This document shows, piece by piece, positions 1 through 64,000 of a stretch of 64,000 nt of DNA. Position numbers and translations under genes: made by a program. Position 1 is the first letter of the stretch. Each line of letters starts with the position of its first letter. The notes beneath the pieces are model-generated. The model had not been told where the DNA came from, made no database searches, and saw nothing but the letters and a program-made list of their open reading frames with translations. Source of the stretch: Cliona cf. orientalis (taxonomy: Eukaryota; Porifera; Demospongiae; Clionaida; Clionaidae); assembly GCA_963930775.1 (NCBI GenBank), contig OZ005701.1, positions 2,232,001 through 2,296,000 on the forward strand, given 5' to 3'.

Positions 1-832
1 TAGTCCAGTCGATTTATTTCCACTATCGACCAAAGATAATAAGCCAATTAATGGGCTTGATACTTCAGGACACTACAGTTAACTGGCATACATGCTCAGA
101 TGCTGTATGGCTATTGGCATAGTTGTACACCATGCATTGTAAAAATTTAATGCTGCTTTATAGTACATGTACCTAGTCTGGTCCATACATTTCCGCTAAC
201 GACCAAAGCTAATAAACCACTACTTCAGCATGCTGCTACATTTGAATAATAATATCATTATACTGAAAATTTGGCGGATTGGCCTTGACTACTGAGAACA
301 AAATATTGCCGGATGGCCAAGTTCGATCTAGCCACACTCCGAATCTGCCGCATGCACATGCATGATTGAGATCATTGAGGGAGTGGCTTACTAGATCAGT
401 CCAGTTCGACTGAGCGAATTGTATGGAGCGCTACGTACAAACCCTGGAATCATAGTATTTGGACGCCAACAATCAGTGAGAGAAATCGAAAATGAGCCTT
501 GAAGGATCGGTAACATGTAATTTGAGCAAGTGATACCAAATACCGAGTTAGTGAAAGACCACACCCACCAATTTCTTCACAATAATCAATTACATTTATA
601 GGAATGGAGGATTTTAATTTGGCAGCTGGCTGGCTAATCCGTTAAACTACCAAATTTTCCAGCTATACAGTACACAATTACTTTATGGCTATTGGCTTTA
701 TTGTACAGCACATACATGTATCATAAAAAGTGTTGTGATATTATACCTGGTCTGGTCCATATTATTATACAACCCCATTATTGAGTGGATCAATATTATC
801 ATTACACGTGATACAGCAATATTCATACTCAC

Positions 833-890
833 CTGTACTTCAGTATTATTCTGAGAAGCCTTGTCAATCACTTTATCACTTGACATTTCC
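833..890 (-). CDS. Possible short first coding exon, unidentified
   Basis: On the minus strand an ATG near 890 opens a short reading frame of about 19 residues, MEMSSDKVIDKASQNNTEVQ. It runs directly into a consensus GTGAGT donor at about 832. Such a short first exon would belong to a gene continuing off the left edge. No downstream exon could be identified in the remaining 800 bases and the peptide matches no family I recognise, so this is only a candidate and could be chance. Confidence 0.2.
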
Positions 891-1342
891 ATAGTGATCG
901 AAGGATGAAAGCAGCTCTCACAATCTACAGGGTGGCATACATCTCTAAAATTTAATTATGGCATAGATTAATACTCATTTAGACTCAATAGCACTACTAT
1001 TGCTATGCAAACAGGTTCGGTGATATGCCTCTGTTTTTTGGATACGATGTATCAGTCAATAGTGTAGCGGAAACTTTAGAGGGAGAAATTTTTTATGAAC
1101 TTTGTAGTTTGAGAGCCACCAGTAAAATTTAGGCACCTATACACCATGTATCCAGGGTAAGCATCCATGGGTGCTTAAAAATAACTCGATATTTAGGCGC
1201 GTATGGGCCCTTACTGGGAAAAAATTCCAGCTGCTATACTGATCACCCCTTAAAATGCACTGTACATGGGTGCTTACCAGGGACACTATCATAATTGATA
1301 TATCTATCTATAAATTGAAGTTTTCTCCACGAAATACTATAT

Positions 1343-1544
1343 TATAGTGGGAAACTTTCAAGGGAGAAAACCTGCATGAATTTCATGATTATATAACCAC
1401 CCATGAAAATTCTCTACAATATTAGGGATGCCACACCTATCTAAGCAATCAGTTTAACATTTCATGAAAGTTTTCTCCGCAAAATCCTCCCTTCCTTCCG
1501 ATCTATGAAAGTTTTCTCCCTTGAAAGTTTCCCGCTATACGGTA
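1343..1544. repeat. MITE family A (CCGTATAGCGGGAAA termini), copy 1
   Basis: A degenerate ~200-bp inverted-repeat element. Its right end reads TTTCCCGCTATACGGTA and its left end is a mutated version of the complement (ATAGTGGGAAACTTTC). The interior carries repeated gaAAGTTTTCTCC blocks. Two better-preserved copies lie at 12951-13128 and 32257-32467. Element ends are flanked by TA, which suits a Tc1/mariner-like nonautonomous element. The family assignment is inference. Confidence 0.7.
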
Positions 1545-1734
1545 CAAGAATCACTGTTATACCTATTCGCTCGCTCTCTCATTGTATTAACCCAAGTTTT
1601 CTTAGACTAGAGCATATATATGTAACCCGCGTACAAGCTGCATTAGCATGTAATATCAATATGCACGTGGTGTTTACGAACTTTAGTATATACATGTTAT
1701 GCTGGGTTGTGCATATGAGCAAAAAGAACATGGC

Positions 1735-2145
1735 CTGACCACAAGGGGTATCCCCCTCCCTCCCCCCCCCCCCCCTTAACGTCATAGCATTTCGGTCAAG
1801 ATTTTAACACTGAAATGTCAAGTGAAATGTCATTGAATGAAAGAAACTGTGTGTGAGTGTGAGTGTACAACTTATTGAGCTGTTTAACCACAAGAACGTA
1901 TAAATCTCTAACAATTTATATTATTACTCTAAATTAATTATTACATACTGTATTTTTTACATTTGCACCTCAAGTGATGTGTGAAAAATAATAAATAAAT
2001 AAATAAATAAAATTAATAGCTAATCATAACCAAAATCTGCTCACAATGTAGTTGTAAAACGTCATGGACTAAGACCCACTCCCCCTAATGTCATAATGAT
2101 GCTAATTTTTCCACAAGGACCTTGGACAAACCCCTTAACGTGTTT
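1735..2145. repeat. Degenerate copy of the GGGGGCTTGTCC inverted-repeat element
   Basis: Read on the minus strand this stretch matches the element at 18418-18883. It shares the end AATTTTTCCACAAGGAC, the GACGTTTTACAACT block, and a C-rich tract next to TTAACGTCAT. The left terminus is decayed. It includes a poly-C run at about 1761-1775 and an (AAAT)n run at about 1989-2011. Confidence 0.6.
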
Positions 2146-2705
2146 GGCTTTATTATCTGTCTGTCATTTGTCAGCACCAACATTGCCAGATCTGCAGGTC
2201 TAGGCTACTGAGTGACTCATAAGCATAATAAATCCATCCGGAAATTGTTAGAAAATTAGCTCCATTTGGCTCTGAATCCTTTGACAAGCCCCGCAAACGT
2301 CACAAAGGCTGCATTAATTTTGTTGACCACACCTATCGACACAACTTGCTGGCCTTATCCATGTAGGTTTGTTGCAATATTTCAATGCTAAATTATTATA
2401 TTTTTTGGACCGATTTTCCGAACTCAATAGTACACACTAAGCCAATTCCAAATGCCTAGGCAGTAAAATCTCAAATTATATCGTAGTAGCTATTACTTTC
2501 TTGTGCATAAAATTTTTGTGGAATCATATAGGTAGATATATATATAATATGGCATGCCTAAAATTTCGTGAGAAAACTTAAAATCGCAAAGTTCCTGGCT
2601 ACACAATAGCTATGCCTGGATTGGTCCGCTACCCATTGCATATCGCCCATTTTCGTTCATCTTCAACTGTGGTCTCAGTGCTCAGAGGTGATGAAAGCAT
2701 TTTAA

Positions 2706-2744
2706 AGTTAGATACCCCCTCCCCCCCCCCCCCCCCCCCCCCCC
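2706..2744. repeat. Poly-C tract
   Basis: A nearly uninterrupted C homopolymer of more than 25 bases followed by CACACACA. Similar G or C homopolymers recur through the window, at about 1761, 8728, 8864, 16842, 31911 and 42511. Lengths of such tracts are unreliable in assemblies. Confidence 0.9.
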
Positions 2745-3181
2745 ACACACACAAATTCCACTGCCTATGGTAGTATTAGCTGGTGGTATGGAATTTGGCC
2801 CGGCTCGTACCCATTGGCACTGGCAGGCCCGTTTGAGTGGGAGAATTCACATGAGTAGGATATAGCTAATTTCATGATATGACCAAATCAGAGAACAACA
2901 GGGTCACTACGCTCACCGGTTGAGAAATCCACGAATGTTTAATGGTCCCTCAGAACGAGCCACCATTCACGCTATATAGAGAACAGGCATAAGCACAACG
3001 CGGAGGGTAAAGGGTCGATCTTATGCGCGCAGTATCTATCAGTGACCTGCAGAAAGGGTTAAGGGGTTAATCACTTTGTTTAGACGTGCACGAAGGGTTA
3101 AATCGTGCGTCCGCGCGATCGCTTTATCCGGTCCTACTATGCGGTCCTAGTCCAGTTTTTGAAGCAGTTAATAGTTCAGAT

Positions 3182-3594
3182 CAGAGGAGGTTCGACAGGG
3201 TCAAAAGGTCAGCAATAACCCTCCGTTAACGAGCATTCTTGTACTTTGTCCCCGAATTTAGACAGTCCTGATTTATCATGGTGACAGGCGCTGCTTTCTC
3301 CAAGGCGGATGACAGACATTTTAGAAGTAATCGGTGGCTTTTCTATGCCATCATTCTCGCTACAGCAGCTTGCCTTGCTGTTCAAGGTCACAAAGGTCAG
3401 CCATATGGTAGCCTAGAAAATCGTTCGCGAAGGGTACAGGGCTCGAACTAGTATTAGACACGACGAAAACATGATAGAGATACTTTCGTAGCAAGATAGC
3501 TGGGGTACAGCGAAGAAATTAATACTCTCATACAAACATATGGGAGCACGTGATTAGCTAATTGTGACCTTTTGACCCTGTTGAACCTCCTCTG
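3182..3594. repeat. Inverted-repeat element, CAGAGGAGGTT termini
   Basis: The left end CAGAGGAGGTTCGACAGGGT is mirrored at the right end with one mismatch over about 30 bp, giving a ~413-bp element. The inner part has no coding signal. No clear target-site duplication is visible. A single related end (CAGAGGAGGTAGGACAGG) occurs at about 14342 inside an intron of the neighbouring gene. The superfamily is unknown. Confidence 0.75.
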
Positions 3595-3711
3595 GGTGCA
3601 GATTGGTGCCATAATATCATGCTAGTTTGATCAGTTTTTGCACCATCCCTATAATTATGATACATAATTTATGGGATATTTTCTGTTCATTAATTTTATT
3701 AAGTAGAGTGG

Positions 3712-6311
3712 TTAGCCTAAGATTATAATTATAATCCTCACCACAATGTGAAGGTAGGGATTAATGTATTCAAAGGAAAACTGTCTGAGGAGGAATGCAC
3801 CAGAATTGGGATAGCAATCCAACTCTGTACTCCCGCAGCCAACATTGTAATCTTCCAGAAGTAAGTAAGTCATTGCTGAAAAACCATAGTAGGTGGGATT
3901 AAGATATACCATCCAACGGTACCTGCAAGAGATTGCAAATGATATCACTACTTGTTGGATGATAAATTTCGAGCTATGAAGGTAGCATTTAATTGTGCTG
4001 CAAATGTACATGAAATGATTAATGTATGTAATGATTGTATCCTTGCATGGATACAGTTTTACTGTGGACATAGAAAAATTAATGCTATATGGAAGCTGAG
4101 AAGTGCACATTTTGGATGGATTCTGCACAGTGTACGTATCTCTCCGATGGCTGAGAAATGCACTTGTTTGGACCAATTCCGCATGATAACTCAGAGCAGA
4201 GACCTCTGTTCACATGCTGAGATAAGGTGCGGAGGTCACTTTCTGCATCAGCATGCAGAGTCCCTAATTATATCCGCATGCAGAGATGTGGTATATACCA
4301 AGGTCCATCTCGTGTCCCAGGTTGCGCTATGAATGAACATTAAGGAAGATACAAACGTCCAGTACATGTAAGGGCTACTACAACCATTCAGATAGGGAAG
4401 TGTTCTCATACTAGCACCTGTGCCACCAAGCCTAGTCTCAATTTACTGATAGTCACACTAAGTCTTGATGACGGCACAGACAACTTAGTTTAGTCGACTT
4501 AGAATCACTCTTTGCATGCAAAAGGGATCTCTTATTATTTCCACTTATGCAGAAACAGTCACTGCAATGCAGCATGCGGAAGATTTAGCATGCATGTGAA
4601 AGCACAATCAACAAATGCATTTCTCAATCACCTCTGAAGTTTAATCTCTTGCTACTCATGAACTTTTTCGTTCCCTTCTGAGATCCATGTTCATAAATGA
4701 CATTAATTTTGTGCTAGAAGCATTGTGCTGTAGAGCAGCTCGAGCATGCGCAGTAGATCGAGTAAGATTCCCTATATTAAATAGTAGAGCAACTCAAGGA
4801 TGAGGAATAGACTTCATATCTTATACCATTTCATCCTATTTTATTGACCCTACTTTTTCTTAATGTTGAGATTTGCTGATTTTTATGCTGACAATTAAAA
4901 AACAGACGACAGATGATAGACAAACCAATTGCTTTATCCCCTGCTGCGCATGCACGCATATGGGGTAATTATTAATATACAGGATTAGGATTTGAGTTGG
5001 GTTTTTAAAGATAAACTCAAAGTTTATGTTTGATGAACTTACCCCCAGTGGAGGTTTCCAATCTCAATGAAGCATCCACTAGTAAACTCAGCAATTGAAG
5101 TTATTATTGGAGAAATCTGGAAAGAGTAGTCGGGAAATGCACAGAGAAGAGCAATAAACAGTCCAGTCCAAGCTTGGTTCATGACTATGTGAACAATGAG
5201 CACTTGAAAGAATACCAGAACACTGTAGGAATCAGGAGTGATCACCTGTGGAAACATGATGATAATATTATATACTCAAGGAAGATTTTTGTCACAAATA
5301 TTTTGCAATAAGAATGGCTGGAGCTTATTAACTATACTCTTATTAAATTGTAATGACCCATATAGCTACTTGCAATTGTATGCCAGTCCTCTAAGGGAAG
5401 TTAGTTTAAACAAACACTGGCCAGTCAGTTTATTATAATATATTAACCTATTAGACTGGCCACCCTACCATTAAGTTAATATCTGGCTTTCATACTTGTA
5501 TGCATTATTATTAACCAGTATACCTATGCAATGCCATGTGTGTCACTATAATAGCTATTCTTCACATCAACTGTCAAGTGAATATAATTATTATCGGAAA
5601 GTTGATCATGTGTCAGCTTAATTCAAGCTCATTGTGATATCCTGAACATCTATGAAACAATATGTCTTGCTTGACATATCCTTACCAGGAAGTAGAGAAA
5701 AACAGTAGAGAGAATCACAGGGGTAGTAGCCAAGAACATGTGCCGCATAAATCCCTGCAGAACCAGATCGTATGGTTTTCCAAAGCCATCAGCCTTTTCA
5801 TATGTGTAAATCTGTAACGCCCGTGAATAGTAGAGTTCCAAGGCAGGATACATAAACAGGGCACTGGCAGCAGAGAATTCACAGAATGCAGTAAGGATGA
5901 CACTCGGATCCATTTGTTGAATATAGATGGTCCCTGCATGTATGTTCAAGGGAGAATCAGATTAATAATAATAATATATGTCTTCCTACAAGTTTATTTA
6001 CGTAAGGAGGAGAATAAATCATAGAGTACAGGAGTAGGGATTGAAGTGGGGGCTACCCCTCGAACTTTGATAACTTACATGTACACTGTAAATTAGCACA
6101 CAGTGGTGGATGGAAATTTGCATGCTTGTTTACCATCGAGAGTAAAGTAGCTAGCTATGTACAGCTAGTATAAATAACAATGGTCACAAGGGTTCTCAAG
6201 ATCCATAAAGTGCCCCCCTCAGACACACACACGCATTTACTTAATTGGAAGCTATATATATACTCAGAGAGGAAGAAAATTATGAGAATGAGGAAGGGAG
6301 CAAGACAAAAT

Positions 6312-6344
<33 letters not shown>

Positions 6345-9300
6345 ATGAGCCAAAGGGTGAGTATAAGCATGTGTAGGAGGAGAGAGAGCATGCACACCTA
6401 GTGAAATTCCAAATGCCAAATAGACTACAAGCAGGTAGAGTACTGTCCACACTGTAGCTCGCTTGGCAGCCCTGGCCTCAAGGGTAGCTAATCGAGTAGA
6501 AAACGATGATGACTGTGTCTTAAACCTTTTATAGCGAAAACTGAAGAATTCCAAAGTACTTAATGTACTTCTAGATGTACTTGATCTGGAATAACAAAAC
6601 ATGTCATTCATTATAGAGAGTGTACTGTTGGGTTATGACTGCAGTAGTTAATTTTTTTACGTAGTGTATTCTTTCCATCTAGCCTGCTTTATGGCACGTC
6701 GAACCAGTCTGGGCTCTGATGAAGATTGGTATTCCTTGAGTATTGCCTTGCGGCTAGCAGGATTAAGAAGTAAATCCATCACCACATCTGTCATTTACAC
6801 ATGTGCACATAATGATGATCATTGTAATAATAATAATTATGGTCTAACCAGCAGGATTGTGGTCTTCTATGCTGGGAAGTAGCTTGCCGTTGCTTAGTAG
6901 GACGTTTGTTAGAGCATTGACAAAAAACTCATAGATTTTTTCTGGTGCACCATGGTAGGCTACCTGTAAATATCATAATAAATTGGATTGGATAATTCAT
7001 CAGCATGCAAACAGTTTTATATTATTGTTGTACCTGTCCTTCACAAATGAGTACTAATCTGTGAAACATGTGAAAAACCTCAAGCCTTGGTTGATGAATT
7101 GATAGGACTACTGTTCGATTGGCATCAGCCAGTTTATTTAGAAACATCAGAAATTGCAAAGTGGATGTTCCATCAAGTCCTGCACGTACATGTATGTGTA
7201 CATAATTAACTTATGCGTTGCTATATTATGTATACCAACAAGATATAGGGTGATACATATTATGAGTCACGAACCAGCTGTGGGTTCATCAAGAAAAATG
7301 ATTGCTGGCATTGGTATTATCTGAAGTGCTGTCGAGAGCATACTCCGCACACCACCATCAATCTTCTTATCAGAAGGCTGAGTATCGGCAACTGTACTAA
7401 GTCCAGTCTAGTAAGGTAACCATTAATAAAATTAATATTATGACATTGTGATCTATAGATGGTGTACTATGTAAGAGAATTCCCAAAAATTAACATACCA
7501 AGTGTAGGATTTGCTCCACTCTCTCCATCTTTTGACGGTGAGTATACTCACTCGACATTTTGAGTTGAGCAGCCAAAGTAAGGTTCTCTCTGATTGTAAG
7601 TTCCTTGTAGTATGGCTCACCATACTGTAGAACATAGCCTGAATTGTCTTTAAACCATTGCTGTACTTCTTCAACAAGAATTCCATTGATATAAACTTTG
7701 CCCTAATAAGACATGCAGTTGTCAATGAGAGTATACGTATAACATTGTGCTAGGGTAGTGAGTAGAGTAAGTTATCCGGATATTAAGTAATTTTGTACCA
7801 AAAATAATGCATCCAACTATTATAATAATGCATGGCTGTCGATATGAATCCATATCGACAGCCATAATAGCTGGATGCATTATTTTTGGTACAAAATTAC
7901 TTGCACATACTTTCCTGCATATAATAGCAATGGAAGCCGCGCATGCAGTGATGACACCCTTAATTACCATTCACTCGTGAGGATGCAAATGTCAATGTCT
8001 GAGAGCTATATTTGACTTGGACAAAAGCACCCAATTTCAATCAAAAGTGCGTAACACTTGACATTGTGTGGCTATCATAGTTCAATGTATTATGTATACA
8101 TACATTTTGGGAGCTGAAGTAAGGTATATAGCGTATTTTTTGACAGAAATAATCAGTCTAGCTAGGGGTAGTTTGAGCCAAAAATTGCATTCTTCATTAT
8201 TATTTTCAACCCATTTTCTCATATGTACGCACGTTATTTTACACAAAGTAAAAATTAATGCTCATGAGCATATTCATTAGCAATATTAATTTTGTATAGA
8301 AAGTGCACACACTTTAAACTCTATATATGTTGCTTCTAAAGAACTCAGGGCTTGTCTTACACTTTAAGAATAGATTCCTCTTAATTCAGAAAACATGCAA
8401 TAATAATTTATTAATAATGTATAATAATATTATTATGTGCATAATGTACTGTGTGAACCTGTGGGTGTACCACTAGTACTGTGAGAGCTTTTGTATGTGT
8501 TTGAGCGGACATCTAAACTAGCATGCAAATAATGCATGGATTAAGACAGCTTCTGGCTGAAAGTCGCTGTTCAATAACGTGCAGATATTACTGCATGCCA
8601 TACAGGAAGGGGCATGGTAAATGGTTCAGTCCAAAGGATAACACATCCAAATGTTGTAATTCCCCTATAGAGCGACACATGATGCATGTACTAGTAATCT
8701 AGTGAGCTAAATCTGCTCTTACTCTGTGGGGGGGGGGGGGGGGGGGGGGGGATAGGCAGGGGTGGGCAAGCAAACTGAAATACTGAGCCAAACTATAAAA
8801 GAACGTTCTACTGTAGAGCCACTACTGTAGAGCCAATGCCCATACACAGCACTGATGATCTCACCTCCCCCCCCCCCCCCCCCAAAAAACATACACAAAC
8901 ACTCTTTCACATTAAGCATTCATTTTTGTGGGGCTGGCAAAACTAGTCAGGCCCTGAGCCTTGTGTTAGAAATAGCTAGCTAGCTAATATCCTTATAGAT
9001 TGATCACAGAAATTAATCATGTGTCGCTGATTTGTATACCTGAAGGTAGTGACAAGTTTAGCTTAGAGTAGCTCATAAGTTGTCCAAGAGCTACAAGAAA
9101 TCCTGGTGGAGCCACAATTGGCTCTTTGGCTCCCATTTGCCCACCCCTGGGATAGGAATCAGGACTCAAAGTGATTTATAATTAATATGCAGTTTTGTGT
9201 TCAAAATTGTGCTATCAGATCATGAATGTACCTTGATCACTCCTGTTTGACGTCTACCATTAAGAATATCCAGCAGAACAGTTTTGCCACATCCAGACGC

Positions 9301-12300
9301 TCCCATTATTCCAATTAGTTCCCCGGGATTGAAATAGAGTGAGACTCCTTTTAGCACATCCTTGCGCACTACTTTGAAGATGTCGGGATACTGAATGTAT
9401 GGAAGTAGAGAAGTTAATCATGCATATTATAATTATGTATAATAGCGTAATGGTATTCGGAATCCATGGAGAGTGAAAAAGGTGCTGCATCTTGGTGAAC
9501 AATGGTGCACCATCACTGGGGATAACATATACACTCAGCTTAATCCATACATATCGACTCAAGAGAATTTATTAACCCTCTGCACATGAGCAGCAGGGTT
9601 ACAGTAGTCTGTTTATGTGTCTGTCTGTCTGTTACCACTTTTAACTGCTCAAGTGCTATATATACTATCCAAACTCCATAACATCAGAATCAGCATGATA
9701 CTCCAAAGGTTTTGACTAGTGGATTTGCTCAGTAAAAGCACTTCATCAAAAGTTATTAAGCTGTTTTACATATAATTGCATAGTGCTCTTGGCATAAGAA
9801 CTAAGCTACATCTCTCACGACAGCAGATTGCACAAGGGTTTCAAACCACAGAGCCATGTGTGTTAAACTATTGATCTACTGTACATACAGTAACTGCAAT
9901 GGCAGCTGTGTTCAAGTAACTTACACTGCATAGACTTGTGAATCATGCACAACTGTCTTATTATTTGTATCACTGGACTCCTACAGATCGAACACAATCA
10001 TCTATTAGCTGGTATATTGAACACTGCTCTTGATTGAGTACAAGTAACACTGCATGCATCTCCTGGGTCGTGCAATATACTGTCAATTGAGTGCAAGCAA
10101 CACTGGACTCCTGAGTCAACTGCTATCAATTGAATGTAAGTCACACTGGACTCCTTTATACAATGCTACTATCAATTTAGTATATTATGCATAACACTGG
10201 ATTTGTGAATTGAATATAACCGTCGATTGAATGCAACCAACATTGGTCCCAGGACTCATGGATCCGAATATCCAAGTTTTGGCAATGCACTCAGTCAATA
10301 GCATTGTAGATAATTTGACATTAAATTTATTTGACACTGGACTCTTGTATCTATATAATGTTATCGACTGCTTGAGTTCAAGTATTAAACCCTAGATATT
10401 CTTGATTGAACAAAAATAATAGTCTGGTGCCTTGAATGTTACTGATGATGAGTCAACCTGGAGACATCACCTGAGCACTCTGACCATTCATTATGAGTAA
10501 AAGTATTTTTGTGAACTCCCAGATTGGATTATGTAGTACAGCTTGGTTCCAGGTGAGTTGTAAAATTTTAGTATTGCCTTACTGAATACTGTACTCTCTT
10601 TTATAGATCACGTCACTCAACATCTTATCCCTACTTGATAACATAATTTTCTTAAAATTATGTAACTGGTGCCATATCTATTCCATATGCATGCATGCCT
10701 TTCAAATTTAATTGCTACTGTACAGGTATTGGTTGTAATAATCTGCAATAAGCAAATGGCGCAGAGGGTTTTGCCAAAGGTGCTTCATATTATAATAATA
10801 TTATGGGTCTGACACATATCCAACTGTAACACGCAACGATTGTACATACCAGTTTTATTTTAGATTTTGAACTCCCATCAACTTCTTCCGTATCCTGAGT
10901 TTCATGCAAATAATCTGATAGGTTTTCCAGAGCAAATGTTTGTCCTCTGTCATCTTGTTCATTCGTCACCTCTTTTGTCCTTGCATTGTAGGTCACGCTA
11001 TAACTGAGGTCCAGACATGAAACTGAAAGTGCATCCACATCTGGCACATTCTGTATGTTGCATGTGGATTGTATAAACTAAGTGGTATCCAAGCTGATGG
11101 ATATAATGATTTATGTACCTTCAAAGGATTTTCATCATCATTTACGTCTTGCATCAAACGGATATAAGTTGCTTGCTTCAACTCCAAACGGTACGTCCAG
11201 CACATAATCCAGATTTTGACTAAAACACATATAACTGTTATCACTACAATGACACATGCGATCACTATTTTTGACCAGATTGGCCAGTTGTTGCTACTCT
11301 GTCTCCCAATGGTAAGCCTATCGGGGCAGTTTGGATTGCAGCTGGGACCTTCACAGAATCTGTCACTGTACTGAACACTAGTGGACATGTTCATCCATTC
11401 CTGCAGAGCCTCTAGGATTGTCGCGGGTGTCCCACCTTCTTGTAAAGAGGCTAGATGGAGAGTAGTCCACTTCTCTGATGTGACTGCATTGCTTAATATA
11501 TTGTTGTGGATACAAAAAAAGATGTGCATAATGTAAGATAACTGTCTAAAAATTAATTATAGCACTACATGTGTAATGACATTGTGCAATTAATCCTTGG
11601 CACAATAGACTAAGTATTGTAAGCACAATAAGTAAACCTCTCTTGGGATGAATAAGCGTATTATAATTATGTTCATTCACTGCAAAGGAGAGAGTGGCAA
11701 CAGTGACATACCGGGTAATATATACACAAAGTTCAGCTACGAGCTCAGTTGTCACAAACAAGAGTAAGGTTAATCTATCGAGCTAGACCCTTCCTTGCGC
11801 TTGTATTGTACGCGCGGGGTAGACTAGAGTAAGGTGTGAATATCATTACCTACAATGTTGCACCAGTGTTGTATTCATATACGTATAACATGCATGCATG
11901 CACTGGCCTCTGCCTGTTGAAGTTAAGGCTATTACTTATGTAATGCAAAATCGTGCATATTATAGCTGTAATACACTTTCTATTAGTGGGCAGTATGATA
12001 TAAATTATTATGTTAGAGGACAAGAAGGATAATGCGTGGATTGAAAAGGCCAAAAAGCTTTAAGATGAACAAAACATCCAGAACTGGTGTGTGTGTGTGA
12101 GTTGAAAGATTTTGCATAAAGCTATAATATTATAGTCATGATCAGTATATACATCCATTAAGTGCCAAAACTCCCCATGCACTATATTGCATGTGCTAAA
12201 GGATAATAATTACAAAAGCCAAGATTAATGTGAGACCAGATGTCACATGTTAAACTCTGTACTGAGTATTATGAGAAGATCTATTGATATAAAATGAGTA

Positions 12301-15074
12301 CTTTACGTATGATGTCAGAGTGGAGTGCGATGCTTCCCCAATCCCAAATTCTGTGGATATCCAGTGGCCCATGAATATGTGTAGAAAATGGTTTCTCTAT
12401 AAAGTCACACGTAAAGTGAAACAATCCAAAAGAGGCTCAAAATAGAACCCCCACCAAAAAAATATTCAGGAGATTGTCTACAGCCATATTCCAATCGTTT
12501 TACTATTATTTACATGTACCTGAGAATATCAAGTTCAATAATGTTTTCTGTCATTTGATTATTGAACACGCGATCAGGATCATCCCACAGAGTGGAAGTA
12601 GCGAAATAGATGTGCTGAAAACACTCAGTTAGGTAGTAGCTTAAAGATGGTAGCTGTGAAACAAAACAATACAATACTGGAATACCAAGACAAAGACTTA
12701 GTAATAGGAAGTCAGTTTTAACATGGGACTTTGGGCTTCAGCACTAGTGACAAAATACTAGGTGCAACTGAACATTAAATTTTTATGTGTATTATCTAAA
12801 GCACTTATAATAACTGCATGTATGCACTATATCTGCAGCTCACAGAGTTAGCTGGTATACAAAACACATGGTAACATCTAGGAGCTGATTAGTTGTTTAT
12901 AGACTAGCTACTAGCTATATAAGTCTAGCAGCCTGAGCTGCATGACATTATACCGTATAGCGGGAAATTTTCAAGGGAGAAAATCTTCACAAATTTCGCT
13001 ATTTTACAGCCACCCACGAAAGTTTTCTCCATGCACGAAAGTTTAGGCATGCCACACCCATTATGCGATCAGTTTAACATTCCGTGAAAGTTTTCTCCCT
13101 CAAAAGTTTCCCGCTAGCCTATACGGTATTATTATGTAGCAGTTGTGATAACACACCTTGCCACAGTATAGCTATACTACTATAGATGTACATTGTACTT
13201 ACGATATAGATGGTTTACTGAAGTTACTACTCTGTAATAATAATATATAATATAGCTAATGTGTGATGGCTTCCCAGCAAGTTAAATCATGAAGTGGCAT
13301 GAGACCTACTTATAGTAAATGACATGTATACCTGTTTTGAGGACAGTGACAGTGTTGTGGCAAGTTGTACTCCAAATTCATGAACTGTTGTCAGTAGTCG
13401 ATTTATGTCATCAACTGATGCCAAGTGTGCAGTAGCTGCAGGAGCCAAAGAGAATGTGTCAAATGTACTTGAAATTACAAAGGTCTTGATGCTCTCAGAA
13501 AAGTAAGCAAGCTGTCCACTGCTGTTTCTACAGGTCATGACACAATGAGCTGAAAAGCAACAAGGGTAGCCAAGCGTGATGTCCCTGCAGGCCTCGTGTT
13601 TCTCATAGATTTGTAAGAGCTGATTAGTGTCATTTTGCACTTGTTTGAGACTTAATGTTCCGAAAAAATTTTGAAGAATGCTCCCTTGGAAGTTTACAAA
13701 CCATGAAGAATCAATAATCAAAGATATGTCTGTTGAGTTTCCGAGTTGTTGTTGGATCCACTTGGCATGATTGAGAGCTCCCAATCCACCTACACCAGAA
13801 CCAACGATAACGAGGTGTCCATCATCAGTGAGATTATAGGAGTCCATTAACTGAGTGATGATGGTCTGACCAATAATTTTTCCTCGGAATGTGAACTGGA
13901 GCGTTTCATTTGACGGATCAAAGGGAAAACAACTCTCAAAATCAAAGCAGTCACATTCACTTCCATGTACATCTTCTCCAAGCCAAGCATCACTACTGCA
14001 GTAGGGAATAATGACATGGTTGTAGTCATGAAACAGAGGATTCTTGCTGGCATTGCGATCTAGAATATCTCTTCCCCTGACTACAAAGCTAGTGCTAGCA
14101 GAAGCAGAAAAGTTCTTATCTTCCTCAATGAAACAGTTTAGTGAGGTCATGAGAGGACTGACCACTTGTGATAATGGACGTCGTTTCCTATTTCGAATTG
14201 TAGTTTCCCACGCCTCTTGTAGATTGAAAGAGTTGAAATAAGGAGGTGAGCTCGAGCTTGAAAATTCCCTTTGAACCTTGAATAATGTTAATAATTATTA
14301 TTGATGTTACTTCTATGAACATACTCAGGCATACATACATCAGAGGAGGTAGGACAGGATGAAAAGATTCTGCACCTGAAATCTAAACGCTGTTTTGACA
14401 TAGCTGAATGAATTCAGCATTGTAGGGAACCTTGCATGTTTTGTTCACCCTCGATTGGAATATTAATATTGATAACTTTGACATTGTCTTACTCCTCTGG
14501 GCATAGGCTTATAGACTTAGTCTGCATAATAATAATATTATACGTAAATCAGCCACCATGCAATAATCATTAATTTTGATCAGCTTCAATTATCAGCTAG
14601 CTGCCTAGTCTATTGGAAAATTAATGTAAGCTTTCCCACTGCTTGTAATCTGTAGATGAGGTTAGTTGTAACATGCATTTCTCATATACTATGTATGAAG
14701 TCAGAACATTTTAGTATTACAAGGAAAAGGATAACGAAGCAGCACAGGTAAATAACCTACGATGGACAAAATGATCTTATATTTTGTAGTATAAGTATTG
14801 CTAATACCTCAACTGAAAAGAAACGTCTGTTGCAGGTATCACGTGAATAGCAAACTCCACCACTCTCAAAGAATATGATCCAATCACGGGAGTTTTGGTT
14901 TCGGCTTATAAAGAAGCCAGCTCTTGTGTAATCATTACACAAAGCTCTTGAGTCAGCTGCTTGCTGCCATCTCAGGTCTGGCTCCTGACTATCAACAAGT
15001 AAAGGTTCTGACAGCAGGAAAACTAGACAGGTAAGCAGAATTACGCACTTCCAGTGATGTGCTACAAAATTCAT
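3712..15074 (-). CDS. Notum/pectin-acetylesterase-like domain fused to an ABCG half transporter
   Basis: Fifteen exons on the minus strand: 14808-15074, 13332-14276, 12520-12653, 11119-11491, 10850-11050, 9232-9390, 7499-7702, 7275-7407, 7034-7179, 6849-6963, 6661-6787, 6398-6585, 5686-5933, 5043-5245, 3712-3922. Their 3654 nt close in frame at every junction (1217 residues plus stop), with GT-AG borders. Residues 1-~30 are a signal peptide; the start chosen is the ATG just before it. Residues ~35-480 match the Notum/PAE alpha/beta-hydrolase fold (FESGGVCYSRDTCNRR, IPYCSSDAW, DSSWFVN). A span lies at ~523-546. Then an ABCG nucleotide-binding domain has Walker A GASGCGKT (~670), Walker B IIFLDEPT (~797) and H-loop SIHQPR, followed by an ABC2 membrane domain. 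The nucleophile motif reads GSGVGG, with Gly ~250 where the family has Ser. The Asp (~362) and His (~418) appear kept. The signature loop reads IDGGV instead of V/LSGG. By homology it is a membrane transporter half, probably dimerising; its substrate is unknown. Confidence 0.85.
7788..7904. repeat. Near-perfect palindromic foldback in an ABCG-gene intron
   Basis: Outer arms of about 35 bases, starting AAGTAATTTTGTACCAAAAA, plus inner arms (GGCTGTCGATATG against its complement) form a hairpin nearly without a loop. It lies in the intron between exons 7499-7702 and 9232-9390. The near-identity of the arms suggests a recent foldback or MITE insertion. No coding content. Confidence 0.85.
8757..9149. 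mobile_element. hAT-type nonautonomous element
   Basis: The termini CAGGGGTGGGCAA and TTTGCCCACCCCTG are the classic hAT inverted repeat. Flanks read GGATAGG on both sides, a 7-8 bp target duplication. The ~393-bp interior holds poly-C and no transposase. It sits in an intron of the PAE-ABCG gene. A related right-end fragment (AGCCACAAGAAATCCTGGTG onward) is present at about 37151-37213. Confidence 0.85.
9960..10400. repeat. Degenerate minisatellite in an intron
   Basis: The phrase ACACTGGACTCCT recurs with drift at about 9970, 10107, 10148, 10193 and 10330. Between copies lie shared words such as TCAATTGA(G/A)TG and CAAGCAACAC. The spacing is irregular (roughly 45-60 bp, with gaps), so this looks like an old tandem array within the intron between exons 9232-9390 and 10850-11050. 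Confidence 0.55.
12951..13128. repeat. MITE family A, copy 2
   Basis: Left end TACCGTATAGCGGGAAATTT and right end CCCGCTAGCCTATACGGTA, the latter with a small insertion. The interior AAGTTTTCTCC blocks match copies 1 and 3. It lies in the intron between exons 12520-12653 and 13332-14276 of the PAE-ABCG gene. Confidence 0.85.
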
Positions 15075-15119
15075 CACAATAATCAGCGTATCTGAAATAG
15101 TATTAAGAATAGTCAATAA

Positions 15120-16980
15120 GCAAACAACTATGGCCCCTAAACACCTAGCATCTCTGAATCACCATGCATGCGCAGTAACAAGAGAATTGTCATTCCTACG
15201 CTTATTATACCTTGTCATGTTGATAATTAAAATATTGATACAGATAATTGACAATATGGTATGAGAATATGCACTTAGGTTGATTATGCATGACAATAAT
15301 ATGGTATGAGAATATGCACTTAGGTTGATTATGCATGAAGAATATGTAATTCCTCACACACCTAAATCAGCAACACAAGCAATAACTTAAAGGTGATAGT
15401 GACAATTACTTTTTTGCGGTGTGCATGCGTGTACAATTATGTGAGCAAATTTGAGATTACAGCACACTTGTCTAATTTACATAACGTCAAGGCTTTGAAA
15501 GCAGGTATGGCTATTCTTCAATCATTGGATTACATGCACAGTAAATTTTATACCTCACACCCGAGCCCACCATTTTTTAACATTGGGTTTCTTTATTAGT
15601 AGAATGGTCTGGGTGCCTATGAAATCTACGGCTCGTGGTGTCAAATCCGCCCACACATCATGTATTGTCACAATGTAATAGTTATACCCACGAGGGCTGC
15701 ATGGGCTACGCCCAAGGGCAAAGCAATAAATCCCATGCAGCCTGAGGGGGTGTGGTATCACTGGCCTACTATGGCAATACATCTGCATTAGTATGGTAAC
15801 CGACAACCATTTTTGTGTCATTATTCACAGCCACGGTAACTACATTACTCCCATAGCTACTGAGCAACCATTTGATGTCATAGAAACCGATTATGCCTTA
15901 TATGGAATGTGTACTCATCAGCTGAACATTTGAATATAGCTAGCTAGCTTCTTGAGTGTAGCAAGTATTAGTGAGTGCTAAGGACCGTAATGTTGTTTCT
16001 ACCACTCTTCTAAAGCAGATAAGTGAGAGGGAATCTAAACCTACGGCAAGCTTATTTTGTCTGGGATTGCCTGAATTCCGCAACTGTGTATATATCCAAT
16101 CGAGTACCCAATACTGATGCTGCTACTTCTAAAGGATTGAAAAATGATGCAAAGGGTGCCCCAGTAAAGCGACTTAAGCTTTCTTTATCTAAGGAGAAGC
16201 CTCGTTTTGGTACTCCTCTTTTACCCTTTGAAATTTCGGCCATCATTTCTACTCCTGTACCCGAAGAAATGATGACCGAAATTTCAAAGGGGATAAGGTG
16301 CATCAACACGGAACAGCTAGCTAGCTAGAGTACTACTTGGGCTACAGGAGTATTTAAGCAATGGATTGAGCAGCGCAAACATTATTGAGGCCAGGAATCA
16401 AGATGGTAAGCTGTGGCATATCCCCCTTAGTAACTTTCCTACACGGAAATCCTGAGGTACATGAGAAATCTTCATGGTGACACACCAGTTTTTCTCTCGA
16501 AGAAAGACTGGCACTTTCGAGAGCTCAGGGGCACAATGGAGTGAACCTTGTACATCAGTAGGATTTTCGTCAAGAGGGAGAGGGCAAATGCGACAATTGC
16601 AGAGGTTAGGGGGGGCAAAGACCTTCGCGAAGCGCAGGAGTGCGTGATTGATACTAGCCATAATAATTATGTTTCTATACAGTAATTTTATATTGGTGCA
16701 TGTGACACATTAATTTAGTGACATTTGATCTCCAACCTCCTCTGGCGCGTAGTGCGAAGTTATATAGCTATGGGTTAAAAATAAGCAAGACTGCCGGCTT
16801 GGGCACTACATGTATTTTCATAGTTATGTATGGCTACTCTCGGGGGGGGGGGGGGGGGGGGGGGGCCAAGTGCCCCCCCCGCCAATGAAATCCTGTATAT
16901 GCTGTTATTGTCACGTTCTGAGAATTGCTACAATGCTTCCTCTGGCGCATCATATTCTGAGAGTTGTACGGTGCCTCCTC
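15120..16980. other. Gene-poor interval with small hairpins
   Basis: No convincing exon. It contains a hairpin around 15690-15750 (GAGGGCTGCATGGG against CCCATGCAGCCTGAGG) and a long poly-G run at about 16842-16865. A 101-codon plus-strand ORF at 16023-16328 contains an inverted repeat at 16221-16291 (CCTTTGAAATTTCGGCCATC against its complement). That ORF reads like a fragment of a transposon-borne gene, but no family is recognised. Confidence 0.5.
15245..15340. repeat. Two-copy tandem duplication (~45 bp)
   Basis: The block ATATGGTATGAGAATATGCA with the following CTTAGGTTGATTATGCATGA occurs twice in direct succession, almost without change. It lies just upstream of the PAE-ABCG start (15074), so it could be in the promoter region, but no function can be claimed. 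Confidence 0.85.
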
Positions 16981-16983
16981 TGG

Positions 16984-17860
16984 GAGGTATGTTCCTAATC
17001 CAAAAATGGATGAAAATGGTCAATACAAAATCTTCCATAATATTTTGGACTTAATTAAAAAATCATCCATATGTCTCTAATGTCATCTATGACTTGGAAT
17101 TAAGCTGTGGTGAAATGTAACCCCTGCATTGCAGAAATTGTATAAATAAAAATAGTTTGGAGACCGATTGATGTTGAGAGACCAAATTCTGATGCCCAGC
17201 CTTTAAGCGGTGTTAGTCATAAACTGTCAGTGGAAGAGCTCATGAAGTTTGATGACATAGAGTTTGAAATGCGTGATGATGATGGTTCTTCTGGGTTGTT
17301 ACTGAAGAAAGACGGTCTTGTTACCTGGACTCCAATTGCCAGCAGGACTAGGTCTAGGTCTAGAGTCTCTTCTAAAGATTTATTATATAAAATTTAATTA
17401 CTATACTGCTGCACCTTTTGTGGTGTGTTTTTCAAATCAATAATAATAATAATCATCATCACCCGTATGGTGGCCAACCAATATTCCATTATAGAGTGTC
17501 ACATCAGCTCCCGCTGAGTTTGAAGGTAACCATATTTACATTTCCACTTTTGGATGATGTTTATCTAGCATAAAAATCATCCATAAGTTGATGATAAGAA
17601 TCATCCATTATTGGATGAATCTTGTTCCATATTATACTAGAAATATCCATAAACTGATGATAAGAATCATCCACTTTTGGATGATGTTTATTTAGCATAA
17701 AATCATCCATAAATTATTATTGGATGTTCAAAAACATCCATAATGGGATGATTATAGATGATATTAGTCTCTCTATAGAGACAAATGGACAATAATCATC
17801 CTTATATGAATGATTTTGTACTGACCATTTTCATCCATTTTTGGATTTTGATTATACCTA
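16984..17860. mobile_element. Inverted-repeat element carrying an ORF fragment and ATCATCCA mini-repeats
   Basis: The ends match over about 45 bp with a few differences: left AATCCAAAAATGGATGAAAA, right the complement at about 17832-17851. The insertion is flanked by CCTCTGG on both sides (16977-16983 and 17861-17867) within another repeat, giving a 7-9 bp target duplication as in hAT or MULE elements. The right half (17530-17760) is an array of inverted TGGATGAT and ATCATCCA words. The left half carries the ORF at 17161-17396. No transposase inside. Confidence 0.7.
17161..17396 (+). pseudogene. Exon-like ORF inside an inverted-repeat element, unidentified
   Basis: An open frame of 77 codons without an ATG at its start, rich in acidic and polar residues. 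Internal words are SVEELMKFDDIEFEMRDDDG and LVTWTPIASRTRSRSR; the frame ends in TAA. Codon composition looks coding, unlike the surrounding AT-rich repeats. It could be a captured host exon or a remnant of the element's own gene. I do not recognise the family. Confidence 0.35.
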
Positions 17861-18225
17861 CCTCTGGTGCATAGTGCAAAGTTAGCTATATAATATAGCT
17901 ATGGGTTAAAAATGAGCAAAACTGCCAATGAAACCCTGTACATGCTGTATTTGCATTGTTATTGTCATGTTCTGAGAGTTGTACGGTGCTTCCTCTGGCG
18001 CGTCATGATCGATCATGTTCTGAGAGTTGTACAGTGCCTCCTCTGGCACGTAGTGTGAAGTTATATTATAGGTATGGGTTAATAATGAGCAAAACTGCCG
18101 GTTTGGACACTTTCACCATTCAAACTTTAATTTTACTTATTTTCATAGTTATGCATGGCTGCATGCTCTCAAGGGGGAGGGGGGGGCGAGTGCCCTCCCC
18201 CCGCAATGAAACCCTGTACATGCTG

Positions 18226-18901
18226 TACAGTGTAGTCCACTTAAATCGAATCTCGAAATCCATGAGAAATAATTTATATAATGTGTACTTTTGTATGCTA
18301 AACCTGGCTACATGTAATTTTTCTAATTAAGCGAAAAGATCAATTCAAATTTATGTATTAGCTCTACGTAGGGAATCTGAAAGAATTTTAATTAGATGAA
18401 AATTTATCTTGAATTAAGGGGGCTTGTCCAAAGTCCTTGTGGAAAAATTAACGTCATTATGACGTTAGGGGGGGAGGGGGTCTTGGCCCATGACGTTTTA
18501 CAACTGCACTGTCAGCAGAATTGAGCTTTAGTTATGATTATGCATTCTTGTGGTTGAATAAGCCTAGACACACCTCCAGCAGTGTCAAAATTTGTATTTT
18601 AGTGACAGCTGTATCAAGCACTATGTAGCTAAAAGTGTACCCGTAGCTACAGGCAAGCAAGAAACTGTCAAAGAAGCACAGGTATGCAATGAATCCATGA
18701 AGACATAGCTAGCACTGTAGAATATAAGTGAATACCGAATATGTAGGCTAAATGGAGCAGAATCAGAGTTTCAGTGTTGAATCTATGCTGAAATGCTGTG
18801 ACGTTAAGAGAGGGGGGGAGGGGGGTAAAAAGTTAACGTCATAATGACGTTAATTTTTCCACAAGGACTTTGGACAAGCCCCCTAAGTGGACTACACTGT
18901 A
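18226..18901. mobile_element. Outer MITE (TACAGTGTAGTCCAC termini) with nested insertion
   Basis: The left end TACAGTGTAGTCCACTTAA is mirrored by GTGGACTACACTGTA at 18887-18901. The element at 18418-18883 is inserted inside it. Without the insert it would be about 210 bp. TA lies at both outer ends. Confidence 0.7.
18418..18883. mobile_element. PIF/Harbinger-like MITE, GGGGGCTTGTCC termini
   Basis: About 50 bp of nearly perfect inverted repeat: left GGGGGCTTGTCCAAAGTCCT, right the complement at 18837-18883, including the palindrome TAACGTCATTATGACGTTA. It is flanked by TAA on both sides (18415-18417 and 18884-18886), the TWA target duplication of PIF/Harbinger elements. No coding content. 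A decayed relative is at 1735-2145. Confidence 0.8.
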
Positions 18902-18904
18902 TTT

Positions 18905-19770
18905 GCATTGTTATTGTCATGTTCTGAGAGTTGTACGGTGCTTCATGGGCAATATTCATGTTGCCCTCACCGCATCCTGGGTAATACAAAATTAATAATA
19001 TTATTAATAATTACCAATTTGCAGCACAGTGCACACGCTTATGATATTATAGTTGAGTCAGCCATAGCCTATTGAAAGCAGCTACCTAGGAGCATGACGT
19101 CCATGGCAAGTCTCGCTCCTCAAGTTAATTTGAGATAATAATATTACGTTTGGAGGATCTCTATACTGACAAGTCATGACAACAGCATGCCAGCTCACAC
19201 ATGCTAACAAGTGCACTTCCTTGCCAATGTTGGCTATATCACATGTCTTTAGGCTTTGAAGTTTTAATTTCTATAGCAATGATGTCACCACAAGAATTTC
19301 ATTACATCCACCACAAATTCATGACCTGTATCAACTTACATAATATTAAGGGCTGATTAGCTTTACAAATGTTTGTCTTCAAGAGGCTCAAGACTATGCA
19401 GGTCTTTACTTCTAAGTCCTAATTTCAAACAGAACCCCAGTAGATCTCTCTCACAAATATTATTAGGTGCTACAAGTGTCATACACTTATTGAATAATGA
19501 TCCCTTATGCGGGGATGGTCCATTGGGGCACATAATTAATTAAACTTCTCGTGTAATGGTGATCATCGTGATGTCAAGTTGTACTTGATGTTAGTTATCA
19601 CCATCTATTGAATATAGTACATGTAGCTATCCTGGGGTGTGAGGCTGCACACGTTTGTGATTCACTTGAATTCAGATAAAATGAGTTATAGAGTACTTAG
19701 ATCATGGATGTAACAAATAGAGTGATCTAATTAGTCAGGAAGATGTAAATTCACTGAACTCATAGACACC
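18905..19770. other. Intergenic interval with nothing recognisable
   Basis: AT-rich sequence starting with a partial copy of the GAGAGTTGTACGGTGC repeat (about 18926). Beyond that I see no ORF with family similarity, no inverted-repeat pair and no RNA gene. Confidence 0.5.
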
Positions 19771-19780
19771 TGTAAATTCT

Positions 19781-20171
19781 TAGTCTCGTCCCCAGACCCC
19801 ACCCCCAAAAGGAGGAAAAGGGTCTGGTGAACTTGGGCCGAACCCTCGGTTCTCGTTCTACGACGCATGCGCATATGTGCCGACAAGGCCATGCAAAGCT
19901 TGGTTCTGATTGGTCGCTATGGCTGCATTTGTATGTGATCACATGCCCGCAACCGGCAGTAAATCAAACCTTGAATCTGATTGGTCGGCGAAATTGAATA
20001 GCTATATAGACGGTATAGCGATGTTGCATTCCTGTGGTAAGCTTGTCATATGACTGAGCCAAAGCTACGATCTCATTGGCGCATGGAAATTCCTCAGCGC
20101 AGGCCCAAGGATTCTGCCCAAGTTCACCAGACCCTTTTCCTCCTCGAGGGTGGGGTCTGGGGACGAGACTA
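19781..20171. mobile_element. MITE with TAGTCTCGTCCCCAGACC termini and perfect 9-bp duplication
   Basis: Left end TAGTCTCGTCCCCAGACCCC and right end its complement, about 55 bp of inverted repeat. Flanks are GTAAATTCT at 19772-19780 and again at 20172-20180, a perfect 9-bp target duplication. Nine bases fits MULE elements better than hAT (8), and a MULE-type transposase relic lies 0.9 kb away, but a donor-recipient link is only inference. The insertion looks recent. Confidence 0.9.
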
Positions 20172-20419
20172 GTAAATTCTGCCCTTGGGACATAATCATT
20201 AATTCTTATGCAGACACTCTTTATATTAGTCATTGAGTATCTAGAAGACCTTTCGCTGCTCTCGGGATTATACATAGAGCCTGTTTGGTTTTCTAGACAG
20301 ACACCTCCGAAACGGTCACGGTCTATGGTCTATAATATAAATATATACCTGGATTTGGAGTTCTCTCAGGACCATGGATTTATCAGTTCTGAGATCTGGA
20401 TATCCAGACTCATGCTCAT

Positions 20420-20914
20420 TTAATATGATATTCCCAAAAAACTAATCACTATACCAGCCATGATGTTAGTCTCGATATCTACAGGTTCTGCCTCAGTAGC
20501 TGTTACATTTAAATAGCTACTAGTCATCATGGCTTTTGAATAGTCTGTCCTGAGTCGTTCGTTAACTGGCAGAATGCGATCAACATCAACACAGTAATAA
20601 ATACTGATATATAGCACTATACCTCTATACCGTATACAATGATGGTGCCAGACAAAAGGAAGCTCTCCCGATGCGTTCAGTGAACCGTCTTTAACTTGCC
20701 GAAGGTGTAAAATTTTTTTACATGCACCCTTTGCGCGCGAGGCAGCCCCTCCTACGCAAAGAGAGGGGATATGGCTCACGAGACAACGTACGTGGACCGG
20801 GCGCCGCCCCACCTGCTCAAATTGGGTGGGTGCCAGAATATCTAACCTCAAAATGTCTAATAAAAGCTGAAAGTTCCCAGAATGTCTAATCCTCTGATCA
20901 ATTAGCGGGTACAC
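20420..20914 (-). other. 164-codon minus-strand ORF, unidentified
   Basis: Open frame whose C-terminal part (about 60 residues) ends with a hydrophobic stretch IMAGIVISFLGISY after an acidic TEAEPVDIETN segment. That could be an exon of a membrane protein reading toward the left. The N-terminal half overlaps low-complexity and GC-rich sequence and looks non-coding. No family recognised; it may be chance. Confidence 0.2.
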
Positions 20915-21066
20915 ACTGAGAGCTTACCTATATTGACAGGGGTTGTATGTAAGTAGCACACTTCACAACACTGATCACTGATTAGTGGGTACACATTGAT
21001 AGTAGCTACCTGTTGACAGGGGTTTTGTAGTCATGCATATGTATATAAGCAGCACACTTCACAACT
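20886..21066. repeat. Direct duplication upstream of the MULE transposase
   Basis: The blocks 20889-20967 and 20980-21066 share ATTAG(C/T)GGGTACACA, then TTGACAGGGGTT, then AGCACACTTCACAAC in the same order. This is an ~90-bp tandem duplication with small indels, ending 15 bases before the transposase ATG. It may be the element's terminal or promoter region. Confidence 0.7.
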
Positions 21067-21080
21067 TGCTTACAACCACG

Positions 21081-22436
21081 ATGGAGTTCATCACCAACCA
21101 GAAGGGTAACAAGTCACTGCTATGGAATGGTAGCAGATTCACTGTCAACCGCAAGATGGACAATGGAACTATCTACTGGAGATGTTGCAAGAGAAGCTGC
21201 ACAGCAAGAGTCACCACACAAGGTTCCGAGCCAAATGAACGGGCATAATCATCCGGTAGATCCCACTGAGACGAGAGTGGAGGAAATCAAGGGCAACCTG
21301 AGAAAGAGAGCGAGAGAAGAACTCACTCCAGTTCCTCGCATCTATAATGAAGCCCTTACTGAACTCTCAATTCAAGAAGATCGTGACGGTGTGGCTGCAC
21401 AGCTACCTATGTTCAGCTCACTCAAGTCATCTCTCTACCGCAGCAGAAGAAAGCGATTTCCACCACTCCCTAAGACCAGAGAGGAGATAGAGATTGATGA
21501 TGAATTCACCTATTCTCTTAATGGTGACCGGCTCCTTCGTCGTATTGAAGGTGCTGGCGATAAGATCATGCTCTTTACCACTGACGACAACCTGCGTCAC
21601 CTGAGCACACTCGATACCATCTATGTTGATGGCACATTTCAGGTATGCCCTTCCCTATTTACACAGTTATTCACCATTAATGGTTTTCTGCATGGGCAGC
21701 AGTTTCCATTGGTGTATGCTCTTTTGCCATCTAAGTCACGCAATGACTACAACAGATTCTTCACTCTACTAAGAGAGGAGATGCAGACTTTAGGTCTGCG
21801 GCTTGAGCCTGAGCATGTGATGGCTGATTTCAAGATTAGCTTAGTGCAATCTATAGAGCTTCAGTGTCCTCAAGCATCAATCAAGGGCTGCTACTTCCAT
21901 TTTTCTCAGTGTTTATGGAAAAGGTCCAAGCACTAGGGCTAGCAATTGCCTACAAGAATGACCCTAATATTAGGGATTTCATTCAGAAAAGCGCAGCTCT
22001 AGCATTCATTCCACTTGCGTTCGTAAGAGTTGCTTGGAGTGGAGCTAAAGCTGGCGCTCCTCAACAGCAGGAGATTGGTGACTACATCAGCTATTTTGAG
22101 TCCACCTGGCTTGATGGAAACTTTCCACCCCGGACATGGAACTATTATGCATTTGATGGACCACGCACAAACAACCACCTCGAGGGTTGGCATAACTGGA
22201 TCAAGCTGATCTCCATCAGAGCTCATCCCCATCTTTGGGAATTCATTGAGCTAGTACAGAAGGAGCAGGCTTCCACTGAGGTTGCCATTGAGCAAGTTGC
22301 TGCTGGCAGAAGGAGAAGAGCAAAGAGAAGGAAGGTGGTACAGCATGAGGAGCAAATCAATTGGGGGGTGTGGTGCAAGAGATCTCACATATTCGGTACT
22401 ATACCTCTCATTTTTTTCTCTCACTCTCTCTCATGA
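21081..22436 (+). pseudogene. FLYWCH-MULE transposase, two frameshifts
   Basis: The first frame (ATG at 21081) encodes a FLYWCH-type zinc finger: SLLWNGSRFTVNRK, IYWRCCKRSCTARV, then NGHNHP after a frame change near 21230-21237. The second frame (to 21936) carries the MULE transposase core, with the first catalytic Asp in IYVDGTFQVCP, then TINGF and HVMADF. Reading continues in another frame after a shift near 21915 in a GGAAAAGG run, through RTNNHLEGWHNW to a basic RRRRAKRRK tail. Two shifts in ~1.35 kb make it inactive unless they are assembly errors. Autonomous DNA transposon relic; its terminal repeats were not found. Confidence 0.8.
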
Positions 22437-23660
22437 CTTAGATCACGGATTCATCAAAAGTGAGTTAGGTAGCTAATTACTAGATCTATTAATGTTTTAT
22501 GTAGTATTAAAGCTACCGTATAGAGACTCGGGGTTCTGGCTATTTAACCCGGATCCAAATAGCTAGCTAGCTCAGACTCGTGTACTTGTGGTTCTGAACT
22601 TTGATCAGCATTAGTTGGTCACGACATAGATTATGAGAAATATATAATCTATGATCACGATGATCTTGATACACTTGGCCTATATGTCATAATTTACTAT
22701 GATCAAAGAGCTTGGCCATGGGATCGTGGATAGCTAGTGGTCCAGGGATTGGCAGCTAGTATTGTGTGGGGTCAAGCCCCCAAATTTTTTTTGCGTGCTA
22801 TTGTGACAGGGTTTTAAGTCACCGGTATCTTCTATATATGGTTGAAAATTTTCACGGGGCCGTTCTTGCCACTTGATCCGTTGTATGTATGCCGATCTGT
22901 CACACTTTTGGAATAAAAGATTGTTCATATTTATAAAAATCGCTAGATTTAGCTATGCAGCTCTCAGCCACATTTACATGTTATGCTCACCACGAAGCAT
23001 GAAATAATATATGGCAGACAAAGACGAGAGAAGGATATACTTATGTTAACGGAGTGGCAGCCAGATAGCGAAAACAGGGAGATTCTGAAGCAGCTTGTTC
23101 GTAGGCCCTTTCTCCTCACCCTTAAAGAGCCTAGGGATGAGGCTAGAGAGATGGAGAAAAGATGAATCTTCCCGAAATAATCCTTCCGCTCACAAGACTC
23201 TTTCCAGTGAAGATTTAGTGACAACGAATGAATGATCATGTCATACTTGAAATGTTGTGGTAGTCATCCCCACTGTAGCCTTCACAGTAAGCCGATCATA
23301 CTAATTAATTATAAACAACTGTACCAGCTGCCACACAGCTACTCATGCTCACTGACTCGCGTGAGGCACTATTTTGCACCATAATATTATGTGTACTAGC
23401 CCCTTTGATAATGAACCATACACTATCAGCTAGGAATTTTGCTAGGAGGAAATTTCTGTTAATTTAACTACCCATCTAGCTGTTAATAATTGTTTTAGGT
23501 GTGGATGTGTTGTATCCTGTGTTCTATGTTACTGGTTGACGACCTTTATCGCATTAAAAATTAATGTTGTTTCTGCAATCCCAGGCTAGCTGGGCTTGTG
23601 GTACCAATAATATTGCAATGTCATAATACTATTATTATTATATTATTGTCCACAGTAGTA
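22437..23660. other. Interval without a supported gene
   Basis: AT-rich DNA. Overlapping short ORFs on both strands at 22964-23239 show no recognisable domain. A GATCACGA-rich palindromic patch lies around 22625-22700. No RNA gene or element ends could be assigned. Confidence 0.45.
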
Positions 23661-23667
23661 GCTAGTA

Positions 23668-26600
23668 ATGGAAGATGTTCAGAAATTTGGAACCAGCGTT
23701 AAAAAGAAGTACCAAGAAAGACGAATTAACTTTGAGAAACAGTGGCCCCATTGTACTTCGGACAAACTGGCTAGATTAGAAATAGTAAAGAGAGAGAAAG
23801 TAGGGGGCTACTCCGCTAAAACATGGAGGGGTAGAGACTGCGACGGTGTCAAGCGAACTCCAATTGCTTATGGTGACCTCTTTAAGGAGGAGAGTGGGAA
23901 GAGGCCAGTTAGGAAGGTTCTTGTAGAAGGTGATGCTGGCATAGGCAAGACCACTCTCTGTATAGCAGTCTCTGAGGACTGGGCAAATGGGAAGCTCTTC
24001 CAACAGTTTGAGTTGGTTCTCCTCTTACCACTTCGGACGAGGGTAGTGGCCTCAGCAGGCTCTCTTGCTGAACTGCTCAAGGTACTACACTCTAGTCCAA
24101 GGTTCTGTGACTCGGTAACTTAGGTATATAGAAGAAGAGCAAGGAGAGGTACTAATCATTGCCGATGCATGGATGGGATGAACTCAATGAATCTAATAGA
24201 CAAGAAGGCTCTTTCTTATATCAGCTATTCTTTGAACAGTTTCCCTTTGTATCTGTTGTACTGATTTCCAGACCTTCTGCCTCTACTTCACTTCACCAAC
24301 TTCCATGCATTGATCTATTTGTTGAGATTCGTGGTTTCAGTAAAGAGCATATTGTAGAATGCATCCAGTCAGAGTTTGCCAGTGACCAGGCAAAGGCTCG
24401 TCGTCTCTTAGAGCATCTAGAGTACAATGTACTAATTGAGAGCATCTGTAGTATTCCCCTCAACTGTGCCATAGTTTATCACTTATGGCGGAATCCTGAG
24501 GAAGTTCTTCTTCCCTCCACTATGACAGAGCTCTACAGAACGATCATTCTCCAGTTAATTTTACGGAACATACGTAAAATTGATGCTTACAGTTCTGTTT
24601 TGAGTCTGCATACATTTGATGCACTTCCTGCGGACTTGCAACAATCATGGTGGCTTCTGTGTGACTTTGCTTTCCAGGCATTCAAAAGGGATCAACTTGT
24701 CTTCTCTCTACAAGAGCTAGAGGCATTCTTCCCCGAGGGCTTAGCTTCAGACAAAAGGATCTTGTGCTTTGGTCTGCTACAGTCTACTGAATCAATTGGT
24801 TTTGGCATATCTTTCCACTTTCTCCATCTGACCTTCCAGGAGTACCTTGCTGCCCTGCACCTAGCTAGATGGTCACCAGACAAGCAACTTAACTTCTTTC
24901 AGTCATACAGGTCGGGTAGTCGATTTTCTCAAACCGTTTTATTATGGTGAGTAAGTTCTTTTTTGGGCTATGTTTCTGATGTAAATGCGGACATTATCCA
25001 ACAAATGTTCGTATGTATAGCAGGCGAAGTGTTCCCAGACACCTTATCGCTTTATCACTTTGGCTTTGAAGGTCAAAGTAACCTAGTGATTTGTGATCAA
25101 TTGACTCAATATCTAGTCACCCACTCTTCACATCTCAGTAGGATTGAGATTAACTTTGGTCATCCCCGCACTGCTCATGACTGTACTGCTATAATTTTTG
25201 CCTTATCAAACATACATATACAGGAGAGTATTACTATGGAGATTCGTTTTAGAAATTGTGGTCTTAGAGAAAATCAAATTAAACATTTTGTGAACGTACT
25301 AGCTGATGCTGAAGGAAAGTTACAGATCACTGATTTGAATTTGAGTGGGAATAGGCTGACAATCTCAGGCTTGCACGCATTTGAAGGTGCAGTAGGTGGT
25401 GACCTTTTGGCAAAGTTGCAACATCTTGACCTCTCTGGATCTCTTACGAGTGATGCTGATGCTAATGCTGCATGGTTGACTACATTTACAGAAGCTCTTT
25501 CAGCGCATAGTCCTCACCTAGAGAGTCTTGATCTGTCTAACAACAATCTTGGTGTACCTGGAGCATCTGCTTTATCAAGAATTTTTTTCACTGATCGATT
25601 CGGGTACCTGTGATGAATCAAATGCTCACACATGCAAATTAACGCACATAGACTTGAATAAGACCAATATTGGTGACAAAGGTTTGGGTATTTTGATCAA
25701 GAATCTTAATGTTTTGTCTTCCTTGTCTTTGATAGGGAATGATATTCATTCTTTTGGAGTTTCATGCTTGGCTGATGCTGTTTGTTCAGGAAAGCTTAGA
25801 CTTCAGCAGCTAGTTGAATGCTTTTCATCTCAGTGATAACCCACTAGGACTTGAAGGTTCTATAGCTATCAGTAGAGTAGTCACTGGCAATCACTCTCGT
25901 GGGTTTGTTTATCCAGATGTGACCTAACAACAACTGGTATTAGTCTTTCAGGCACAGAGTCTCTGAATACTACATCTAGTAGTGTGGCTGAGAGAGATGT
26001 AGGACAACAACTTTATATAGCTAAAATGCCTCAAAAGCAGCACCATTTCTGTCCTTGAAATGAATGGAAATAGCTTTACTGACTGCATGGAGATGGTATT
26101 CACATTTTAGCTGGCTTCATTCACTTGTGTCCATGTGTAAAACATCTCCATACCAATGACTGTAGCATCACTTCTGATGATCTCATATGGCTTCTTGACA
26201 GACTTGGTCAGCTCAAATGTTCATCTTCTAAGCTTTGTAGTAAGCTGCAAGTATGGTACCTTGTGAATAACTATCTTGAGGATAGAAGTGTATCTACTTT
26301 GATAGATCACCTACCATCACTATATATTTCCTCATTTGGCATGTGGTACTTCCCTTGATGATAATCCAATCAGCAGTGAGATGAAGAAGAGGCTGGAGGA
26401 GGAATTAAGAAGACGTCGAGAGGTAGGTTGCTCTTCTATATTATCTTATGCAATTTGCTAACAATACAATAATTATTGAGACCTGAAAGCTAAGCAGATG
26501 CAATGTAGTAATTATGATCCTGAATAGTAATAGTATAGAGTATGGGCCTGAACATCAAATTTGAAAGGTTATTGTTATGTTTGAATCTATGATTGTTTGC

Positions 26601-27316
26601 TTAATAATTATTGTTTACAAACTATTCCAGTAATCTCATAATAGTATAATATTCCACATGTGGTGATTGATGATTGTCATGCGACTTATCACAATCAGAT
26701 TATATTATTCCTTGCTCAGTTGCAGATTGATGATGCTGAGAATATGCCTAATTCTACACTTCCTTCCTTCTCTTCTACATCACTTCCCCTTAGTGATGTT
26801 GCAATACAATGTGGTGATCAACCAGAGAGCCTACAACTCAAAAACTGTAAGTACTAAAAATATAATGTGGCTATCCGTGTTTTACACTATAAACTTTTCA
26901 TTTGATATAGAAAGTTGCAATGATACTGTAGTGGATTCATTTGAGCTCCTATCTCTGCCCTCAAACCGATATAAAGAAGGTATAATATTATATGGACACA
27001 AATTCTTATTAATTGTACATACTAGTTTTACACCTATATTAACTCTCTTAGATTTCACCAGCCTTCCTGATGTTGAGCACCACTTTATTGATCTGATAAA
27101 GTGGGAGGATGAGAATGGAGTTAAAAGAGAACTCAGGGTCTACTCCAAGATAGCTCACAAGTGGAGACAAATTGCCTCTCGGCTGGGCTTTGAACTAGGA
27201 GAGATCGAATCTGTCAAAGAGAACTATCATAGAAATGATTCCCGCATCACTACAGTAACTGTGTTAAGACGGTGGTTTGAGAATGCTAGGAGCCTACCCA
27301 ATGCTGGGAGGTACCC
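23668..27316 (+). pseudogene. NLR relic: NACHT - leucine-rich repeats - Death domain
   Basis: The order is a short N-terminal helix-rich part, a NACHT P-loop (VLVEGDAGIGKTTLC, about 23917-23961), Walker B-like ADAW/WDELNE, NACHT helical region, LRRs of the ribonuclease-inhibitor type (LQHLDLSGS, LESLDLSNNNLG, LTHIDLNKTNIG) and a C-terminal Death domain (27050-27316; IAHKWRQIASRLGF, LRRWFENA). Visible lesions: an extra base near 24119; four extra bases (GCAT) in the Walker B region near 24163; in-frame TGA at 24948-24950; frame change in a poly-T run near 25586; further changes near 25815 and 25921. The Death domain stops after NAGRYP at a foldback. Family members act as cytosolic pattern sensors; this copy is most likely dead. 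Linker exons lie at about 26724-26847 and 26908-26978. Confidence 0.85.
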
Positions 27317-27376
27317 CAAGGGGGCGGGCATTTAAACCACGAGGCGAAGCCGAGTGGTTTAAATGCATGCCTCAAG
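27314..27376. repeat. Foldback sequence ending the NLR Death domain
   Basis: GGGCGGGCATTTAAACCAC and GTGGTTTAAATGCATGCC form a hairpin around GAGGCGAAGCC. Homology to the Death domain stops exactly where this starts, so an insertion or rearrangement breakpoint is likely. Confidence 0.6.
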
Positions 27377-28066
27377 CGTACAATTCAAATAAATCACGAT
27401 AAGGCTATAGTCTAAGTGGCTTGTACTATGACCACCAACTTTGGTATATGGAAATTATGCCACGGCTCTATGCCCATAGTAATGATACACGCGTTATCAT
27501 CTGCCAGCTGTGGTATAGCTATGGAAGTTATACCATGGCTGTGGTTACTCAACAGTTTGCATAGTTGGCAGACAGTGGTTTACATTGCATATACTACAGG
27601 CGGTGCCTTTGATCTTTACTCTAGTCATAGTACAAACAACAATATATCACTATTTAACATAATATTATAATAATTATGCACGGCTAGCGATAGTAACCAC
27701 GCCCACGTAATAGCTACGGCTGCTGTCAACGACATACGGTGAAGTATCCGGGTACAATATAGCCGGCCGCCCTCGCTCTTGATTGAGCATCGTGCTTGAG
27801 TAAGGCAGAAATCAATGGTAGCCGCTGCTACTATTCAAATTATGGGTAACTTTATCTTTATATCGGAGTGGCTATTGATCCGGCAGTCGACGGCAAGCGA
27901 AGCCGGGTAGGACTAGGGTTTGGGGTAGGTTTAGGGGTTCATCTAGGGTAAAATTATGGGTTTAGGCTAACCGTTGGGGTCTAGAACTTGCCTAGCTGCT
28001 CACAAAACGAGATACAAGCGAATTGTGATTGCGCATGCGTCGATGATCTCCCTGATAGGCAATGTA
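27377..28066. other. Intergenic interval, weak repeats only
   Basis: No supported exon. It contains CCACGCCCA-rich words shared with nearby MITEs and a G-rich stretch around 27905-27990 with irregular TAGGGTTTGGGGTAGG words. Confidence 0.5.
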
Positions 28067-28069
28067 TTA

Positions 28070-28632
28070 GGCCAAACAAACTTAATTACTAGTTTCTCAG
28101 GCTTTCAAATTTCAAAACCCATGCGGGAGGCGGCTTTTTATTTTATTTTTTAATGAAAAATGGGCGTGGCGATAGTGACCACGCCCATTTTCGCTAGTGC
28201 TGCACGTGGTTGATACACAAGCTAGTGCTGAAATACAAGTATTGAAGTCCAACCAGAGAGAATATCTAGCCTAACAATCAAGTTTAGCTTTCTATTTAGT
28301 AGAGAAAAGTTTCATCAGTCGTACTAACCTTGTAAGATGATAAGATTTAGCCTGCACCAGATGACGTCATCATTTTTGAAGAAAATAGCTAGCTAGCTGC
28401 TGGCTAAATACCACTTTTACGGAGACTTCAGTTGTGAGATGTCAACCAAACTGTCTCGAGATGCCAGAAAACAGTTAGTTTCGTGAACTCTTTACTGTAT
28501 GTTCCAATTTTTGTCTGTTAATTAAATTAATTAGCACGTGACTGCTCACGTGAAAAATAAATAAAAAAGTCTTGCTTTCTCAAAATTTGATGCGGGCGGG
28601 CCTGAGAAACTATTAATTAACTTTGCTTGGCC
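28070..28632. mobile_element. PIF/Harbinger-like MITE family B, copy 1
   Basis: Ends GGCCAAACAAACTTAATTAC and, complemented, GGCCAAGCAAAGTTAATTAA, about 33 bp in all. It is flanked by TTA at 28067-28069 and 28633-28635, the TWA target duplication typical of PIF/Harbinger. Two further copies (40707-41246 and 48959-49519) are collinear throughout, with small indels. No ORF. Confidence 0.9.
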
Positions 28633-28902
28633 TTACGCGGACTGCCGGATCAATAGCCACGGCGTATATCTTTATAGTCTTACCTGCACTGGGCGCTGTT
28701 GATACCTCGAATATTAGCCCACCCCTATGCAGTGCATTGCCCCGCATGGCCCCTCATTCGCGAGGGACTCATAAGCCCCCGATACATATACTACTGAAAC
28801 GGTACCGCTTCCTGTCGTCATATCTCTCGTGTATTCGGGGCTCGCTCAGGCTCGCCCCGAATCAAGTGATCACAGTTTAGAATACCCTCGTGGAATAAAA
28901 AG

Positions 28903-31900
28903 ATGTCTCACCATCGTGACCGTGAGAATGAGCTCTTCAGCGCCTGTGAGGTTGGTGACCTTGAAAGAGTGTGCCAAGTCATTACCGATGGAGTGGATCC
29001 AAACAAGGCTGCCAATCAGCGATATTTCAATGAAACACCTGTACACACAGCTTGCAGGTGAGGTTGGCTGTTCAGTATTAAATTTTAACTAAAGAGCTAG
29101 CTACATTTACTAGCTAGCCATGGAGGCTGCTGGGGGACGGGGAGGATTTGGGTATGGCATAATGCAAGGAATGTAGTACATAATATAATTATTAATAATA
29201 TTATTACATCTTGTAGTCCCAATCAACAAAAAACAATTCGGCCGACCGATGAGGTAATTATGATGAAATATATGACGAAAATGTGGTTACCGTATCCAAT
29301 CTAATTAACGCGCCTCTCTAATTGATGCGCCACCTCAGCTAGAAGAGATCGTGGACTATCGATGAGATATGGCGATTCTCTCAGTTAGCTTTCTTTGGCG
29401 AGCTCACACTTGGGGGGATTTTCCTATTCAGTCTAGCACATGCACATGGCAGGTAAAGGTCACGTCCGGGTCAACTGGCTCAAGCCAAGCGCCCTAATAT
29501 ACGCATATAGCTATGGAGCATGTGCAGTTTGTTGATGTGTCTTAGTTCGAATTATGGCGGCGTAGAGCAGCGGGGTGTTTTCATGAGGGACGAGGGATGT
29601 AGTCTAACTTTTTCTTTATATCCCCAGTAGCAATTTACTTTTCTGTGGTTATGAGGTAATTATGGCGTAACCTATGGTGAAATTATGATGATTATGATAC
29701 AACCTATGAGGTAATTATGAAAAAATTCAGGGCCTCGCTGGAGACTTGAAAATCAGTAAATATGTATAGAGTATCTTACGCGTGTATCCAGTGAATACAT
29801 TACAAGCTGAGTGCTACTTTCTTCGTCTCTGTGATTGAAGCATCGAAATTTAACGCTATCAAGGTTGAGAGTCGATCTTAGACACCATCTCCATGATTTC
29901 TGCCATGGGGCCAGCATCGATCGATATGGCGATGTGTATGCATTCTATTGACGACTTTTTACCACATGCACCATTACACTAGGGAGCTACTGGGGATATT
30001 ATGGTCAAGTGTTCGTTATTATATATAACAATGCATTTTGCTCAGGAGACTAAATCACTAAGAAAGGAAACTAACCTCTGTTCTTTAATACTGTCATTCG
30101 CATAATTAATATTTCAATTCTTTCGCAAATTGTACTAATCTTATTATTTAAAATTATCAAACACGTGTATGTATATACCTTCTATTCACTGTCACAGTAG
30201 AGCTTAGTACAGGGGAACTATTAATTAATTTTTTTGCGCAAAAAATTCACTTAGGCTAAGCAACAACAAGGTACTATTAATAGTAATAATAATTATTAAT
30301 TGCAAAGTATGACTCACATGAAAAAGACTCGAGCAAGAAGTGGACACAGTAAAACTTTTTTTGGATATTCATAATATAGCTACAGGTTGAGGCTCATGTA
30401 CTGTGCTCTTTCCTTTTTGTGATTGAATAGCTAATCATCACATAGCTACCACAAGACTTACTAGTTTTATTACATAATATTATTGCCCATTCTATATACA
30501 TGTGCATTATCAGGTTTGGCCATTTGGAGGTTGTGAAGTATCTCTTGGAGGTACAGAGATGTTCTGCTGAAAGAGTTAATGATTGGCCATGGGAGAGGAC
30601 TCCACTTCATCTTGCTTGCCTGTGAGTATAATAATATTATGTACGTACTATTAATAGTTATCAATAGATTGTATAATATAGCTATCAGACTAACGATCAT
30701 GTCATGTTAACAGTATAGTACTCTGAGTTATCAAAATAGTGCGACTAACTGCTTTCAGAATTCTCCCATAGATAGTGCTAATTTTATATGAAGCACTATT
30801 GTGCAAAACACTCAGCACATTGCAATAGAGCTGAATATCAAGCAAAACAAAATTTGTAAGCTAACACTGGCTGTATATTATACCGTAATGTCCCGGGCAA
30901 GCACCCTCGTTTCAAGGGGTCAATGTAGCAGCTTCTATACAAACGTATGGAAGTTATATCCTGGGTAAGCACCCATGCGTGCCAAAATTGCAAGTTATAC
31001 CCCTAGGCGCTTACCCGGGCACCACGGTATTATGCTGAGTAGTTAACCATAATAATAATAATTATTATTATTATTAATAGCTACCGATTGCATGAATGAT
31101 AATACAATGTTCTAAGGGGCCACCCTAATTTATACGGTGGCCCTGGAGGTCACGCGTCACGCCAGTGGCTATCACGTATCACTCCAGTATCCTCTCCTCC
31201 TACCGTCGTCACGTCACCGCCGTCCATAACGCTGATGTCCGTACCGTCGCCATTCCAGTCCGTAACGCTGATGTCCGTACCGTTCAGTCTCCGTACCATC
31301 GCCATTCCAGTACACATGCTAATAACACGACCATGTACCAGTCCTAGCCAGGGGTGTGGTTATCGACGCTCACCGCCACACCCCCATGGCTCAGTAGGGT
31401 ACGATACGCACGTAGCCTGAAGAAGCAGAGTGTAGCCTCGTCCCCGTTCTTGAGTATATTGATACCTCAGTGTGTTGTTGCTCTTTCAATCATTTACAGC
31501 ATAGAATACTCGTATATTATCTATATTACAGTCAAGATAATATAGTACATACAGTTTTTCGCCATATTTAGCTAATAGTAAATGTGGCATCATAGAAGTT
31601 TCCAGGGTGACCTATTCTTGTGATATAGGGTCAAAAATGTAACAGAATGACGGAGTGTGTGGATTACACGGTGGTACGTCCGTACTATCATCTATCATTG
31701 GAACTGATGGTTCAGTTAAGAAATTCATTATCAACTTCTGGATCATCCCTTCAATGCTTGAGAAAACAAATTATAACACACTGAGGTATCTATCACTGAC
31801 AATAAGAACACAGCAACAGATCAAGGCTCACATATTCATTGATTTTTAATATCATAAAATAATTTTATTTGTTGATCTTAGCTACGCTCACATCGCACCC

Positions 31901-34900
31901 TATAATACTCGGGGGGGGGGGGGGGTGTGGCGGTGAACACTTGATAGCCACACCCCTAGGACTGGTCGTCATGTGTACTGGAATGGCGACGGTACGGAGA
32001 CTGAACGGTACGGACATCAGCGTTATGGACGGCGGTGACGTGACGACGGTAGGAGGAGAGGATACTGGAGTGATACGTGATAGCCACTGGCGTGACGCGT
32101 GACCTCCAGGGCCACCGTAAATTTAGGCATCCTTGAGTCCTGCACAAGTTTTTCAGTTCTAATTATTAATTCTAAGGCACCATGGAAGTTTCCGGACATC
32201 AATTATTTTTAGGTGGCACCTATTTACTATTGGAACACATCCATTGCCATGTGAGATACCGTATAGCGGGAAATTTTCGAGGGAGAAAACTTTCACGAAT
32301 TTTGCGATTTTTCAGCCATCCGCGAAAGTTTTCTCCACGAAATTCTAGGCATGCCACACTCATTATGCGACCAATTTTAACGTTCCGCGAAAGTTTTCTC
32401 CGCGAAATGCTCCTTTCCTACCGATCCGCGAAAGTTTTCTCCCTCGAAAATTTCCCGCTATACGGTATATATCGCAATACTGTGGTATAATTGATCGATC
32501 TATCAAGCTAGCTGTTTACATATCAATCTAAACCGTCTTTTATTATGGGCACTTATCAAGCTACTGCTAAGGCCTTCAATGCCTTTCTTGAGTTAGAGAC
32601 AACTGTTCTGATGGCTACAATACCAAACAAATCGAGCATTAATTTTTGTTCAGCGATCTAGTCTGGGTGCCACCCTTAATTTACAAGAGAGGAAGGGGCT
32701 GACACCCAGATGATATCTGGCAGTGATCAGAGTGAAATTTCTAGAATAACTAAGACTATTTTTTGCCACTAACATATTCACTGTCATTAAAATTAATAGT
32801 ATTGGTTAGTGATAGCGCTGGGCTCCGGTAAAACGTCCTGAATCATAACTGTTCTAATTCAGCTCATAGGCTTCTCCCTAATTTGAACACCCTTTTTACC
32901 TGCTTGCGAATCTTTCGGTTTAATTATTGGATGTGCCTTCACGATCTGTAATTATTTCTTAGCAGCACCTATAATTATTGGAAAATTTATGGTACATACA
33001 TACCAGATCAGCAGATGCAAAGAAATTGAAAGCATGCAAGCTAGAAGCCTAGTTGATACCGACAGCTAGCTAATATTATAATTATGATGGAAGCTGAGAG
33101 CCCCTTAGAATCCTCTCGGCTTCCATAGGTTGACCACTGATGAGTTAGACCTGCACACAATACCATGTTTGTGCAAATAAAATGCAAGATCTAATAGGAT
33201 AAGATATTTCGCGTTTTAGAACTTGGCTTAACGGAGCATGTGACGACCTTTACAAGAAAATCGTGCGAAAGTTAAAATTGTAATAGCTTGTGTTCCATAA
33301 TAAACTAGTGGCATTAATTTCGTTCTATGGCATATTATTCCCTTTTCCCTCACCATTAAATTTTTACGACATTATCAGGTTTGGTCACCTAGAGGTGGTG
33401 AAGTATCTCATAGAGGTAGGAAAATGTTTTGCTGGATGCACTGACAGCAAAGGGAGAACTCCACTTCACCTTGCTTGCCTGTAAGTCCATGGTTGCATAG
33501 TAATCCATATAATAATAGCCACTAATTTGAAGTAACTGTTGTGTATAGATTATCGGAGATCTAGAGAGTGCATGACACTGTACATCGTTACTATTGGGAC
33601 TCAGACTGTATTCTCTCTTGTAGATGGATTGTAGTGGTAGATACACTGTCATAGTGATTATTGTGTCACATTATTGCAAGATGGAGCATCATTAATTTTG
33701 ACTCTACACAGAAATGCATAGTATTAGAAATTTAGACATATGGGAACTTGTTATTTATTTTATGTTGACCTGAGGGTACCGTTACGATAGTTCACCATAA
33801 CAATAATTATTTCTAACAGCTTCAGGTTGTAGAAGATAATTCATGAGAAAAATTTGTTATTACACTTTTCTAGCAATTTATGGACTGACAAAGAAAGGAT
33901 GGCTGCAATTATTGCTTGCCTTCTTGAACAAGGCCACTGTGATCCTAACTGTGCCACGCACCATGGATTAACGCCTCTAGACTTAACAACCAAGACTGAA
34001 CATTTCCATCTCCTCCTCAAGTTTGGAGCAACACTGAATGAGAGCAACTTGATCAAATATTTCCCTCAACACTTTTTAAATCAGCCCACTGATATGTGTA
34101 TCAAAATGTTCATACTCGGTAATCCAGGGGTGGGAAAGAGCACACTTGTTAAATCTCTCCAGATTGAGGGTACAGTATTCTCTCGTATCAAGCATCGGTT
34201 CACCAAGGTCACAAATGTGGACGAAAAGACAGCTGGTATCATTCCTTTTGATATTCAATGTAAAGCTTTAGGACGTGTAACCTTATTTGATTTTGCTGGT
34301 CATAGGGAATTCTATGCCGGTCATGATGCCCTCCTCCAGAATTCAATGACAGCCTCTCCATCAATCGTTACCTTGGTCATTGATATGAGAAGTGAAGAAG
34401 GGCATATCAGAGAAACACTTCAATACTGGTTTGAGTTCATTAACTATCACAGTGTTGAAGGAAGGTTGAAATCGCATCTTATAATCCTTGGCAGCCATAC
34501 TGATTGCCTACCTTCCAGTGAGGTGAAGCAAAAAACGCAATTCATACGACTCATCACCAACCATCACAGTCTTGATAATATCTCAATTGCCGGGCATATT
34601 TTGCTAGATTGCCGATATCCTGAGTCGTCATCTATGTCTCAGCTGCGCTCTGTTCTCTCACAAAGTTGTAAAGCATTGAGAAGCTCTGAAACAAGAGTCA
34701 TTGCACATCGTGCCTTCCTGGCATTCTTGTTTGATAAATATCCAAACCAATCGGCTGTTAAGTTTAGCATAGCAGCAGCTGAAATGAATCATAAAATTGA
34801 ATCCAAGGAGTATGCCTACATGTACCTTTACACCTTGAAGACTTCTAACCTTTTTGAAGTTTGCGAGACTTTGAACAATCAAGGTGAAATTCTTTTCATG

Positions 34901-36151
34901 AAGAACGATGACAATCCAGATAACAGCTGGATAGTGTTCGACAAAGCAACTCTTCTCTCTCAAGTCAATGGAATCATCTTTGCTCCTGAGGGATTCAAAG
35001 TGCATCAGGATATCTCGACCAGCACAGGTGTGGTACTAATGTCCAAGATTGTTTCACTTTTTCCCAACCTGGACTGTGACATGATATGCCAATTGCTATG
35101 CCATCTAGAGTTCTGTCATGAAATAATAGATCCTGATATTCTTGCGCTATTACAGTGTCATGTGAAAATGGACACCTCTCCTTCTGATGAGAAATTTCTT
35201 TTCTTTCCTGGGCTCGTAGACATAAATATCTCACCAGATGTGTGGCAGTCAAACAGTCAGTTTGGCTACCACAGTGGATGGCTTCTACAAAGCATCAAGC
35301 GTGAACAGTTTTTCAGTCCACGCTTTCTTCAAGTACTTCTCCTTCGACTAGCATACAGTTTAGCATTCACCCAACATGGTAAAAATTCATCTGATTCCAA
35401 CCTGGAACTTAAAAGAAGTTGCTATGTATGGAAATGTGGCATCTGCTGGTCTGATCTGTCTGGAATAGAAACTGTAGTTGAGATTGTCAATCAGAAAAGT
35501 ATCGTTGCTCTGACAAGATCACTGAAACACATAGAATCCCACACAAGATTAACTTACATACGTTCACAGGTTATCAAGAAAGTATTGGACACAAAGAAAG
35601 GGTTATGCCCAAAGGTTGTGGTTAAAGAATCATTCCTACATTCTGAAGCTGCCATCAGCTATCCTTTAGATCTTACTAATGTGAAGATTATCAACATAAG
35701 TGAAGTAGCACATGCTGTGGTAGAAGCCAAGCTTGGGGTACTAGACAGTGAAAATCAAATGGTCGATGTAAAAACCGGGCTACTCTGCTCTGAGCCTTAC
35801 TTTGGATTTGGACAAGCAATTCTTGATGAACTATTCAAAGAAGATGATGATCATGTGACTATTGAAGATGGATTCCTTTATGATATTGCAAAACGAATAG
35901 TACTACACGAAAACACTGACTACATTGTTAAACTATTCAATTCTTGTCCAATTCGCCTTGCTAGTCTCCTAGATCGTGCTCCTCCCGGTGATGTTCACAA
36001 AGTGGTGCGAGTGTTTCAGCTGTGGCGGGAGGAGATGGGAGCAGAGGCAACACGATACAACCTTTGCAAACGGCTGAGTCAATTTAGTATCTTTGTGGGA
36101 AGAAATCCACTTAGTCTGTACGGCATGCATAAATCTAACCCTCATTCCTAG
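28903..36151 (+). CDS. Ankyrin-Roc-COR (ROCO) protein
   Basis: Exons 28903-29057, 30514-30621, 33379-33480 and 33874-36151 total 2643 nt, exactly 880 codons plus stop, with GT-AG borders. Residues 1-~180 are ankyrin repeats (TPVHTACRFGHLEVVKYL, TPLHLACL). The middle exons are single-repeat exons of the same phase and near-identical ends, so they arose by exon duplication. The Roc GTPase domain has P-loop GNPGVGKST (~204), a DxxG-like FDFAGH and a degenerate specificity motif (GSHTDCL). A COR-like region follows. The C-terminus (DVHKVVRVFQLWREEMG) resembles the start of a Death-like helical domain and may be cut short. No kinase domain. ROCO proteins are GTP-dependent signalling scaffolds; the exact role here is unknown. 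The start is the first ATG giving an ankyrin frame. Confidence 0.85.
29060..30510. other. ROCO intron 1
   Basis: AT-rich intron of about 1.46 kb. Repeated words GAGGTAATTATG(A) occur at about 29249, 29650 and 29706. No embedded gene or element ends seen. Confidence 0.5.
30881..31029. repeat. Short MITE, TACCGTAATGTCCCGGGCAAGC termini
   Basis: The left end TACCGTAATGTCCCGGGCAA and the complement of the right end (TACCGTGGTGCCCGGGTAAG) pair over ~24 bp, giving a 149-bp element in ROCO intron 2. Words such as GGGTAAGCACCCATG also occur around 1155-1275, probably a decayed relative. Confidence 0.7.
31124..32127. mobile_element. Long-arm foldback element in ROCO intron 2
   Basis: Two arms of about 220-260 bp (31124-31386 and 31907-32127) are inverted copies with few mismatches. 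They start CCTAATTTATACGGTGGCCC and are markedly GC-rich against the AT-rich host. The left arm has an extra ~36-bp internal duplication (CGTAACGCTGATGTCCGTAC occurs twice). The ~520-bp centre has an inner inverted repeat (GATACCTCAGTGTGTT at about 31461 against 31772). No transposase; ORFs in the arms are by-products. Confidence 0.8.
32257..32467. repeat. MITE family A, copy 3
   Basis: Best-preserved copy: TACCGTATAGCGGGAAATTT at the left, AATTTCCCGCTATACGGTA at the right, with GCGAAAGTTTTCTCC blocks between, in ROCO intron 2. The remainder of the intron (32470-33370) shows nothing else recognisable. Confidence 0.9.
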
Positions 36152-36159
36152 CATCACTT

Positions 36160-36700
36160 CCATGGAGGTTCTCAGCACATATATGCAAATCAATGACATT
36201 GTATATACCGGATAACCACTGATAAACTTAATTACTTAGCTTCACATTGGCACACCTGATATAATGCTCTTCTCAAATGCTCAAAAAATCTCTAATAATG
36301 CTCAAAAAGTACACCTATAATTCCCAATACATTGCCCATTATGCTCAAGTTGAACCGACTATAATGTTAACAAAAATCGATATTGGACATGATCATGAGG
36401 AGACTTGGTTACTATCATTGAGTGTAGCCATTTCAGTTTACATGTGCTCGGATTTGAAAGTGGGCACCAGCTGATTGATCAACCCTTTACCAAGCCATTA
36501 TCCAGGTGTTATGACAAAGATCGATTAACAGCTACTTACATTATTACGTACCCTAAAATTCTCAAAATTATGCCAGTTGATGCCTATAATGATAGCATAA
36601 TTCTCAAGTGCTTACACACACCTATTATGCTCAAAATTATTATGCCGGCATAATTCATCTAGCTACCTCTACACCTGACGAAACAGACAGCTCCTCAGAT
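36160..36700. other. AT-rich interval 3' of the ROCO gene
   Basis: The word ATAATGCTCAAAA or TATGCTCAAA recurs (about 36294, 36339, 36626). The region may hold 3' UTR sequence. No polyadenylation signal could be chosen with confidence and no gene is visible. Confidence 0.4.
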
Positions 36701-36799
36701 GATTCACCATCCACAGCAATGATCTGCTTCCTGTTGGAAAGATACGTAGCCAGTGCAATAGGTACTCGTACCCCAATCGTTTTTTTTTTCCATTAGAAG

Positions 36800-37035
36800 T
36801 TGGTGTGGTAAGGTACTAAGTCAAATGCCTTACGAATGTACAGTGCACACATCATAACCATAGACATAAGTTGCATGGTGATTGATAGTACAGCTGAGGT
36901 GGTTGATCTCCCAGGCATGAAACCCCATTGGTTTGTGGAAATGAGAGCAACTTCTTCCAAATAATCATACTAGAGATATAATTAATGGCGCTCCGGGACT
37001 TTACTAACAATGGGCAGGATTGAAATCGGTCTATA
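36800..37035 (-). pseudogene. Non-LTR reverse transcriptase fragment 1
   Basis: On the minus strand, from 37026 leftward, the translation gives YRPISILPIVSKV, then after a frame change NQWGFMPGRSTTSAVLS and RKAFDLVP. These are the conserved early reverse-transcriptase blocks (YRPISLLP, GFRxGRST, KAFDxVxH) of LINE-type elements. Frames are broken and both ends of the element are missing. Confidence 0.75.
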
Positions 37036-37613
37036 GATTAGGACTGTCTTTTGTGACTAATTTCTCACACAATATCATATAATATTTAATTTAATTTCTT
37101 GTGCACCTATGTTGGTGTGTGATGCAAATGATAATGAATTGTCAGATATTAGCCAAGAGCCACAAGAAATCCTGGTGGAGCCACAATTGGCTCTTTGGCT
37201 CCCATTTGCCCACTGCTGATAATTCAGACAATGAAAATATGGCAGAGAGGTTTGGAGCCACCTATATTACATGGCCATGGAGGGGAGAGAGGTCACATTC
37301 AGTAGGTCGGTCTAGTTCAAATCCCAGGTCTTTGTACAAACTTTCAGAGCATAATTTTGAACATTTTCAATTACTTCGATTTCCCCTTTTAAATAGGAAC
37401 TCCAGACAGCGGGTGAGTACTCCAGATGTGCATGCATGGTCTAACACAACCTCAGCAATATGGTGGAGTTCATAAAATGTCAATCCAATTGCAGTCAACC
37501 TCGGAGTCCTTGCTTTGTTGCATAATCAATGTCCTGCTGTAGTTGCACATATTAATTTAGTCTAATGGAGATCTAATGATGCGATATAGGACAATGTCGT
37601 CAGCAAATTTAAT

Positions 37614-38028
37614 TCACTTCCACTTAACACCAGTCATTACATCATTGATGTAGCATAATATGAATAGCAGTGGACTTAAAACTGGAACACCTAAAATAAC
37701 TTCATGGCCTTGGTCAAGAGCCTTGGAATAATCATCCACTACTTTAATTATAGTGCAGACATGGTTGAATGGGATGACATGAAGCCCCATTATATAATTA
37801 TCTTTCTGAAATTGGTGCATTATGTTGTAGGTGACTTTCAATGATCATCTTAATGCGACGTTCAATAACTTTACTGATGACAGGCAGAATTGATATGCGT
37901 CTATATCCAGATACTATAGTACTAGTGTTCGATCTAACCCTTAGGCATGCATGGGAGCAATCAGGACCTTCCGATCTTCTATTCCAGGTGGATTTTACCA
38001 GATATTCCATCATAACCAGCCGTGTCAA
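37614..38028 (-). pseudogene. Non-LTR reverse transcriptase fragment 2
   Basis: The minus-strand translation has GYRRISILPVISKVIERR, then in another frame DDYSKALDQGHEVI, then GVPVLSPLLFILCYINDV. The last matches the block before the catalytic YxDD, but with a deletion where PQGSVLGP is expected. This is the same LINE type as fragment 1 but a separate copy. Inactive. Confidence 0.8.
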
Positions 38029-38320
38029 GTGTTGCTAATTGGTCAAAGATGGCATCCTCTGTACATAGAAGATGTTGAGGGCACTCTTCAGAACGTAGTT
38101 TCTCATAAGCATACTCTGGGTCCAAGCTAAGTCAGTGCGGGAAAGCGTCGGTTAAAACAGCTATTATATAGAAGTAGTGATTCAAGCATCAGCTTTGGAA
38201 TGAATTGAAGTACCATTATAGTTTAGATTTGGCAATGAGGTTAGCTGATGATTAAGAACATTTACCTTAACGTTAGCATTGGATATGCATATTATTTCTA
38301 TTACTTGCAAGAAATTATTC

Positions 38321-38393
38321 TTCCAGACCAACCAAAATGCATCCACGCTATCTGGTAACAACTTGTGGATGCATTTTGGTCGACCTGGAAGAT
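38321..38393. repeat. Hairpin, arms CTTCCAGACCAACCAAAATG
   Basis: About 27-bp arms (CTTCCAGACCAACCAAAATG extended by CATCCAC) face each other across ~20 bases, with two or three mismatches. A small foldback element; nothing coding. Confidence 0.7.
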
Positions 38394-38576
38394 TTATTTA
38401 TGTATGCACAATAAGCATGAGATTGTGCACTATATTATAGTGACTCTAAAACTGATAGTAGTTTCTAAGTATTATTGTAGTCATAATTTTATTATTATGC
38501 AACTTAAACTGTTTTCTTCGTGTCTCGTATTATGTACATATGTAATGTACAATACCCATGAACGTCGCAACTTATA

Positions 38577-39049
38577 CCGTATAGTGGGAAATTTTCGTTG
38601 GTGCTAATTTTCGTATGATTGACCAAAATACCCTTAAAATAAATTTTCGTATTTTTTAATTTCGTATGCTTGCTGCGGAGGGAGATTGTGCGCATGCGCA
38701 GCTGCTAGCGCTTGCACTATACGGTAACGCTAGCATCACTGGCTTCCCCTTGATCGTAGTGGGGCTAATCGATGTCCACTGGGATCAGAAAGGTCACTCC
38801 GTTTCGACGCCTTGGCAAAGAACCGATAAATAGACATTGTTCAGTGAGCTAGCTTTGCATTTAGCATCCGCTGCTCGCGCTAGCGACGGCATGTGTCCGT
38901 GGACCGTGGTAGGCCTATAGGTCAAAGGTCATGCACGAAAGAAAATAGTTTTGCACGTTCAAATTTTCGCAGTTTTTATTTTCGTATACGGGATGGAGCA
39001 TACGAAATATACGAAAATTAGCACCATACGAAAATTTCCCGCTATACGG
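38577..39049. mobile_element. Long MITE with family-A termini
   Basis: Ends CCGTATAGTGGGAAATTTTC and CGAAAATTTCCCGCTATACGG flanked by TA, but the interior (GTGCTAATTTTCGTA near both ends) differs from family A. About 473 bp. Its right end, from 39001, is also the left boundary of the segmental duplication: the same last ~50 bp occur at 47721-47771. Confidence 0.8.
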
Positions 39050-39326
39050 TAGTTGCTATTAGAATTCTTGGCCTTCAATAAGAAGATACCAGGACAGAAA
39101 CCAAGACTGGCTATTATTTGCAGAACTATCAGCACAGCAACTCGTATACCATGACAGTTATGAAAGGTTCATTTTGACATGTATAGGCCTATATAAGCAA
39201 AATAATCATAATATTGTTCACATGATGTATATCTATAGAGCACAGGTTGCTCTTTATGCATAATAATATTATATTATAGCCATGCACATGTTGATGTGTA
39301 CTTCAGATATGTACATGTATATATAA

Positions 39327-39763
39327 GGCCCCAATTCGTTGATTATTAGTTTCTCATCAACCGCCCGCATCAATTTTTCAAGTTAGAATTTATCACCATT
39401 ATTTCATTAGTGCATTCCAATGACGTAATAAAAGGCGTGGACAATCACGTGACCGACCGTGTGCAGCAGTTAGCTACAATGTTGTTGAAGAGCTAGGGGG
39501 TGCTATGGCTCTGGTAAGCATCTGTGTACTGCCTAACCATGCTACTTTCATGACTGACACTCTTGATGCCACTTTTGTGACTAGTATACTGTTTGTGTGT
39601 GCCAATAGCAATGTTTGCCCAGGCAGCACCATGCATTTTAGATGCCTTTCAAGTGTTGCATAAGTTGTGGTCAACATTAATTAAATAATGGTAATACCCG
39701 TCCGCCCGCATGGTATGTTGGGAAACTACCTGATGAGAAACTAATAATCAAGGAATTAGGGCC
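39327..39763. mobile_element. PIF/Harbinger-like MITE family C (present only in copy 1)
   Basis: Ends GGCCCCAATTCGTTGATTAT and, complemented, GGCCCTAATTCCTTGATTAT. TAA lies on both sides (39324-39326 and 39764-39766). The equivalent place in copy 2 (about 48050) reads ATATATAATTATTCATTTC with no insert and a single TAA. This proves insertion after the split, or loss in copy 2. Confidence 0.95.
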
Positions 39764-39883
39764 TAATTATTCATTTCACTGAGAGTTGAATTAAAAAGAC
39801 AATTGCAGCTTGCACTGCGCAAGCGAGGGCATGTATATTATATACACATGCATGCATGCATGCCTGATCCGTTAATTGCATGG

Positions 39884-40035
39884 TAGTGATCATATATGCA
39901 TGGTAGTGATGGTCACTCCCTTCTCCTGTAGTGAATTAGATGTAGTGACCTGTCACTACCTAAAATGTAGTAAGCCCTGTGGCAAGTAGCTATTTCACTA
40001 CCATATGGCTGGTAGTGATGTTCACTACCCAGTTT
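39884..40035. promoter_or_regulatory. Cluster of GTAGTGA / TCACTAC motifs
   Basis: Eight occurrences of GTAGTGA, on either strand, in 150 bp, several as facing pairs (GGTAGTGATGGTCACTCC, GTAGTGACCTGTCACTACC). The cluster is kept in subunit 2 (41481-41620) and in the first subunit of copy 2 (48167-48310). The density suggests a protein-binding array or a structural repeat. No factor can be named, so the regulatory label is speculative. Confidence 0.4.
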
Positions 40036-40706
40036 AAACAATGACAGTTATGTAAGTTCCTTCATGTTACCTTATAATAGCTAGCTGTCCTGTTACTACT
40101 ATAGCTACTGCCAAAGATAGGTCTCTCACAGCTGGCTACCTCAGTAATTATTATAATGGATTCGGACATAAGTGATATAATTAAAGCATGCAGGTGGTTG
40201 GTATAGCTATATTATAGCTAATTTCACAGTATACCATATAATAATATAGTCACATCCCCTGGATAGTTACCCACAAAAGGAGTCATAATAATATATTATT
40301 ATCTATGGATTAGATGCATTCTCTTCCAATGTGAGGAAAGTATAGCTATAGCTCCCACTGGACCAGATGTGTGCACATGTATGCTTGAGTGTGGTGATCA
40401 TGCATGAGTGTGTGCATGCATGCATGCACGTGTGTGTGCATCACACACATGTACATGTGCATGTCTGAGGGTGCGGGTGCATGTGCACATGTTCCCTGTT
40501 TGGGTACAGTACTACATAATACTAGCACTCCACCCCCCCCCTCCGTAAAATATTATTATAGTAATCCCCTAGTTGCTATTAGAATGCTTGGCCTTCAACA
40601 AGAAGATACCAGGACAGAAACCAAGACTGGCTATTATTTGCCAAACTATCAGCACAGTAACTCGTATACCATGACAGTTATGAAAGGTTCACTTTGACAT
40701 GTATAA

Positions 40707-41246
40707 GGCCAAACAAACTTAATTACTAGTTTCTCAGGCTTACAAATTTCAAAACCCAGCGGGAGGCGGCTTTTTTTATTTTTTAATAAAAAATGGGCGT
40801 GTCGACGGGGGCCACGCTCATTTTCGCTAGTGCTGCACGTGGTTGATACACAAGCTAGTGCTGAAATACAAGTATTGAAGTCCAACCATGCAGAGAGAAT
40901 ATCTAGCCTAACAATCAACTTTACCTTTCTATTTAGTAGAGAAAAGTTTCATCAGTCGTACTAACCTTGTAAGATGACAAGTTTTAGCCTGCACCAAATG
41001 ACGTCATCATTTTTGAAGAAAATAGCTTGCTAGCTGCTGGCTAAATACCACTTTTACGGAGACTTCAGTTGTGAGATGTCAACCACACTGTCTCGAGATG
41101 CCAGAAAACATTTAACTCTTTACTGTATTATTCCAATTTTTGTCTCATGCAGGGTTAATTAAATTAATTAGCACGTGACTGCTCACGTGAAAAAGAAAAT
41201 TTGATGCGGGCGGGCCTGAGAAACTGTTAATTAACTTTGCTTGGCC
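40707..41246. mobile_element. PIF/Harbinger-like MITE family B, copy 2
   Basis: Same ends as the 28070 copy, flanked by TAA at 40704-40706 and 41247-41249. Subunit 1 (39180-39220) is the empty counterpart. Confidence 0.9.
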
Positions 41247-41744
41247 TAATTAGCAAATAACATTGTTCACATGATGTATATATCTATAGAGCACAGGTTG
41301 CTCTTTATGCATAATATAATATAGCCATGCACATGTTGATGTGCATGTACTTCAGATATGTATATGACATTGTATAATATTATTATTCATTTCACTGAGA
41401 ATTGAATTAAAAAGACAATTGCAGCTTGCATTGCGCAAGCGAGGGCATGTATATATACGCATGCCTGATCTGTTAATTGCATGGTAGTGATCATGGTAGT
41501 GATGGTCACTCCCTTCTCCTGTAGTGAATTAGATGTAGTGACCTGTCACTACCTAAAATGTAGTAAGCCCTGTGGCAAGTAGCTATTTCACTACCATTTG
41601 GTAGTGATGTTCACTACCCAGTTTATACAGTGATAGCTATGTAAGTTCCTTCATGTTACCCTAGCTATCCGCTTACTACCACTGCCAAAGATAGGTCTCT
41701 CACAGCTGGCTACCTCAGTAATTATTACAATGGATTCGGACATA

Positions 41745-42174
41745 CTGTAAATCTGGAAAATTTCGTTATTGAAATATTTTCGTAGTCCCTATATCGACTA
41801 AGAAATTAAATATCACGAAATATTTTCTACGTTGAAATTTTAAAGCGGTGAAATATTAGAGTGTGTGCGCATGCGCGAATGTATGTACGTACAGCTACAG
41901 CAGTGCAGTACGGGGTGGTCCGTGTATTCAAGAGTCGATCAAACTTGCTGCCTACCTATCTCAGTTTTGTTATCTACAGCTCTGACTAAGATTGATGTCG
42001 ACGGCTGCTCACTAGATTGTAGGCCTTTTCGCGATCTTCTTCGCAAGTAAAAGCATTGCTAATAAAATTTCGATGTAAAATTATTTTCGTAGGCTGAGTT
42101 GTCCTACGAAAATTTTTAAACACGAAATTTTTTATTACGAAAGTTTTATTACACGAAAATTTCCAGATTTACGG
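41745..42174. mobile_element. MITE family D (CTGTAAATCTGGAAA termini), copy 1
   Basis: Ends CTGTAAATCTGGAAAATTTC and TTTTCCAGATTTACGG-type complement, flanked by TA on both sides. Subunit 1 has the uninterrupted site (GGACATAAGTGATATAATT at about 40164). The termini resemble family A (CCGTA, then GGAAATTTTCG), so the two are probably mobilised by related transposases. Confidence 0.9.
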
Positions 42175-42539
42175 TAAGTGATATAAAGCATGCAGGTGGT
42201 TGGTATAGCTATATAATTATAGCGAATTTCACAGTTTATACCATAATATTATAATATAGTCACACCAATTTAAATCCCCTGGATAGTGACATTGCTTTAC
42301 CCACAAAAGGAGTCATAATAATGTTATCTATCGATTAGATACATTCTCTTCCAATGTATAGCTATAGCTCCCACTGGACCATATGTGTGCACATGTATGC
42401 TTGAGTGTGGTGAGGACATGTGTGCATGCATGCACATGTGCATGAGGGTGTGGGTGCATGTGCACATGTTCCCTGTTTGGGTACAGTACTACATAATACT
42501 AGCACTCCACCCCCCCCCCCCTCCGTAAAATATTATAAT

Positions 42540-43440
42540 ATAGTAATCCCTGAATGACACTTAATGCACGTATGCTCTAATCACATGCAAGTACAATAAA
42601 GTCATTGTCTTAACTCTTTTTCATAATATGCATGCATACTTGTGCGGATGGTGACCATTTCTCCTTATAGATTATCGTTAATTGTATAATGGCTAATGTG
42701 TAATGACTTCGGATATCAGAACTAAATATGACCACACAAGAGTCATAGTGGTACTTGAGGTAACAATGTGTACTTTGCAGACTATAAATTATAGTCAATG
42801 TATTATTATTATGCCTTGACGTCACGTTGGATGTGCAGTTGATTTCAAAATAATGTTTCTGAAAAATTTATAGTAATACGAGGCTGTTACATCCAGATAC
42901 AGTGCCCATGAATTAATATGCATACTTGGCTAAAAACTTCTAGTTCAAAGGTTATTCTGCCTGTGGTATATAACCCCTTTTAATTAATTCCCATGAGATA
43001 AGGATGACAAGGCATTTGCGTGTGTGTTTGTATGTACATGGACATGTGCATTATAGTGACTCTAAAACTGACAATATAGTTCCAAATATTATTATTATGG
43101 CTGTATAGCAACTTGAACTGTTTTCATTGTGTCTTATATTGTGTACATGCAGGACACAGCAGATATAGCAAACAGATGTTAGGTATGGGTCACTTCGATT
43201 ACATTGAATAGTATTATAATTATACAATGTAGTCATGATGGTTGGAGAATTAAGAGGTCACGTACAAGGTAATAATAGCTTGTAGGATGTTGAACCAGAT
43301 GTTCTAAAATTAATAATCAGTAAAATTTAATAGCCATTATTGCAGAGCGTGTATAATTATGCATGCAGGAACTGCTTTTATCTGCATGATTGCACTTGAA
43401 ATGATTCTTTCACTTAGTTGGCTTGAAAGATTTCTGCACA
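42540..43440. other. Conserved 5' flank of the M35-hemopexin gene
   Basis: No ORF of note. The stretch is collinear with 50640-51545 in copy 2 (for example TTGACGTCACGTTGGATGTG and CATCCAGATACAGTGCCCAT in both). Part of the promoter may lie here. A palindromic TGACGTCA, a CRE-type octamer, occurs in both copies (about 42819 and 50909). Confidence 0.5.
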
Positions 43441-43445
43441 GCAGC

Positions 43446-43452
43446 TATAAAA
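43446..43452 (+). promoter_or_regulatory. TATA box of the M35-hemopexin gene
   Basis: TATAAAA about 70 bases before the ATG, in the block GCAGCTATAAAAGCAGAAAC, which is unchanged in copy 2 (51555-51561). The distance suits initiation around 43475-43480. Confidence 0.6.
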
Positions 43453-43514
43453 GCAGAAACAATCATCAGATATACATCATTGAAGAAAATAGATAAGCAA
43501 TAAAGTTCAAAGCA

Positions 43515-44771
43515 ATGACCATTCCAGCATTCATCCTCTTCTCAACATTCCTATCCCTCATGAGCAACTCAGAGGCAAAATTGTACTCTGGAAATGTAGC
43601 AAGAGAGAGGACAGCCAGGTCGATTCAAGTGATCGGACTCGAACCTGCTCAGAAACAAGAATTCATTCAGGTTTTAGATACTGTTGCGTACTATGTGGAT
43701 TTTGCCATTAAAGCCATTGAACAAGATAAAACACTTTTCACGACCTGGTTTCGTAGTGGAAATGAACCCGATGCAAGGGATACATTGGAGAGTATACAGG
43801 GAATAGTCAAGACTAAAGCCTACACCCGTGATACTAGCGTCAACTGCATGAATACAGGAAATTATATTAAAATAGGATACATTCCTCATAACTCTAATAC
43901 CATCTATTTGTGTCCTGCCTTCTTTGAGACAAAGTCACTTGTGGGTACTAATTCCAAAGTGCATTACCTTGTCCATGAACTAGCCCATTATGTGATACCA
44001 AACCAAGGAGAAGACTTTTACGGTGAAGATGAAGCTAAATTGCTCGCACGCACCCCTAGAGGAGCTTTACAAAGTCCTGAAAATTTTGGTCTTTTTGTTG
44101 GCAATGTCAATCCATTTGACTATAAGTGGGATAGTCAAATTCAATTTGTAGAAAATTTTTTAGTGTACGTCACTAGTGGTCCAGTTTATATACGTTTGGG
44201 AGAAAATCAGGGAAAAAATAGAGCCATTGATCCCGGATATCCCAAACTGCTCTCCAACTTAAAGCAAGAATGGGGAATTGACCTCCCCACTTCGTTTCTT
44301 CAAGGATTCGATGCCATGGTCACCTATCCTTACATGTATATATTTCGAGGAGGTCAATACTTGTCATTCGACAGAAATACCAAACGTACTGATGGACCAT
44401 ACCCTCTAACTGACGGACACTTTACTTCACTTCCTGCTAATTTTCAACAGGGCATCGATGCTGCATATCACTTTCAAGGAGTATACTTATTCAAAGGCGA
44501 TCAAGTGATTAAATATGACTTCGTTCAACCTGGTCAAACAGACACAATATCGGTAACAGAGGGCTATCCGAAAAAGATTGAGCATTTAAGTGATGATGAA
44601 CGATGGGGTAAGCTTCCGGTAAGTTTCGAGAAAGGAATCGATTCTTCTGCATACGATATTAAGGGCATGAACTCTGAGCTCTGTTTGACCAAAGGCGATG
44701 AGATATTATGTTATGAAGTATATGAATATAGAGCTGGTTATCCTGTTAAGATCAAGGATAAATACAGTTAA
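43515..44771 (+). CDS. Secreted M35-like (aspzincin) metalloprotease with hemopexin tail
   Basis: Single-exon ORF of 418 residues. Residues 1-21 form a signal peptide (MTIPAFILFSTFLSLMSNSEA). Residues ~45-215 carry the zinc motif HELAHYV (154-160). A GEDFYGEDEAKLLA segment follows, with Asp167 nine residues after the second His. This is the HExxH + D + YG pattern of M35 lysine-specific/deuterolysin proteases, in which the Asp is the third zinc ligand. From ~240 on there are three hemopexin-type units (FLQGFDAMVTYP, FQQGIDAAYHFQGVYLFKG, FEKGIDSSAYD), a propeller used in other proteases for substrate or matrix binding. So it is probably an extracellular protease; the substrate is unknown. Copy 2 starts with an ATG four to six codons upstream (AAGTTCAAAGCA), which here has mutated to ATA, so translation must begin at the present ATG. 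Confidence 0.85.
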   Translation: MTIPAFILFSTFLSLMSNSEAKLYSGNVARERTARSIQVIGLEPAQKQEFIQVLDTVAYYVDFAIKAIEQDKTLFTTWFRSGNEPDARDTLESIQGIVKTKAYTRDTSVNCMNTGNYIKIGYIPHNSNTIYLCPAFFETKSLVGTNSKVHYLVHELAHYVIPNQGEDFYGEDEAKLLARTPRGALQSPENFGLFVGNVNPFDYKWDSQIQFVENFLVYVTSGPVYIRLGENQGKNRAIDPGYPKLLSNLKQEWGIDLPTSFLQGFDAMVTYPYMYIFRGGQYLSFDRNTKRTDGPYPLTDGHFTSLPANFQQGIDAAYHFQGVYLFKGDQVIKYDFVQPGQTDTISVTEGYPKKIEHLSDDERWGKLPVSFEKGIDSSAYDIKGMNSELCLTKGDEILCYEVYEYRAGYPVKIKDKYS

Positions 44772-44779
44772 ATCCCCAC

Positions 44780-45880
44780 AGTGCGAATGCCACATACTTA
44801 ATTTTAACAAGTAACACTCCTAGTTTATAGTATAGGCTGAACTCAAACCGTAGAACAATAGAACTAGCTATAGATTCTGAAGTGTAAACAAAATTTTGGG
44901 CATAATTATATAGTAGCAACATAGAATTATGAGTGTATATTATGTGGCATCAATACTATATAAATTGTTTTGATTGGTGGTTTTGATACAGCAAGTTGCA
45001 ATGTATGTAAATGTCACCCGACAATATTCTTGTGACTTGCAAGTTACCACATGTTCATGGACAGGCAATGTGCATGCATTCATCAACACAAGCAATTCAG
45101 ACTAATAACGTCATCATAAATGCTTTCTTCTAAACACTGCCTATGTTTCCATAGGGCAAACGATATCTGGCTTTTTTTGCTTCACAAACAGCGTGTAAAA
45201 CTATATATAATCTCCAACCTAAGCTTCATGCATTATTATATTGTGTGCATGCATATGCTATGTGAAAATTAAGCTATTCAAATCTTGTCCAATACGTCTT
45301 GCTATAATCTCCTAGCTCTCGGCTTTTCAGTACTGCATGAGCACTGAATAGTTCATTGTATAATAATATTATTATTGCAATGCAAGGCTTGTCTGCCAAG
45401 TATTATGACATTGTGGGAGATGAACTTTAATTTATACTGGATAAGTAACATACATTGTCAAGACTTAGTAGCTATATACTATTATTATAGGCAATATCCA
45501 TTAACTTTAAGAGCATGCACACACAATAATTAATGACATAATACCACTGACATTAAGCCTTGTACCCATGTTTTTCAACATTGCATAATAATTTATTATC
45601 AGCTAGCTACAAGTGAACACTACCTAAACAATTATTATTATTATATGATGACCACTATAACCCGTATGCACGTGCGCATCGATCATGACAGCTAATAGGA
45701 GCAAAAGGTTTCTATCATACATAATGCTAATGACACTGACTGCACATAATAAAAATAGCACAAAACTGAATAGCTACTAACTCTTCATGTGAATAAAAAC
45801 AGGAGAGACAAAATTACTATCGCTTGGGAAGCAAAACGACAGTAAGTGCTTAGGTTATGAATCAAGGTGGCATTGTATTC
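44780..45880. other. 3' flank of the M35-hemopexin gene and intergenic DNA
   Basis: Up to about 45190 this matches copy 2 (52890-53332). After that it is unique AT-rich DNA with no ORF, inverted-repeat ends or RNA gene that I can see. Confidence 0.5.
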
Positions 45881-45889
45881 AGAGTTCAC

Positions 45890-46858
45890 TCACACAGTCA
45901 GACTGGCTCGCTTCTTGCGTGCTAAAGTACCGTGAATAATAATATAAGTACGAAAGTATATGGTAAAGGGTCGTTTTTCATAGTATAGTACACTTCTGTG
46001 CCATATTCATGTAGCATTCACAGAAATACTCACCATAGTCTGTGTTTCTCATGATGTAGCCATCCACCTTGGTTCTGAACGAAGGCTGGGTGAAGTTGTA
46101 GCCAAGTTTGGTCAAGGTCTTGATTTTCTCGAGATATTTAGCAATCTCACCCTCAGCACCATGCAGCACCACCAGAGAAATACTGTGGGAAGGAGGGAGA
46201 GAGGGAAGAGAGATAAATCAAAGACCTAGGGTTGAGAGATAGTGATATACAATGTCATGTATCTTAGAGTCTATAGAACATACCCCGTACACTGAGCTTT
46301 GAATATCATGCAGCAGCAGCATGTATGCTCTAGGTATGCTTTGACAACCCTTACCCATGCATATTAAGATAGAGCATGCGTAACCGATTGTAATGATAGG
46401 CATGGTCAATACAAAAAATTAAGATTAAGTTTTGTACATGTAGGGCTCCTGCCTCACAGCATCCTAAGAAGCAAAGAAAAGACAGTTTTTCACAATAATA
46501 TTTTCAACTATTTGATGACGCTTACACACTGCTCTGATACCTAAACATGGTGATGTTTGTGCCCAACAAAACCGATTGCTTTATCCCTTGTACAATGCAT
46601 GCGGGGTGGGATTAATGAGAGTATGTTGTTTTTATACATACCTGATTGGCCAGTCGTAACTCCTTTAGGGAAGTATTGGGATTTTCTGCCAATGCCTTCA
46701 TCATTGCCTATAGAATTAGACTCCAATGTCATGATGTACTGGTAAAGTAGCTACATGAACACAGAGAGACTCACCCTGATTCCCTTTCGTGTAATTCTGT
46801 TTGATTCCAAGTTTAGCACTAGTAGTGAAGTATTCATCCAAAGTACATCAGCAAAAGC
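45890..46858 (-). pseudogene. 3' exons of a tropomodulin-like gene
   Basis: Minus-strand exons: 46775-46858 (28 codons, LRR LLVLNLESNRIT), 46642-46707 (22 codons, AMMKALAENPNTSLKELRLA then NQ), 46034-46182 (GEIAKYLEKIKTLTKLGYNF, then a stretch ending YIMRNTDY) and 45890-45921 (RKKRASLTV, stop). Sequence and order match the C-terminal LRR/actin-capping domain of tropomodulin. The first two exons join in phase 0. The third needs a +1 shift to keep the family frame, which may be a lesion or an assembly error. Exons for the N-terminal tropomyosin-binding part are not found; upstream lie a retroelement relic and the second segmental copy. It is therefore either a truncated gene or one split by the duplication. 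Confidence 0.65.
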
Positions 46859-47164
46859 CTGTAATGACAAAATTAGAGTATAGTACATTTATCTTTATCT
46901 ATTCCCTTCCTCCCTCTTTTTTTTTTTTTTTGACCTCAACATCTTTATTTATAATGAGTGAGGGTTTGTACAGAACCAAGGAGTGTGCCTACATGTACAT
47001 CTATTCATGGCGCACATAATATCTCCTAGTACAAAACTTGTAAGTGTGTACAACATGGTACACCATGGTTAAAAAGAATGATATCATTATAGTAATATAC
47101 ATAAAAGTATGAGGATATATATAAACAAAACGATGGTTATAAGTGAGAGAGAAACAACCTGTGG

Positions 47165-47600
47165 TCATGTTTCATCAGGTTCGGATAAACTGTTTCTTTG
47201 TGTCCAGATACGAAAGGAGTTTTTAATAGTGACTTTGGCCACATCCAGTAGCAATGTGAAAAACTCCTTTCGGTCTGCACCCAGCACTTCGTTTAGCCGG
47301 CGGAAACTTTCGTACTTCAGAAATCCCCGAGCACCAACCTCTATGGTGACGAGGTCCACTGTAAATCCATTTTCTTCAATTTCATCCACTAAGTCGGCAT
47401 ACTTCGTTTCCTTCCGTGATTTAGCTTCTTCAAAGTTAGTCTCAAAACATACTGTTAATTCCATCAGGGTGGCTGACTTAGTGAGTTCGCTATAGATGAT
47501 AAGGTCAGGCCGCAGGTCAGTGTGGGCTAGGCAGGGTGGAAAATGATACTGATCTTCGAGGTCCGCGATCACATGCATGTCATCTGGCACCAGCTTCTTG
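47165..47600 (-). pseudogene. Retroelement-derived fragment (post-RT region)
   Basis: The minus-strand ORF has LRPDLIIYSELTKSATLMEL, then RKETKYADLVDEI and VEVGARGF-like EVGARGFLKYE. This pattern (RPDxxxxS, ELTV, KY..L, EVG.RGF) is familiar from the region downstream of reverse transcriptase in many metazoan retroelements, and loosely resembles a PD-(D/E)XK nuclease. That fold is inference. It is truncated on its upstream side by the CT microsatellite. Confidence 0.55.
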
Positions 47601-47613
47601 ATAAAATCGGCTA

Positions 47614-47720
47614 TTCTCTCTCTCTCTCTCTCTGTCTCTCCCCCCCCCTCTCTCTCTCTCTCTCTTTCTCTCTCCTTCCCTCTCTCTCCCTCTCCCTCTT
47701 CCCTCGCCCCCCTCTCTCTC
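47614..47720. repeat. (CT)n microsatellite at the duplication boundary
   Basis: An interrupted CT tract of about 105 bp. The second segmental copy begins immediately after it, inside the end of the long MITE. It may mark the breakpoint. Confidence 0.9.
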
Positions 47721-48166
47721 ATACGAAATATACGAAAATTAGCACCATACGAAAATTTCCCACTATACGGTAGTTGCTATTAGAATTATGCTTGGCCTTC
47801 AATAAGAAGATACCAGGACAGAAACCAAGACTGGTTATTATTTGCAGAACTATCAGCACAGCAACTCGTATACCATGACAGTTATGAAAGGTTCATTTTG
47901 ACATGTATAGGCCTATATAAGCAAAATAATCATAATATTGTTCACATGATGTATATCTATAGAGCACAGGTTGCTAGCTCTTTATGCATTAAATATTATA
48001 GCCATGGCATGCACATGTTGATGTGTACTTCAGATATGTACATGTATATATAATTATTCATTTCACTGAGAGTTGAATTAAAAAGACAATTGCAGCTTGC
48101 ACTGCACAAGCGAGGGCATATATATTATATACACATGCATGCATGCATGCCTGATCCGTTAATTGC

Positions 48167-48310
48167 ATGGTAGTGATCATGGTAGTGATGGTCACTCCGT
48201 TCTCCTGTAGTGAATTAGATGTAGTGATCTGTCACTACCTAAAATGTAGTAAGCCCTGTAGCAAGCAGCTATTTCACTACCATAATATTATGGTAGTGAT
48301 GTTCACTACC
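48167..48310. promoter_or_regulatory. GTAGTGA / TCACTAC motif cluster, copy 2
   Basis: Same arrangement as 39884-40035, with minor changes (GTAGTGATCTGTCACTACC). Function speculative. Confidence 0.35.
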
Positions 48311-48958
48311 CAGTTTAAACAGTGATAGCTATGTAAGTTCCTTTATGTTACCCTAGCTGTCCTGTTACTACTACTGCCAAAGACAGGTCTCTCACAGCTG
48401 GCTACTTCAGTAATTATTACAATGGATTCGGACATAAGTGATATAATTAAAGCATGCAGGTGGTTGGTATAGCTATATTATAGCTAATTTCACAGTATAC
48501 CATATAATATAGTCACATCCCCTGGATAGTTACCCACAAAAGGAGTCATAATAATATATTATCTATGGATTAGATGCATTCTCTTCCAATGTGAGAAAAG
48601 TATAGCTATAGTTCCCACTGGACCAGATGTGTGCACATGTATGCTTGAGTGTGGTGATCATGAGTGTGTGCATGCATGCACGTGTGTGTGCATCACACAC
48701 ATGTACATGTGCATGAGGGTGCGGGTGCGCGTGCACATGTTCCCTGTTTGGGTACAGTACTACATAATACTAGCACTCCACCCCCCCCTCCGTAAAATAT
48801 AATATTATTATAGTAATCCCCTAGTTGCTATTAGAATGCTTGGCCTTCAACAAGAAGATACCAGGACAGAAACCAAGACTGGCTATTATTTGCCAAACTA
48901 TCAGCACAGTAACTCGTATACCATGACAGTTATGAAAGGTTCACTTTGACATGTATAA

Positions 48959-49519
48959 GGCCAAACAAACTTAATTACTAGTTTCTCAGGCTTTCAAATT
49001 TCAAAACCCAGCGGGAGGCGGCTTTTTTTAATTTTTTAATGAAAAATTGGCGTGTCGACGGGGGTCACGCTCATTTTCGCTAGTGCTGCACGTGGTTGAT
49101 ACACAAGCTAGTGCTGAAATACAAGTATTGAAGTCCAACCAGAGAGAATATCCAGCCTAATAATCAACTTTACCTTTCTATTTAGTAGAGAAAAGTTTCA
49201 TCAATCGTACTAACCTTGTAAGATGACAAGTTTTAGCCTGCACCAAATGACGTCATCATTTTTGAAGAAAATAGTTTGCTAGCTGCTGGCTAAATACCAC
49301 TTTCACGGAGACTTCAGTTGTGAGATGTCAACCACACTGTCTCGAGATGCCAGAACTTGAAACATTTAACTCTTTACTGTATTATTCCAATTTTTGTCTC
49401 AGGGTTAATTAAATTAATTAGCACATGACTGCTCACGTGAAAAAGAAATAAAAAAATCTTGCTTTCTCAAAATTTGATGTGGGCGGACCTGAGAAACTAT
49501 TAATTAACTTTGCTTGGCC
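48959..49519. mobile_element. PIF/Harbinger-like MITE family B, copy 3
   Basis: Equivalent of the 40707 copy, so it was present before the duplication. Flanked by TAA on both sides. Confidence 0.9.
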
Positions 49520-49830
49520 TAATTAGCAAATAACATTGTTCACATGATGTATATCTATAGAGCACAGGTTGCTCTTTATGCATAATATAATATAGCCATG
49601 CACATATGTTGATGTGTACTTCAGATATGTACATGACATTGTATAATATTATTATTCATTTCACTGAGAATTGAATTAAAAAGACAATTGCAGCTTGCAT
49701 TGCGCAAGCGAGGGCATGTATATACACGCATGCCTGATCTGTTAATTATCCTGTTACTACCACTGTCAAAGATAGGTCTCTCACAGCTGGCTACCTCAGT
49801 ATTATAATTATTACAATGGATTCGGACATA

Positions 49831-50264
49831 CTGTAAATCTGGAAAATTTCGTTGTTGAAATATTTTCGTAGTCCCTATCGACTAAGAAATTAAATATCAC
49901 GAAATATTTTCTACGTTGAAATTTTAAAGCGGTGAAATATTAGAGCGTGTGCGCATGCGCGAACGTACGTACGTACAGCTACAGCAGTGCAGTACGGGGC
50001 GGTCCGCGTGTTCAAGAGTCGATCAAGCGCAACCTTGCTGCCTACCTATCTCAGTTTTGTTGTCTACAGCTCTGACTAAGATTGATGTCGACGGCTGCTC
50101 ACTAGATTGTAGGCCTTTTCGCGATCTTCTTCGCAAGTAAAAGCATTGCTAATAAAATTTCGATGTAAAATTATTTTCGTAGGCTGAGTCGTCCTACGAA
50201 AATTTTTAAACACGAAATTTTTTATTACGAAAGTTTTATTACACGAAAATTTCCAGATTTACGG
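49831..50264. mobile_element. MITE family D, copy 2
   Basis: Equivalent of 41745-42174. Both contain a short ORF (here 49949-50140) with the shared ending DVDGCSLDCRPFRDLLRK. The 6-bp length difference keeps the frame, but common descent of the copies explains the similarity. Confidence 0.9.
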
Positions 50265-51619
50265 TAAGTGATATAAAGCATGCAGGTGGTTGGTATAGCT
50301 ATATAATTATAGCGAATTTCACAGTTTATACCATAATATTATAATATAGTCACACCAATTTAAATCCCCTGGATAGTGACATTGCTTTACCCACAAAAGG
50401 AGTCATAATAATGTTATCTATCGATTAGATGCATTCTCTTCCAATATATAGCTATAGCTTCCACTGGTCCGGACCATACGTGTGCACATGTATGCTTGAG
50501 TGTGGTGAGTGTGTGCATGCATGCACATGTGCATGAGGGTGCGGGTGCATGTGCACATGTTCCCTGTTTTGGGTACAGTACTACATAATACTAGCACTCC
50601 ACCCCCCCCCCCTCCGTAAAATATTATATAGTAATCCCTGAATGACATACTTAATGCACGTATGCTCTAAACACATGCAAGTACAAGTCATTCTCTTAAC
50701 TCTTCTTCATAATATGCATGTATACTTGTGCGGATAGTGACCATTTCTCCTTATAGATTATCGTTAATTGTATAATGGCTAATGTGTAATGACTTCGGAT
50801 GTCAGAACTAAATATGACCACACAAGAGTCATAGTGATACTTGAGGTAGCTAACAATGTGTGCTTTGCAGACTATAAATTTATTATAATATAATTATTAT
50901 TATGCCTTGACGTCACGTTGGATGTGCAGTTGATTTCAAAATAATGTTTCTGAAAAATTAATAGTAATACGAGGCTGTTACATCCAGATACAGTGCCCAT
51001 GAATTAATATGCATACTTGGCTAAAAACTTCTAGTTCAAAGGTTATACTGCATGCCTGTGGTAACCCCTTTTAACTCCCATGAGATAAGGATGACAAGGC
51101 ATTTGCGTGTGTGTTTGTATGTACATGTGTGCATAATATTATGTATGTATGCATGAGACTGTGCTTGCATTATAGTGACTCTAAAACTGACAATAGTTTC
51201 CAAATAATATTATTATAGCTGTATAGCAACTTGAACTGTTTTAATTGTGTCTCGTATTGTGTACATGCAGGACACAGCAGATATAGCAAGCGATAAACAA
51301 CAGATATTAGGTACAGGTCACTTCGATAGTAGCTATTATAATTATAGTCATAATAGTTGGAGAATTAAGAGGTCACGTACAAGGTAATGTAGGAAGTTGA
51401 ACCGGATGTTCTAAATAATAATCAGTAAATAGCTGCTATTCATTGTATTATTGCAGATCGTGTGTAATTATGCAAGAACTGCTTTTATCTCCATAGTATT
51501 GCATTTGAAATGAGTCTTTCACTTAGTTGGCTTGAAAGATTTCTGCACAGCAGCTATAAAAGCAGAAACAATCTTCAGATACACATCATTGGAGAAAAGA
51601 GAACATAATTTTATAAGCA

Positions 51620-52910
51620 ATGAAGTTCAAAGCAGTCATTCCAACATTCATCCTCTTCTCAACATTCCTATCCCTCCTGAGCAACTCAGAGGCAAAAATG
51701 CACTCTGGAAATATAGCACGAGAGAGGACAGCCAGGTCGATTCGAGTGACCGGACTTGAACCTGCTCAGAAATAAGAATTCATTCAGGTTTTAGATACTG
51801 TTGTGCACTATGTGGATTTCGCCATGAAAGCCATTTACCAAGACACAACACTTTTCAGGATCTGGTTTCATAGAGGAAATGAAGACAAGGCAAACGTGAC
51901 GTTGCAGAATATACGGAATATAGTCAAGACTAAAACCTACAGCTGTGATACTAGCAATAACTGCCCGAGCTCTACAGCAGCAGTTCCAATAGCATACATT
52001 CCTTACAAATCTAATACTATCTATCTGTGTAAGGACTTCTTTACAGAGCCGCTTGTGGGTACTAATTCCAGAGTGCATTCCCTTGTCCACGAATTAGCCC
52101 ATTTTGTGATACAAAGCCGCTATATAGTTGACTTTTATGGGGAAGAGGACGCTAAATTGCACGTACTCACCCCTGAAGGAGCTTTATATAGTCCTGAAAA
52201 TTTGGTATTTTTGTTGGCAGTGTCAATCTATTTGACTATAAGTGGGATAGTCAAATGCAATTTGCATCAAATCGTTTAGTGTACGTCACCAGTGGTCCAG
52301 TTTGGGAGAAAATCAGGGAAAAAATAGAGCCATTGATCCCGGATATCCCAAACTGCTCTCCAACTTAAAGCAAGAATGGGGAATTGACCTCCCCACTTCG
52401 TTTCTTCCAGGATTCGATGCCATGGTCAACTATCCTTAGCTACATATATATATTTCGAGGAGGTCAATACTTGGAGTTCAACAGAGCTAAGAGCATAACT
52501 AATGGACCATACCCTCTAACTCATGGACAATTTTTTTCACTTCCTGCTAATTTTCAACAGGGCATCGATGCTGCATTTTACTTTGGAGGAATATACTTAT
52601 TTAAAGGCAATCAAGTGATTAGATATCGCTCCAGGCAACGTCGTGATCCTAGATTTTACCCAATTTTGCTGGCAGAGGGCTATCCGAAAAGTATTGAGCA
52701 TTTAAGTGATGAAGATCGATGGAGTGAGCTTCCGAAGAGTTTCGAGGAAGGAATCGATTCTGCTGTATACGATTATCAGTTCAGTGACTCTGAGCTCTGT
52801 TTGACCAAAGGTGGTGAGATACTATGTTATACACTTTATCAGAGTGCTGGTGAGCCTGTTAAGATCAATAGGATAAATACAGTTAAATCCCCACAGTGCG
52901 AACACCACAT
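51620..52910 (+). pseudogene. Decayed copy of the M35-hemopexin protease gene
   Basis: Homologous to 43515-44771 throughout. It keeps the ancestral ATG at 51620 (frame MKFKAVIP), the signal peptide and a HELAHFV zinc motif. Breaks: a CAA codon has become TAA at about 51772-51774; one base is lost near 52200 (AATTTGG against AATTTTGG), shifting the frame; about 10 bases are missing near 52300; and there are extra bases near 52436. The hemopexin half is open again from 52384 with many substitutions. The stop is also displaced. A TATA box is kept at 51555. Confidence 0.9.
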
Positions 52911-53332
52911 AATTTAACAAATAGCTAACTCTCCTAGTTTTGTGTATGTTTATAGTATAGGCTGAACTCAAACCGTAGAAACCGTAGAACAATAGAACTA
53001 TAGAAGTGCAAACAAAACTTTTGGATATAGCTAGTAGCAACATGGTATTATGAGTGTATATTATGTGGCATTACTATTATTGTTTTGATTGGTCACTGTG
53101 GTTTGATACAGCAAGTTGCAATGTATGCAAGCTGCATGTCATTAGAGTGAGCCCCACAATATTCTTGTGACTTGCAAGTTACCACATGTTCATGGACAGG
53201 CAATGTGCATGTGAACACAAGCAATTCAGACTAACACTCTCTTCTAAATAGTATTATCATAAACACTGCGATAATATTATGTTTCTATAGGGCAAACGAC
53301 ATCTGGCTTATATATAATTTGTTTCACAAACA

Positions 53333-54530
53333 GCAGTAAGCTTGTCCATTACTTTTATAATTATAATATCATCAGGCGGGGCAAACCTTCACTCATATGG
53401 TATCAGCCTGGACTGGACTGGAATGGTGGAATGGAATGGAACGGTGGAATGATAGAGGACCTGTCAGCCATGTGCATAATTCACGGCCCCAAGTCTCAGT
53501 TGTATTGCAAGCCATGCAGATTTTCATTTAGGGGGGGATGCCTTGGAAGTTGGCTGCCCCCCCCCCCCCCTGAGAATTGCCACAAACCATATTATACGCA
53601 ATATTATAAGAAGTTTGAATGGCGAAAGTGTTGAAGTAGGCACTTTTTTTGCTCCTTTTTAACACAAATTATTTTCAGCTTCACGCTCCGCGCGGGAGGA
53701 AACATACTGTTACAGTATTAAAAGGGAGGGGAACCAGTAGATATCACTGACAAGACAGGTCTCAGAAGCCACCAGAAATAGTCACAGCAGTTAAAAAATG
53801 TAAAATGTTCCTGGGGGAGCATGCCCCCAGACCTCCCTAGCTAATGAGCACTATGTTATTCTTGGCTGATAAAAAAACACTAGTACAATCCTTGCCCCTC
53901 TTAACTCTGTGATTATCGTGTTTGCCCCACCCCCCCTGGACGAAAATCCTAAATGAAACCCTGCCATGTAAACAACATTCTGGTCATCCTAGTACGGGGG
54001 AGGGGGGGGCGCATGCATAAAAGAGGAAGTTTAGTCTTTCATGAAGGGGTTGATTGCGTACATACCAGCATTGTACTTGTCAGCATAGCTACACTAATAG
54101 TAGGGGCGTGGCTGGTCCAAGGGGTACAGTGTAGACCTATCCCTACTTGTAGTTTTACTATGGACCTTTGGGTGATAATTACATTAAAAGTTGCCATGAA
54201 ACTATGTTTAGCACATGCTTATTATCAGGAGTAGTTTAGATAGGAATGTTGAACTACATGCAAACATATTTTGGGAGAATGACGTAGATATCACCTGCGC
54301 TGAGTAAGTGAATCTGAGGTCATGTAGGTGAGTAGAGCGGGTGTGTCCCACCCAGGCCACCATACAGCTGCAGTCTGCGTTTACATAACACCCACTTAAA
54401 GTAAAAGATGTTGATAGTGCATATCAGCCTTGATTACAATTTGTCTACATCATCCTATGGAACGCTGTAACAGTTACTACGTCTGTACTGTAGTTCAACA
54501 CTTCTATCTAGCTAATCTACTCTTGTTATT
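53333..54530. other. Intergenic interval with one possible MITE
   Basis: Possible inverted-repeat ends at about 53511-53535 (CCATGCAGATTTTCATTTAG) and 53943-53967 (complement with mismatches) bound a ~455-bp C/G-tract-containing element. A TGGAATGG-rich patch at 53418-53450 has an inverted echo at 56488-56522. No exon seen. Confidence 0.4.
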
Positions 54531-54537
54531 ATATATT

Positions 54538-54681
54538 AGTTAGACACTGTTTAGGAGGTTTCTATGTGATTTAGAAGACCGAAGGACTCTATATAGAATC
54601 CCGAGCGAAGCGAGGGTTCTATGAGAGCCCTGAGGTCTTCTAAATCACATAGAAACTGACTAAACAGTGTCTAACAAGTTT
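54538..54681. repeat. Foldback element, arms TTAGACACTGTTTAG
   Basis: Arms of ~45 bp (TTAGACACTGTTTAGGAGGT onward against its complement at 54637-54679), with an inner CCCGAGCGAAGCGAGGG hairpin. 144 bp in all. Confidence 0.85.
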
Positions 54682-54829
54682 AGATCATATAGCTTTGTAT
54701 TGCTAGAGCCAGAGGGCAAAACTTGTAGGTGACTATGAAAATCTTGTAGGTGACTATGAGATATAGATACCTGTCAGTAGCCAATCAAATTGCAGTATTT
54801 GTTACAGCTATGATCTAATCATTATTAGC

Positions 54830-56056
54830 TAGCGTAAAGTGCCAATTATCGACATACGGTTTTCTCCCGCGTGTGCTGTTGCTTAGGAACATCGCCTGAA
54901 CTTCGAACTTGGACCAAAAGGTAGGGGGTCGCCAGGGCTACAAGTACCTAAAGTCTCAGGGGGCTGCCTATCAAAATACGTCTGCAATGGCAATTTTAGC
55001 TTATAATTGCGAATGCCAATTATCAACAGTCGGTACGTATTATCGGCACACCGTATACTTTCAATTATCGTCACTTGGAGCTTTGTCATCACAGTGCATG
55101 CAATCCAAGAGTAAGAAAATTATATAAAAAATACCAGCAGGTGCATAATCATGAGCTCTAACTACTGAGACAACTTCATGTTCATAGGTGAGCTTGTTCG
55201 ATCTTTATCGTTTTTTCAATCTTGGCAGAAGCGCCTCGGGAACGGCACCATCGCGTCTTTGCCCCTGTATTGAGAAAGTAAGACACTGTGAGGGTCATCT
55301 TATCACAAATGAAGCAAAACTTACCTTCAAAAGTTCAGCCTGAAGCATAGAAGCGAGTCGCGATCGACCACGCGAAGTTATTATTAAACGCGCCACGCCC
55401 ACTGCCTATACTTGCCAGTGCTTTTTTTGCCAGTGCTTTTTTTGATGTCAGGGTTTTCAACCCGTACGCACCTTGCTATCGAAGCTCCAACCTAGCACAG
55501 TGCTATCGGAAAAATGAGCTAGAAAAGAAGAGGGCATACGAGGAACGTGTACGAGAAGTAGAACATGGCTCTTTCTCCCCACTGGTTTTCTCAGCTGCTG
55601 GTGGTATGGGTACCATTGCTACAGTTGTGTACAAGAGGCTGGCCTCTCTCCTAGCCGAGAAGCAAGGAAGATCTTACAGCTCAACACTACACTGGCTAAG
55701 ATGTAGATTGAACTTCTCCTTGATGAGATCAGCCATTATGTGCATTCGAGGTTCACGATCCACCTTCTCCCCATTCGCCACACCCCCCACCACTGAAGCC
55801 ATCGACCTGGCCCTTCATGAAGGCCAGGTACCCTCTTTTTAAACTTGAAACTATAATATATATGATTTCCTTTATTCATTACTCTATTTTCATTTTATTT
55901 CACTTGTTTTCATTTCCTGTTTATTCCGCTGTACATGTATAATAGTATCTAAAAAAAAATTCTTAGGGACTGCCTATACTAAGGCCCTATGTCGATAATC
56001 GATACCCGTATTTCCGATAGTTGATACCTGTCGGTAATTGGCACATTACGCTATAC
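54830..56056. mobile_element. ~1.2-kb repeat with AGCGTAA-GTGCCAATTA ends
   Basis: Left AGCGTAAAGTGCCAATTATC and, complemented, right AGCGTAATGTGCCAATTACC. The word GCCAATTATC recurs inside (about 55014). It encloses the retroelement relic at 55440-55850, which may be nested or captured. Confidence 0.55.
55440..55850 (+). pseudogene. Retroelement C-terminal relic
   Basis: The open plus-strand frame, with no ATG at its start, reads FDVRVFNPYAPCYRSSN, KKRAYEERVREVEHGSFSPL, GGMGTIATVVYKRLASLLAE and WLRCRLNFSLMRSAIMCIRG. This series of blocks is found downstream of the reverse transcriptase in metazoan retroelements. It ends at a TAA after PSF. Only the tail is present. Confidence 0.75.
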
Positions 56057-56750
56057 GCCTTGAATGTGTTACCCTCATCCATGTAAATGTGGGTGTGATT
56101 GAAAGTTGCCAATCGCCCTACATAATATGGAGTTGTATACTTGAGGGCATCTCATTGTGGTATGTGAATTTATATATACTGTTACAGTACTAATTAACTT
56201 AGCACTAGCTAGCTATAGTGTGCATGGCTGATGTATTGTGTTATCACTTACGTTATGTCACACCCCAACACTTGATTACGCTATTGCCAAGTGGGGTGAA
56301 GTACCTATAAATACCAGCTGTTTAGCCTGTGCCCTGGGCAAAGGAGTGCAATCCCCTAAGCCCAATCCCCCCTTGACAATATCCAAAATTAACAATACAG
56401 CACTACAAACCAAGAACTTCAATGATATTGTCGTATGACAAAAGATAATACCGTGTGAGCATGTGCCTTAATACTCCGTTGCCTTCTGCATTCCGTTCCA
56501 TTCCATTCCACTGCTCCATTCTATCTTTCCAGTACTCCGAATCCAAATACCCCGGGTTTCATTTTATGTTGTATAATAATATTAATACCTTTGTTTTTGA
56601 GTCACTATTAAAGACTGCTGCCACAGCATGGCAAGTATATATCACCAGTTACAGCAGTGCCAAGCACACAAGTAATCCAAACTGGCTATTCTATGCTTTC
56701 TGTATAAAGCAATTGAGCAATCGCGCTCACGTGATTTCACCTCCCAGGCT
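56057..56750. other. Intergenic interval, nothing recognised
   Basis: AT-rich with a CCATTCCATTCCACTGCTCC patch at about 56488-56522. No exon or element ends. Confidence 0.4.
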
Positions 56751-56754
56751 TCCC

Positions 56755-56987
<233 letters not shown>

Positions 56988-57006
56988 AACACTCTCCCCT
57001 TTGTAG

Positions 57007-57387
57007 ACTATTGATGATTGTCTCATTGTTTTGGATAAAGAAGCCATCATCCTCTATGTCAGTGAAACCATAGCTGGTCATGTGGGACTCATCCAGGTTA
57101 GTACTACTAAGAGCCTCTATTAAAATTGACAAAACTGGCTGGACTTATGTTCGTGTCGTTGAGAGTGCATGACTAAATTTTAATAAGTTGCTCCTCCATT
57201 AATTAATTAACTGACTAATTCGCAGCACCAATTGCCATAATATTATTGTTATTGTTATTATTGCTAGTTGTATTTTTTTTAACCACAGCAAGATGTAATT
57301 GGTCAGAATTTTGCCGACATCACTTATCCTGAATTTTCTACCAAGATTGTCGACAGTTTAAAACCTTCCAATGTCTATGGAGGATGA
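57007..57387 (+). pseudogene. PAS-domain-like exon pair
   Basis: Exon about 57007-57099 encodes [20 protein letters not shown] followed by AGHVGLIQ, ending at a GTTAGT donor. The next exon begins after an AG at about 57295 in the same phase with QDVIGQNFADITYPEF. Together they resemble the PAS-A core of bHLH-PAS proteins (LYVSE, GLxQ, DxIGQxFxDxxHP). The frame closes soon after (SNVYGG, stop), although another frame reads SFVRLKPS, as expected later in the domain. No bHLH found upstream; the long CT tract lies there. Probably a relic; the identification is moderate. Confidence 0.45.
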
Positions 57388-57683
57388 GTTTGTTGTCTCC
57401 CAGTAGCTACAGGCAGTTCTTTTGTGAGGCTCAAGCCAAGTGTGTCCTACTCCACCCTACCCTCTCACTTGGTACGTTAGATATCTGTTGTACCCTCCCC
57501 TCTCTCCCTTTTACTTTAGTATGAGCAGATACATGTACATTGTATGTAGCTACATGTAAATAGATATTCGGTGCATCCCAAGTCTATAGGCACCTTAGCA
57601 GTTCTGGCTTTTGCACTAGTCTCTATAATATTATTATAATAAATTATGCATGGTAGCTATACTATTCATTACCTTCATTGTAG

Positions 57684-58640
57684 GATAGTGAGGGTACTGT
57701 TGTCAAAATACAGTTGTCAGTAAAACCTGATCTTGAGCTAGAGTTTCCTCTTGAACTGACATGGAGGTGTGGTGAAAACATGCCACATACAATGGCCTAT
57801 TTTACCCACAAACAGTCGTGCTGAAAGGAAGAATATATGTTGGTGGAGGACGTACAATTGCAAATCATGACTCAAGAAACCAAGAAAATTATGGAGAGAC
57901 GTGGACGACACTTCCTCGTTATGATCATATCTAGCTACTTCTCACTTGCGGCTCTAAACAACCGTTTGGTACTAGTCGGTGGTAAGGATAGGAAATCTTT
58001 TGACTTGAGATCTAATATTCTAGGGGTGTGGGACGAAAAGGCACGAAGATGGTGTCACCCCTACCCACCAATGCCCACACCTCGTAGTGGAGCAGCAGTG
58101 GCTACTCAGGGCGATAAGTGGCTGGTGGTTTCTATCACAGCACAGGTGGCAAGAATGAAGTTGAAATTTTCAATGTCTTTTCCAAACAGTGGTACAAGAG
58201 TAGTCCACTACCAATATATCTGTATCATATAGGTATGTCCTCAGCCATTATGGGAAGCACTTGGTATCTGCTTGGAGGGTATGGTGTCGAGCCAAGTAAG
58301 CAAGTACTATGTGTAAATTTGGACGCTCTCATCTCCCAAGTAGTTTCAAAGCTATCCGGCAGACCATCTACACAAGCACTGTGGCAGTTCATGACCCCAA
58401 CTCCACTCATTCGCTCAACAGCTCTTGTTGTCAATGGCTCTCTGCTTGCAGTTCGATGAGATGTAGGTAGTTCAGCCATGTATCTCTATCAGGCGACAAA
58501 CAAGTGTTGGGTTAGAGCTGGAGAGATGCCAAATGAGCGAGCAGAATGTGCCTGTGCAGTTTTGCCTAGTGGAAAGTTTGTAGTGCTCGGTGGAGATGTG
58601 TTGCCATCGATAGATATTTGTGCACTGAATTATTAGCTGG
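57684..58640 (+). pseudogene. Kelch-repeat protein relic
   Basis: Kelch blades across frames: VVLKGRIYVGGGRT, NNRLVLVGGKDRK, GVWDEKARRWCHPYPPMPTP, FNVFSKQWYKSSPLP, STWYLLGGYG, ALVVNGSLLAV and LPSGKFVVLGGD. Lesions: a frame change near 57790; a shift near 58125 (KWLVV then GGFYHS in another frame); and an in-frame TGA at 58457-58459, where GG is expected after LLAV. An upstream exon from ~57684 reads ELEFPLELTWRCGENMP. Kelch propellers bind protein partners; this copy looks inactive. Confidence 0.75.
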
Positions 58641-59396
58641 TGTACAAGTCTATGAAACAGTGAGTAAATTGATTTCTCATTCATCGCAGCTTTTCTTAGC
58701 TAAAATTTTCACAATAATGCCATGGTCACATAGACCCCAATGGGACTTGATAACATCAAGAATCTAATATTATAATATACTCCTGATCACGTACTATGAT
58801 ATTATTATTCAATATCGATTATAGTGATTTATATAGAGTAGTCATGCAATCATGATAGTTAATAGTAGAAAAACAATTGCTCTGTAGTTCCTTATCGAGG
58901 TATAATAGCTATATATTGTAGGCTAAGGTGGTGGTGGCATCACTGGCATATAAGGTGTGGTAGGCCATTGTAGCTACAAGGTGGCTGGTCACGATTAGGC
59001 ACGTGTTGGTTGCAACGTAAACATACATATTCCATGATTTGATTATGGCTGATGTCATAATAATACTATCACTATCTGATCTTCACGGCCGGTACAGTTT
59101 AAAGTGTCCCCCGTGTGTTTTATCCCCCTAGATGGTTCAAACTATCCCGGGGGATAATTTGTACCGGGATAAATCATCCTATGTTGGGATATGGTATCCT
59201 AGTTGTTAAAGGTCCGAGGGATGCCTATCAAATTTGGTATGGTATATATGGTTCATGGTTCATACTTCATAGTTTGTGTTGGACAAATTGGATAGCTACT
59301 GAGTACTGTCATGGTTTAAAGGGAGTTATTTTTCCCTAAAACTGTATATAGTTTTGCACTTGAGTATGATACAGTATATAATACAGTATTGCAATT

Positions 59397-59805
59397 GTGG
59401 AAGCCGAGAAGGGCAATTTCGCTCGATTCCACATCCTGCGAACATGAAATGAACCGTGAAGTGAACCATGCAGGGTGCTGCAGTCCGCATCCAGCAAACA
59501 TTCTCGGCTGCAATACTAGTATAGCACTATCTACATTGTTACAGTATTGTGTAGCTGTGTATATATATTATAATTATGTATACGTGAGCCGTGCGGGATG
59601 AGCCCCGCATCCCACAAGGTTAATGTAATACTATCCAGCTAGCTACGGTGTAAATAACTTATAATATGTCATGTTTGCTGGATGCGGACTGCAGCACCCC
59701 ACATCCCACATCCCACATGGTTCACTGTATTATCTATGCAACGGTTCACTTCACGTTCGCGGGATGCGGAATCGAGCGAAATTGTCCTTCTCGGCTTTCA
59801 CACGG
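59397..59805. repeat. Foldback element with ~110-bp arms
   Basis: The left arm begins GGAAGCCGAGAAGGGCAATT and runs to about 59512. The right arm (59668-59805) is its complement, with a ~30-bp insertion of CATCCCA repeats. The pairs ATTTCGCTCGATTCC and GCTGCAGTCCGCATCCAGCA are exact. Confidence 0.85.
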
Positions 59806-60087
59806 CAACAACACTTTAAAGAATTTACATGCTATACACTAGCTACATGTAGCTAAGCATGAGGTGAACATTTAACACTTGAACGGGCTATTTTGACCAA
59901 ATTCGGTATTCTCAGTTGCCAAGTTTTGTCAAAATAGCCATTTCCTTATTGCTGTGATAGATCTCTTCATATAGCAACATATTACGACAATTAACACTAC
60001 AAAAAATGAATCATTATTTTAATCATAACAGGTGGTTATCTCAGTTTCATGCCTTGTTTCTAGATCATTACATTAGCATTCAATGGG

Positions 60088-60223
60088 TCATTAGAAAATT
60101 AATAGTTCACCCTCCTCTGTATTCACCATGGTTACTGAAACAGATCATTAATTTGAGTCTAAGACAGCATGCATGCAGTAACCACGGCTAATACAGAGGC
60201 GGGTGAATTATTCCTAATGACCT
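60088..60223. repeat. Small foldback element
   Basis: Arms of ~45 bp (TCATTAGAAAATTAATAGTT onward against its complement ending TTCCTAATGA), with the exact core CCTCTGTATT. 136 bp in all. Confidence 0.75.
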
Positions 60224-60561
60224 GTTTAATTATTTGACACAAGTACAAATCATGAATTTGAGGTACACGCATTATTACAGTTAATTTTGACTCCTCTGCA
60301 TTCTGACTAACTAATGTTTTAGAACTTTAAAGAGCTCATTAAGTTGTTTACAATTTGGAATCCAATTACAGACTGCACTTGCAAATGCATTCCGAGACCA
60401 CCATGCACCTTATGTATGCAGCCGGGGTAACCCAAACTGGGTTAAAATAACTTTTCAATTTTTACAGTGCGCGCGTATGTAACGTACCAACAAGTAACTT
60501 TGCTACACTTACTGAGGAGTTGAATTGCATGAATACAGATTACTATAATACAAGTCTTAGA

Positions 60562-63500
60562 ATGAAGTGTTTCTCCTTCACTACCATCTTCATGGTTGCG
60601 CTGATTTCCATTCAGCTAGCTGAGACTGAGGATGTGGTAGTTTTTGTCTATCCAACAGAGCCACTCCACTCTTGTCCAGGAAACAGCAGCTGCCCGCCTG
60701 CTCAGTTCTGTCATACAATGGACTATCTAGTGCAGCACAGTAGCGAATTCTTTTCACGAGAACATGCCAATGTAACACTGGTATTCATGTGTGGAGTCCA
60801 CAACTATACAAAGGACTTGACTGTACAAAATCTCAACTCATTCACCATGAAAGCTGAAGCAGCTGAATCTAAAGAGAATGTGATCATTGACCATCAGTTT
60901 GGTGTACAACTTGGCAAGCCCAGTTGCACAACTATTCAGTTCTTGAATGTCAGCTTTGTCAACATTACTAATATGACAATGATATGTCCTTCAATAAATG
61001 TCAAAGGCAGCCTCATTACTGTGAAGAGCTGTAAAATCTATGGCTACAAAGGCACAAAGGAAAGCTTATCTTTTATTAATATCATGGGTAGAGGTTCTCA
61101 ATGTTTACTGGACAGTTGCACATTCAAAGAAAATTGTCCCATTATGAGTAATTTCAGCAATGGGATGATTGTAAATAATAGCACATTCCAGTCATATAGT
61201 ACTTCAATTATTATGGCTTACTCTAGTGAAGTGACATTAGCAGGAAATGTGAATTTCACAAACAGTTTAACAGGATTCCATTCTACATCATATCCATCTG
61301 GTACAGCAGTATTCCTAAGTACTGCTCATCCAGAGCACAACTCTTCACTTCACATCGCAACAGGTGCAATCGTGTACTTTGTCAACCTAACTAGTAACAG
61401 ACATGGAGGAGCAGTGTACGGGGAAAATGGAACTGTAAACATCAATACCAAAGCAAAGGTGGTCTTTATGAATAATAGAGCTAGATTTAGTGGAGGAGCA
61501 ATGTTCATGTATTATGGGATAGTTAATATTAAAACTGATGCAGAATTAAACTTCATCAATAATTCTGTAACTATCGGTGGAGGTGCTATTTTGTTACAAA
61601 TGGCGATAATTATTGTGGAAACAAATGCAGTCAACTTTTATGACAATAGAGGTCAGTTAGGAGGAGCCATATTTATCACATATGGAACCTTGTTTATCAA
61701 ATCTAGTGGATCTGTGGTGTTCATTATGAATACTGCACTTCAAGGTGGCGCAGTTTATATATATTCAGGTTCGCACTCCTCAATTATAGTTGATGATTCT
61801 GCCAAAATATTCTTTTCCAACAATTCCGCACTTCAAGGAGGTGCTCTCTATGTCATCCCATCATCATTTGCAGTTAAAGTCGGATATCAGTCGAGTGTTC
61901 AGTTTATAAACAATACAGCAACTGATGTGGGTGGAGCGGTGTATTCTGAGATGGCATCTACAGTACCGTGTATATTCTTGGTCACAGACTACTCAGCTCA
62001 GCTATCTTTCATTGGAAACTATGCAAAACTTCATATTGGTCACCATATTTATGGGACAGGAATAAGACTTGATAAATGCGATAGAAATGATGTACGTATG
62101 GCTTATGAAAATGGAAAACCTTATTGCTGGTATCAAGATCAGATGTCTGATGGATACATTAAATTCTCCTTTAATCCCGGTCTAAACGAGACCTTGTCAC
62201 CAATATCCTCTGCACCTTGGCGAGTGTGCCTCTGCGACTCAAATGGTAAACCACTGTGTGCTAATCTGTCTCAAATATTCCTTAATGTCAGTGTTTATCA
62301 TGGTGAAACCTTCACATTATCTGCATGCGTAGTTGGCTATGACTTTGGAACCACTCTTGGTAGTATCCATGCACGATTTCTCACCTCAAACCATTCCCCA
62401 CAACTAGAAAAATCACAGTATATTCAGTTAGTCGATGACAGTATTTGCTCTACTTTGGAATATACAATTTATTCGAATCATGATGGTGAACTGCTACAGT
62501 TACATACATCAGTTTTGCCACTAAACCTCGATAGCATAGGCATTGATAATGAAAAAGCTGTATCCAAATACAAAGCAGGGATAAACTATGATATAGCAGA
62601 CTACATTTCACATGCCAATACACTGCAAAAAGGGAAATGTTAGTTTGACATGTAGTTTGTCATTCTGGATGCAGGTGAGTGAACAAATCACACACATGGA
62701 TTCAGATAATTACTGCAGTGGTATGAGAATGTGTAGGGGAACCAATATGAAAGAGGAAAAGTTTGTTATGAGGTTTCCCTCTGCAAGTGATACGTTTTAT
62801 TCACTCACCTGCAACCAGAATGACATACTGTATGTCAAACTGACAGTTCTCTTTTTACAGTGTAAAGGCTGCCTCAGAGAAGACCTTCTAACTACTCCAC
62901 TTTTCATCAATGTCAAGTTATTTCCAGAATGCCCGCCTGGATTGACTTTCAACCATGACTATACTAAATGTGGCTGCTATTCAGTCTTGGCTGATTATGG
63001 TTTCAGATGTTCGATTCAAAATCAAACTGGTTACCTGATGTGGAACAACACTGTATGGGTGAACGCAACTTTCAGCGGAAATCAAAGCAATGGAAATGGA
63101 ATTATTTACAATCACTTTTGTCCTGAGTATTACTGCAAATTTGGTGAAAAAACAATCAACATTGGAGATGATCCCAGCAAGCAGTGTACCTCCAACCGAA
63201 GTGGTATTCTGTGTGGCGCCTGTATGGACAACTTTAGCCTGGCAATTGGATCTTCTCGATGCATCGAATGTCCTAACAGTCATAATGTGGCACTCTTACT
63301 TGCCTTTGCTGCTGCTGGTGTCTTACTTGTGCTCTTTATCCTTGCCCTCAATCTCACTGTCACTCAAGGACTCATTAATGGACTCATCTTTTATGCAAAC
63401 ATTGTATGGGCTTACAAAATAATATTATTTCCCTCAGAAATCCAAGAAAATTTTAGGCTTGTATTTCTTCAAGTGTTCGTTGCCTGGCTCAACTTGGACT

Positions 63501-64000
63501 TTGGAATTGAATCATGCTTTTTTGTTGGATTGAATACATACTGGAAGACATGGCTACAATTTTTATTCCCATTCTACATCTGGGCCATTGCTGGTGTTAT
63601 CATTGTTGTTTGCCGCTACTCCTCTCGCCTCACCTACCTCATCGGTAGCAGAGCTGTTCCTCTTCTTGCCACACTCCTCCTTCTGTCTTACATGAAGCTT
63701 CTTCGTACAATAATAAATGCCACCTCAATAGCAACAATAGAACAACATCCACAAAACGCATCCTTTGCTGTGTGGTACCTTGATGGAAATCTACGTTATT
63801 GCCAGCACCCTCATATTTACCTCTTCATTGCAGCCATGGCTACTCTTATCTTCCTGTGGCTTCCCTACACACTCCTGCTTCTATTCGTCCAGCCTCTGAG
63901 GAGAGTTTCTCATCTAAGGCCACTCAAGTGGATCAACAAGCTAGCCCCTGTCTACGATGCTTACTTCTTTCCTTTGAAGGACAAACACCACTACTGGTTT
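60562..64000 (+). CDS. Beta-helix repeat receptor with multi-pass membrane tail (right end cut by the window)
   Basis: The ATG at 60562 starts a signal peptide (MKCFSFTTIFMVALISIQLA). An in-frame ATG at 60520 would put 14 polar residues before it and is less likely. Exon 1 runs to about 62638 (~692 residues). It contains repeated right-handed beta-helix turns with HGGAVYGENG, SGGAMFMYYG, GGGAILL, LGGAIFITYG, LQGGAVYIYS and VGGAVYSEM, many N-glycosylation sequons, and FxNNxA words as in polymorphic outer-membrane-protein repeats. A GTTAGT donor at 62639 and an AG at 62866-62867 restore the frame (KC|CLRED). Exon 2 has a Cys-rich stalk (GILCGACMDNFSLAIGSSRC) and several hydrophobic spans (VALLLAFAAAGVLLVLFILA onward). 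This matches a large sponge surface-receptor family of unknown ligand. No C-terminus in the window. Confidence 0.75.
62643..62855. repeat. Foldback occupying the receptor gene intron
   Basis: Arms AGTTTGACATGTAGTTTGTC... and ...GACATACTGTATGTCAAACT pair over ~42 bp, including the near-exact CAGGTGAGTGAA/TTCACTCACCTG. They fill almost the whole 229-bp intron. The intron may have been created by insertion of this element. Confidence 0.8.

Follow-up and report, generated by a model that had tools for sequence, protein, structure and literature searches.

The window analyzed here, a 64-kb stretch of Cliona cf. orientalis DNA (C13:2232001-2296000), contains on its minus strand a gene whose 15 exons, rebuilt from the DNA between positions 15074 and 3712, form a single open frame of 3,654 nt (3 x 1,218), corresponding to 1,217 amino acids and a stop codon. 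All 14 introns have GT/AG splice sites and the exon phases match; the exon coordinates, total length and phases given in a preliminary description of this DNA were all reproduced (14/14 GT/AG). The frame of exon 4 depends on the acceptor at 11491/11492; at the next AG, 8 bases further, the frame is broken. No second copy of the fusion was found within the 64-kb window. The features of the gene are as follows.

14985..15074, minus strand: ATG with a hydrophobic stretch resembling a signal peptide, aa 1-30 (frame; hydropathy peak at aa 10-28)
14808..15074, minus strand: exon 1, start of the ectodomain (frame; own-genome paralogues show a similar first exon break)
13332..14276, minus strand: exon 2, core of the PAE/Notum-like domain (frame; Pfam PAE; Notum structures as relatives)
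13794..13796, minus strand: codon 250, Gly in place of the nucleophile Ser (PAE alignment)
13458..13460, minus strand: codon 362, conserved triad Asp, kept (150/150 rows of the PAE alignment)
12520..12653, minus strand: exon 3, with the kept triad His418 at 12614-12612 (frame; PAE alignment)
11119..11491, minus strand: exon 4, end of the ectodomain (CNPNCP) and single membrane span (frame; alignment; hydropathy)
10850..11050, minus strand: exon 5, cytosolic linker, in which the stretch SVSCLDLSYSV aligns with relatives (frame; alignment)
9232..9390, minus strand: exon 6, Walker A GASGCGKT at 9303-9280 (frame; motif)
7499..7702, minus strand: exon 7, Q-loop region, Q719 (frame; motif)
7275..7407, minus strand: exon 8, degenerate signature IDGGV at 7362-7348 and Walker B IIFLDEP at 7302-7282 (frame; motif)
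7034..7179, minus strand: exon 9, H-loop His834 at 7096-7094 (frame; motif)
6398..6963, minus strand: exons 10-12 (6849-6963, 6661-6787, 6398-6585), connector and first TMD helix (frame; hydropathy)
5043..5933, minus strand: exons 13-14 (5686-5933, 5043-5245), transmembrane domain (frame; Pfam)
3712..3922, minus strand: exon 15 as drawn; the true end is probably at 3742 (frame; paralogue splice donors)

Pfam recognizes three domains in the protein: PAE at aa 137-437 (E 8.2e-30; 104.5 bits compared with a curated cut-off of 26.6), ABC_tran at aa 653-805 (E 6.2e-20) and ABC2_membrane at aa 982-1169 (E 1.4e-8). Among solved structures, the only relatives of the ectodomain at E <= 0.001 are Notum, while the chains closest to the ABC half are ABCG proteins (ABCG2, E 1.6e-45), and the nucleotide-binding domain (NBD) lies N-terminal to one transmembrane domain (TMD) as in ABCG half-transporters. 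Based on hydropathy, the protein has a hydrophobic N-terminus, one strong span between the esterase and ABC parts (aa 515-551, with a strong stretch at 524-542; about 11295-11185 in exon 4) and spans in the C-terminal third; eight sequons lie N-terminal to the single span. This predicted topology fits an ectodomain outside and an NBD inside the cell. Judged by its sequence, the locus encodes one chain consisting of a signal peptide, a Notum/PAE-fold ectodomain, one span and an ABCG half-transporter (NBD, TMD), and the frame and the three Pfam domains bear out the earlier proposal that a Notum/PAE ectodomain and an ABCG half-transporter are joined on one chain.

The 3' end of the gene is probably not as drawn. 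In three paralogues, NPY[LI]H[LI] is followed by one further codon and then by GTGAGT, GTGAGT or GTCAGT; in the window gene, NPYLHI is followed by one codon and GTGAGG at 3741-3736 in phase 0. Because the paralogues carry a splice donor at the matching point, the last exon drawn (3922-3712) probably reads through a donor, and the end VVRIIIIILG would be read-through. In the C11 copies and the C4 copy at 9.13 Mb, a hydrophobic stretch follows the donor in another frame. The last TMD helix (TM6) of the drawn model is short and broken by an Arg, its end being doubtful, and an AATAAA lies at 3700-3695, after the drawn stop. No further exon was recognized downstream of exon 15; a control locus was equally without result, and this observation therefore carries little weight. 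While the drawn model stops at 1217 aa with a doubtful last exon, the relatives P0002-P0004 have a long C-terminal tail, and 21 of 25 full-length PAE-ABCG relatives are longer than the model (1383-1992 aa). These 25 rows were chosen by hand from the matches, leaving out P0167 and P0168 (no NBD motifs), P0170 and P0005 (both truncated) and one-half relatives.

When proteins were searched with the ABC half of P0001, PAE (PF03283) shared a chain with ABC_tran (PF00005) or ABC2_membrane (PF01061) in at least 28 of the 120 top-ranked matches out of 5,160. Relatives were drawn from the best 120 of these 5,160 and from the best 120 of 209 matches, and the distribution given here is a lower bound. P0001 from Geodia barretti aligns to 94% of the window chain with 40% identity. 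PAE and ABC parts are present on one chain in the demosponges Geodia and Ephydatia, the glass sponge Oopsacas, the homoscleromorphs Oscarella and Corticium, the ctenophore Bolinopsis and the charophyte Chara braunii, as well as in the corals Oculina and Porites, the hydrozoan Clytia and one sequence with the label 'scpid', presumably the calcareous sponge Sycon. In the five relatives scanned with Pfam, Chara included, PAE always precedes ABC_tran (5/5), and ABC2_membrane is present in 4/5, being absent from the shorter Bolinopsis chain. The order PAE, span, linker, NBD and TMD is common to the window protein, P0001, Oopsacas minuta P0150 and Ephydatia muelleri P0147. Several chains of 1,572-1,580 aa from contig sources group with Oopsacas and are probably uninterrupted ORFs. 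The label of P0156 (comp27452_c0_seq1) resembles names given to ORFs from transcript assemblies; P0156 would then be RNA-level evidence for the fusion in a relative, not in the window gene. Chara and animals may both have PAE-ABCG because the fusion is old, because it was transferred or because it arose twice. Among contigs of other origin, one viral and nine prokaryotic contigs match the PAE profile; none of them has a collinear ABC match, one (L006) having a short match on the opposite strand.

A uniquely new architecture is rejected by these database relatives, which are carried under generic names such as 'ABC transporter G family member 8' for P0001. The earlier statement that no protein with this architecture has been described must thus be divided: the architecture has been seen before in databases, but a description of it was not found in the literature searched. 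A search of the open-licence literature, limited to the best matches, returned no paper on the PAE-ABCG architecture, which is weak evidence of absence.

The Cliona cf. orientalis genome (216.8 Mb, 149 contigs) was searched for further copies, and loci were collected from PAE matches, from P0001 matches (39 of 163 candidates scored) and by tblastn with P0146 on fetched stretches. Pieces matching PAE, span, NBD and TMD recur, ordered as in the window gene and on a common strand, at seven other loci: C4 at 6.36, 9.13, 9.60 and 9.88 Mb, C11 at 5.75 and 6.65 Mb and C14 at 1.05 Mb. We infer that each of these is one gene; in the C4 copy at 9.88 Mb, the three other pieces follow the PAE piece at a distance of about 11-23 kb. 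The region C4:9801500-9906060 contains three nearly identical PAE modules in about 81 kb (L023-L026, L029, L039), which look like a recent tandem duplication. For the modules at C4 9.80 and 9.86 Mb, no ABC match was present in the roughly 16 and 7 kb fetched downstream, stretches too short to exclude one. The C14 locus (1042000-1051990; L034) represents a second, diverged class of PAE-ABCG paralogues, with which P0009-P0011 group at 100/100. The locus at C11:6644700-6654690 (L032) has GKTTLDF after Walker A compared with GKTTLLDF in its near-twin at 5.75 Mb, i.e., one residue fewer. In addition, the genome has free PAE genes at C14:705188-710446 (L011, L035; in tandem) and C18:1391616-1394027; in the stretches fetched, these had no ABC match to P0146 and no match to the nucleophile pattern, and they were excluded from the PAE-ABCG counts.

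These observations bear on whether two adjacent genes, for a secreted esterase and a half-transporter, were falsely joined in one model. The DNA alone is compatible with a separate promoter, and in vertebrates Notum and ABCG are separate proteins, as this explanation would have it. However, both parts lie on one chain in relatives, including P0156 with its transcript-like label, the region separating the halves (span plus linker) can be aligned among relatives, and the seven own-genome loci are collinear on the same strand. We consider two falsely joined genes highly improbable. Similarly, a chance joint of two genes is rejected based on the P0001 alignment, the database chains and the seven collinear loci.

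The Notum triad is Ser-His-Asp, and the Ser of GCSxG in plant PAE is named as the probable nucleophile (PMC5465549); the nucleophile column was assigned because of the alignment with Notum and this source. In an alignment of 150 rows (149 of 260 fetched proteins and the window protein), this column has Ser in 145 rows, Gly in four (window, P0082, P0170 and Chara P0257) and one gap, while the triad Asp is kept in 150/150 rows; the His is present in 148, the other two rows having Arg (Chara) and a gap. The window protein reads GSGVGG at this position: Ser250 is replaced by Gly, Asp362 and His418 are retained, and the Ser-Asp-His triad is incomplete. In contrast, the nine further PAE modules of this type that were examined in the genome all have GSS[AS]GG (9/9). 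Thus, an active Notum-type enzyme is not supported for the window copy, which lacks the nucleophile Ser. The other PAE proteins without this Ser read GSGVGG (P0082), GSGTGG (P0170, which retains LSGGQ) and GGGLGS (P0257), and on a 45-row tree the four Gly states require at least four changes. A Ser loss shared by the window protein and P0082, which have the same GSGVGG, was rejected, since forcing the two together costs the tree 26.7 log units (AU p 0.005); this test was named after the motif had been seen and involves a long branch.

The NBD of the window protein retains K676, T677, Q719, D801, E802 and H834 (Walker A, Q-loop, Walker B and H-loop). Its signature, however, reads IDGGV and is not of the LSGGQ/VSGGE type, with Asp at S778 (Ser in 25/25 relatives) and Val at Q781 (Gln in 24/25); in contrast, the seven own-genome copies with ABC pieces have [LI]SGGQ (7/7). 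The changes are concentrated in the signature stretch (six of eight conserved columns compared with 16/71 in the remaining NBD; Fisher p 0.005, in a test picked after the change had been noticed). Outside the signature, conserved residues are lost in 16/71 NBD and 9/43 TMD columns, and P671A and T678V adjoin the catalytic residues of Walker A. Because of this share of changed columns, the retention of the six other ATP-site residues is not striking alone. Whereas 24 of the 25 full-length PAE-ABCG relatives have the nucleophile Ser (Chara has Gly) and all 25 have the signature Ser, the window protein has neither, and none of the relatives fetched has the same double change.

We compared columns that are at least 92% conserved in animal members. 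The window protein has changes in 7/52 such columns of PAE, 0/3 of span and linker, 22/79 of NBD and 9/43 of TMD, compared with medians of 0, 0, 1.3 and 2.6%, respectively, in the other animal members. Given the maxima of these members (PAE 6/51 in Bolinopsis, NBD 12/64 in Porites, TMD 5/23 in Bolinopsis), the window protein is clearly outlying only in the NBD. Over the whole chain, it is changed in 37/183 conserved columns, the top value among animal members, the others ranging from 0 to 12% and Chara reaching 37%. Based on a short search, trees of both halves place the window protein among the demosponge members of the PAE-ABCG family; the 45-row PAE tree does not settle its position among these, and in a tree of exon 2 that includes the paralogues, six own-genome copies form its sister group (96/90), its end branch being 0.89. 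All three tree analyses mark it as a long branch, and its placement is unsure.

A competing explanation is recent decay, in which a once normal PAE-ABCG transporter lost constraint lately and gathered changes before its first stop codon. In neutral simulations (40 runs per value), the mean numbers of stops were 3.3, 6.3, 11.7 and 37.7 at 0.05, 0.1, 0.2 and 0.9 changes per site, and at 0.2 amino-acid changes per site there were never fewer than 6; stop-free runs occurred only at 0.05 and 0.1. The window gene has no stop on an own branch of 0.89-1.4, arguing that its frame was maintained over most of the time it has evolved on its own. We conclude that the gene was no pseudogene for most of this time, while decay in the last part is conceivable. 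The high share of changed conserved columns, the loss of both nucleophile and signature and the last exon that is not recognized all fit recent decay. On the other hand, the 15 exons are without stop, frameshift or broken splice site; of the values simulated, only those at or below 0.1 changes per site, far under the branch length of the gene, gave stop-free runs; and no cysteine that is invariant across 16 sponge PAE sequences has been lost. We regard recent decay as the main competing explanation, though a less likely one.

Rather, we suggest, with a probability of about 0.5, that the window gene is a diverged demosponge PAE-ABCG paralogue that lacks the esterase nucleophile, has a degenerate signature and most likely works together with an intact own-genome paralogue in a heterodimer of which it is the altered half. 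By its topology, the protein would carry the esterase fold outside the cell, where the pump opens. Judging from their parts, the probable function of intact PAE-ABCG members is to export a compound that is lipid-like or acylated and to deacylate, on the outside, this compound or a ligand that they bind. Candidate partners are the seven own-genome copies with nucleophile Ser and [LI]SGGQ. In such a heterodimer, Walker A and B of the window protein would lie opposite the signature of the partner and form one working ATP site, IDGGV would make the second site non-catalytic, and the ectodomain would bind without cleaving. A comparable asymmetry is described for ABCG5/G8, in which ABCG5 has the signature ISTGE, ABCG8 has an altered Walker A and one ATP site is inactive, and for Pdr5, in which NBD2 has the signature LNVEQ (PMC7756502 and PMC8421411, respectively).

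If the window protein instead paired with itself, IDGGV would close both ATP sites. It might then be a lone binding or sensing protein that has lost pumping and changes shape by ATP binding alone; that both sites would meet IDGGV, and that the protein retains its Walker A/B residues as well as a cysteine-rich ectodomain, is compatible with such a homodimer. However, the two ABCG-type precedents for a degenerate site considered here differ, ABCG5/G8 being a heterodimer and Pdr5 a full-size protein (PMC7756502, PMC8421411), and we consider a homodimer unlikely. The altered heterodimer half suggested above would provide a clean test of asymmetric ABCG pairing beyond vertebrates and yeasts.

Notum is a free secreted enzyme with the nucleophile Ser; the window ectodomain resembles it in fold relation and in the triad Asp and His but is tethered to a transporter and lacks the Ser. 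ABCG2, ABCG1 and ABCG5/G8 lack an N-terminal ectodomain and span. As in the window protein, their NBD precedes the TMD, and the window signature is altered, as is that of ABCG5 (PMC7756502). For an N-terminal ectodomain and a span before the NBD, fungal Adp1 is a precedent: its topology is given as TMH1-NBD-TMH6 (PMC6647914), and its ectodomain has EGF repeats (PMC6647914, PMC9426558) and not an esterase fold. The window chain is thus a variant of the already known kind of ABCG protein with an ectodomain.

More broadly, we speculate that PAE-ABCG proteins form an ancient, undescribed class of export-coupled ectoenzymes, i.e., ABCG half-transporters that act on the exported molecule through an extracellular Notum-fold domain of their own, expanded in sponges and with repeated loss of the nucleophile (four separate losses), and that in this sponge one subunit without key residues of both catalytic centers became a regulatory heterodimer half; as a whole, this proposal is tentative. 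If the family works as it looks, one protein would combine the export of a lipid or acylated ligand with its deacylation outside. Notum controls the acylated signal Wnt, and a membrane-bound relative with its own pump, occurring in early-branching animals and a charophyte alga, would therefore bear on the origin of such control.

The window contains further features, all on the plus strand. At its end, in 60451-64000, a frame matching a Chlam_PMP-type repeat precedes one that has no Pfam match. Two look-alike regions lie at 43497-44768 and 51776-52914, the first of which matches hemopexin and contains an M35-type metallopeptidase domain. A MULE transposase domain is present in the frame 21049-21933, with a further overlapping frame extending to 22433 (21049-22433), and 33833-36148 is a 772-aa open frame with a Roc GTPase domain. 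Finally, an NLR-like gene lies at 23662-27332, where adjacent frames encode NACHT, leucine-rich repeats and a Death domain.
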